The notes beneath the pieces are model-generated. The model searched no databases, was not told the origin of the DNA, and saw nothing but the letters and a program-made list of their open reading frames with translations. A stretch of DNA of 41,056 bases, taken from contig JAEIOG010000041.1 in the NCBI GenBank assembly GCA_016342495.1, positions 1-41,056 of the forward strand. Reading direction: 5' to 3'. Position numbers and translations under genes: made by a program. This DNA comes from Phycisphaerae bacterium (GTDB taxonomy: Bacteria > Planctomycetota > Phycisphaerae > Sedimentisphaerales > SM23-30). Every line of letters begins with the position of its first letter. Position 1 is the first letter of the stretch. Positions 1 through 41,056 of this stretch are shown here, one piece after another.

Positions 1-1
1 G

Positions 2-193
2 ATTATGCGAAAAAATAGCTTTAATAACCGCAGTAGCCGCGGAGCTCAAACCCAATCAATCCTGATGAGCATATTTTCCACACTCAAACAACGCAACCAA
101 AACCCAGTCAAAGCCGTAAAGCAAGCCCTTAAAATCTACACCAAAACCGGAAAACTACCAAAACTAGCAGACATATCTGCTTCACATGGCTAA
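2..193 (+). CDS. C-terminal fragment of a probable IS66-type transposase (cut by window start)
   Basis: The reading frame is open from the left edge of the window to the TAA at 191-193, so the first ATG (5-7) is probably internal and this is the tail of a longer protein. The residues RKNSF, then RGAQTQ, then a helical stretch and a KTGKLPKL-type ending resemble the last ~60 residues of many IS66-family transposases, as I remember them. The DDE catalytic core would lie upstream and cannot be seen. No inverted repeat or target duplication could be recognised downstream of the stop. The family assignment rests on pattern memory only. Alternatives are a degenerate transposase remnant or an unrelated basic protein. 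Confidence 0.45.
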   Translation: MMRKNSFNNRSSRGAQTQSILMSIFSTLKQRNQNPVKAVKQALKIYTKTGKLPKLADISASHG

Positions 194-197
194 AGTG

Positions 198-404
198 TTA
201 CAAGTCTTCTTTGTTTTTCAGGCCAAAGGCTTCTTTGAGTAGACGGCTGGGGAGGCTGTTAGCTTTAGCAAATTCATTGATGCTATTATTCTGATTGATA
301 ATGAGCTGTTTTGCCTGGCTTTTCTTTTCGGAGATTTTCACGCTGGCAAGGGACAGACCAATGATGGCTGTAATCAGCAGGATGATAATGAGTATTCTTT
401 TCAT
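198..404 (-). CDS. Small single-pass membrane protein of unknown function
   Basis: The 68-residue product begins MKRILIIILLITAIIG, a short basic end and one hydrophobic helix (about residues 4-22) that is either a membrane anchor or an uncleaved signal. A charged segment follows, then an amphipathic C-terminal helix pair (around FAKANSLPSRLLKEAFGL). That tail resembles the short helix-turn-helix-like tails found on some small redox or haem membrane proteins, but no function can be assigned. The ATG at 402-404 was chosen over the upstream ATG at 480-482 because AAGGA lies about 6 bases before it and a signal-like segment follows directly. It lies downstream of the sulfur operon, beyond the hairpin at 481-505, so it is probably transcribed separately or by read-through. 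Confidence 0.5.
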   Translation of the reverse strand: MKRILIIILLITAIIGLSLASVKISEKKSQAKQLIINQNNSINEFAKANSLPSRLLKEAFGLKNKEDL

Positions 405-480
405 GGCAATTCCTTTGCAGTTAGCTATTGGCAGTCTTGCATAAATTATATAAGGTTTAATATGTATATTATATTTGTAC

Positions 481-505
481 AAAACCCCCCAAGCAAGCTT
501 GGGGG
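481..505 (-). terminator. Rho-independent terminator after the sulfurtransferase fusion gene
   Basis: A perfect 9-bp GC-rich stem (486-494 with 497-505, inner AA) is followed on the minus strand by TTTT (484-481). It lies 12 bases after the stop codon of the leftward gene at 518. The T-run is short, so termination may be partial. A similar CCCCCAA/TTGGGGG stem lies after the flotillin gene at 10583-10608. Confidence 0.6.
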
Positions 506-517
506 CTGAGATTTAGT

Positions 518-2980
518 TTAGATGAATAAGTTGACATTAGCAGATTCGGCCTGGTCGAGGTACATTGCTACTCCACCTTCTTCGACACCATCGATGAGTT
601 CTTCTTTTTTGATGCCCATTAAATCCATGGTCATGGTGCAGGCGACAAGTCTGATGCCGTTGGCTTTGGCGTTTTCGATCAATTCAGGCAGGGACAGCAC
701 GTTTTTATTTTTCATTATGCCTTTGATCATTGCGGTGCCCATGCCGGCCATATTCATTTTTGACAGTTTGACTTTATTGGGGCCTTGTGGCATCATGAAA
801 CCAAACATGCGTTCAATGAAAGTTTTCTTGACGGAAACCGATTCGGATTTTCTTAGAAGATTTAATCCCCAGAAAGTAAAGAATAAGGTTACATCTTTAC
901 CCATGGAAGCGGCGCCGTTGGCAATGATGAAAGCGGCCATTGCTTTATCGAAGTCGCAGTTAAACACGACAATGGTTTTACCATCATTATTATTTGAGCT
1001 GGTTTTAGGAACGCCCTGGCCTTTGCCGATAGTTATGGTATAAATTCCATCAGCTTTGGTAGTGTCGATCAGGGTATTGCCGGTTGAGTTGCACCAGCCT
1101 TTGATGTCAGCGACAAAGCCATGGTCGGTGGAAGAAATTTTTATGACCTGGCCGGGTTGTTTGGTGTCCATGGCAGTTTTTAATTGCATAATCGGGCCAG
1201 GGCATTGCAGGCCACAGGCATCGATTGTGGTTATGTTTTCAGTGTCGAAAGTTGCAGGTGTATTCATAGCATCCTTTTCTCCGGTATCGTCGGTAAGTTC
1301 TTTATTATATTCGAGTAGTTCAGAATCATCTGAGATGAAGGCTTTGTAGGTTTTGTATCCACCGGTAAGGTTTTTGGTATTGAAGCCATTTTGTTGGAGG
1401 ATTCGGCAGGCAATATAGCCACGCAGGCCAACCTGGCAGAACACTAATATTTCTTTGTCGCGAGGAAGATTGCTCAGCTTGCTTCTTAAATCATCAACTG
1501 GGATATGCTTCGAACCGGGGATAGTTCCTGTCGAAACTTCCGCTTCGGTACGGACATCTAAAAGAAGTTGATTATCTTTGGGATTAATAACATCTTCGAC
1601 ATGGCATATATTGGTATCGCCTTTGATAACATTTGCAGCAATGAAACCAGCGTAGTTGACCGGGTCTTTAGCAGAGCCATAAGGCGGGGCATAGCAGAGT
1701 TCCAGATCCTGCAAATCAAAAACAGTAAGCCCGGCCCGGATGGCAACGGCCAGAACATCGATACGTTTGTCAATGCCTTTGGTGCCAACGGCCTGGGCGC
1801 CAAGGATTTTGCCATCTTTCGGGTCAAATAGCAGTTTGACAGTCATTTGGCTGGCGCCGGGGTAATAGCTGGCATGGTTTGCAGGATGGACATAAATTTT
1901 TTCATGTGGGATATTCAGGCGTTTGAGCATTTTCTCATTTAAGCCGGTACATGCTACGCTAAGGTCGAATACTTTGCAGATAGCGGTTCCCTGAGTTTTG
2001 TGGTATGAGCTTTTCTGGCCAAAGATGTTGTCCGCGGCGATGCGTCCTTGTCGGTTGGCCGGGCCAGCCAGCGGTATCAGGGCCGGGGTGCCGCTGACAA
2101 AGTCAACAACTTCGATGGCATCGCCAACAGCATAGATGTTTTCGTCGCTGGTTTGCATTTGATCGTTTACTGCTATGCCACCACGGGGGCCGAGTGTAAG
2201 ATTAGCTTCTTTGGCGAGTTTAACTTCGGGTTTTACACCAATGGCCATGACGACCATATCGGTGGTGATTTTTTGACCATCGCTAAGCTGGACTGTTACT
2301 GAATCATTATTGTCAATGACAGCGTCAAGGCTGATGTTAAGGTGGAGGTCAATGCCATGAGCTTTTAATTCATGATGTAAGGGTTGGGCGATTTCAGGGT
2401 CGACGGTGCCCATTACTTGTGGAGCTAATTCGATGAGGGAAACTTTGACATTACGATGGTTTAAAGCTTCGGCCATCTCCAGGCCAATGTATCCGCCACC
2501 GACAACAACGGCATGTTTACAGTTTTTAGCATCAACTTCTTTTTTTATAGCGTCCATATCGGGGATATTACGCAAAGTGAAAACAGCTTTGCTGTCGATA
2601 CCAGTCATTGGTGGTTTGATGGGTTCGGCACCGGGGCTAAGGACCAGAGTGTCATAGCTTTCGGTGTATTCGGTTTTTTTGACCAGATCACGAAGGGTGA
2701 CCTGTTTTGCCGAACGGTCGATAGATATAGCTTCGCATTGGGTGCGGACATCGATATTGAATCTTTGGCGCATGCTTTCGGGGGTCTGAACCAGTAGCCG
2801 AGAACGGTCAGTTATTTCGCCACCAATGTGATAGGGTAGACCACAATTAGCAAAAGAGATATGCTCGCCTCTTTCAATCAAAATGATTTCGGTATCTTCG
2901 TTTAGTCTTCTGGCGCGGGCGGCTGTGGATGCTCCGCCAGCTACGCCACCAATAATGATAATTCTTTTTTTATTTGTCAT
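518..2980 (-). CDS. CoA-disulfide reductase-like FAD enzyme fused to rhodanese, TusA and DsrE2 domains
   Basis: 820 residues. Order of parts: an FAD/NAD(P)H-dependent pyridine nucleotide-disulfide oxidoreductase of the CoA-disulfide reductase type (about 1-450) with the GGVAGGA dinucleotide motif at 11-17, the SFANCGLPY active-site segment with Cys46, and a second GGGYIGLE nucleotide motif near 160; a rhodanese domain (about 460-560) with the CQVGLRG loop, Cys515; a TusA-like domain (about 580-655) with CGLQCPGP, Cys589 and Cys593; and a DsrE2-type domain to the end, with Cys781 in the ACTMTMDLMG segment. Family knowledge: these parts reduce persulfides or CoA disulfides and pass sulfane sulfur between cysteines in the cytoplasm. 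The ATG at 2980 has GAGAG 5 bases upstream; an in-frame TTG at 3001 is less likely. It is 31 bases after the ArsR-type gene, so the two form an operon. All key cysteines are present. The physiological substrate is inferred. Confidence 0.9.
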   Translation of the reverse strand: MTNKKRIIIIGGVAGGASTAARARRLNEDTEIILIERGEHISFANCGLPYHIGGEITDRSRLLVQTPESMRQRFNIDVRTQCEAISIDRSAKQVTLRDLVKKTEYTESYDTLVLSPGAEPIKPPMTGIDSKAVFTLRNIPDMDAIKKEVDAKNCKHAVVVGGGYIGLEMAEALNHRNVKVSLIELAPQVMGTVDPEIAQPLHHELKAHGIDLHLNISLDAVIDNNDSVTVQLSDGQKITTDMVVMAIGVKPEVKLAKEANLTLGPRGGIAVNDQMQTSDENIYAVGDAIEVVDFVSGTPALIPLAGPANRQGRIAADNIFGQKSSYHKTQGTAICKVFDLSVACTGLNEKMLKRLNIPHEKIYVHPANHASYYPGASQMTVKLLFDPKDGKILGAQAVGTKGIDKRIDVLAVAIRAGLTVFDLQDLELCYAPPYGSAKDPVNYAGFIAANVIKGDTNICHVEDVINPKDNQLLLDVRTEAEVSTGTIPGSKHIPVDDLRSKLSNLPRDKEILVFCQVGLRGYIACRILQQNGFNTKNLTGGYKTYKAFISDDSELLEYNKELTDDTGEKDAMNTPATFDTENITTIDACGLQCPGPIMQLKTAMDTKQPGQVIKISSTDHGFVADIKGWCNSTGNTLIDTTKADGIYTITIGKGQGVPKTSSNNNDGKTIVVFNCDFDKAMAAFIIANGAASMGKDVTLFFTFWGLNLLRKSESVSVKKTFIERMFGFMMPQGPNKVKLSKMNMAGMGTAMIKGIMKNKNVLSLPELIENAKANGIRLVACTMTMDLMGIKKEELIDGVEEGGVAMYLDQAESANVNLFI

Positions 2981-3011
2981 TTTTTCTCTCGTTAATACCA
3001 AGTTTTATTTA

Positions 3012-3314
3012 TTAAATCACGCAGTTTTTGCTTATACAGTTTATCAACCCAGGAAGTTGGGGTGATATGATTTCGTAGTAGACTGCACGGCCTTTTCTTT
3101 GGCTGGCAAGTAGGCCCTGACCTTTAAGTAATCTAAGGTGTTCGCAGGTTTGGTTGGGGGTGCAATTGCATAGCTGGGCTATTTCGTGAACTGGAAATTC
3201 GCCTTGCATTAATATATTTACAATTTTCAGCCGAGCAGGGTGAGCCATCACTTTCAGGCATTCGGCCGCTTTTTCAAAGGTTTCGTCCGATAATAGTTTA
3301 AGTTGATTATTCAT
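3012..3314 (-). CDS. ArsR/SmtB-family winged-helix repressor, probably sulfur- or redox-sensing
   Basis: 100 residues. It has the ArsR-type winged helix: an AHPARLKIVNIL segment (about 24-35), a recognition region QLCNCTPNQTCEHLRLL (48-63), and a wing with RKGRAVYYEI (73-82). Start ATG at 3312-3314 with AGGAG 7 bases upstream. Six cysteines (19, 49, 51, 57, 93, 98) are many for such a small protein. Cys49 and Cys51 form a CxC at the turn before the recognition helix, not at the classical arsenic site. Because it directly precedes a persulfide/sulfurtransferase gene, the most likely signal is a sulfane sulfur or persulfide, as known for the BigR/SqrR branch of the family; metals or arsenite remain possible. 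It probably represses its own operon through the inverted repeat at 3349-3373. Confidence 0.85.
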   Translation of the reverse strand: MNNQLKLLSDETFEKAAECLKVMAHPARLKIVNILMQGEFPVHEIAQLCNCTPNQTCEHLRLLKGQGLLASQRKGRAVYYEIISPQLPGLINCISKNCVI

Positions 3315-3688
3315 AAGTAGCTCCTGTATTATTTCATATTATACTATCAATATATCGAAATGTTGCGATATTTCTATGTTTTTTTTGAATTATTTATGCT
3401 ATTTATATATAAGTTTTTATTTAACAACAGTTTATGTTGATAAAGAAGATTGAAAAAAAGTGGTTTTCACCTAAAAATGCGGTTATGTATTATTAAATTC
3501 GCAGGATTGGACATTGGCATTAGCGATAAATAGTTCTCATGTTACAATATTCCAATTTTTGTGTCATTATTACTATATGACCAAGCTATAAGACTGGTTA
3601 TAATGCAATGACTGTGTTTAATGAGCGTCGGTAAGTGGAGATGACTGCTGGCGGTATGAGAAATTATATGGTTTTATTGGAGTAAAAA
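3315..3688. other. Divergent intergenic region, 374 bases
   Basis: AT-rich spacer between the leftward sulfur operon and the rightward DUF1080 gene. It holds the ArsR promoter/operator on the left and a candidate rightward promoter: TATAAT at 3599-3604 with ATGACC (3577-3582) 16 bases upstream, which would give a leader of about 78 bases. A TTGGAG ribosome site precedes the ATG at 3689. No coding potential was seen in the middle part. Confidence 0.4.
3338..3373 (-). promoter_or_regulatory. Promoter and operator-like inverted repeat upstream of the ArsR-type gene
   Basis: On the minus strand a perfect TATAAT (3338-3343 on the plus strand) lies 23 bases before the start codon. An inverted repeat ATATCG-N8-CGATAT (3352-3371) covers the expected spacer and -35 region; no good -35 hexamer is visible. 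A repressor on this repeat would block RNA polymerase, which fits ArsR-type autoregulation. The repeat and the TATAAT are seen directly; the operator role is inferred. Confidence 0.5.
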
Positions 3689-4381
3689 ATGAAAAAGGTA
3701 TTATTAGTAGCGGTTTGTCTGGGTTTTTTGGTTTTGCAGGGTTGCGGTTCGAAGGTGTCGGTGCCGCCAATGTCGCATCCTGATACTAGCGGTTGGCAGA
3801 ATCTTTTTGCCGCGGATTTATCTGACGCGATTTATCCTGAAGGTATCTGGACAGTAAGTGATGGTGTGCTGACTGCCAGTGAAGACCAATGTATCTGGAG
3901 CAAAAAAGACTATAATAATTTTATTGTTGATCTGGAATTCAAGACTGCAGATGGCACCAATAGTGGTGTGATTGTTTATTGTACCGATACCAAAAACTGG
4001 ATTCCTAATTCTGTTGAAGTGCAGATCGCTGATGACTTTAGCGAAAAATGGGCCAAAGCTGACAAGACCTGGCAGTGTGGTGCGATATTTGGTCATCTTG
4101 GTGCCAAAAAATCGGCAGTTAAAAAACCTGGTCAATGGAATCGTTATACAGTAACCTGTAAAGATAAGATGATTTATGTTCTTTTAAATGGCGAAATGGT
4201 AACCGAGATGGATATGGCATTGTGGACCAGCGGCAAGAAGAATCCAGATGGGACCGATATACCTTCATGGTTGAGTAATGCTTTTGCGACATTGCCAACG
4301 CATGGTCATATTGGTTTTCAAGGCAAACATGCCGGGGCACCGATTTATTTTCGCAATATAAAGATTATGGAAATTGAATAG
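3689..4381 (+). CDS. DUF1080 (3-keto-disaccharide hydrolase domain) lipoprotein
   Basis: 230 residues. A lipoprotein signal peptide with lipobox LQGC puts the mature N-terminus at about Cys19. The rest is one DUF1080 domain, a concanavalin/LamG-like jelly roll, with the family hallmarks GWQNLF near the start, WSKKDYNNFIVDLEFK, NSGVIVYC, a PGQWNRYTV segment and a final HIGFQGKHAGAPIYFRNIKI. Family knowledge: DUF1080 proteins are numerous in Planctomycetes and several act on 3-keto-glycosides or bind carbohydrate. Here it would sit on a membrane facing the periplasm. It is a single gene with its own terminator (4404-4439) and is not in an operon with the sulfur genes. The exact substrate cannot be read from the sequence. 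Confidence 0.88.
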   Translation: MKKVLLVAVCLGFLVLQGCGSKVSVPPMSHPDTSGWQNLFAADLSDAIYPEGIWTVSDGVLTASEDQCIWSKKDYNNFIVDLEFKTADGTNSGVIVYCTDTKNWIPNSVEVQIADDFSEKWAKADKTWQCGAIFGHLGAKKSAVKKPGQWNRYTVTCKDKMIYVLLNGEMVTEMDMALWTSGKKNPDGTDIPSWLSNAFATLPTHGHIGFQGKHAGAPIYFRNIKIMEIE

Positions 4382-4403
4382 TAAATTGAATCGTTAGTTT
4401 TTG

Positions 4404-4439
4404 AAGGCTTGTGAGTTTTTTGCTTATGAGCCTTTTTTT
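4404..4439 (+). terminator. Strong rho-independent terminator after the DUF1080 gene
   Basis: A 12-bp stem (4404-4415 with 4423-4434, including three G:T pairs) with a 7-base loop runs into seven T residues (4433-4439). It lies 22 bases after the stop codon. Its distal end abuts the stop of the convergent leftward gene at 4438. The T-run is only on the plus-strand side. Confidence 0.85.
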
Positions 4440-5130
4440 ATATTTCGGTGTTAGTTTGATGTGTTTTTTTTAATTGGGTCAAACGGCGTTCGATTTCATC
4501 TTGGCGCTGCAGGTTAGCTAAGGTGTCGGTATCGATATCAAAGCCGATGGTTTGGAAGATTTCATCATTGACTTCGAGTTCGATTTCTTTTTCTTCGATT
4601 TTAGCTTCCATTCGTGAGATAGCCTCTAAGATGGAATCGCCTTGGGGCAATGTTTGCGTTTCAAGATTGTTTTGGATTTTTTGTTTTTGCTTAACGATAA
4701 GGTTGCGTTGCTGGAGCTCTTTGCATTTTTGTTTTAGGTTATTGAGATTGTCTTGCAATTGAATGCGCACCTGCATTGCCTGTTTGTAAGCATCTTCGGC
4801 ACGAGTAAGTGAATTTTCCTGAAGCTTTTGTTGTTCTTCGGTTTCCAGTTGGGCGGCTAATGCTTTACGGGCAAGATTTTCATCATTTGTTTTTAAGGCG
4901 GTTTCGGTTAGTTTCTGGAATCGAAGTAGCTTGCCATTGGTTTCATCGAGTTTGCGGGATGAGGCTTTGACAGCGGTTAAGGATTTGGCTTGGGCCTTGA
5001 TGGCAAGGGATAGCTTTTGGGCCAGTTCCTTTTGCAACTGAGGCAGAATATGTTCTGGCTGTTCGATTGAATCAAGGAAAGCTTCGATTCGGCCCATTGT
5101 AATCAATTGTAATTTTTTTATCAGTGACAT
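4438..5130 (-). CDS. PspA/IM30-family protein (paralogue A, last gene of the membrane-remodelling cluster)
   Basis: 230 residues, almost wholly alpha-helical and coiled-coil. The N-terminus MSLIKKLQLITMGRIEAFLDSIEQPEHIL matches the PspA/Vipp1 amphipathic helix followed by the start of the helical hairpin. Family knowledge: PspA and Vipp1 are bacterial ESCRT-III homologues that bind stressed inner membrane and form rods or rings. Overall length is usual for PspA. The C-terminal EIERRLTQLKK segment is shared in pattern with paralogue C (14132-14836) but not with paralogue B. It starts 11 bases after the stop of the large AAA+ gene, so it is probably translated from the same transcript. No transmembrane segment is present. 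Confidence 0.88.
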   Translation of the reverse strand: MSLIKKLQLITMGRIEAFLDSIEQPEHILPQLQKELAQKLSLAIKAQAKSLTAVKASSRKLDETNGKLLRFQKLTETALKTNDENLARKALAAQLETEEQQKLQENSLTRAEDAYKQAMQVRIQLQDNLNNLKQKCKELQQRNLIVKQKQKIQNNLETQTLPQGDSILEAISRMEAKIEEKEIELEVNDEIFQTIGFDIDTDTLANLQRQDEIERRLTQLKKTHQTNTEI

Positions 5131-5141
5131 TTATTTAACCA

Positions 5142-8100
5142 TTATTCGTTTTCAGATTGCTTAGGTTTTGATTCATCGCTTTTTTTGGGTTGTTCTTCGG
5201 TCAGGTATCGCTGGCGGAGGAATTCCATCAGGTTAGCATAGCCGTCGGACATTTTTTCAAATTTGCTTACCAGTTCGGAAACATATTTACGTTGGCCATC
5301 GCGATTGTGCGTTACCCGCATCAGCCAGGTTTCCATGGTATTATATTGTTCTTCAAGGACAGAAAGCAACATGTGAGCATCTTTTTCTGTATCAAAAGCC
5401 TTTTGCTGGGCGGCCTGGTTGGCGATATCTTTACGCTGATGAGAAAGTTCATCTATAATGACATCAAATTTGTCAGCAAACTGGTCAGTGACTTTGGTCA
5501 ATGTTTCAGTTTGAAGGTTTTGGTTTGTCTGGTCAGGCTTTTTGGTGATAGAATCGACGCCTTGGGCCAGAACGTCTTTGATGGAATCAAGGCCCGCTCC
5601 GAAAGCGTTAAGTTGACGAACAACCATGGCGACTTTATCCTGAGATTCGTCACCCAGCAATTGATTGCGGCCAAAGGTTCGTTTGATTTCGCTCCAGCGG
5701 GTATTTTGTTCTTCCGTCAGCGTTTGGGTTATTTCTGCGAATTTCAGCAGGTTAGCTTCAGTGCCAGATGTTAAGGTCTGGGCGTCCTGCTGATAATTGG
5801 AGTAAATCAATGTCCACAATTCATCATCATTCATAACCGGCAATACGCGCTGAGCTATACGGTTCATGTTTCGATAAGAGCCTTGTAGTAAGAATGGTGG
5901 TTCGGTGCGATAGGCATCGGCTTGGGCGGCTGAATCGATATATTGGCGATTGACATTGAGAATGACATCGCGAACCCGGAAAAGTTTTTTCATGATAGAA
6001 ACATATTCATTTAGTTCATCAGCAGTATAATTACCTTCAAAGTCTATACCTTCGCGTTGGTTGGTCTGAGCCAGTTTGATAACCGATGCGATATCCTTTT
6101 GGCTCCGATTGGCCAATTTGCTAAGGACAGGATTGGAGGTGATGCTGTTTTCGATATAGCTCATGGTGAAAGCATCGAAATTGTCGCCAACGATATCACC
6201 GATATTATAAGTGTCAGCGCGGTTGGTAAGCATATCCGGGATTCTGAATTTTTCGCCACTTTCGGTATAAGGGTTACCAGCCATCACTACGCAGACTCTT
6301 TTGCCGCGCAGGTCATAGGTTCGACTTTTTCCCTTGTAAACGCCTTCGATACGCCTTTGGCCATCGCAAAGAGAGATGAATTTTTGCAGAATTTCTGGGT
6401 TGCAATGCTGGATATCATCAAGATAGATCATGACATTGTCGCCCATTTCAAAAGCGAGGTTCAGTTTTTCGATTTCCTGGCGGGCAGCCATATTAGGAGC
6501 TTCGTTTGGATCAATGCTGGTTACCTTGTTGCCAATAGCAGGGCCATTGATTTTGACAAAGATTAGTCCCAGGCGATTGGCAATGTATTCCATGAGCGTG
6601 GTTTTGCCATAGCCCGGCGGGGAAATCAACAATAGCAACCCTTGCAGATCGGTGCGTTTATTGTCGCTGGCAGAGCCAATTTGTTTAGCGAGATTATCAC
6701 CAAGTAAGGGCAGGTAGACCTGATCGATAAGCTGATTACGAACGAAAGAAGTCAGGATATGCGGTTCAAATTCGGAAAGTTTCAGATTTTCTGAGAATTT
6801 ATCGGTCAGTTCTTTTTTGCGTTGTCTATACATATTGAACTTTGGCACGATGTGATTTTCATGGTGGTATAGTTTATCGTTATATTTGCAATAGTTCAGT
6901 TCATAGGTGCCATCGTTGATGAGGCTGTGGGCGCCGACCATGCCCTTGATTTTTCTGTTGATGTCCTGGGCAATTATATGACGATTTTTACGAGCAGGAT
7001 CAGTCATCAAAACGGCTGCTTCTTCGGCATATTCCAGTTTGCCATTATGTTGGCGAATATAGCTTCGCAGCCAATCGCGCAGAAGGGTGAAAGCTCCGAT
7101 CGGGTCAGTATGGAGATCTTTAATGGTAGCATCCAGTTTGGTTCGTTGAGCTTTGCTGAGCTGTTTTTCGAAGTTAGCCAGGATGTCAGCGGCCAATTTA
7201 CTCATGCAGAAGTTATCGGCTTTGACCAGCTCGTCAAAAAGATAGTTTGCCGCTGAATTCGTTATTTCAGAGTCGAATAGATTGGTGTTGGCTATGAAAT
7301 TCTGGATTTCATTTTGTAACAGGGCGACATATTTATCTTTGGTATCATCTATGCCAAAGGTTTGCTGCAGTTGGCCTATACTGTGGATTTTGGTGGTGAG
7401 CAGTTGCTTTTGGGCGGCATTGTCCCAAAGTTGCCAGAATAGCAGGGCCAGACTGCGAGCCTGAGTTGGAAAACGCAGAAGGCCTATTTCCGATTCAAGT
7501 TGTAATAGCGTTTGTAATATCAAACAGCCATCCTGATCATGCACGCCTTTGACATAGCCCTCGGCAAAACGTGGGCCCATAAATTCACGGGTGAATTTTG
7601 CGACTTCATCAAGCTCGGCCCGACAGAGTTTATCTTTGGTTTTAAGGTCATTTGCGTTAAGATGTTCGAGCATTTTGTAGGCAAGATATTCACCGCGATA
7701 AGTTTGGGGAGTTTCTGATACGCTATCGAGGTTCCAGATTTCTTTGGTATTTTGCAGTTGGATATCATCAACTTTTTCAAAGAAGCCCGTGCCAGTCAGA
7801 TGATAATACATCTGGTCATCACGATTGACCATGGTGATTTCGAGATTCTGGTTGTTGACCCGGAAGCGATGGCTGCCCAGTCTGATAATATTCTCGCCAT
7901 CTTCATAAAGTGCCTGACGGTCTTTGAGTTGGCGAATCGCTCCTTGCTGGATACTTTTTAGTTGGCTGTTAATATCGTCGGCTTTGACTGAATCATTTAG
8001 TTTTAGTAAATTCTCAACGGTTTCTTCGAGTTTTTGTACCATCATATCAGCGGCAAAGAAGCCATTGATTTCGTTGACATCGGTTAAGGTGTCGACACGT

Positions 8101-10451
8101 TTACGAATGCCATTAAGGATACGCTGGGCCGAGGTCATCAGGGCCGAGGTTATCTGGTTGCGTTTGGCAACGAGCTGAACTTTGCGGGATTCAAAAGTGT
8201 TATAAATTTCTTCACGTTTTTCGCTTAGTTCAAGAATGAATTCTTCAAAGTCAGTAAATTTGCTTTCGAGGGTTTCCAGTTGTACTGAGGCTTTGGTCAG
8301 GTATTCATCGCATTTATCAGGGGTGCCGCAAAGGTCGAGGAAATTGATGACTGATTGGTCTAGCAATTTGACCTGGGCAGAGAATTCGGTTTTGCCTTCG
8401 ATGGTGGCAAGTTCATTGAGCTTGTTTTTCAGGCTGGCTTTGACCTGGTTGACTATGGCAAAGACCAATGAAATGGTGTCGATGATAGCGGTGGTTTCGG
8501 TTGCGTCAGTGATTTTGAGATTGCTGACGATTTCGGTTAGCATTTCCAGTTCGGTCGCGATTTTGCTGACTTTTTCGTTATGTTCTTTGACTTCGGTAAC
8601 TTTTTTGAGGTTGGGTACAGTTTTGCCGAGGTTTTGGATGCGGGTTCGGTAGGGTGTTAGCGAATTTGGATTCAAGAGGAACTGTACGCACAGGTCGCTT
8701 AGAGTTTTAGTTTCGTTGGCAACATCGGTTTCGAGTTTTTCAATTAATTCAAGGTCAGCATATCGCAGGTCACGTAAGGAAATGATCTGACCACGCAAGC
8801 CTCGCAGTTGGCTAAGATGGCTAACAAATATATCGACATTGTCCATGGCATCATAATCGATGGATTTAAGATGTTCGGTAACGAGTTTGTGAACAGTATT
8901 GATTTCTTTGCGGGTGTTTTCTCGGGTACGGACAACTTTTTCATATTCATCGACAGCGGCAGCGGCGGTCTGGGCGATTTCAGTTAGTGGTGCAGCCAGA
9001 TTGAAGGTAGCGGCGGAATCAATCCAGAAAAATGAATCCCGGATATTCTGGGCTTCTTTGTTGATATCGAGATAGAGGTTAACATAGCCTTCTTTTTTGT
9101 TAATAAGGTTTAGCAGTGCTGAACATTCAGCCATACAGCGGACAATGTCTTTATTGCCGATTTTGAAGAGTTCGGAATCATCTTTAGTTTCAATATTATA
9201 ATCGAAAGCATAATAGGGCGTTTGCCAGACTTGTACGGCATGGTGTTTTTGCGGTTCCTGTTCAGCACGAAAATAAAGCATGGTTCCATCTTTGAAATAT
9301 GAATAGCCATTGCATATAAAAGGATTTTCTATTTGCTGACTTATGGTATTATAAGAAAGCAGGACATAGACGCCAGCTTCGCGGTTATAGAAAATATATA
9401 AATGATCTTCGCCATTGGGTGAACTGATGCGTTTTTCGAAAACCATATTGTCGGTATTGGTGGAAAATACTTTGTGTTCGCCGGTTGCCAGGTAATAGCC
9501 ATTGGAAAATATTAAACCATGATTTTCTGGCAGGAGAACGCAAGAATCTTTGATACTGTCAGCGCGGGTAATATTTTGAAGTTTAGAATTATATATCAGG
9601 TAACGGAAATCTTTTTCCTGATAGGGTTTGATTTTCATAATTACCATATGGTCGATTATGGCATAATAGATTTCAGCATCAATTAAGGTCTGGTCGGGAT
9701 TTTCGACAGGTTCGGAGTAGATGCCCTGGCCGGATTCGGTATTATCTTCGATTTTTACAGTTAAGTCACCGCCAACGGTCTCGACAAAAACAATATCTTC
9801 GATGGAAATATGGGGGTTCAGGCCATTGCGGTGCATATCCTGGGTGGTGCGAATCCATTGGAAACCATGCTGAGGCGGAAATAGATATTCATGGTCGCTG
9901 CGATTATCGCAATACTGTAATTGTTGGCCTTTGATGATCCATTTGAATGTTTTGACATCGTTTACGGATTTGCCAACCCGGAAAACCATATAAAGGTATG
10001 GGCCTATTACGGCGAACTTGGCAAAACGGGCGTTGCGATAATATTTGTACAGGTTAAAAAAGTCGGCTTCAAACTCTTTGTTTTCCAGCAGGTCTAAAGT
10101 TTCAGTAGTCAGGTTATTATCCTGCCAGCTGTAAATGGCAAAGACATCTGATAGTTGCATTTCCGATCGCAGGCCTACAAAAACATTATAGCCAAAGATA
10201 AATTTATTACCTATCGGCACCATGTCACGCGGTTCACAATTATTTTCGGTAGTGATGCGTTGGCTGTTAAGCAGTTTGGTCTCAATAGAACCAAATACAG
10301 ATTTTCTGGCAGCATTTAATTGCGAAAGCCGGTCTTGCAGAGTCTTTCCGTGGGTTCCGAGTCTGTTACGTAATATTTCATATGTGCCACCGGTGAGCTG
10401 ATCGGGTTTTTGATCTTGTTCCTGGGCTTTAGAGGATTCTTTGTCAACCAT
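5142..10451 (-). CDS. Giant AAA+ ATPase with DUF3686 ('DNA repair ATPase' type)
   Basis: 1769 residues. Roughly the first 500 are beta-rich, as in DUF3686 proteins; the middle (about 530-860) is strongly coiled-coil; a mixed region follows; then a single AAA+ module with Walker A SPPGYGKTT (Lys1283), Walker B MIYLDDIQ (Asp1345-Asp1346), a sensor-1-like AGNPY and arginines in MLTNRADTY; the last ~250 residues are again helical. The database name 'DNA repair ATPase' has little experimental support as far as I know, and no nuclease or DNA-binding motif is visible. Context (three PspA paralogues and a flotillin) points to membrane work instead. ATG 10451 has AAGGA 7 bases upstream and is preferred; the frame stays open back to an ATG at 10583, allowing a 44-residue extension with a poor ribosome site. 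Confidence 0.87.
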   Translation of the reverse strand: MVDKESSKAQEQDQKPDQLTGGTYEILRNRLGTHGKTLQDRLSQLNAARKSVFGSIETKLLNSQRITTENNCEPRDMVPIGNKFIFGYNVFVGLRSEMQLSDVFAIYSWQDNNLTTETLDLLENKEFEADFFNLYKYYRNARFAKFAVIGPYLYMVFRVGKSVNDVKTFKWIIKGQQLQYCDNRSDHEYLFPPQHGFQWIRTTQDMHRNGLNPHISIEDIVFVETVGGDLTVKIEDNTESGQGIYSEPVENPDQTLIDAEIYYAIIDHMVIMKIKPYQEKDFRYLIYNSKLQNITRADSIKDSCVLLPENHGLIFSNGYYLATGEHKVFSTNTDNMVFEKRISSPNGEDHLYIFYNREAGVYVLLSYNTISQQIENPFICNGYSYFKDGTMLYFRAEQEPQKHHAVQVWQTPYYAFDYNIETKDDSELFKIGNKDIVRCMAECSALLNLINKKEGYVNLYLDINKEAQNIRDSFFWIDSAATFNLAAPLTEIAQTAAAAVDEYEKVVRTRENTRKEINTVHKLVTEHLKSIDYDAMDNVDIFVSHLSQLRGLRGQIISLRDLRYADLELIEKLETDVANETKTLSDLCVQFLLNPNSLTPYRTRIQNLGKTVPNLKKVTEVKEHNEKVSKIATELEMLTEIVSNLKITDATETTAIIDTISLVFAIVNQVKASLKNKLNELATIEGKTEFSAQVKLLDQSVINFLDLCGTPDKCDEYLTKASVQLETLESKFTDFEEFILELSEKREEIYNTFESRKVQLVAKRNQITSALMTSAQRILNGIRKRVDTLTDVNEINGFFAADMMVQKLEETVENLLKLNDSVKADDINSQLKSIQQGAIRQLKDRQALYEDGENIIRLGSHRFRVNNQNLEITMVNRDDQMYYHLTGTGFFEKVDDIQLQNTKEIWNLDSVSETPQTYRGEYLAYKMLEHLNANDLKTKDKLCRAELDEVAKFTREFMGPRFAEGYVKGVHDQDGCLILQTLLQLESEIGLLRFPTQARSLALLFWQLWDNAAQKQLLTTKIHSIGQLQQTFGIDDTKDKYVALLQNEIQNFIANTNLFDSEITNSAANYLFDELVKADNFCMSKLAADILANFEKQLSKAQRTKLDATIKDLHTDPIGAFTLLRDWLRSYIRQHNGKLEYAEEAAVLMTDPARKNRHIIAQDINRKIKGMVGAHSLINDGTYELNYCKYNDKLYHHENHIVPKFNMYRQRKKELTDKFSENLKLSEFEPHILTSFVRNQLIDQVYLPLLGDNLAKQIGSASDNKRTDLQGLLLLISPPGYGKTTLMEYIANRLGLIFVKINGPAIGNKVTSIDPNEAPNMAARQEIEKLNLAFEMGDNVMIYLDDIQHCNPEILQKFISLCDGQRRIEGVYKGKSRTYDLRGKRVCVVMAGNPYTESGEKFRIPDMLTNRADTYNIGDIVGDNFDAFTMSYIENSITSNPVLSKLANRSQKDIASVIKLAQTNQREGIDFEGNYTADELNEYVSIMKKLFRVRDVILNVNRQYIDSAAQADAYRTEPPFLLQGSYRNMNRIAQRVLPVMNDDELWTLIYSNYQQDAQTLTSGTEANLLKFAEITQTLTEEQNTRWSEIKRTFGRNQLLGDESQDKVAMVVRQLNAFGAGLDSIKDVLAQGVDSITKKPDQTNQNLQTETLTKVTDQFADKFDVIIDELSHQRKDIANQAAQQKAFDTEKDAHMLLSVLEEQYNTMETWLMRVTHNRDGQRKYVSELVSKFEKMSDGYANLMEFLRQRYLTEEQPKKSDESKPKQSENE

Positions 10452-10582
10452 GATATAATCCTTGGCGTTATTTCGTGTCTTAATAAGCAGCGGTGGAGCT
10501 TGCGGTAATGCTATGGATAAATCTCCCGGATACCACATAGCCACCGTTTGGCTCCATGCTGCTATTTTTTGAAAATTATGCA

Positions 10583-10608
10583 TAACCCCCAAGGTTAAAT
10601 TGGGGGCT
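10583..10608 (-). terminator. Hairpin between flotillin and AAA+ genes (attenuator or processing site)
   Basis: On the minus strand an 11-bp stem (10598-10608 with 10583-10593 approximately; core CCCCCAA/TTGGGGG) with a short loop lies about 10 bases after the flotillin stop codon. There is no proper T-run, so full termination is unlikely. It may partly terminate or protect the upstream mRNA. It resembles the hairpin at 481-505, also just after a stop codon. Confidence 0.45.
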
Positions 10609-10618
10609 ATGTAATGTT

Positions 10619-12607
10619 TTACTTAAGGAAATTCTTTGCTGGCTTATCACCGATGCCCATGGCCTTGATGGTATTGATAAGGTTATTGAACATTGGTTTC
10701 TGATCTTTATCAGACATGCCAGCCATCTTAGTTACCAGGGCTGAAACGGTCAGGTTTTTGACATCTTCGCTACCAATACCGAACTGGTAGACGAATTCAC
10801 GTATTTTCTTTGTGGTTTCTTCTGCGTCACCAGTAAAGAAAGTATCTTTTACATCGGTTAGAACTTCGCTATTGGTGACCATGCGGTCAACGCTCTTACC
10901 GGCGGTAACAGATCCAACCAGTTTTTCAAAGAAGGTATTTTCCCCGCCAATAATGTCGATGCGAGCTGATTTAAGAGCTTCGCCAACGATGAGAGCCTGT
11001 TGTTCGGCGATGTCTTTCTGAATAGTGATTTCAGCAAGCTCAACTTGCAGATCTTTATTAAGACGTAATTTGAATTCTTCGTGGTCTTTGCCAACGGCAT
11101 CGAAGATTTTCATGGCTTCTGCTTTGTCACGGATACCATCGGCTTCGCTATGGTATTTCAGTTCCATGACCTTGGCTTCTGCGGTTCCTTGTTTTTCCAG
11201 AGCAGCAGCTTTGGCTTCGATAACTTCGGCTTCGGCGGTGCCACGGACGGCTTCTTCTTTAATAGAAGCTTCGGCCAGAGTCTTTTTAGCAACAGCGTTG
11301 CGGTCAGCGGATTTCTGGTTAGCATCAGCTTCAATAATTTGTTGTTCAGCATAAAGTTCAGCAGCACGCTTAGACGCTTCGGCTGCTTTGATGTCTTTGA
11401 CCAGGGCCGATTCAGCGGTTTCTTCGGCTTTGGTGATCTGCACCTTTTTGCTACGGTCAGCGGTTGCGAATTCTTCGGTGTCGAGGATACGCTGTTGTTC
11501 GGCAACGACGGTTTTTTCGATGGAAACCCGTTCGCGGATGGCGGCTTGCAGTTCTTTTTTCTGACCTTCGACGGCTTTGTCTTTTTCGACCTGGGCGATG
11601 GTGACCAGGCGTTCACGTTCGGTGGCTTCCAGGCCACGTTCACGTTCGACTCGTTCGGTTTCGACCGCTTCGGTTTTTTCACGATTTTTAGATGCGACGA
11701 TGATCTGGCGGTTTTTGTTTTGTTCGGCTACTGCGATTTCTTCATCGGCGGTGATGCGGGCTCTTTCGCCACGTTCCCGTTCGACCTGTTGTACGCGTTT
11801 GGTTTCGGCTTCTTCGTGAGCCTGAATAGACTGAACTTCACGCTGTTGTTTAGCTTCGGCTTCGGCGAGCTGTTTGTTGAGTTCCAGGATAGCTTCCTGA
11901 GCTTCGACATTTTGTTGGGTGATTGTTTTATCTTTTTCACGTTCACGGGCATTGGCTAACTCAAATTGTTCAGCGGTTAGAATCGTGATTTTCTTGATAC
12001 CTTCAGCATCGAGGATATTATCTGGTTTCAGCTTTGCTTTATCGGTTTGTTCGAGATAATCGATAGCGGCATCTTCCAGGACATAGCCACTGAGGTCTGT
12101 TCCTATGATATCCAGAATTTGTTCACGGAATGCTACACGATTGGTATATAGTTCGGAGAAATCAAATTGTTTACCGACGGTTTTCAAAGCTTCGCTGAAT
12201 TTGGCATCAAATAATTCGATTAATGCCTGGCGGTCCGAAGCTCTTTCGCAACCAAGTGATTGAGCAACTTTTTTGACATCATCAACAGTGTTATTAACCC
12301 TTACAAAAAATGCTACAACAATATCGGCACGCAGATTATCTTTACAGATAAGACCCTGCTCGCCGCGACGGTCGATTTCGATACGTTTTACCGAAATATC
12401 CATGTATTCAGCTTTGTGCATGATTGGGATTACAAATTTACCAGAGAAGCTGACCTGGGTATTTCCCCAACCATTTCTAATCAACGCTTCACCCTGAGAA
12501 ACTTTACGATAACACTTTGCTAATAATGTAAGGAAACCAATAATGGTAATAATAATAACCGCCGCGGCAATAATGGCGACGTTTTGTCCTAATCCTTCTG
12601 CTAACAT
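10619..12607 (-). CDS. Flotillin-family (YqiK-type) SPFH membrane protein
   Basis: 662 residues. One N-terminal membrane helix (about 8-29), then an SPFH/Band-7 domain (about 30-200), then a very long Glu/Lys/Ala-rich coiled coil (about 205-500) with repeated EAE/AEA motifs typical of flotillins, and a globular C-terminal part (about 520-662). Family knowledge: flotillins oligomerise at the inner membrane and scaffold membrane domains. In E. coli the close type YqiK is encoded with YqiJ, and here the YqiJ-like gene lies directly upstream, supporting the assignment. ATG at 12605-12607 with AGGAG 8 bases upstream. A 77-base gap with a weak hairpin (about 12645-12665) separates it from the YqiJ-like gene. 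Confidence 0.93.
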   Translation of the reverse strand: MLAEGLGQNVAIIAAAVIIITIIGFLTLLAKCYRKVSQGEALIRNGWGNTQVSFSGKFVIPIMHKAEYMDISVKRIEIDRRGEQGLICKDNLRADIVVAFFVRVNNTVDDVKKVAQSLGCERASDRQALIELFDAKFSEALKTVGKQFDFSELYTNRVAFREQILDIIGTDLSGYVLEDAAIDYLEQTDKAKLKPDNILDAEGIKKITILTAEQFELANAREREKDKTITQQNVEAQEAILELNKQLAEAEAKQQREVQSIQAHEEAETKRVQQVERERGERARITADEEIAVAEQNKNRQIIVASKNREKTEAVETERVERERGLEATERERLVTIAQVEKDKAVEGQKKELQAAIRERVSIEKTVVAEQQRILDTEEFATADRSKKVQITKAEETAESALVKDIKAAEASKRAAELYAEQQIIEADANQKSADRNAVAKKTLAEASIKEEAVRGTAEAEVIEAKAAALEKQGTAEAKVMELKYHSEADGIRDKAEAMKIFDAVGKDHEEFKLRLNKDLQVELAEITIQKDIAEQQALIVGEALKSARIDIIGGENTFFEKLVGSVTAGKSVDRMVTNSEVLTDVKDTFFTGDAEETTKKIREFVYQFGIGSEDVKNLTVSALVTKMAGMSDKDQKPMFNNLINTIKAMGIGDKPAKNFLK

Positions 12608-12684
12608 GCTTCTGCTCCTACTGTAAGAATTTATTAATTTGTCGACTAAAGGTTTTGAAAGCCTTTAATCATTTCCCTATTGTT

Positions 12685-13347
12685 TTATTCTGCCATTTTT
12701 CCAATTTCTACAGGCATAACATAATATATTGATTTATCTTTATCGTGGCCAACTACCACGGCTTCATCGCCGCGGTTCAGTGTGCAGCCATCTTCGGTTT
12801 TTGCGTTGATTAAAATTGGAGCCGCAGTAGTTTTGATTTCTGCCTGGCCCATTTTATCTGACACTTTGGTTGTGGTTATAATGCAAATTCTGCCAACGAT
12901 TTTTTTTGTGGAACTATCATCATTATTAAAAGACTCAAAAACTTTAGCAAAGGGCATAAGCACAACTTTTGTTATCATTAAACTGGCAACAAGGTTGCCT
13001 AATGCAATGCCAGTGCCAATAAACATGCCACGGTCTGGATTCAGATAATAGTTACTCATCAAGGATATAATCCATAGACTCAAAATTAATATGCTAAGCA
13101 ATACCATAATTGGCACTTTTCCCACATGGAAAAACCCCAGGAAGGTTCGCAACATATCCGGTGTGGCAATGTCACCATCAAGGTCCATATCTACGTCGGC
13201 ATCAATGTCGGCATCCAGATCGAAATTCAAGAATTCCGCGTCCATTGCACCAATTATCACTGACAGCCAATACAATACAATTAATGATAGCAATATTGTA
13301 AAACCCAGGTTTACCGGCAAGAACGCTTCATGTATTAGTTCGCGCAT
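12685..13347 (-). CDS. YqiJ/NfeD-like membrane protein with OB-fold domain, flotillin partner
   Basis: 220 residues. Hydrophobic segments at about 13-33, 76-97 and 106-132 are membrane helices; the last ~75 residues (from about KKIVGRICII) are beta-rich and fit the OB-fold of NfeD/YqiJ proteins. Between helices 1 and 2 is an aspartate-rich stretch (about 40-60, DLDADIDADVDMDLDGD). Family knowledge: NfeD-type proteins are co-encoded with flotillins and thought to act with them. The ATG at 13345-13347 is 11 bases after the stop of PspA paralogue B. The acidic loop is unusual and might bind cations or a basic partner (inference). Confidence 0.82.
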   Translation of the reverse strand: MRELIHEAFLPVNLGFTILLSLIVLYWLSVIIGAMDAEFLNFDLDADIDADVDMDLDGDIATPDMLRTFLGFFHVGKVPIMVLLSILILSLWIISLMSNYYLNPDRGMFIGTGIALGNLVASLMITKVVLMPFAKVFESFNNDDSSTKKIVGRICIITTTKVSDKMGQAEIKTTAAPILINAKTEDGCTLNRGDEAVVVGHDKDKSIYYVMPVEIGKMAE

Positions 13348-13358
13348 TTCAATAACCT

Positions 13359-14033
13359 TTATTTTTCATTGGAATTGTCCAGGTTTTCTTTAAGAGCCTG
13401 CATTTCTGCTTCTATTTGCAATTCGCGGCTGCGCTGTTGCAATTCTACATCGGTCAAAGTTTCCCCGCGCATTTGCTGGCGAATTTCAACTTCGGCTTCG
13501 CTGGTCATAACTTCATCTTCCAGGCGGTCAAGGGCCGGGTTGCTTTTAGTTATCGAAGCAAATCCAAGTTTTTTGTCGAAGCTGTTCTGGGCATCTGCTA
13601 AGTCTTTGCGAGCCCTTAAATTGCAAAGTTTGGTTTTTGCCTCACGCAGTTGGTCCTGGAGCTTGATAATATTGTCGCTGAGCATTGCATAAGATTTTTT
13701 ACCATCTTCAACGCCCGGGGTCAACTGCGAAATTCTTTCGGTAATCTTGACTTTTTCCGTGACTAACTGGCGGGCATGATTTTCATCATTAGCTTTAATC
13801 GCCGATTGTGCCTGTTGAGTTAATGAATCCCGTTTGTTTTTGAGGCTTTTAAGTTCATTTTCCAATCGGCGATAAGTCGCACCATACATAGCGGCACTTT
13901 CCCGTCCTTCATGAATGACTTCTTCCAGCTCCTTGATTTTCGATTCCAGTTCATTTTCAGCTGGTTCTACTTTGTCGAGCATCCAGTTGATATTTGACTT
14001 TATTATTCTGCTTATTCTTTCGAAGATAGCCAT
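13359..14033 (-). CDS. PspA/IM30-family protein (paralogue B, closest to canonical PspA)
   Basis: 224 residues. The N-terminus MAIFERISRIIKSNINWMLDKVE matches canonical PspA/Vipp1, with an amphipathic helix and then the S-N-x-N-x-x-L-D-K motif. The remainder is continuous coiled coil ending in a charged tail. The ATG at 14033 was chosen over one two codons upstream (14039) because AAGGAG then lies 8 rather than 2 bases away and the product aligns with the family start. It follows paralogue C after a 98-base gap that contains a perfect 10-bp hairpin. Role, from the family: an ESCRT-III-like membrane-binding polymer protecting the inner membrane. Its sequence differs clearly from paralogues A and C, so these are not recent duplicates. 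Confidence 0.9.
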   Translation of the reverse strand: MAIFERISRIIKSNINWMLDKVEPAENELESKIKELEEVIHEGRESAAMYGATYRRLENELKSLKNKRDSLTQQAQSAIKANDENHARQLVTEKVKITERISQLTPGVEDGKKSYAMLSDNIIKLQDQLREAKTKLCNLRARKDLADAQNSFDKKLGFASITKSNPALDRLEDEVMTSEAEVEIRQQMRGETLTDVELQQRSRELQIEAEMQALKENLDNSNEK

Positions 14034-14084
14034 CGCCATTACTCCTTAATTTAGTCATGTCGCTTCCGCTTCATGTTTTATTCA

Positions 14085-14120
14085 AGTCAGGCCTCCAGCG
14101 GTTAGGTCGAAGGCCTGACT
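14085..14120 (-). other. Intercistronic hairpin between PspA paralogues C and B
   Basis: A perfect 10-bp inverted repeat (14085-14094 with 14111-14120, 16-base loop) lies 12 bases beyond the stop codon of paralogue C. No T-run follows on the minus strand, so it is more likely an mRNA-stabilising or processing hairpin, or a weak terminator, than an efficient terminator. Confidence 0.6.
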
Positions 14121-14131
14121 GTTTCGGACAT

Positions 14132-14836
14132 TTAACAGAGAGACTCACCTGTTGCAGAGCACAGGGCTTCTTTGCGTATCTGTGCTAATCTACGTTGAAT
14201 CTCTGTTTCATGGTCCAGCTCACGCAATTGCCGGTCCAGTGACGCTGTTGATAAGTCGTCACCGACCAGGCATGCTTGAATTTCCAGCTGCGACTCTGCT
14301 TCTTCGATGTTGGATTCCAGACGGGCAACCGAATCTAATATGCTGTCTGTATTGCCAACGCCGCCAGTGACGGTTCGTTGAATTTTCTTTTGAGCTTTAA
14401 CGATTTTGGCCCGGGTAAGCAAATCCTGCTTTTTTGAGCGCAGCTCATCTAATTGACGGCCAATTCTTTTGCGGCTGACATGAGCATGATCTAATGCGTC
14501 AACGGCACGGTCGTAATTTTGCTGGGCCAGGGCGATTACTTTTTCCAGGTCGATCTGAGCTTCGACAGCCATCTGTGCGGTCTGGTCATCATTTTTCTGG
14601 ATGGCCAGCACTGCACCGCGGTTGTACTTGGTTAGTCTTTCCTGATGTCTTTGTAATTCGCGTTTAGCTTGTTTAAGATTGGCGCTGGCTTTTGCTTCGG
14701 CCTGAGCGGTTTCTTCCAGTTGCTTTTCCATTTCTTTTACAAGAATAGGGAAAACCTGTTCTGGATCTTCAACGCGGTCTAGAAATGCTTCGATTCTGCC
14801 AAAGGTGATTCTGTGTAGTCTTCTAAATAATCCCAT
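14132..14836 (-). CDS. PspA/IM30-family protein (paralogue C, first gene of the cluster)
   Basis: 234 residues. The N-terminus MGLFRRLHRITFGRIEAFLDRVEDPEQVF is a PspA-type amphipathic helix followed by the helical hairpin; coiled coil continues to about residue 215. It shares with paralogue A the GRIEAFLD(R/S)xE motif at the start and an EIxRRLxQ(I/L)xK motif near the end. The tail LCSATGESLC carries two cysteines, the last being the C-terminal residue; this is unusual for PspA and could form disulfides or be modified (inference). ATG 14834-14836 has AAGGAG 8 bases upstream. It is the first gene of the six-gene leftward cluster. Confidence 0.9.
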   Translation of the reverse strand: MGLFRRLHRITFGRIEAFLDRVEDPEQVFPILVKEMEKQLEETAQAEAKASANLKQAKRELQRHQERLTKYNRGAVLAIQKNDDQTAQMAVEAQIDLEKVIALAQQNYDRAVDALDHAHVSRKRIGRQLDELRSKKQDLLTRAKIVKAQKKIQRTVTGGVGNTDSILDSVARLESNIEEAESQLEIQACLVGDDLSTASLDRQLRELDHETEIQRRLAQIRKEALCSATGESLC

Positions 14837-15002
14837 GACAATACTCCTTATATTAGGCTTCTGGTTTTTTTACCAGAATAACCGACGACGACAGAGTCCC
14901 TTGCCTGTCTCATCGTCAAAATGTTTGCGTATATCCATCAAACGCTGATGGTGCAAATCATGTGGAATACTGAAAATAACGCTCTCGCGTCTTTACATAT
15001 AT

Positions 15003-15032
15003 ACAGTATTGCCTGTTTTTTGGAGTTGTCAA
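15003..15032 (-). promoter_or_regulatory. Candidate sigma-70-type promoter of the PspA-flotillin-AAA cluster
   Basis: On the minus strand a perfect TTGACA (15027-15032) is followed, after 18 bases, by TACTGT (15003-15008), a weak -10. The leader would be about 160 bases. No sigma-54 (GG-N10-GC type) site was found, so control by a PspF-like enhancer-binding protein is not supported. Confidence 0.45.
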
Positions 15033-15165
15033 GTGAAATTGGAAATATTATTTAAATGATTTGTGATTTGACTGTTGATGTGTGAATGAAGTTTATGCGT
15101 TAATATATTGATAATTAAAGCACTTATATCATTTAGTCTCTTCTGGTAAGCCGCGTAAAAAAGAT

Positions 15166-15205
15166 AAAAAAAATTGGCACTTGTATTGTAAAAAACACAA
15201 GTGCC
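15166..15205 (-). terminator. Rho-independent terminator of the CotH/lamin-tail gene
   Basis: A perfect 9-bp stem (15176-15184 with 15197-15205, 12-base loop) is followed on the minus strand by a run of eight T residues (15173-15166). It lies 54 bases after the stop codon at 15259. Confidence 0.85.
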
Positions 15206-15258
15206 GATTTCTATTTTTGTAACCTTTAAAACTGTAATATTTACAGCCTTAAGTATTT

Positions 15259-18200
15259 TTATTGGCCTGGGGTTGGATCCGCTGCCTGCCAGTTAACTGG
15301 ATCATTGCCATAATCGCTATTTACTTTGCGATGCAATGATTTGCCATCGCCATCGCCTTCGGTTGGCCATGGGTCAGAATCATCATAGACAACCCGATCA
15401 ATGCGAATCCAGTAACGATTATTTTGTGAATCAATATCACCTGGCATTGAAAGCTGGATTTTTTCACTGCCATTGCTGAGTCTGCCATCGCCCCATTCGA
15501 AAATTTGCGTACCGGCTGGCAGGTTAAAGACACTATTGAATGCTGTTAGTGACCTGGTCAGGATAATTTTTTCACCGGCAGCCATTACAACAGGAACATC
15601 TGTTGGGAAATTAAATTCTAAACTACCTTCGTCGATAAATTGCCAACCAAGATTGCTGTCGCTGTCGAATAGTGTTACTGGCAATGCGGATATATTAGTC
15701 AGTTCCACATATTCAGCTTCTTCATTGATAGTGGGGTTATAATTGATTTCGCTTATGACAACAGGCCCAACTAATGGGGTCGCATTGGCTGCTGTGGGTG
15801 TCGCAGAAGTCAGCATGACAAAATTAAATGTCCCTGTTGATTTCTCATAACGTCCCATTGAAATATCAGGCAAAGAAGCTCCAAAATCTTCGCTTGTTTG
15901 CCAACCAGCGATCTGACCATCAACTGTTGCGGTTAAATAAAGAGTTTCACCATTTTCGCTAAGGGCAAAGTTATCGCCAAAATGATCGGTTTGATTGAAA
16001 ACAATATATCCATCAGCGGCGATAATGGTATCAGCGGCGATTTGATATTTAGTCAGGTCGCTACCGCTGTCGCTTAGATACCACGATCCTATATTAATTG
16101 GTAAATCGGTAGTGTTGTATAATTCAATCCAGTCCGCAGTTTCAATATCAGAATGAGCCAGAATTTCATTTATTACAATCGCTCCGTTCTCAGGCAGCTG
16201 ATTTTGATCTTCGGCTCCCGGTGTACCATTAGCTAGTGTGCTTGCTCGCCATGCGGTTTTGCTATCCCAGTTTTCCAGGATGCTATCATTTTCATTGATA
16301 ATTGTCAGTGAGAAACCTATACCATCGGTAATTGGATACCAATTGTCAGAATAATTAAATTCAAGGATGGTGCTGTTGATGGCATCTTCTAGTTTGATAG
16401 TTTCACCTGAATTGGCCAGCGAACCGGTATATTGCCCTGCAATATTAAAACCAGCGTCATAACGCTGGACGAAGGCTTCCTGATTTTTAACCAGTAAAAT
16501 ATATTGTCCGGCATCAAGTGTAGTGCCCGCAGAAAATGCATAGTTGATACCCGCGGTAAATTTTACACCATCAAGTGTCAAAGGCTGTGAGCCAATATTT
16601 TTCAGCTCGATAAATTCATATTCTTCTTCGTTTAATGTCCCAGTAGCAGGATGATACATGAGTTCAGTGACACGTAAATATTTTTGCGGATCGCTTGGGT
16701 TGCCAGTGTATGTGAAACTGGATATGACCGCGGCATTCTGATCTCGCAATTTAATAGTTTCACCCCAACTGGAAAGATGTCCTTGATAGTTGCCAATTAT
16801 AAATAGCCCCTGGCCACTGGTAGGTGCGGTTGCTCTTGCGCGGAAGGCATTGATATTTGGTGAAACATACATGTCACCACCTGAGATGATAACTGTGCCC
16901 GGTTCAAAAGTAAATTTAACCCCGCCAGTTAATTGCCACCCAGAAAGGTCAACAGCGACATCGCTATTATTATGAATTCTGATATATTCTTCATCCTGAT
17001 TATTGGAGACAGGGCTGTAATCAACCTCAGTTATATCGACATCAACGGGTGTATCAGGGATAACGGCAACTGTTCCGGCCTGCAATTCTGCTAATAGTAG
17101 CATGTCAGAGCTTGCCAGGATACTATTCATCAACTGAATCGCCAATACATTCTCTCCGGCGACCAGCATGGTATCAGGAACTATCGTTTCTATATAGTTA
17201 GCTAAAACTGTACTGTCACCTGCTCCGCCATCGCTATAGCTGTTCCACTGAGGGGTTCCGTTGAAATAATAGCGATTGACTTCAACACCATTGATATAGG
17301 CGATATAGCCGTCGTCGCATTTGGTACGGAGCTTTAAAATATCAATTGCATCCGGGTCGCTTACATTAAAAGGTATACGTACATAGCAGCTGGGTTTCTT
17401 GTTATAGATCAGACTTTCTATATCAGTTGAAATATAATTTTGATATCCAGAGCTTCTTTCATAGCCCAGCCCCATATTGCCGGAAAGCCATGCATTGTCA
17501 TTGAAATTATTTTCAATCCAGTCGAGTCCTAAGCTGCTATCTGATGGCACATGATATTTAAGTGGATCGATGCCAACATCAGCTGAAATAAGAGTCTCAT
17601 TGAATTCTGTTATACTTGTTACCTGCCCCATACCATCAGGGATCAAAGGTTCTGTTCCGGCCATGCCATAGGTGTTGTATAATTCATTTCTGCGTGAGTC
17701 AAACCAGTTTTTAACACTGTTTACAGCCGAGCTTACGCCGAGGTGCTGATAGATTGGTGCTGCAATTTCGTCACAACGTGCTTCAAAATACTTTTGGCTC
17801 GATGGGGTATCTAATGGCTGTAAATACTGATCCATTACCGTTCTCAAATGTCTAAGGTACATTTCTCGAGTTTCGGGAAGATCAAACATGGCTTCATAAA
17901 AAACATTCCATTGTTTGGTTCCGACTTTTAGATGGTCTTCATCACAGAAGAAAGGATGAGGCCGATGAATACCCGCATCGCCAACTATGCCAAAGGTATA
18001 ATCTTTGTCCCATGGCAATACTTCCCACAAGCCGGTGCCATTGGTGTCTCGATAAAAATAAAAGTTTTTGCGAGTGTCATCACAATCATTAGTAATCATT
18101 CGAGCAGCCAGATAATTCATCATTTCCGGCAGATTGAAATTATCAAAGATGAAACGTCGTCGTACATTTTCATCGTCGCTGGTCAGGGCATCGACAACTT

Positions 18201-19866
18201 CCTGAATATCAGAAAAGTCTTCCCAGTGTCGCGATTTTTTCTGGATACTGCCATTGCCGTCATATCCAGGGTTGTCAGTATCAGATAATACCGGAGTATG
18301 GGGAAGGTATGGCCAGTATTTTTCCTGGCTGGTTGCTGTTGTTTCAGCTGAACGCTGAACGAACTTATATAATGCACCATCAGGGTCTTTGCCATAGCGT
18401 TTCAGCAGGTCGCCATCAACCTGTTCGATAAAAATCCCTACCCGGTCATATTGGCCATTTACGCGCATATACATAAAAAATGATTCACTTGCCGGTACAC
18501 CGGTTTTTCGGTGGGTTTCAAAAGCCAGTGGTTGGCGAATATAAGCACTGTCGGCACCATTACCATTTATATTGATTTCATCGACCCGTCCCAGTTCATC
18601 ATTAACTCTAAATTTCTGTACTTTATTAAAATCAAATTTTTGGGAGATATGCTGATTAGTATAGCCACCGCGCTGTCTGACAAAAACATTGTCATAAAAT
18701 TCGCCATCATAATAAACCGAAGCTCTTGTCCCATAGCGTTGGTGGGAGGCATATTCATTTTCGGTAAACCACAGGAATTCTGGTAATTGTGTTGTATAGC
18801 TGTTGTCGGCATAGACTGTGCCGAAATATTGTGGTGATTGATTGTCGCCGATCAGGTCCAGGGCCATTGGCATTCGATATGTCCCGCCAATAGCATCGGT
18901 TGAACTGATATAATAACGCAGCATTTCACTGGCACTGCCCAGCCCGGCTGGAATAGTTACCCCAAAGATACCATCGTTGGCGGCACCATCATTATGGTTG
19001 CCATCGTCATACATTGTGATTAGAGTTTCGCTGCCATACATAATGCGATAATATAGTTTTACTGAAGCAACAGGTTCTATATTTTGTATTACCTTTGCTG
19101 TAACCGTGATTGCTTGTGAGGTTGTGGGGTCTTGAGGGCTATGGTTTACATTTGATATTTCCGGACCGAGAAATACATTAGCTGAGCCATTGATAGAACC
19201 GGGGGTGGGAGATGTGAAATAGCAAAGTTTTATTTCATCGCTTTCTTCAATCATTGCCAACCCATAAGAAACATCACTGTACTGTACAGGATACTCATAT
19301 TCATCGACAATGGTATCGCTATCGGGCAGAACTATGGCTAAATATCCTGAAGATGAACTAAGAGAAAAATTGGTATGAAGTTCATTGCCAGCAACTGCAC
19401 GATTCTTACTGGAAGCGAAAATTGTTAGATATTCTCCCGGAGCAATTGAAACATTCGGCATTTGCCATTTTGTTTCATCTTTGACATCATCAGTCAGATA
19501 AAAACCACTCACATTAATAGTTACAGAAGAAGGATTGAAAATTTCCAGCCAATCGGAATATTCATTGTCCTGGTCCAATAATCCACTACTATTTGATGCC
19601 ATAAATTCATTGATAATCAGTGGGCATTTTTGATTAAGCCAGTTGTTGGCCAGAAAGTTGAAGTCATCGATTTTTATCCAGCCATCATTGGTCAGGTCGA
19701 TTTGACTATCATAACTGAGCCAACTGTTGGTGAGCAGCTGGAGGTCCTGCAGGTCGACCTGATAGTCATTATTGAAGTCGCCTAGTGGTTTTTGGGCTTT
19801 TAAGACAGAAGTTTCAAATAAAATACCCGCTAATACTGCTAAACAACATTTTATGAAAGTGCTCAT
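15259..19866 (-). CDS. Secreted CotH-kinase protein with dockerin-like and five lamin-tail domains
   Basis: 1535 residues. Signal peptide (about 1-24); a dockerin-like EF-hand pair (about 28-77, GDFNNDYQVDLQDL and DLTNDGWIKIDDF); lamin-tail domain 1 (from about 82, IINEFMASNSSG); an Ig/FN3-like segment; a CotH kinase domain (about 355-735) with the NDCDDTRKNFYFY and LPWDKDYTFG motifs near 592-625; a beta-sandwich part; and four more lamin-tail domains beginning near 943, 1063, 1230 and 1370. Family knowledge: CotH proteins are atypical kinases able to phosphorylate extracellular proteins, and lamin-tail domains are common in large secreted bacterial proteins. No C-terminal sorting signal is visible; retention may come from the dockerin-like pair. 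ATG 19866 has AGGAG 7 bases upstream. It is downstream of the LamG gene but has its own promoter and terminator. Confidence 0.9.
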   Translation of the reverse strand: MSTFIKCCLAVLAGILFETSVLKAQKPLGDFNNDYQVDLQDLQLLTNSWLSYDSQIDLTNDGWIKIDDFNFLANNWLNQKCPLIINEFMASNSSGLLDQDNEYSDWLEIFNPSSVTINVSGFYLTDDVKDETKWQMPNVSIAPGEYLTIFASSKNRAVAGNELHTNFSLSSSSGYLAIVLPDSDTIVDEYEYPVQYSDVSYGLAMIEESDEIKLCYFTSPTPGSINGSANVFLGPEISNVNHSPQDPTTSQAITVTAKVIQNIEPVASVKLYYRIMYGSETLITMYDDGNHNDGAANDGIFGVTIPAGLGSASEMLRYYISSTDAIGGTYRMPMALDLIGDNQSPQYFGTVYADNSYTTQLPEFLWFTENEYASHQRYGTRASVYYDGEFYDNVFVRQRGGYTNQHISQKFDFNKVQKFRVNDELGRVDEININGNGADSAYIRQPLAFETHRKTGVPASESFFMYMRVNGQYDRVGIFIEQVDGDLLKRYGKDPDGALYKFVQRSAETTATSQEKYWPYLPHTPVLSDTDNPGYDGNGSIQKKSRHWEDFSDIQEVVDALTSDDENVRRRFIFDNFNLPEMMNYLAARMITNDCDDTRKNFYFYRDTNGTGLWEVLPWDKDYTFGIVGDAGIHRPHPFFCDEDHLKVGTKQWNVFYEAMFDLPETREMYLRHLRTVMDQYLQPLDTPSSQKYFEARCDEIAAPIYQHLGVSSAVNSVKNWFDSRRNELYNTYGMAGTEPLIPDGMGQVTSITEFNETLISADVGIDPLKYHVPSDSSLGLDWIENNFNDNAWLSGNMGLGYERSSGYQNYISTDIESLIYNKKPSCYVRIPFNVSDPDAIDILKLRTKCDDGYIAYINGVEVNRYYFNGTPQWNSYSDGGAGDSTVLANYIETIVPDTMLVAGENVLAIQLMNSILASSDMLLLAELQAGTVAVIPDTPVDVDITEVDYSPVSNNQDEEYIRIHNNSDVAVDLSGWQLTGGVKFTFEPGTVIISGGDMYVSPNINAFRARATAPTSGQGLFIIGNYQGHLSSWGETIKLRDQNAAVISSFTYTGNPSDPQKYLRVTELMYHPATGTLNEEEYEFIELKNIGSQPLTLDGVKFTAGINYAFSAGTTLDAGQYILLVKNQEAFVQRYDAGFNIAGQYTGSLANSGETIKLEDAINSTILEFNYSDNWYPITDGIGFSLTIINENDSILENWDSKTAWRASTLANGTPGAEDQNQLPENGAIVINEILAHSDIETADWIELYNTTDLPINIGSWYLSDSGSDLTKYQIAADTIIAADGYIVFNQTDHFGDNFALSENGETLYLTATVDGQIAGWQTSEDFGASLPDISMGRYEKSTGTFNFVMLTSATPTAANATPLVGPVVISEINYNPTINEEAEYVELTNISALPVTLFDSDSNLGWQFIDEGSLEFNFPTDVPVVMAAGEKIILTRSLTAFNSVFNLPAGTQIFEWGDGRLSNGSEKIQLSMPGDIDSQNNRYWIRIDRVVYDDSDPWPTEGDGDGKSLHRKVNSDYGNDPVNWQAADPTPGQ

Positions 19867-19961
19867 AGTTTTCTCCTGTTCCTTTGCTTGTACTAATATA
19901 TGCCAGAGATCAAATTGTTTTTGCGCATAGAATCAAACAGGGTGACTGATTTTATAAGAGT

Positions 19962-19985
19962 ATTATAACATTTTCACTGCAAAAT
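19962..19985 (-). promoter_or_regulatory. Candidate promoter of the CotH/lamin-tail gene
   Basis: On the minus strand a perfect TATAAT (19962-19967) lies about 95 bases before the start codon, with only a poor -35 (TTGTAT-like, about 16 bases upstream). It lies after the terminator of the upstream LamG gene, which supports independent transcription. An ECF-type promoter cannot be excluded. Confidence 0.35.
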
Positions 19986-20064
19986 ACAATATAATAATCA
20001 TCGTCATAATTTTCATAGTAGTTAAGTTGCTTTGATTTATACGTTCGATTTTAAGGACACTATT

Positions 20065-20107
20065 GCAAAAAAACAAAAGACTGCCAGCTAAACATAACTG
20101 GCAGTCT
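20065..20107 (-). terminator. Rho-independent terminator of the LamG/dockerin-like gene
   Basis: A perfect 10-bp stem (20078-20087 with 20098-20107, 10-base loop) runs on the minus strand into a T-rich tract (20078-20065, one G interruption). It is 26 bases after the stop codon at 20133. Confidence 0.88.
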
Positions 20108-20132
20108 CGGTCAAATAATTATTGGTGATAGT

Positions 20133-22013
20133 TTAATTACAGAACGATGTCGGATAGCGTCCACATTCCATCCATTCTGAAGCTAATAATGCAAAATCAT
20201 TCAGGTCAACGATACAGTCATCAGTTACATCAGTTAGCGGTTTATTAATGCAAACCCAGCTGGCTGACATATCAATAATCTGTTCAGTGGTTAATGCCTG
20301 GTCAAAGATTTTGAAATCATCGATAGAAGCATTAAGTCCAACCTGTTGATTAGTGTCATCGGTCCATGCGACTTTGCCTTTACCACCCAACTTGATAGAG
20401 TTTTCAGTGGTATCAACGAAAGTGTAGGCTCTGCTGCCAATAAGATCGGTACCAATGTACATTTTAATAATCTTGTCCCATTTATCATAAGTCATGGTAA
20501 TCAAAGCCCATTGACCAACCGGTAGGGTATTAGTAGGCCAGAACCCACTATTGCCACCTGGTTGGAATTCAAGGTTACCGCCCCAGTTGTCCAGATATCT
20601 TTCATCCTGAACGCCATCCTGTACAAATTCGCAGCGGCCTATGCCACCGATCATCTGAATGCCATTATTATCATTAGACTTGTACCATAAAGACATTGAC
20701 CATGACGAGTCACCTTTAAATATATCGCCAACTGGCAGGCTGCTTAGGTCAATACCTTCAGCTGTCAAAATGTCATTAGGATCCTCTGCATCAAAGTTAA
20801 TTGCATTGTCACCAGGTGCTTCAGTTCTGCCGACAGTCCAGCCGTCAAATCCAGCACTTAATGTACCATTGATGCCATTGCCAGAAGTATCTGCAACTGC
20901 CATACCTGTTCCTTCGTCGAAATTCCAGCATACAACCATTTTTGCATCTGGGGTTCTGAAATCAATTTTATCAATGGTAATTGTACCAGCTGTACTGCTG
21001 GATAATTCCAAACCGGCAACATTAGTAAATGCACTGGTTACTTCAACAGAAATTTCCATCCACTCTTCAGCTTGCAGGCCATCGGTTGCCGTCGCTGAAT
21101 TGATAACAATGCCATTAGGGTCAAGCACTGTAAAGGTTACGTCGCCGGCTTCATTTGCGACATTACCCTTAAACCAGCAGCTCAGTAATTTACCTTCAAT
21201 AGCGGTATAATTTGCAGGCAAGGTAGTTGTTTTTTTGACTGAACCTGCGGCAGTAAAAGTTGCATCCATTGCCTGGTCCATTTCATAAACATCAGATGTA
21301 TTCAAAGTAACAGTTGCATTTGTGCCTGTCCAGAATTCTTCAAGCATAGCACTGTCATCATACATTTCAAATGTTTCAGGAAGAAGAATAACAGTTGATT
21401 CGGTATCAAACCAGATTTCACCTGCACCACAGCGGTCCCCGCCACGTGCACCTGGTTGGCCATAATAGGTGCTGGTAATAGTCATTTCGACATAACGAGC
21501 GGTAAATGTTCTCCCGAGCGAAAATACCTGTCTTGGAATTTCTGTTTCTGGGTCGCCTGTGCTGTCGCATACTGGCCCGTGGTCGGCTATGCCAATAAAT
21601 TGAGCCTCGCCGCTAAAAGTGGTTCCTTCGGCTTCGGTATTGAAACGAAGTGAAAAATCTTTCATTGTATTGCCCTGATAAGTATCGACCACACCTGTTC
21701 CATGTGTGTAGGCCCAGATAAAAGCAGTTCCAACTTCGGTATCTTCGCCAAGATCAAAAACCAGGTGGATTGTCGCTGCATTTGCAAAATAATTTGCGCC
21801 TGCCCCATCGGTGACCCATGAGCCATCCCCTATTTGATGCATTGTAGGGTCGGTTGTTGAAAAATTTGCGCCATTAATTAAATTGTCGATTGGAAAATAT
21901 GCGCTGGCGTCATGGGTGACGTTTACAGGCTGAATAACTTCAGCAGTTAATGGCAATGTCATAGCCATAATAAAAGTAAACACTATAGTTGCAATGATTT
22001 TTTTTGAATTCAT
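20133..22013 (-). CDS. Secreted LamG-domain protein with C-terminal dockerin-like repeat
   Basis: 626 residues. Signal peptide (about 1-24, ending LTAEV); a discoidin-like or related beta-sandwich region (about 28-205); a second beta-sandwich (about 215-355) resembling a carbohydrate-binding module; a LamG/concanavalin-type domain (about 358-585) beginning VVCWNFDEGTG and containing WSMSLWYKSNDN; and one dockerin-like EF-hand motif (about 596-616, DVTDDCIVDLNDFALLASEW). Two Cys close the tail (CGRYPTSFCN). The architecture fits a secreted carbohydrate-binding or display protein with no visible catalytic domain. It lies downstream of the ECF sigma/FecR pair and is a good candidate target of that pair (inference). 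ATG 22013 has GGAGGA 6 bases upstream. Confidence 0.85.
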   Translation of the reverse strand: MNSKKIIATIVFTFIMAMTLPLTAEVIQPVNVTHDASAYFPIDNLINGANFSTTDPTMHQIGDGSWVTDGAGANYFANAATIHLVFDLGEDTEVGTAFIWAYTHGTGVVDTYQGNTMKDFSLRFNTEAEGTTFSGEAQFIGIADHGPVCDSTGDPETEIPRQVFSLGRTFTARYVEMTITSTYYGQPGARGGDRCGAGEIWFDTESTVILLPETFEMYDDSAMLEEFWTGTNATVTLNTSDVYEMDQAMDATFTAAGSVKKTTTLPANYTAIEGKLLSCWFKGNVANEAGDVTFTVLDPNGIVINSATATDGLQAEEWMEISVEVTSAFTNVAGLELSSSTAGTITIDKIDFRTPDAKMVVCWNFDEGTGMAVADTSGNGINGTLSAGFDGWTVGRTEAPGDNAINFDAEDPNDILTAEGIDLSSLPVGDIFKGDSSWSMSLWYKSNDNNGIQMIGGIGRCEFVQDGVQDERYLDNWGGNLEFQPGGNSGFWPTNTLPVGQWALITMTYDKWDKIIKMYIGTDLIGSRAYTFVDTTENSIKLGGKGKVAWTDDTNQQVGLNASIDDFKIFDQALTTEQIIDMSASWVCINKPLTDVTDDCIVDLNDFALLASEWMECGRYPTSFCN

Positions 22014-22049
22014 AATAATTCCTCCATTTTAGGATAATTAAAGATTTGC

Positions 22050-22117
22050 TAATCCACATGGATTAACTTTATACATCGATTAATAAACCAAACACTATTT
22101 TTCCATTGACACCTCCT
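22050..22117 (-). promoter_or_regulatory. Leader of the LamG gene with a 3-codon minigene and a palindrome
   Basis: The 161-base gap between the FecR stop (22175) and the LamG start (22013) holds a strong AGGAGG (22112-22117), 5 bases before an ATG (22104-22106), with only two more codons, GAA and AAA, before TAG (22095-22097). Closer to the gene is the palindrome TAATCC-ACAT-GGATTA (22050-22065). No convincing promoter was found. The arrangement could be a translated minigene or a chance match. Confidence 0.3.
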
Positions 22118-22174
22118 CTGGCAGAAAATCTGCGCGCAAATCTCCCGTTGATTAATAAGGTTTTGTTTCTGAAA

Positions 22175-23713
22175 TTATTCTGTTACAGTAAGCCTCACAT
22201 TGTCAAATATTAATTGAGACGCATAATTATCACTTGATTTATTTGGATTAGTAATTCTAATTTGGATACGATGACCAAAGACTTCGGGGCTGGCGGTATA
22301 TCTTAAATGTTGATCCAGCATAACCCCTTGCTCGCCTTTATGGAATATACCGGTTTTTGCTGATAGTTCTTTTCCGGTATAAGCATCTACTATTGATATT
22401 TTCCATGGCGTTAGCGGATGAGTATCATAATGTATTGTGTCATGGTCCTGGCGGCGTCCAATAGAAACTGTCATGGTATAAGTCTTGCCAGTGATAAAAG
22501 TGGCATTAGTGTTTTGCCAGATTTCGCTTATTATGCTGGGGTCTGATACTATTGGCGAATTTAAAAATCCTACGAAGTTACCACTGAAACCGCCTCCCGG
22601 CAGATTTCCACGCCATGGCTGATTTTCAGCACCAGCTCGTATCGGCAGTGAACTTTGCCAGCCATTTGGCTCTCTGGGAGCATCGGTAAGTTGGCCATCC
22701 ATTTCAAATGAATGATTATTAATCTTGATATTTTGAGTATGTTTTTTCAATGGAATCAACCGAACATAACGATCCATCTTAAATTCTGTGCGTTGTACCT
22801 GACCAGAACAATCTATTGCACCTGCCTGAGCGACGCTGATCTGTTTAGTTTCTACTGGATTATCGCCATAATTATTGGCCCGTAATTCTATTAGACCCTG
22901 ATAGACATGGGCCTCGACATGCCCATCACTTTGGGCACTTACGCCAAATTCTGTACCAAAATCAACAATTTTTCCGCTAATTGTTTCTACGGTAAAACCT
23001 ATGGCATTTTTGGGTACATCGGCAACTAAGTTGCCATCTATCAGATATATACTGTTTTCTTCATTTAATTGAAATTCGCATGGCCCTTGAAGCAGTATCA
23101 TAACTCCATGATTATTGCGTATTTCAATATAACCTTCTTTAAGATTATAAGAACCTGCAATTATGCTGTTTTCACGTGGTGTTAGGGTGTTTTCAGCCCA
23201 TATAGCTCGATTTTGGTCTATCAGGGTCGCAACCGTTGGCCCAGTGATTGGTTCAACTATGGGATTTCTCGATGTGTTTATTGGTATTGTGCTGTATTTT
23301 TTCTGGATAAATGCTAATCCGATTGCAACTGTAATCAAACAGGCAATTGTCCCGATAACCTGAAAACCGGTTTTAAATGATGGATAAGTCCTCTGATATG
23401 TACTATATGGTCTTTCATGGTTAAGATTAAGGGGCAAAGTCTGCTTTTGTTCTTCTTGAGCGAATTGCTGTTCAAGTAATTCCTTTAACGGATTAAGTTC
23501 AGCTTCGATGTTATCTCCGACAACAATTTCACCATCTTTGCACATATTTTCCAGACAAAAGTTATCCAGTAAATATTGTGAACTGAATTTGACCGCTTCT
23601 TTATTATTGCTTAACAAGCTTTCAAGTCGGGCAAAATCCTCCTGGCTGATCTGGCCGTCTTGTAGCTGGGTCAATAGCTGGATTAATTCATATTGTTCTC
23701 GGTTTATTTTCAT
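22175..23713 (-). CDS. FecR-domain membrane protein, probable regulator of the adjacent ECF sigma factor
   Basis: 512 residues. A cytosolic N-terminal part (about 1-115) begins with a helical MKINREQYELIQLLTQL segment of the kind found in planctomycete anti-sigma-like proteins; one membrane helix lies at about 118-137; the FecR domain (about 185-285) contains IEIRNNHGVMILLQG and GKIVDFGTEFGV; and a C-terminal jelly-roll-like domain (about 325-510) opens with NHSFEMDGQ. Its start overlaps the sigma stop (ATGA, 23710-23713), so the two are translationally coupled. Family knowledge: FecR proteins pass an outside signal to an ECF sigma factor. The extra outer domain may sense a glycan or cell-surface ligand (inference). 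Confidence 0.85.
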   Translation of the reverse strand: MKINREQYELIQLLTQLQDGQISQEDFARLESLLSNNKEAVKFSSQYLLDNFCLENMCKDGEIVVGDNIEAELNPLKELLEQQFAQEEQKQTLPLNLNHERPYSTYQRTYPSFKTGFQVIGTIACLITVAIGLAFIQKKYSTIPINTSRNPIVEPITGPTVATLIDQNRAIWAENTLTPRENSIIAGSYNLKEGYIEIRNNHGVMILLQGPCEFQLNEENSIYLIDGNLVADVPKNAIGFTVETISGKIVDFGTEFGVSAQSDGHVEAHVYQGLIELRANNYGDNPVETKQISVAQAGAIDCSGQVQRTEFKMDRYVRLIPLKKHTQNIKINNHSFEMDGQLTDAPREPNGWQSSLPIRAGAENQPWRGNLPGGGFSGNFVGFLNSPIVSDPSIISEIWQNTNATFITGKTYTMTVSIGRRQDHDTIHYDTHPLTPWKISIVDAYTGKELSAKTGIFHKGEQGVMLDQHLRYTASPEVFGHRIQIRITNPNKSSDNYASQLIFDNVRLTVTE

Positions 23714-24267
23714 TCTTTATCCTCAGCGAGTAGTCGTCTTTGGATGCAACTATGCAGAAGGTATTGTATTTTTGTAATTGCCCGATACAGTGTTTTGAGG
23801 TTTATACCGGTTTTTTCAGCCATATTTTTAGCTGTTTGATCGGCTTCGTAACGCATTTGTATCAATTTCTGGTCATTTTTATCCAGTTTTTTAACACAAT
23901 AGCGTAAAGCCTCAACTCTGGTGTCGGCATTTTCTATGATTTCGATGGCGTTACTAGAAAAGTCTTCAAACAATTCTTCATTGAATAGCAAGCGTTTATT
24001 CCTATTAGTTTTACGAAAACTTAAAATCTGTAAATGTGCGATCTTGACCGCCCAGGACACGAAATTGGTCTCTGGCTGAAAATCACTGAATTTCCGCCAC
24101 ATCACCAGCATGGTTTCCTGCATAATATCGTCAGCATCGCTGATATTGGGCATCATAATCCTGATAAAAGCCTTGATTCTATGCTGATTAGCCATCACCA
24201 GTTTCAGAAATTCTTCTGTGTGATTTTCATTATTGGTATTGTCGGGCAAAGCCAGGTCGATATTCAT
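23710..24267 (-). CDS. ECF sigma factor of the planctomycete/verrucomicrobial type
   Basis: 185 residues. Region 2 (about 15-85) includes DADDIMQETMLVMWRKF and NFVSWAVKIAHLQI; region 4 (about 110-180) includes KKLDKNDQKLIQMRYEADQTAKNMAEKTG and an HTH ending. Region 3 is absent, as in other ECF factors. Family knowledge: it directs RNA polymerase to a small promoter set and is held by the partner FecR protein. Start ATG 24265-24267; the ribosome site is weak (AAAAAGA-like). The adjacent LamG and CotH genes on the same strand are candidate targets. The incomplete sigma gene at the right edge has nearly the same region 2 pattern. Confidence 0.92.
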   Translation of the reverse strand: MNIDLALPDNTNNENHTEEFLKLVMANQHRIKAFIRIMMPNISDADDIMQETMLVMWRKFSDFQPETNFVSWAVKIAHLQILSFRKTNRNKRLLFNEELFEDFSSNAIEIIENADTRVEALRYCVKKLDKNDQKLIQMRYEADQTAKNMAEKTGINLKTLYRAITKIQYLLHSCIQRRLLAEDKE

Positions 24268-24379
24268 AATTTTTTTCTTTTTCAGGTTTAATAATCCTTA
24301 ATACTTATGAAGTAAATAGTGGCAATTATTACTATGACATATATGATATTAATGTATTTTCTCATTTTTTTGTAAAAAA

Positions 24380-24409
24380 TTGATACAAAAAACGAATTTT
24401 TCATAAAAT
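24380..24409 (+). promoter_or_regulatory. Candidate promoter of the pseudopilin-like gene
   Basis: TTGATA (24380-24385) and TAAAAT (24404-24409) are separated by 18 bases; both hexamers match five of six consensus bases. This gives a leader of about 135 bases before the ATG at 24552, which has AGGAG 8 bases upstream. It lies in the 284-base divergent spacer between this gene and the ECF sigma gene. Confidence 0.5.
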
Positions 24410-24551
24410 TTTAGTTATTTCACTAATTTTTCATTAAATATGAGAAAAAACGATTGTTGCTCCTATTTCTTAATATTACATGTTACTGTTTTTTTAATGC
24501 TTGGGTTCGAGCCAGCAATAAGTATAGCCTTAATTACAGGAGTATCTTAAA

Positions 24552-25370
24552 ATGTCACGTAAAAAAGCATTTACCCTTATCGAACTATTAGTCGTTATTT
24601 CCATTATTGCTCTTTTGGTCTCGATATTAATGCCAGCACTGGCAAAAGCCCGTGAAAGTGCAAAGGCAACCCTATGTGCCACTCAGTTGAAACAATTTGC
24701 TACATCATGGTATATGTATGCTGATGATAATAATGGTTTCAATATTGTCTATGGTAATTATGTTAATGATCCTAAGGAATTCTGGTTCTACAAGCTTGCG
24801 GGTTATCTTGGCGATAAGAACTATGAACAGGGGACAGGTGATCCATTAAAGGGGGCCATGCGTATTATGCAGTGTCCATCAACTAAGGAATGGTCGAATA
24901 AATACGGCGATGGCTTTGGGTATGGAGCATATGATATGGCATGGCGATGGCGTGAGGAAACTACTACTTCTGGAAGAGTTAATTCTCATCAGGGTGGGTA
25001 TACTGTAAATGGCTGGATGCAACAGCGGACTGGAAGTGCGAATTCAAAATTTATCCAGAAATTTGATAGTGCTAAAGGGAAAGTTCCCCTTTTGAGTGAT
25101 GGTGGCTGGGTTGATGCCTGGCAGGAACCTGCTTATGCTACTGACGCTGACAAGTTTACTGACCTTGAAGGACGCGGAATTCCTGGAACTGGCTATCGCA
25201 TGCACCCAAATCAGTTGACACGTATTTTGTTACGTCGGCACAGTCACGCTATTAACATCGCTCTTAATGACAACCATGTCGAACGGGTTGATTTGGAAAA
25301 AGTGTATACTTTCAAATGGCACAATACGTTCAGAATGGTGTCCAGAATAGAAGGCATGCCTGCAAAATAA
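24552..25370 (+). CDS. Prepilin-type (type II pseudopilin-like) secreted protein
   Basis: 272 residues. The N-terminus KKAFTLIELLVVISIIALLVSILMPALAKARE is a textbook prepilin leader: cleavage would occur between Ala and Phe (about residues 6/7), with Glu five residues after the cleavage site and a long hydrophobic helix. The rest is a soluble globular part, with a final region (HSHAINIALNDNHVERVDLEKV) like the 'DGHV' ending of planctomycete DUF1559-type pseudopilins. Family knowledge: such proteins are abundant in Planctomycetes and are thought to be anchored by the N-terminal helix or assembled into pseudopili. No specific function can be given; in this neighbourhood it may take part in glycan handling. 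It is followed by a hairpin at 25435-25465. Confidence 0.85.
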   Translation: MSRKKAFTLIELLVVISIIALLVSILMPALAKARESAKATLCATQLKQFATSWYMYADDNNGFNIVYGNYVNDPKEFWFYKLAGYLGDKNYEQGTGDPLKGAMRIMQCPSTKEWSNKYGDGFGYGAYDMAWRWREETTTSGRVNSHQGGYTVNGWMQQRTGSANSKFIQKFDSAKGKVPLLSDGGWVDAWQEPAYATDADKFTDLEGRGIPGTGYRMHPNQLTRILLRRHSHAINIALNDNHVERVDLEKVYTFKWHNTFRMVSRIEGMPAK

Positions 25371-25434
25371 TAATATGAGTTTTTATGGATTAACTGCTTA
25401 TATCGGGTCTAATCTAATATTTAATTGTTTTTGT

Positions 25435-25473
25435 AATACCATTAGCTTTTATAACTAATGGTATTTTATTGTG
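25435..25473 (+). terminator. Terminator-like hairpin after the pseudopilin-like gene
   Basis: A perfect 11-bp stem (25435-25445 with 25455-25465, 9-base loop) is followed by the T-rich TTATTGTG. It is AT-rich and the T-run is interrupted, so efficiency is uncertain. It lies 65 bases after the stop codon. Confidence 0.55.
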
Positions 25474-25498
25474 TGTTATTTAGCTAGAAAGTGAGAAA

Positions 25499-28495
25499 AT
25501 GAAGAAGGTTTTAAAAAGTTTAATCTTATTGTATGTAATAGTCGGTGTTGTAGGTTGCGGCTCTGCCAATGCTAAAGAAATTATTATTAAAAATGATTTT
25601 GCCGCTCGCCAACTGGAATTTGATGGCCAGGTCTGGCGGACTACCAGCTTTGCCCGTGGTGATGGCAGTGATGTTATTATGGTGCAAAGCGATGAATTCC
25701 ATGTCCTTTTTATGGATGATACCCAGTTTTCGATTAGTGATTGTGTTGTTACTGGGAAGCCTGAAATTTCTAATAATGGCAAAGAAGTAATCATTAATTA
25801 TCAATTACGCAATGATATCGAAGTTCAATATAAACCAACGGCGATAACCATCCGTTATTGGGTTGAAGACCAGCCGTATATTCGCAAGCAGGTCACCTTG
25901 GATATGACCCAGGGCCAATCTATTGATCGCTTGGAAGTCGAGCGTTTTGTCACGGCCAGTCCCCAGGCCCGTGGCGGGCGCGGCGAGCCGGTTTATATCG
26001 ATAATAAATGGTTTTTTGGTGTGGAATTTCCCGCTGCCTATACACGTTGTATCGATGGCAATACTCCCAAGGCCCATTCTGGTAAATATGATTTAATAGG
26101 CAATTATAGCCAGATATTTTTAGAAGACCGTGACATCGCAACTGATGCAAAACCCGGCATGGTCCGTATGTTTCATTTCCCTGGAACCACGCGGCCATTT
26201 ACTGAACAATATTCCAAACGTAATGGCTTTGGCATGATTTCAAAAATCGCTGTCTGTGGCATAGGCACCGCTGGTGAACCTATGGAAATTACCATGATGG
26301 ATTATCTGGACACTATCCGTCGGCCTGTACGAAGCTTTGTTCATTATAATAACTGGTATGATGGCGATGGCAAAAACCTTAAACCTGAAAATTTCGTTGA
26401 TAAAGTCTATAATACCTTCAAAGAAAATCTTTCTCCTTATGGCGTCAAGATTGATGCCATGGTCCCCGATAACGGTTGGCAAGATTATAAAAGTGTCTAT
26501 CAGGTTAATCGCGGCCATTTCCCCAAAGGTGATGAAGATTTAGCTGCCCTGGGCCAAAAACTGCGTGATGGCGGTTCGGGTTTGGGGTTGTGGCTGGCTT
26601 TGAATAATTATTGTGCCCTTGACTGGGGTGGCAAACTACCTCAATATACCGAAGCAAAGCGTAATAAATGGTTTACTCGCTTTATGCGGTATTATTCCCT
26701 TGCCAGCCCGAACTATTATCAAGCTATATCTCAGCGTCTGCCCGAACTAATCAAACTTGGCAAAGTTTCTTATATCAAACATGATTTTAATGAAATGTGT
26801 GATATGGGCCCGGATAATGGTTCGTTGCCAACTGACCGTCATGGTCATGAAAGAGCGGTAGAAGCGACAATTAAGCTTCTGGAAATTGAACGTGAAGCTA
26901 ACCCTGGTATATATCAAAACATTACCAATTGGATATGGTTTTCACCCTGGTGGCTACAGCACGGTAATAATTTATGGATGCTGGCTGGTGACTCAGGCGT
27001 CAATCGCAACTGGCCCCAAATCTCGACACGCAAGATGGCTATCACCTACCGCGATGCCCATATTTTTCATGCCTGGGGCGACCCGGCGACCCGGCCACTG
27101 GTTCCGATTTCACATCTTATGACCCATGGCATTATTTATGCCAACCGTTGCCGGGTTGAACAGGATGGCGACAGCTTGGCCGACTGGTCAGACTATGTCG
27201 TTATGTATTATGCCCGTGGCCTGCAATTAAAAGAATGGTATATAACTACAAAAATGATGACTCCCGAAAGATGGCGTGTTTTGGGTCAGGCGACACGCTG
27301 GTCTGAAGAGAATGTCGACTTACTTGCCAATACCGTAATGGTTGGCGGCATGGCCGAAAAAGGTCAATGCTATGGCTATGTAGCATGGAAAGATGACAAC
27401 GGTATCCTAACACTTCGCAACCCTGACCGCAGGCCACAAACTATCAACGTACCTTTTGATAAAACCGTCTGGTACCGTGGTCCACTGGGCAGCAAATATC
27501 ACGCGGAAGTTATCTATCCATGCCAGATGGCGATGCCACAAACTTTCATCTCCGGTCAGGATATGAAGATAACCGTTCCGGCTTATACAACAATGGTAAT
27601 GGAATTGAAACATGGTCAGGCTAAAACTTCTGAACTTCCAAAATTAAAACCAGTAAAAATTATTGGCTCCAAAACTGTAAATGGATCAGCTACGATTACA
27701 GTTTCTATACCGGATGAATTTATGACTTTATGTGACCTTCGCGTTACATCTGATGCCTCATTGCCAACTATTTTAGTTGATGGTCAGGAAATCCCGGCAG
27801 GTCGAACCAATAATGGGCCAGGCTGGAAAATGGGCGCCTATGACCTGACCAAATTCAAAGGCCAGATCATAAATATATTATTCACCGTTGATGGCTCAGC
27901 GGGCATATTCTCCAGTGAAGATGAATTGGAAATCGAAGTCGATCTTATTATGGATCGTCCGGTCAAAATGAAGAAAATGGATAAAGCTTATACTTTGCCT
28001 TGGGCATTAAAGCATGGTTTTATGCGTGATTCTCTAAGTATTTTTACCGGTGCAGTTAAAGCCACAAACAAAACTACCAATAAGATTTCTGACGATCAGC
28101 TAGAAAATATCAAAGCCGCCAAACTTCGCATCTGGCACTTTGGGTGTGATGGCGGCCAGTATGGCAATAAAATGATCACTATTAATGGCGTCAAGGCGGG
28201 TGTCATGCCAACTAAATCTGGTGGCGATAAATGGGAAGAAACTATCGTTGATTTATCAGTCGAAGTTCTAAAAGCTATCAAAACTCGCTGTGAAATCACT
28301 GTAGCCAACCCCGCTAATGATAAATTCAAATTTAAGAAATTTCAGCTCGCAGTTCAGACCTCCGATGGCCACTGGATTAGCTCAACCGTTGATAAACGAG
28401 TTCAAACTGCCAGTAGTGATGGCTGGTCCTATGATGAAGGAACCATTTTTACCGGAAAAATCTCTGAAACTGTTGTGGTTGAATTTCAAAAATGA
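25499..28495 (+). CDS. GH36-like alpha-galactosidase-type lipoprotein
   Basis: 998 residues. A lipoprotein signal with lipobox VVGC (about Cys20) anchors it. A beta-sandwich N-terminal domain (about 30-270) is followed by a (beta/alpha)8 barrel (about 275-620) with DNGWQ, the KHDFNEM segment whose Asp429 is the likely nucleophile (clan GH-D 'KxDxN' pattern), and AGDSG, whose Asp498 is a candidate acid/base. A C-terminal beta domain follows and then about 250 residues (750-998) of further beta-rich modules. Family knowledge: clan GH-D enzymes remove alpha-linked galactose or related sugars with retention. The acid/base motif is not the classical GH36 one, so the precise family and substrate are open. 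The ribosome site is weak (AGTGAG). It is first in a run of glycan-active genes and has its own terminator (28510-28551). Confidence 0.75.
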   Translation: MKKVLKSLILLYVIVGVVGCGSANAKEIIIKNDFAARQLEFDGQVWRTTSFARGDGSDVIMVQSDEFHVLFMDDTQFSISDCVVTGKPEISNNGKEVIINYQLRNDIEVQYKPTAITIRYWVEDQPYIRKQVTLDMTQGQSIDRLEVERFVTASPQARGGRGEPVYIDNKWFFGVEFPAAYTRCIDGNTPKAHSGKYDLIGNYSQIFLEDRDIATDAKPGMVRMFHFPGTTRPFTEQYSKRNGFGMISKIAVCGIGTAGEPMEITMMDYLDTIRRPVRSFVHYNNWYDGDGKNLKPENFVDKVYNTFKENLSPYGVKIDAMVPDNGWQDYKSVYQVNRGHFPKGDEDLAALGQKLRDGGSGLGLWLALNNYCALDWGGKLPQYTEAKRNKWFTRFMRYYSLASPNYYQAISQRLPELIKLGKVSYIKHDFNEMCDMGPDNGSLPTDRHGHERAVEATIKLLEIEREANPGIYQNITNWIWFSPWWLQHGNNLWMLAGDSGVNRNWPQISTRKMAITYRDAHIFHAWGDPATRPLVPISHLMTHGIIYANRCRVEQDGDSLADWSDYVVMYYARGLQLKEWYITTKMMTPERWRVLGQATRWSEENVDLLANTVMVGGMAEKGQCYGYVAWKDDNGILTLRNPDRRPQTINVPFDKTVWYRGPLGSKYHAEVIYPCQMAMPQTFISGQDMKITVPAYTTMVMELKHGQAKTSELPKLKPVKIIGSKTVNGSATITVSIPDEFMTLCDLRVTSDASLPTILVDGQEIPAGRTNNGPGWKMGAYDLTKFKGQIINILFTVDGSAGIFSSEDELEIEVDLIMDRPVKMKKMDKAYTLPWALKHGFMRDSLSIFTGAVKATNKTTNKISDDQLENIKAAKLRIWHFGCDGGQYGNKMITINGVKAGVMPTKSGGDKWEETIVDLSVEVLKAIKTRCEITVANPANDKFKFKKFQLAVQTSDGHWISSTVDKRVQTASSDGWSYDEGTIFTGKISETVVVEFQK

Positions 28496-28509
28496 CTATC
28501 TTAAAATAG

Positions 28510-28551
28510 CACTGTATTTTGAATAAATAATTCCTTGATACAGTGTTTTTT
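28510..28551 (+). terminator. Rho-independent terminator of the GH36-like gene
   Basis: A perfect 8-bp stem (28510-28517 with 28538-28545) with a 20-base loop is followed by six T residues (28546-28551). It lies 15 bases after the stop codon. Confidence 0.65.
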
Positions 28552-28577
28552 AAGTGTTTTTGTTTATCTTTGAGAAC

Positions 28578-28620
28578 TTGATTAAAATTGAATCAATAGG
28601 TAGTGTTAATATTTATTAAC
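28578..28620 (+). promoter_or_regulatory. Two operator-like inverted repeats upstream of the DUF2961 gene
   Basis: TTGATT-N7-AATCAA (28578-28596) and GTTAAT-ATTT-ATTAAC (28605-28620) stand side by side, ending 27 bases before the ATG at 28648. Both are short and AT-rich, so chance is possible, but such pairs often bind a dimeric regulator. No regulator of the LacI, AraC or similar type is encoded in the window. Confidence 0.35.
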
Positions 28621-28647
28621 GTGGCATGATTAGGAAAAGGGCAGAAA

Positions 28648-30336
28648 ATGATAAAAAGTGTAAAGATACTAGTTTCTACTTTATTGATTTTGATTTCTGG
28701 TAAGATATGTTTGGCTAAGCAGGTGGATTTAAAAAGTTTGCTGGAAGAGATGGTTGATCGGGAAAAGGTTGCTGAGTTTCCTGTTGATGAATACGTTTGC
28801 AAACAATTTAGTAGCTATGATCGGGAGTCAAAGGTAAATGCTCCTGAAGATGGCAAGTTTCATCCTGAACAAGGTCGTGATTGGGGTAAGGGTTGGTTCG
28901 CCAATAGAGATTTTGCACAATATGTTCGTACCGAAATTAATAATGGCCGGACTGAAAAAGTGATGATGGATGTCCAGGGGCCAGGGGCTATAGTTCGCTG
29001 GTGGTCGATGCCTAGCGGCAGAAACTGGAATGATAATACAATTATTCGTATTTATCTGGATAATGAAAAGAAACCTGAAATCGAAATTGAAGTTAAGAAA
29101 CTTATTGGTGGTGATGGGCTGGTTGGAGAACCTTATTCTTATCTGGCAAGTGATGACAGGACCAATTTAGGATGGCGTGGCCGCAATTTGTTTTTTCCAA
29201 TTCCATTTGCGAAAAGTTGCAAGGTGACAATGGATGAAGGTGGGGCAACAGAAGGCTGGAGTGGTTTTTATTATAATATTAATTACCGATTGTATAAAAC
29301 TGGAACAGATGTTAAGACTTTTCGTTTGGAGCAACTGAGTGAAATAGAAGCTGTAGTTGATGAGATTGCTGTGAAGTTGGTTGAACCTTATGACTGGTCG
29401 GCAAAAATAGTAGGCAGTAATAAAAGTTTGGCATCGGGTGAAAATTATAGTCATACGGTTAAAGGTGAGTTGGCTATAAAAAATATGTATATGGCAATAG
29501 ATGCGGTGAATATGGTCCAGGCGATGCGCTCGACTGTTATTGAAATCACATTTGATGGGGAAAGAACTGTTTGGTGTCCGCTTGATGCGTTTTTTGGCTG
29601 TGGGCATATGGGCGAAACACATAGAACTTTCTATGTTGAAAATGAAAAATGGTTTCCCAGCTCAGATAGGACAGGAATGATGGCCAGCCGTTGGGTGATG
29701 ACTTTTCAGAATGAAGCTAAGGTGATGATTCATAATTTTGGTAAGCAAAATGTCAAAATCAAAATGTTTGCTATTGATACTGAAAAATATCAATGGCACG
29801 ATCGAAGTATGTATTTTCATGCAACATGGTTTGAATTACGCAATCAGAGAACGAATATTAGGCGTGATGTGAATTATGTAACTGTGCAAGGCAAAGGTGT
29901 GTATGTTGGCGATAGCTTGACGATATTTAATACGCATCCTGATTGGTGGGGCGAAGGTGACGAAAAGATTTATGTAGATGGTGAAAAATTCCCATCTCAT
30001 TTTGGCACTGGCACCGAAGATTATTATGGTTATGCCTATTGCCGTCCTCAGACTTTTAGTAAGCCTTTTCATTCTTTGCCGCAGGGCTTAGGAAATAAAG
30101 CCGTTGGTTGTTCAACTAATAATCGTTATCGGACATTGGATGCGATACCATTCCAGAAATCTATAAGTGTGAATATGGAGATGTGGCATCCATTTTGCCA
30201 AAATGCTGCGATGATGAATTATTCACCAGCAACATTTTGGTATGGTATGCCGGGTGACAGATGTAATATTGAACCTGACCCAAAAGCGGTGGCTTTGGCT
30301 GTGGCATTACAGAAAAGTGATGTGACAGGTAATTGA
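28648..30336 (+). CDS. DUF2961 (GH172-type) glycosidase-like secreted protein
   Basis: 562 residues. Signal peptide (about 1-24, ending CLAKQ). The rest is a two-part DUF2961 jelly roll, recognisable by GPGAIVRWW, FFGCGHMGE, FHATWFELRNQ and the highly typical GTGTEDYYGYAYC near residue 455. Family knowledge: DUF2961 proteins were recently placed in GH172 and include enzymes on alpha-D-fructofuranosyl and alpha-D-arabinofuranosyl linkages, with catalytic glutamates; Glu in the GTGTEDYYG motif is a plausible active-site residue (inference). It would act in the periplasm or outside. Its codons favour G/T third positions more than the C-rich codons of the flanking enzyme genes, a hint of separate origin. 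It does not overlap the next gene, which starts 130 bases later. Confidence 0.88.
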   Translation: MIKSVKILVSTLLILISGKICLAKQVDLKSLLEEMVDREKVAEFPVDEYVCKQFSSYDRESKVNAPEDGKFHPEQGRDWGKGWFANRDFAQYVRTEINNGRTEKVMMDVQGPGAIVRWWSMPSGRNWNDNTIIRIYLDNEKKPEIEIEVKKLIGGDGLVGEPYSYLASDDRTNLGWRGRNLFFPIPFAKSCKVTMDEGGATEGWSGFYYNINYRLYKTGTDVKTFRLEQLSEIEAVVDEIAVKLVEPYDWSAKIVGSNKSLASGENYSHTVKGELAIKNMYMAIDAVNMVQAMRSTVIEITFDGERTVWCPLDAFFGCGHMGETHRTFYVENEKWFPSSDRTGMMASRWVMTFQNEAKVMIHNFGKQNVKIKMFAIDTEKYQWHDRSMYFHATWFELRNQRTNIRRDVNYVTVQGKGVYVGDSLTIFNTHPDWWGEGDEKIYVDGEKFPSHFGTGTEDYYGYAYCRPQTFSKPFHSLPQGLGNKAVGCSTNNRYRTLDAIPFQKSISVNMEMWHPFCQNAAMMNYSPATFWYGMPGDRCNIEPDPKAVALAVALQKSDVTGN

Positions 30337-30466
30337 TTAGTTTACCTGAATGGTTATGTTTTTTATTAATTTTTGTTTTTATCTGAAGATTTCACTTTTA
30401 GTGGAAATCTATATATGTGGTTACCTGATTTTATTATTAGCAAAATTTACAAATAAGGACATAGCA

Positions 30467-33400
30467 ATGAATATAAGAATACAAGCGATAGCTCTTTCTT
30501 TAATGCTTACAGCTTTGGTTAACATTACCTGGGGTAGCAAAGACGCTGCCATTCCCACCGATAAGGAAAAATTCCATATTTTTATCCTCATGGGCCAATC
30601 AAATATGGCTGGCTATGGCCAAATTCTACCCGGTGATGATGTCGAAATCGATAATGTCCTGGAATTGCAAGGTTGGCAGCCTGAACAATACACCTGGCAA
30701 AAAGCCGCTCAACCCATCCATCATCGCCTGGGTAGTGACCAATTCTGCCTTGCCGGTCCATTTGCCGAAAGTTATCGTGATAGCCATCCTGGTATTACTG
30801 TAGGCCTTATCCCAGTAGCTTGGGGCGGGGCTGCTATCGACCAGATTAACAAAGGCACTAAAGCCTATGATGACATGTTGGTCAAGGCAAAGCTGGCGAA
30901 GACTCAGGGCGTAATCAAAGGTGTACTTTGGCATCAAGGGGAATCCGATACCGTTAATCTCGCTAATGCCCAACAATACAGTCAAAAGCTCAAGCAACTT
31001 GTTATTGATATCCGTAGTGACTTAAAAATAAAAGATTTACCATTTATTGCGGGCAACCTGGCCGAGTTCTATGGCACTGGCCCCGATCATAACGCTCCTC
31101 AGCGTGTCAAACAAATTAATATGGTAAAAGCCGCATTGCGAAACCTCCCCAATGAAATTGCCAATACCGGTTTTGTAGAATCAGCAGGCCTGAAAGCCCG
31201 CGAAAAACATCAGGTGCATTTTGACAGGGATTCGCTAATCACTTTTGGCAAGCGATACGCAGCCGCTTTCCAAAATCTCCAGCTTAATTCCGAACCTCAA
31301 TTTAAAAATCGCACAGATTGGCTCATTAATCCTCAGCAATATCAGGCGGGCGTATATCAAGGTGGTCGTAGTGATGAACTGGTTCTCTCTAATGGATTGA
31401 TTCGACGTATTTTCCGTATCGCCCCCGATGGTGCAACGGTTGGCTTTGATAATCTCATGACCAGTGAAAGTGTTTTGCGTTCTGTCCGGCCTGAAGCTGA
31501 ACTTACATTTGATGGGAAAACCTATGAAGTCGGGGGCCTTAAAGGTCAGCCTAACCATGCTTACCTGCTGCCTGAGTGGGTAGATTTTATGAAGCCAAAT
31601 CCCAAAGCTTTCCATTTTGTTGGCTATGAAATCGGCAAACCTCAAAAAACCATGGAATGGAAACGCAATAAGCTTTCGCCTGATACTCCATGGCCACCGA
31701 AGGGCATTTCGCTCCACATGGATTATAAAATTGATCCATCGGTGTCCCAGAGCCAGGCATTGCTACCCAGCCAGACTGGGCGAACATTATTAATCTCCGA
31801 TGATTTCAAAACTTTTGACAAAAGCTGGAAGGAACACCATAGTTCAAAACATCCGCGCAGCTCATTTACCAATGAAGGCAAAGTCGGTGAGATCTATACC
31901 TATGAAAATACTGCTGTTTATGCCGAACGTCAATTACCCGCTGATGTAAAGCTGGTGCAGTGTAAAATCAGTTGCGGAACCGATCAAGGTGCATCATGGG
32001 GCCCTGGTATAACCTTGCTAACCTCTGATAATGTTCTGAAATTCAATATCCGCCCCGGTGAAAAACGCTTTGGGATCTATTTCAAAGGCCGAGAGCAGTT
32101 CGTCGGCGAAGTTGATCCGGCTAAAGCATATTATCTCCGCATCCGCATCGAATCCAATGGAATTCATTGCGAAGCGTCACTGGATAGTCAATCCTGGTTT
32201 ACCGTTGGGGCTTTTGCAGATAAAACGATTCAATCGCCTGCTACTGTTCGCATTGGTAAAACCAGTAATGTCGGGGGCAACACAGATTATAATGGTGCCT
32301 TCGGTGAACTGACAAGATGTCTGATTAGCGAATTCAAAGCTTATGGTCAATTTGTCCCCGACCCGAAAATTCAAGACTCAAATCCCCATAATGATTTAAT
32401 TGTTTCAATACATTATGAACTTTATGACCATATTCCAGTAATCTGTAAATGGTTCAGCATTCAAAATGGCTCAGATAAAACTGTAAAACTAAATTCTTTT
32501 GTCAGCGAAATCCTCGCTGTTGTCGAAGCCGGCTCTACTGTCGATAAACGTCAGGAATCCTGGCTTATTCCGGAAATGCATATCGAAAGCGATTATGAAT
32601 TTCATGGCATGGATACCAGAAGTGCCAATGAGGTTATTAACTGGGTCAAGGATCCACTATATGCAACCCAGGTCAATTATCAGCGTGAAACACCCTGTCT
32701 ACTCAAAACTAATCTGAAAGCCGGCCCCAATATTGATATCCCCTCTGGCGAGGATTTTACTTCTTTCCGGGTTTATGAACTTCTGTACGATCGCGATGAT
32801 AGAGAACGCAAAGGCCTTGCCCAGCGTCGTATGTATCAAACCTTGACGCCTTGGGCTTTAGAAAATCCACTTATGATGCATGTTCGAAGTGCTAGGCCTG
32901 AAGCTGTCCGTGCCGCTGTCGACCAGTGTGCAGCCGTTGGCTTTGAAATGATTATTATGACTTTTGGCAGTGGCTTCAACATCGAAAATGAATCGCCTGC
33001 GTATCTGGCCCAAATCAAAGAACTCGTCGACTATGCTCATAGCAAAGATATCCGTCTGGGTGGCTATTCCTTGCTTGCCAGCCGCCGCGTTAGTGATAAA
33101 GATGATGTCATTAATCCCGAAACAGGAAAACCCGGTGGCTTTGCGACCTTTGGCAATTCTCCTTGCATAGAATCTCAATGGGGTCAGGATTATTTCCGCA
33201 AACTTTATAACTTCTTCGAAAAAACCGGGTTTGATCTGCTCGAACATGATGGCTCATATCCCGGCGACTTCTGTGCATCTACCACTCACCCAGGCCATGA
33301 TGGCTATGAAGATTCCCAATGGAAGCAATTCAAAACCATCAGCAATTTTTACAAATGGTGTCGAGCCAAAGGTGTTCACCTTAATGTCCCTGACTATTAT

Positions 33401-34039
33401 TTCTTCCAGGGCAGCAGCAAAAATGGCATGGGCTACCGCGAAACCAACTGGTCTTTGCCACGAGCTCAGCAGGTCATCCACGCCCGCCAGAATATCTATG
33501 ATGGCACCTGGACTAAGGCCCCATCGATGGGTTGGATGTTTGTGCCACTCACCCAGTATCATGGTGGCGGGGCTGCCGCTACCGTTGAGCCATTGTCCGA
33601 ACATCTGGACCATTACCAGAAAATCATGATGTCTAATCTATCGATGGGTGTTCAGGCTTGCTATCGTGGCCCGAGAATTTATGATACTGATAAAACTAAA
33701 GCTATGGTAAAAGAATCTGTCGATTGGTTTAAGAAATACCGTGATATTCTCGAAAGCGACCTTATTCATGGCCGCCGCGCTGATGGCAGGGATATCGACT
33801 GGATGCTTCATGTCAATCCTCAGCTGAAAAACAAGGGCATGCTTATCATATTTAATCCTAAATCAACCCCGGTCAAGAAAACCCTAAACCTCCCGCTTTA
33901 TTATACCGGCCTGACCGACAAGGCAACCATCAGCCACCAAGGCCAGACCCCGAGCGAATACAGCCTGGCTCGAGATTACTCTGTCGAGATCGAAGTTGAT
34001 GTCCCAGCCGACAGCATGACCTGGTATCTTATTCAATGA
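30467..34039 (+). CDS. Two-domain SASA esterase / GH-like glycosidase fusion
   Basis: 1190 residues from the ATG at 30467 (AAGGA upstream, then a signal peptide of about 23 residues); a longer frame from 30350 lacks a ribosome site and puts a second hydrophobic stretch first. Residues about 32-270 are a SASA/SGNH domain like sialate O-acetylesterases: GQSNM with Ser45, and WHQGESD near 155-161. Then comes a galactosidase-type beta-sandwich (about 285-440) interrupted by a concanavalin-like insert (about 445-620), and a (beta/alpha)8 barrel (about 790-1110) with LLEHDGSYPGD, whose Asp928 is the nucleophile candidate by analogy with clan GH-D, then a C-terminal beta domain. The fusion suggests removal of acetyl groups and then the sugar itself. 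It is listed as a glycosidase from fold-like patterns only; the SASA half is the more secure part. Confidence 0.8.
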   Translation: MNIRIQAIALSLMLTALVNITWGSKDAAIPTDKEKFHIFILMGQSNMAGYGQILPGDDVEIDNVLELQGWQPEQYTWQKAAQPIHHRLGSDQFCLAGPFAESYRDSHPGITVGLIPVAWGGAAIDQINKGTKAYDDMLVKAKLAKTQGVIKGVLWHQGESDTVNLANAQQYSQKLKQLVIDIRSDLKIKDLPFIAGNLAEFYGTGPDHNAPQRVKQINMVKAALRNLPNEIANTGFVESAGLKAREKHQVHFDRDSLITFGKRYAAAFQNLQLNSEPQFKNRTDWLINPQQYQAGVYQGGRSDELVLSNGLIRRIFRIAPDGATVGFDNLMTSESVLRSVRPEAELTFDGKTYEVGGLKGQPNHAYLLPEWVDFMKPNPKAFHFVGYEIGKPQKTMEWKRNKLSPDTPWPPKGISLHMDYKIDPSVSQSQALLPSQTGRTLLISDDFKTFDKSWKEHHSSKHPRSSFTNEGKVGEIYTYENTAVYAERQLPADVKLVQCKISCGTDQGASWGPGITLLTSDNVLKFNIRPGEKRFGIYFKGREQFVGEVDPAKAYYLRIRIESNGIHCEASLDSQSWFTVGAFADKTIQSPATVRIGKTSNVGGNTDYNGAFGELTRCLISEFKAYGQFVPDPKIQDSNPHNDLIVSIHYELYDHIPVICKWFSIQNGSDKTVKLNSFVSEILAVVEAGSTVDKRQESWLIPEMHIESDYEFHGMDTRSANEVINWVKDPLYATQVNYQRETPCLLKTNLKAGPNIDIPSGEDFTSFRVYELLYDRDDRERKGLAQRRMYQTLTPWALENPLMMHVRSARPEAVRAAVDQCAAVGFEMIIMTFGSGFNIENESPAYLAQIKELVDYAHSKDIRLGGYSLLASRRVSDKDDVINPETGKPGGFATFGNSPCIESQWGQDYFRKLYNFFEKTGFDLLEHDGSYPGDFCASTTHPGHDGYEDSQWKQFKTISNFYKWCRAKGVHLNVPDYYFFQGSSKNGMGYRETNWSLPRAQQVIHARQNIYDGTWTKAPSMGWMFVPLTQYHGGGAAATVEPLSEHLDHYQKIMMSNLSMGVQACYRGPRIYDTDKTKAMVKESVDWFKKYRDILESDLIHGRRADGRDIDWMLHVNPQLKNKGMLIIFNPKSTPVKKTLNLPLYYTGLTDKATISHQGQTPSEYSLARDYSVEIEVDVPADSMTWYLIQ

Positions 34040-34157
34040 CAAAACCAATCTTGGCGGTAATTATGCAAAAATTGGCGTTTAATAGTTTGTGTCTAGTTCT
34101 TATGATAATCTTAGGAATATACTTTACCTGAATTTTTAAAGTCAAACGGAGCTAAAT

Positions 34158-36137
34158 ATGCATATGATTAGAGCTAACATTGTCATACCATTAACTTCAG
34201 CAATTATATTTATCTTTGGCTGTACTGGTGCAAGCTATGCCGCCCAATCGAATAATAAATTATGGCTCTCTGATATGGATTTATCTAAAATGTCGGTGGG
34301 CTGGGGCAAAGCCATTGTCGATAAGAGCATAGAGCAAAAAACTCTTACCATAGATAGCAAAACCTACGCCAAAGGCGTCGGTAGCCATGCTCCTTCCGTT
34401 ATGCATATTAAGCTTGATGGTCAGACCCAAAGATTCTCAGCTACTGTTGGAGTCGATGACGAAACCGCTGGCTTAGGTTCTGTCGTATTTAAAATTTATG
34501 GTGATTCAAAAAAGATTTTTGATAGTGGTGTCATCAATGGCCCAGACCCGGCCCAAAAGATCAATGTTGATCTGAGCGGAATCACTCACCTGGTTCTAAT
34601 TGCTAAATCAGCCAATGACGGTGTTGACTATGACCATGCTGATTGGGCGGATGCTTATTTTGAATATAAAGGCGTTGCTCCTGTCGCTGTTGACAGACCA
34701 GTCGGAGAAAAAAACATTCTTACTCCCAAGCCTGGCCCTGAACCAAAGATCAACGGCCCCAGAGTTTTTGGCACTCGCCCCGGTAATCCATTCATCTATC
34801 GGATCCCTGCTACCGGCACCCGCCCTATGGAATTCACCGCCGAAAATCTACCCGAATCAATGGATCTTGATACTGACACTGGTATAATTAAAGGTTTTTC
34901 ACCCGATAAGCGGGGTGATTATAATATTACTTTCAAAGCTACAAATCCTTCAGGCAGTGATCAGCGATCATTTAAACTTACAGTTGGCGATACCCTGGCT
35001 TTAACGCCGCCTATGGGCTGGAATAGCTGGTATATTCATTATTCGCGTGTAACCGATGTCGATATGCGGGCCGCTGCCGATATAATGATCGATTCAGGGA
35101 TGGCCGACTTTGGCTATATGTATGTCAATATTGATGACTGCTGGTCTAAAAGGAAAAACGATAAGCCTTATCGTAGCGAACTGGGTACAATTCTACCTAA
35201 TGAAAAATTCCCTGACATGCCTGCTTTGACCGAATATATCCACAGCAAAGGTCTGCGAGCTGGCATTTACACCTCACCAGGTCCATGGAATTGCGCGGGC
35301 TACACCGGCAGCTATCAGCACGAGCAGGCCGACGCTCAGACTTTCGCCAAATGGGGCTTTGATTTTCTCAAACATGACTGGTGTTCTTATGGAAATTACG
35401 TTATTGACAATACCCATTATGAATTTGTCAAACCTTATGCACTTATGGGTGAAATACTCAAAAATGTTGACCGCGATATTGTTTATAATCTTTGTCAGTA
35501 TGGTATAGGTCAGGTCTGGACCTGGGGGACGCAAGTCGATGGCAACTGTTGGCGCACAACTGGCGACCTTGGCCTTATGAGTGGCTATCTTGAAGTTGGC
35601 CTTAGCAATGCCCGACATTATCAATATGCTGCCCCTGGCCGCTGGAACGACCCTGATTATATTTTGATTGGCTGGGTTGGCGATGCTCATGGCCATGGCC
35701 AGGGTGCACCATGTAAGCTTACCGGAAATCAGCAATATCAATATATGTCGATGTGGTCTCTGATGGCTGCACCGCTAATCTTCTCCGGCGATATGACTAA
35801 GCTTGACGATTTTACCAAAAATATATTATGTAATTCTGAAGTCATCGACATCGATCAAGATCCCCTCGGTCAACAAGGTGAAATTATTGTCCAAAATGAC
35901 GATTATTTTATCATGAAAAAACAATTACTCGATGGGTCAATAGCGGTAGGGCTATTTAATACCTGCGAAATAGAAATGCCCATTACTGTCAACTTTGAAC
36001 AACTGGAAATTCAAGGGCAATATCAGGTACGTGACTTGTGGCGGCAAAAGGGTATTGGCACATATCAAAATCAATTCAAAAGTGAAGTTGGTCGCTATGG
36101 CGTAACTTTTGTGAAAATGACAAAAGTTAATAAGTGA
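34158..36137 (+). CDS. GH27 alpha-galactosidase with NPCBM and Ig-like domains
   Basis: 659 residues. Signal peptide (about 1-30; either ASYA-type cleavage or a non-canonical lipobox FGC). NPCBM domain (about 35-172) with KGVGSHAPS and the closing WADAYFEY; a putative-Ig (He_PIG) domain (about 195-280); then a GH27 barrel with TPPMGWNSW (about 284-292), NIDDCW, the FLKHDWCSYG nucleophile segment (Asp407) and WRTTGDL with acid/base Asp470, followed by a C-terminal beta-sandwich. Family knowledge: retaining alpha-galactosidases (and some alpha-N-acetylgalactosaminidases) acting on terminal alpha-galactose. Length and motif order are normal for the family. A CGGAG ribosome site is present. Last gene of the glycan cluster, ended by a strong terminator (36165-36200). 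Confidence 0.93.
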   Translation: MHMIRANIVIPLTSAIIFIFGCTGASYAAQSNNKLWLSDMDLSKMSVGWGKAIVDKSIEQKTLTIDSKTYAKGVGSHAPSVMHIKLDGQTQRFSATVGVDDETAGLGSVVFKIYGDSKKIFDSGVINGPDPAQKINVDLSGITHLVLIAKSANDGVDYDHADWADAYFEYKGVAPVAVDRPVGEKNILTPKPGPEPKINGPRVFGTRPGNPFIYRIPATGTRPMEFTAENLPESMDLDTDTGIIKGFSPDKRGDYNITFKATNPSGSDQRSFKLTVGDTLALTPPMGWNSWYIHYSRVTDVDMRAAADIMIDSGMADFGYMYVNIDDCWSKRKNDKPYRSELGTILPNEKFPDMPALTEYIHSKGLRAGIYTSPGPWNCAGYTGSYQHEQADAQTFAKWGFDFLKHDWCSYGNYVIDNTHYEFVKPYALMGEILKNVDRDIVYNLCQYGIGQVWTWGTQVDGNCWRTTGDLGLMSGYLEVGLSNARHYQYAAPGRWNDPDYILIGWVGDAHGHGQGAPCKLTGNQQYQYMSMWSLMAAPLIFSGDMTKLDDFTKNILCNSEVIDIDQDPLGQQGEIIVQNDDYFIMKKQLLDGSIAVGLFNTCEIEMPITVNFEQLEIQGQYQVRDLWRQKGIGTYQNQFKSEVGRYGVTFVKMTKVNK

Positions 36138-36164
36138 TGATTATAGGACCTTGGGTTTTAGGCG

Positions 36165-36200
36165 AAAAAAAAGCCCGCCTCTGTGGTGGGTTTACTTTTT
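36165..36200 (+). terminator. Strong terminator after the GH27 gene
   Basis: A 7-bp GC-rich stem with two G:T pairs (36173-36179 with 36185-36191) is flanked by a run of A residues before and T residues after (TTTACTTTTTTTT), so it could work on both strands. It lies 36 bases after the stop codon. Confidence 0.8.
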
Positions 36201-36297
36201 TTCGACTTCTGACTAGTCAAGGAGATTAAATAAAGAAGATACACTAATAATAAGATACATTTTTGCCATAAGCAAATTGAATTGAATTTTTTTGTTA

Positions 36298-36552
36298 TTA
36301 TCTCAAAAAGTTGGCTAATTCACCAGGATTTGCAAGGTATAAAGTCCTGTTTTCTAAAGAGTTAGGCAAAAGAGGTAAAGGCCCGACTCCGGCCAGCTGA
36401 ATCCTGTAGGGACAAGGCATGCCTTGTCTTTTCTTAGCTTCTGACGAGAGCATTGGAAAATATGCCAGAAGGCTGGTAATGATGGCAGCCAGGGTAGCCA
36501 TCAATGCTCCAGCTACTACTGGAACATTGCCACCTGGCACAGTTGCCTGCAT
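36298..36552 (-). CDS. Weak hypothetical small membrane-like ORF
   Basis: An 84-codon frame starting 37 bases after the WecA/MraY stop. The first ~40 codons translate to a hydrophobic helix-like segment (VVAGALMATLAAIITSLLAYF), but there is no ribosome site, and the second half runs across the 18-bp palindrome and into low-complexity sequence (LLPNSLEN). It is either a decayed gene end or a chance frame. I give it little weight. Confidence 0.15.
   Translation of the reverse strand: MQATVPGGNVPVVAGALMATLAAIITSLLAYFPMLSSEAKKRQGMPCPYRIQLAGVGPLPLLPNSLENRTLYLANPGELANFLR
36411..36428. repeat. 18-bp perfect palindrome, possible dispersed-repeat core
   Basis: GACAAGGCATGCCTTGTC is fully self-complementary, in the context GTAGG-G-palindrome. 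This form is reminiscent of short palindromic repeats seen in intergenic DNA of many bacteria. No second copy was found elsewhere in the window. Confidence 0.5.
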
Positions 36553-36589
36553 GCTGCTGTTCTGGGATTGGAATCTGTAGCCAGAACTC

Positions 36590-37786
36590 TTATGTTTTTT
36601 TCGTGTCCTTCTTCACTGCTCCCCTTAACCCTTCCATTCGTAAAAAACCTTTTTTCCAGATCACCAGAGCCGAAGCGGCAAATACCAAAACATAAAAACA
36701 TATAGCGAATCTTGTTGGTATCAAGCTCATCGAAACGCCAATTATTGCGAATATGGCGCTTAGAGCATAGCATATCCGCACCGTTTTCTTTAGCGAATAT
36801 CCTCTATCCATTAGCTGATCATACAAATGCCCACGATCCGAGATAAGCAAGGGGCGTTTATTCATAAATCGTCTTACCAGTGCCGTTGCAGTATCCAGTA
36901 TTGGCAAACCAAATACTACCAAAGCTGCCAGCATCCATCGCGGATGGAACTGGGCAAACATCAGCATCATCGCCGCGACCACAAACCCCAATAACATACT
37001 GCCGGCATCGCCCATAAATATTTTGGCCGGATGTCGATTAAATGGCATAAAACCCAGCACGCCACCAACCAATGCCAGGCATACAATAATTCTTACCGGG
37101 TCGGCCTCTAGATTACTTCCATATGTACCCAAATGAACTGCCAGGAATAACATAGCCAGCGTTATAATCACTGTTACACCTGCGCATAAACCATCCAGTC
37201 CATCCAAAAGATTGAGCGAATTAGTCGCCCCCAACACAAACATAATCGTTAGCGGTATCCCAATCAGGGCCTCAATATTGTCAGCTACCGTGATCCCTGC
37301 AAGGTTATGGAGAAATCCTAAGGATGGATAAATGCTAACCAATATCAACATACATGCCGCCAGTAATTGCCCCAGTAATTTTTTCTTTGGCGCTAAATCA
37401 ATCACATCATCAATCACCCCTACGACACATGCAATGGTTCCACCCGCTAATATTCCTAATAACCATTTTATGATGTTTCCCATTATTACAGGGTCTTTAT
37501 TGGAATTTGCATGGTATTGGTGGTATATTCCATATAAAATCGCAACTGCAAAGCCTGTAAGTATTCCAATCCCACCTAGATATGCGATTGGTTCTTTATG
37601 AGTTTTAACTGTCAAGTCCGGTTTGTCAACAATATTGTATTTAATAGCTAATTTTTTGCATAGCCATGTAGCACATAATGAGCAACTAAATGCAATTACA
37701 AATATTGGCCAAAAATCACATACCCAACCAATAGACTGTTTGTCGCCGATAAAGTTGACAATAAATTCACCGTTTTCCGCTAACAT
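36590..37786 (-). CDS. WecA/MraY-type undecaprenyl-phosphate phosphosugar transferase
   Basis: 398 residues with about ten membrane helices. Polyprenyl-phosphate transferase motifs are present in order: KTHKEPIAYLGGIGIL (about 61-76), GVIDDVIDL, NSLNLLDGLDGL (two Asp of the active site), FNRHPAKIFMGDAGSMLLGF, and RGHLYDQL. Family knowledge: such enzymes move a sugar phosphate from a UDP-sugar to undecaprenyl phosphate, the first membrane step of O-antigen, teichoic or other envelope polymers; the 'GDAGS' and 'RGHL' forms point to the WecA/TagO branch more than to MraY. Start ATG 37784-37786 with AGGAA 7 bases upstream. It lies 120 bases downstream of the ATP-grasp gene on the same strand. The exact sugar is not readable. 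Confidence 0.9.
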   Translation of the reverse strand: MLAENGEFIVNFIGDKQSIGWVCDFWPIFVIAFSCSLCATWLCKKLAIKYNIVDKPDLTVKTHKEPIAYLGGIGILTGFAVAILYGIYHQYHANSNKDPVIMGNIIKWLLGILAGGTIACVVGVIDDVIDLAPKKKLLGQLLAACMLILVSIYPSLGFLHNLAGITVADNIEALIGIPLTIMFVLGATNSLNLLDGLDGLCAGVTVIITLAMLFLAVHLGTYGSNLEADPVRIIVCLALVGGVLGFMPFNRHPAKIFMGDAGSMLLGFVVAAMMLMFAQFHPRWMLAALVVFGLPILDTATALVRRFMNKRPLLISDRGHLYDQLMDRGYSLKKTVRICYALSAIFAIIGVSMSLIPTRFAICFYVLVFAASALVIWKKGFLRMEGLRGAVKKDTKKT

Positions 37787-37804
37787 AATACATTCCTATC
37801 TAAT

Positions 37805-37885
37805 AAAACTAAAAGTTACTACTTTGGTTAAAAGAAGTTTTTCACATGAACAAAGCGAATACCGCAACTTATCACTTTTAGTTTT
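37805..37885 (-). repeat. 12-bp perfect inverted repeat between the ATP-grasp and WecA/MraY-type genes
   Basis: AAAACTAAAAGT (37805-37816) and its exact complement (37874-37885) flank 57 bases in the 120-base gap between the two leftward genes. It could be a long-loop hairpin in the leader of the transferase gene, a small mobile remnant, or chance in AT-rich DNA. Confidence 0.35.
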
Positions 37886-37906
37886 CAATTTTAGCTTATT
37901 CCTATC

Positions 37907-38881
37907 CTATATCCACACTTCACTGTCATAACGAAGCATCACCAAACCATCAGTGAAACCATCAAATTTTATCCTTGGTTTTTTACCAATCAATTCTTCC
38001 AGCATCCACTTGGGGAAATTTGCCCCGGCTTTGATGGACAAAGGCACGCCGCCGCCAAAACGCGGATTAATCTCGATAATTTTTATCTCGCCAGTCCGCG
38101 ACCGTATCAGCTGCAAAGTTACCACTCCCGGACCTGCCCCCAGTTTTTCGATGACTTCCGCGGCTATACGCATGATTTCAGTATCTTTTACTACTCGTCC
38201 CTTACTCACTTCACCATTGCGTACCTCAACCCTTAGCCTGGGCACCACACACCTTACTTGCATCTGATTATCCACATATACATCGCAGGTATATTCTTCT
38301 CCTTTGATATATTCCTGCACCATGCAATTTTTAATTCTTTTGCTTAGGACATCCAGTTCCTGCTTATTTTCAGCTACCATTACTCCCTTACCGGCGGCTC
38401 CATCCCAGGGCTTCAGCAATACCGGCCATGTTGGTTTTTTCCTCAATAGTGCATTTCGAACTGTCATCGTTTCAGGTGTGTCATAGCCATGCTCGATCAT
38501 GAACTTATACATATTTCTTTTATCCTGACAGATATGTACCGCCTGGGCATTCGAAGTTGCTACCCGACATCCAATTTTCGCTAATTTTTCTCTATTATTC
38601 GCTAAATCCGCCAGATCGGTATCAATCGTAGGCACGATTAAGTCAATTTCATGTTTTTTCACTACCCCGAAAAGTTGCTTTAAATAACCTGGATCATTGA
38701 GCTGCTTCATATGATGCTTAACATCGCATCTTTCCAACCCTGGACTCAGTAATGAACTGTCGGTTCCATGAATTATCGGTTCAAGCTTTAATTGCTTAGC
38801 TGCTTTGCGAAAACTTTCCAATAACGATACTCGTCTCCCGACGCAACTGAACAAAATATTTATCTTTTTTGTATTGCCCAC
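37907..38881 (-). CDS. ATP-grasp enzyme, carbamoyl-phosphate-synthase-large-subunit-like
   Basis: 324 residues. A Rossmann-like pre-ATP-grasp part (about 1-110) begins ILFSCVGRR; the ATP-grasp core (about 115-310) has PVLLKPWDGAAGKGV (ATP-lid lysine and glycine-rich loop), VQEYIKGEEYTCDV and EINPRFGGGVPL (Mg-binding Glu, Asn). Family knowledge: such small ATP-grasp proteins ligate a carboxylate to an amine or thiol, and several sit in capsule or envelope polysaccharide loci. Here the position next to a WecA/MraY-type gene and a HAD phosphatase supports a role in making or modifying a cell-surface sugar. The start is GTG at 38881, with no strong ribosome site; the family-like start KKINILF follows directly. 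The substrate is unknown. Confidence 0.85.
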   Translation of the reverse strand: MGNTKKINILFSCVGRRVSLLESFRKAAKQLKLEPIIHGTDSSLLSPGLERCDVKHHMKQLNDPGYLKQLFGVVKKHEIDLIVPTIDTDLADLANNREKLAKIGCRVATSNAQAVHICQDKRNMYKFMIEHGYDTPETMTVRNALLRKKPTWPVLLKPWDGAAGKGVMVAENKQELDVLSKRIKNCMVQEYIKGEEYTCDVYVDNQMQVRCVVPRLRVEVRNGEVSKGRVVKDTEIMRIAAEVIEKLGAGPGVVTLQLIRSRTGEIKIIEINPRFGGGVPLSIKAGANFPKWMLEELIGKKPRIKFDGFTDGLVMLRYDSEVWI

Positions 38882-38919
38882 TTTCTCGTTTACTCACTTT
38901 CTTATTTTATTTATACTTT

Positions 38920-38947
38920 TGCCTTGTGCCTTATGCCTCATGCCTTT
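38920..38947 (+). repeat. Four tandem copies of a 7-bp unit TGCCTYN
   Basis: TGCCTTG, TGCCTTA, TGCCTCA and TGCCTTT follow each other exactly, in the 131-base spacer between the divergent ATP-grasp and HAD genes. The copies differ mainly in the last two bases. Function unknown. Confidence 0.55.
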
Positions 38948-39012
38948 TATAATCTATTTATCGGCTTTTGCACCGACAAACATCATTTTCAGTAACAATA
39001 AGGCCATAAATT

Positions 39013-39714
39013 ATGCTTGAATGTCTCATTTTTGACATGGACGACACTCTCTACGACGAGATAAATTACTGTCGCAGTGGCTATCGTGTCATCTCGCACG
39101 CCATTTCAGCCATGCTCGCCCCTGGTACCCAGAGAACGGTCAGTTCTGCTGAAATCTTCGATTTTATCTGGAATCAGTTCCAAAATGGTGACCGCAGCCG
39201 TATTTTTAATGATACTCTTGACAATTTTTATATTCCATATGACAGCAAAGTCATCACCGATCTGGTCAAAATTTATCGTGACCATAGTCCGATAATCTCA
39301 CTTGATCCAGCTGACGCGGATATTCTAACTCAACTCAGGGGAAAATACAAACTTGCTTTATTATCCGATGGCTTTCTGCCGGCCCAGCAGCTAAAAGCCG
39401 ACGCATTAGGTCTGGATAAATATTTTGATATGATACTGTTCACCGAATCCATTCGCCGCGATGCCTGGAAACCATCGCCTCTGGGTTATCAGAAAATCCT
39501 TACCGACCTCAATATAACTACCAATTGCTGGGCTTATATCGCCGACAATGAGACCAAAGATTTTATCTACCCCAACGCCGCTGGGGCGACTTCTATAAAA
39601 CTAAATCGCCCCAACAAAGTCCACATCAAACCTGCCCCCAACCTGCAGGCTTGTCCACAATACAGTATAGACTCACTGGCCCAGTTGCCCCAAATCCTAT
39701 CTAGCCTCACATAA
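39013..39714 (+). CDS. HAD-superfamily hydrolase (phosphatase, 5'-nucleotidase-like)
   Basis: 233 residues. Motif I FDMDDTLYD (Asp8 nucleophile, Asp10 acid/base), a helical cap of type C1 (about 15-95), motif II LLSDG (Ser near 119), motif III WKPS (Lys), and motif IV ADNETKD. Family knowledge: it dephosphorylates a small phosphorylated substrate in the cytoplasm; the pattern fits the pyrimidine 5'-nucleotidase/phosphoglycolate phosphatase-like branch. Read divergently from the ATP-grasp gene, which hints at a common pathway, possibly a surface-sugar precursor. An AAGG ribosome site lies about 9 bases before the ATG. The convergent stop to the alternative oxidase gene leaves a gap of 58 bases without a strong terminator. 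Confidence 0.85.
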   Translation: MLECLIFDMDDTLYDEINYCRSGYRVISHAISAMLAPGTQRTVSSAEIFDFIWNQFQNGDRSRIFNDTLDNFYIPYDSKVITDLVKIYRDHSPIISLDPADADILTQLRGKYKLALLSDGFLPAQQLKADALGLDKYFDMILFTESIRRDAWKPSPLGYQKILTDLNITTNCWAYIADNETKDFIYPNAAGATSIKLNRPNKVHIKPAPNLQACPQYSIDSLAQLPQILSSLT

Positions 39715-39772
39715 AATGGTCTCTACTAATGTAATGTTGATAAAACTGACAAACAGTTCAGTTTGAGTTAAT

Positions 39773-40444
39773 TTAGTGTTCTGGCATTCCTTCATACTTA
39801 ACAACCTTCTCTGGCATTCCGCAGAATACGAAGCTGTTATTCATATGGTCTCTTTCATCCAAGCCGATCCGTCTGAACACATCGCCCCAGGTTTCAAAAT
39901 CGCCATACCCTTTAACAACTTCATTGGTCATGGGCTGTTGATCCAGCCCGGGATTATCTTCGACAAACTTAGCATATACATGTTCGGCATGGTCTTCAAA
40001 TTCAGCATTAAACAAGAATGCCCGTTTAATATTAAAAATCGCCATAAATTTCGTCAAAAACACATAGCTCGTCGTCATTATCCACGGAATTGGCCAAGAT
40101 AGATACCACGGATCTTTCATCCCATCTTCTTTCATCTTTTCATTTAACACGATTAGATGCCAGAATTCATTATCCTGGGCTTCCCGGCCCCAGTCCATTA
40201 CTTCTTTTGCTTTTGCTATAAACTCATCATCTTTATATTTTCTGGTAAGCTGGGCGTATTTTCTCACTTCCCAGGCTCGATACGGGATACTTGCCAGCAT
40301 TTCAATCAATTTAGCTTTTCCCGGTGTGATTTTTTTCCCGGTTAAAATATCCATTGTCAAAAAGAAACCTTTCGCCGCCAGTGAATATTTATATCTGGGT
40401 CTTGCCAAAGATGCCGCCTGTTCTTTTTTTAAATCAATTGCCAT
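39773..40444 (-). CDS. aox: Alternative oxidase (AOX) family di-iron quinol oxidase
   Basis: 223 residues from the ATG at 40444 (AGGA 7 bases upstream); the in-frame ATG at 40486 is less likely. The six di-iron ligands of alternative oxidases can be placed: Glu48 (LIEMLASIPY), Glu93 and His96 (DNEFWH, matching NERMH), Glu148 (FNAEFEDH, matching LEEEA), and Glu197 and His200 (LDERDH, matching ADEAxH), with spacings of 45, 55 and 49 that fit the family. A hydrophobic, membrane-associated part (about 117-138) lies between the second and third. Family knowledge: oxidises quinol and reduces oxygen to water without pumping protons. The motifs are diverged from plant AOX, so I place it in the AOX/plastid-terminal-oxidase family rather than naming a subtype. 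It has its own promoter and no partner gene. Confidence 0.78.
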   Translation of the reverse strand: MAIDLKKEQAASLARPRYKYSLAAKGFFLTMDILTGKKITPGKAKLIEMLASIPYRAWEVRKYAQLTRKYKDDEFIAKAKEVMDWGREAQDNEFWHLIVLNEKMKEDGMKDPWYLSWPIPWIMTTSYVFLTKFMAIFNIKRAFLFNAEFEDHAEHVYAKFVEDNPGLDQQPMTNEVVKGYGDFETWGDVFRRIGLDERDHMNNSFVFCGMPEKVVKYEGMPEH

Positions 40445-40824
40445 GAAAATATCCTTTTTTAACCGTCTGGGGCCGCGAATGGCCATTTGAAAAACAATAA
40501 AAAGTTTATCGTGAACATACTTGATAAACCATAACTATAGATTATAGCACTATAACCTTTGAGTTGGCAAATCCATCCTAAAAAAAATGGTTACCATCGG
40601 GTCATCCGCCTGGGCTTAAGGTTCATTTCCGGTATATATGCATTACTGATACCCAGATTGTTAGTGCTTTCTTTAATATGTTAGAGAAGCAATATCAGGT
40701 ATATATTGTTTTTAGAACATTCATACTATGGAATATTTTCGCAAATTTTATTTTTATTGTAAAAAACACTAGTTCTATACAATAGTTATAATATAAATAG
40801 ATAAATCTAATTGTGGTATACAAA
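40445..40824. other. Divergent intergenic region, 380 bases
   Basis: Between the alternative oxidase (leftward) and the incomplete sigma gene (rightward). The left half holds the AOX promoter and the inverted repeat (40504-40529). The right half (40571-40824) is AT-rich, with TACAAT/TATAAT-like stretches about 40 bases before the sigma start but no good -35. No gene was recognised. Confidence 0.45.
40541..40570 (-). promoter_or_regulatory. Sigma-70-type promoter of the alternative oxidase gene
   Basis: On the minus strand, TTGCCA (40565-40570) and a perfect TATAAT (40541-40546) are 18 bases apart, with a start about 90 bases before the ATG at 40444. An inverted repeat GTTTATC-N12-GATAAAC (40504-40529) lies just after the start point and could be an operator. 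Confidence 0.6.
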
Positions 40825-41056
40825 ATGACAAATTATCCAACACAACACGGTGAACAGGGCGGACCAAGTAGGAATGAGTTTTTGAGATTATTCCTGGATC
40901 ACCAGAAAAAAATATATTCATTCATTCTGATGATGAGCCCAAACTGGTGTGATGCTGATGAGTTGATGCAGGAGACTAGCGCGGTTATGTGGCAGCGTTT
41001 CGATACATTTGAGGTCGGGACTAATTTTGTTGCCTGGGGAATAAAGATCGCTCACA
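40825..41056 (+). CDS. ECF sigma factor, 5' part only (cut by window end)
   Basis: The frame from ATG 40825 stays open for 77 codons to the window end and encodes sigma region 2: FLRLFLDHQKKIYSFIL, DADELMQETSAVMWQRF and NFVAWGIKIAH. It closely follows the pattern of the sigma factor at 23710-24267 (DADDIMQETMLVMWRKF, NFVSWAVKIAH), so it is of the same planctomycete-type ECF group. Region 4 lies outside. No clear ribosome site. A FecR-domain gene would be expected downstream, by analogy with the first pair. Confidence 0.88.
   Translation, partial: MTNYPTQHGEQGGPSRNEFLRLFLDHQKKIYSFILMMSPNWCDADELMQETSAVMWQRFDTFEVGTNFVAWGIKIAH

What the first reader, a model, noticed from the sequence alone, without database searches (positions are those of the whole stretch)
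4438..14836. Six-gene cluster: three PspA paralogues, YqiJ/NfeD-like protein, flotillin and a giant AAA+ ATPase
PspA-family proteins are bacterial ESCRT-III homologues, and in eukaryotes ESCRT-III polymers are remodelled by the AAA+ ATPase Vps4. Here three PspA paralogues sit in one leftward cluster with a DUF3686/AAA+ protein, a flotillin scaffold and its membrane partner. A testable reading is a self-contained membrane-remodelling system in which the AAA+ protein disassembles or moves PspA polymers at flotillin domains, not a DNA-repair function. Parts of this link (PspA with flotillin/NfeD and AAA+ genes) are, as far as I recall, known from comparative genomics; the exact six-gene form and its role appear little described.
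Basis: partly seen in the sequence, partly recalled or inferred. Interest (0 to 1): 0.8.

Follow-up and report, generated by a model that had tools for sequence, protein, structure and literature searches.

The report
Three-PspA flotillin AAA+ operon with RNA leader
A six-gene bacterial operon joins three specialised relatives of the membrane-shaping ESCRT-III proteins to a flotillin, its membrane partner and a giant ATPase, and it starts with a conserved folded RNA that matches no known family, so the set looks like a dedicated, jointly controlled membrane-remodelling kit.

Summary
The six genes are real, lie on one strand and are closely spaced. The same order (PspA1-PspA2-YqiJ-flotillin-AAA+-PspA3) recurs in at least 12 planctomycete genomes, complete or cut by contig ends; one has PspA3 on another contig. 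PspA1, PspA2 and PspA3 are three old orthologous classes. They are the only PspA genes in the window's genome, and were apparently lost together at least twice while YqiJ-flotillin-AAA+ stayed.

The core is therefore YqiJ-flotillin-AAA+ (20/20 loci in the phylum, about 70/73 testable loci elsewhere). PspA was added at least twice. The AAA+ domain is intact and MoxR-like, with no MIT domain found, so 'works like Vps4' is possible but unproven. PspA-flotillin-YqiJ-propeller-AAA+ operons were described by Ravi et al. 2024; the three-PspA form without CesT/Tir is a new variant.

The unexpected find is upstream of PspA1: a structured RNA leader of about 135 nt (20 of 33 pairs with compensatory changes). 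It occurs once per genome, in all 11 PspA1-bearing genomes of the order and nowhere else there, with no Rfam match. Its model, searched blind, found a twelfth six-gene operon. Ligand and mechanism are unknown; Shine-Dalgarno sequestration was tested and not supported.

The parts
15003..15032 (-). sigma-70-like promoter of the operon (TTGACA, 18 nt, TACTGT; or 16 nt, AATACT)
   Evidence: Consensus match only; TTGAC-16..18-TAnnnT also lies just upstream of the leader in L034, L137, L139, L141, L143
14838..14972 (-). conserved structured RNA leader (stems P2, P3, P4; possible closing stem P1 that reaches the Shine-Dalgarno sequence)
   Evidence: Model R1 match 110.6 bits; covariation on 11-12 sequences; fold z -4.7; no Rfam match
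14132..14836 (-). PspA1 (PspA/IM30 family), 234 aa
   Evidence: PF04012 E 2.1e-23; orthologous class PspA1, support 97/93
13359..14039 (-). PspA2 (PspA/IM30 family), 226 aa
   Evidence: PF04012 E 2.7e-24; class PspA2 (100/99 with the single Kiritimatiellota PspA)
12685..13347 (-). YqiJ/YuaF-like (NfeD2-type) membrane protein, 220 aa
   Evidence: PF21001 E 4.8e-7; its family profile finds E. coli YqiJ
10619..12607 (-). flotillin (YqiK/SPFH2 type), 662 aa
   Evidence: Family profile finds E. coli YqiK at 239 bits; no Pfam Band_7 hit at E 0.1
10581..10611 (-). 12-bp hairpin in the flotillin-AAA+ gap; hairpins at this place recur in most six-gene loci with unrelated sequences
   Evidence: function not shown
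5142..10451 (-). giant DUF3686-DUF7902-AAA+ ATPase, about 1769 aa (ORF opens with TTG at 10592; ATG at 10451 preferred): beta-propeller-like N part, coiled coils, MoxR-like AAA+ domain, helical tail
   Evidence: Pfam; models pLDDT 87.6 and 82.4; fold matches
4438..5130 (-). PspA3 (PspA/IM30 family), 230 aa
   Evidence: PF04012 E 1.2e-14; class PspA3, support 100/99, sister of PspA1 (100/100)

Best explanation
One transcription unit encodes a membrane-microdomain machine. Shown or well supported: a YqiJ-flotillin-AAA+ core widespread in bacteria; a module of three orthologous PspA classes added to it in a Phycisphaerae lineage; and one structured RNA leader that marks only operons beginning with PspA1. 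Inferred: flotillin and YqiJ form a cytoplasm-facing scaffold at the membrane; the AAA+ protein docks there through its propeller and coiled-coil arm and uses a MoxR-like hexamer to remodel the scaffold and, where present, PspA polymers; PspA1, PspA2 and PspA3 co-polymerise as specialised subunits in the manner of ESCRT-III paralogues, PspA2 being the likely founder and PspA1/PspA3 a later pair. The leader replaces the PspF/PspC type of control and couples expression of the set to a metabolite, an ion or one of the operon's own proteins. Steps not shown: any physical contact, ATP-driven polymer turnover, heteropolymer formation, and what the leader senses.
For: Same gene order in at least 12 genomes of several families and two orders, short gaps. 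Three monophyletic PspA classes whose trees follow the host families; identity within classes 45-63%, between the window's paralogues 21-35%. The only PspA genes in the genome. Six-gene state ancestral in the order, with at least two joint losses of all PspA and the core kept. A non-sister PspA clade sits before YqiJ in 20 of 26 testable Bacteroidota loci, an independent recruitment. Walker A, Walker B DD, sensor-1 N, a candidate arginine finger and a candidate sensor-2 R invariant in 45 AAA+ proteins from many phyla. Leader covariation, one copy per genome, strict link to PspA1, and blind detection of a further six-gene operon. PspC absent from the genome. Precedent: an SPFH protein (YdjI) is needed to bring PspA to the membrane in B. 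subtilis (PMC8581546).
Against: No direct link between AAA+ and PspA; the AAA+ protein persists in genomes without PspA. No MIT domain found. Co-polymerisation is inferred from conservation only. Distance correlations between the genes are moderate (0.38-0.84) and partly reflect shared ancestry. PspA3 is unlinked in G416. Predicted occlusion of the Shine-Dalgarno sequence is no better than in shuffled leaders (0.45 against 0.42 unpaired).
Confidence: 0.5

Rival explanations
1. The AAA+ protein works only on the flotillin-YqiJ complex. The PspA proteins are a separate envelope-stress layer that happens to be co-regulated.
For: YqiJ-flotillin-AAA+ is conserved 20/20 in the phylum and about 70/73 elsewhere, mostly without PspA; 7 of 16 DUF3686 genomes of the order have no PspA; the AAA+ tail is not specific to PspA-bearing genomes.
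Against: Two unrelated PspA clades were recruited next to this core; PspA3 sits directly behind the AAA+ gene, 11-48 nt away.
Confidence: 0.35
2. A Vps4-like system in the strict sense: AAA+ engages C-terminal helices of PspA1 and PspA3 and disassembles the filaments.
For: PspA1 (11/11) and PspA3 (9/9) carry MIM1-like C-terminal helices of the type RLxxL[KR], with Arg where nearly all other PspA proteins surveyed have E, A, D, Q or L; the ATPase motifs are intact.
Against: Partial MIM1 match only (I or V instead of L, acidic residue not fixed); the two clades share ancestry, so this is one event; no MIT domain by Pfam; closest AAA+ fold is MoxR.
Confidence: 0.15
3. DNA-repair ATPase, as the Pfam label of DUF3686 says.
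For: Label; weak Walker-A similarity to RuvB.
Against: Context is membrane proteins in every phylum sampled; the AAA+ fold is nearer to chaperone-type MoxR proteins; no DNA-binding domain seen.
Confidence: 0.03
4. Anti-phage defence module that monitors or seals the membrane.
For: Patchy distribution and block loss of the PspA genes; giant AAA+ protein with a repeat arm.
Against: PADLOC hits are only weak coiled-coil or Walker-A matches; vertical co-inheritance across families; no mobile or defence genes were identified next to the cluster.
Confidence: 0.06

Closest known systems
CesT/Tir-PspA + band-7/flotillin + beta-propeller AAA+ + YqiJ operons (Ravi et al. 2024, mSystems, PMC11237479)
   Same: PspA, flotillin with YqiJ/YuaF partner, and the same propeller-coiled-coil AAA+ protein in one operon; the shortened YqiJ-flotillin-AAA+ form is also described there
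   Different: Here three orthologous PspA classes instead of one, no CesT/Tir gene, PspA3 behind the AAA+ gene, a different PspA clade, and an RNA leader; the passages read do not describe this form (the supplement could not be read)
YuaF-YuaG / YqiJ-YqiK (NfeD2-SPFH2) operons (PMC2636767)
   Same: Flotillin with its NfeD-type partner side by side
   Different: No AAA+ and no PspA genes
B. subtilis PspA with SPFH protein YdjI and membrane proteins YdjG/H (PMC8581546)
   Same: SPFH protein linked to PspA at the membrane
   Different: Different SPFH class, one PspA, no AAA+ protein
ESCRT-III/Vps4 of archaea and eukaryotes
   Same: Several paralogous ESCRT-III-superfamily subunits encoded with an AAA+ ATPase
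   Different: AAA+ is MoxR-like, giant, with a propeller; no MIT domain found; substrate not shown
MoxR AAA+ proteins CbbQ and NorQ
   Same: Best fold match of the AAA+ domain (Z 17.3-15.3 over about 240-250 residues)
   Different: CbbQ/NorQ are small and NorQ works with a VWA-domain partner; here the domain is fused to a propeller and coiled coils, with no VWA protein among the six
Riboswitch-like and autoregulatory mRNA leaders
   Same: Compact multi-stem RNA with conserved loops in front of the first gene
   Different: No Rfam family matches; one copy per genome on one operon; ligand unknown

Membership tests
CesT/Tir-PspA flotillin-AAA+ operon (Ravi et al. 2024) | PspA, flotillin, YqiJ/YuaF and propeller-AAA+ genes together | tested here: met
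   propeller-like fold Z about 10
CesT/Tir-PspA flotillin-AAA+ operon (Ravi et al. 2024) | CesT/Tir chaperone gene beside pspA | tested here: not met
   Profile of the 20 Bacteroidota genes before pspA finds none in the six-gene loci; no suitable ORF at 14837-15258
PspA/ESCRT-III superfamily | PspA_IM30 domain over the full length with an N-terminal amphipathic helix | tested here: met
   PF04012 over nearly all residues; PDB PspA/Vipp1 matched by PspA3; helix alpha0 moment 0.32-0.51
Vps4 | MIT domain and Vps4-type AAA+ domain | tested here: inconclusive
   No MIT in Pfam; nearest AAA+ fold MoxR, Vps4 only a lower Foldseek match; remote similarity not excluded
MoxR AAA+ | Fold and ATPase motifs of the MoxR type | tested here: met
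   CbbQ2 Z 17.3, NorQ Z 16.5; motifs invariant in 45 sequences
MoxR AAA+ | VWA-domain partner gene | tested here: not met
   No VWA hit in the six cluster proteins
Classical Psp response (PspF-PspABC) | PspC in the genome | tested here: not met
   No PspC in the assembly, 95% complete
Classical Psp response (PspF-PspABC) | PspF and sigma-54 promoter | tested here: inconclusive
   No strict -24/-12 match and a sigma-70-like promoter instead; PspF itself not searched
Cis-regulatory structured RNA | Compensatory changes across homologues in a fixed place before one gene | tested here: met
   20-21 of 33 pairs change on both sides, no shuffle as high; 12/12 before PspA1
Riboswitch | Binds a small ligand and switches expression | not testable with these tools
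   Needs in-line probing and reporter assays
DNA-repair ATPase (Pfam label of DUF3686) | DNA binding or repair activity | not testable with these tools
   Only Walker-A similarity to RuvB

The most novel reading that the evidence does not exclude
A bacterial counterpart of multi-subunit ESCRT-III: three dedicated PspA subunits form a composite polymer at flotillin domains, turned over by a MoxR-type giant AAA+ ATPase, with the whole set governed by a new class of regulatory RNA that senses membrane or envelope state.
Probability: 0.25. Interest if true: 0.9.

Novelty: new variant of a known kind. Interest (0 to 1): 0.62.

Why it matters
Bacterial PspA is studied mostly as a homopolymer, and how PspA works without an associated AAA ATPase is stated as unknown in PMC11237479. 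This operon gives a bounded, conserved parts list to test whether bacteria also use composite ESCRT-III-type polymers with a dedicated ATPase. Natural losses of the PspA module from the same core offer ready-made controls. The leader is a new structured RNA class whose ligand, once found, would say what the machine responds to.

Tried and rejected
DNA-repair reading: no support beyond the family label. Defence-system reading: PADLOC gave only weak coiled-coil or Walker-A matches. Rfam identity of the leader: none at gathering level or with permissive thresholds on three homologues. Wider regulon of the leader: weak matches under 27 bits in other genomes; the best (L188) lies antisense to a SecY-like gene and was judged chance. 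Translational switch by Shine-Dalgarno sequestration: stem P1 shows no change on both sides and occlusion equals shuffled controls, so not claimed. PspA-specific AAA+ tail: the long tail also occurs in relatives without PspA. Solved relatives of the flotillin by sequence: none. Paper searches for DUF3686 and for leader RNAs of psp or flotillin genes gave nothing relevant. One Pfam call failed on wrong coordinates.
Full report
Observation. The six leftward genes are present as described. Pfam finds three PspA/IM30 proteins, a YqiJ-type protein and a DUF3686-DUF7902-AAA+ protein. The 662-aa protein lacks a meaningful Pfam hit but belongs with E. coli YqiK by family profile (239 bits). The AAA+ gene most likely starts at ATG 10451, where its relatives start. 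Gaps inside the set are short (11-167 nt in the window; comparable in relatives), and a terminator-like hairpin and a sigma-70-like promoter lie before it.

What is constant and what is added. In 20 DUF3686 loci sampled across the phylum, YqiJ and flotillin genes sit in order before the AAA+ gene in all 20, while PspA genes flank the cluster in only one of them, L034; L039 has one distant PspA-like gene about 3.4 kb upstream. Among 80 named loci from ten phyla, flotillin precedes AAA+ in 70; seven of the other ten are cut by contig ends, and one (L104) has flotillin and YqiJ divergent. PspA lies before YqiJ in 20 of 26 testable Bacteroidota loci and in one Kiritimatiellota locus, but in none of the testable Verrucomicrobiota, Bacillota or other planctomycete loci.

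The three-PspA form. The window's genome has exactly three PspA genes, all here, and one DUF3686 gene. In the order (161 genomes) 16 have DUF3686; nine of these also have the PspA set and seven have no PspA anywhere. The order PspA1-PspA2-YqiJ-flotillin-AAA+-PspA3 is complete in the window, L034, L134, L135 and L140; it is split or truncated by contig ends in L137, L138/L139, L141/L142, L145 and L147; in G416 PspA3 lies on another contig (L143, L144). Named relatives that carry the downstream PspA3 include an Anaerohalosphaeraceae bacterium (L054), which places the lineage in the order Sedimentisphaerales, class Phycisphaerae.

Ancestry. A tree of 80 PspA proteins places PspA1 (97/93) and PspA3 (100/99) each as one clade and the two as sisters (100/100). 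PspA2 groups with the single PspA of a Kiritimatiellota cluster (100/99; PspA2 alone 90/46). The Bacteroidota cluster PspA is a different clade (98/99). PspA therefore joined the YqiJ-flotillin-AAA+ core at least twice. On the AAA+ tree the six-gene state is basal in the order and triad-only genomes fall in two places inside it, which reads most simply as one gain and two losses of all three PspA genes together. The seven triad-only genomes (G345, G346, G366, G368, G369, G370, G374) have no PspA match at all.

The AAA+ protein. Two AlphaFold models from 45-member alignments have mean pLDDT 87.6 (N part) and 82.4 (C part). The N part resembles beta-propellers (WD40 domains, Z about 10, aligned about 200 residues) followed by long helices. 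The AAA+ domain is nearest to MoxR proteins (CbbQ2 Z 17.3, rmsd 3.6 over 250 residues; NorQ 16.5), above dynein, ClpA/ClpB and p97-type domains. Walker A (PPGYGKTT), the Walker B DD, the sensor-1 N, an R in NRAD (candidate arginine finger) and an R in GSYR (candidate sensor 2) are invariant; the names of the last two are assigned by me from position. It is thus an apparently intact ATPase of a chaperone-like kind; the DNA-repair label rests on Walker-A similarity only.

The leader RNA. Aligning the regions before PspA1 showed a conserved pattern: stem P3 (GAYGAUCAG ... GUCGUC), stem P4 (GGUNAUUCCGG ... CCGGAAGCC, with a two-base bulge) and a variable stem P2. On ten sequences 84% of pair cells are standard pairs against 76% in shuffles and 33-52% when the partners are slid; 20 of 39 pairs change on both sides. 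With eleven and twelve sequences fitted to the model: 88.7% and 88.4%, and 20 and 21 of 33 pairs. The window's leader folds better than all 200 shuffles (z -4.7). No Rfam family matches.

Specificity of the leader. A covariance model finds strong matches in exactly the 11 genomes of the order that carry PspA1, one each, directly before it (66.5-120.7 bits), and none in triad-only loci. In 347 genomes of the class it finds one more strong match, in G609, another family outside the order (80.6 bits). That locus, not used to build the model, holds the full six-gene operon in the same order, and its P3 carries a compensatory A-U to G-C change at a pair invariant in the others. G609 is listed with 9% contamination, so its taxonomic place is uncertain; its value as a held-out test is not. 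In 392 genomes across the phylum only the window and G132 match.

How it most likely works. Flotillin and YqiJ would form the membrane scaffold, the AAA+ protein its remodeller, and PspA1-3 a set of specialised ESCRT-III-superfamily subunits acting at it. Conservation of three classes over several families, joint loss, and independent recruitment of PspA elsewhere support a functional bond; physical contacts and ATP-driven turnover are inference. PspA1 (11/11) and PspA3 (9/9) have an Arg in the C-terminal helix (mostly RL-x-x-L/I/M-[KR]) where PspA2 and almost all other PspA proteins surveyed do not (one exception, L169). This resembles the MIM1 motif that Vps4 reads (own knowledge) but is only a partial match, and no MIT domain was found. 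The leader may bind a metabolite or an operon protein; one copy per genome on one operon fits autoregulation at least as well as a metabolite switch. Sequestration of the Shine-Dalgarno sequence was tested and not supported.

What is known. Ravi et al. 2024 describe CesT/Tir-PspA operons with flotillin, a propeller-coiled-coil AAA+ protein and YqiJ, and the shortened triad, and propose roles in membrane complex assembly. An SPFH protein links PspA to the membrane in B. subtilis, and YqiJ-YqiK pairing is long known. New here, as far as the searched library shows: the conserved three-PspA form without CesT/Tir, its joint losses, the MoxR placement, and the RNA leader. DUF3686 is not mentioned in any paper of the library; supplements could not be read.

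Verdict. Observation confirmed, interpretation partly supported; a new variant of a known operon kind, raised in interest by the leader RNA.

Noticed in passing
window 10581-10611 (-), and flotillin-AAA+ gaps of L134, L137, L140, L135, L054, L151: Strong hairpins of unrelated sequence sit in the gap between the flotillin and AAA+ genes in most six-gene loci; triad-only loci L152, L153 and L055 have a short gap and no such hairpin. They might set the dose of the AAA+ protein.
   Followed up: partly
L137 (7703-8239), L062, L111, L104: A second, short flotillin-like gene or fragment lies beside the full flotillin gene.
   Followed up: no
L143 / L144 (genome G416): PspA3 is on a different contig from the rest of the cluster, which keeps PspA1 and PspA2; the unlinked gene is still intact.
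   Followed up: partly
window 15259-19866 (-): 1535-aa protein with five Lamin Tail Domains, a CotH kinase domain and a weak dockerin match, next to the operon; flanking genes of the relatives were not compared systematically.
   Followed up: no
window 518-3314 (-): Fused pyridine nucleotide-disulphide reductase, rhodanese, TusA and DsrE-like protein behind an ArsR-type regulator, probably sulfur handling.
   Followed up: no
window 3689-4381 (+): 3-keto-disaccharide hydrolase-type gene, apparently a lipoprotein, convergent with the operon; a stem-loop at 4403-4435 separates the two.
   Followed up: no
L167 (genome G051), 4698-8407: Two tandem PspA genes and a third weaker coiled-coil match in another planctomycete without a DUF3686 hit; a different multi-PspA arrangement.
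   Followed up: no
L149 (genome G382), 3059-3481: A CesT/Tir-like gene stands directly before a canonical PspA gene in a genome of the same order that lacks the DUF3686 cluster.
   Followed up: no
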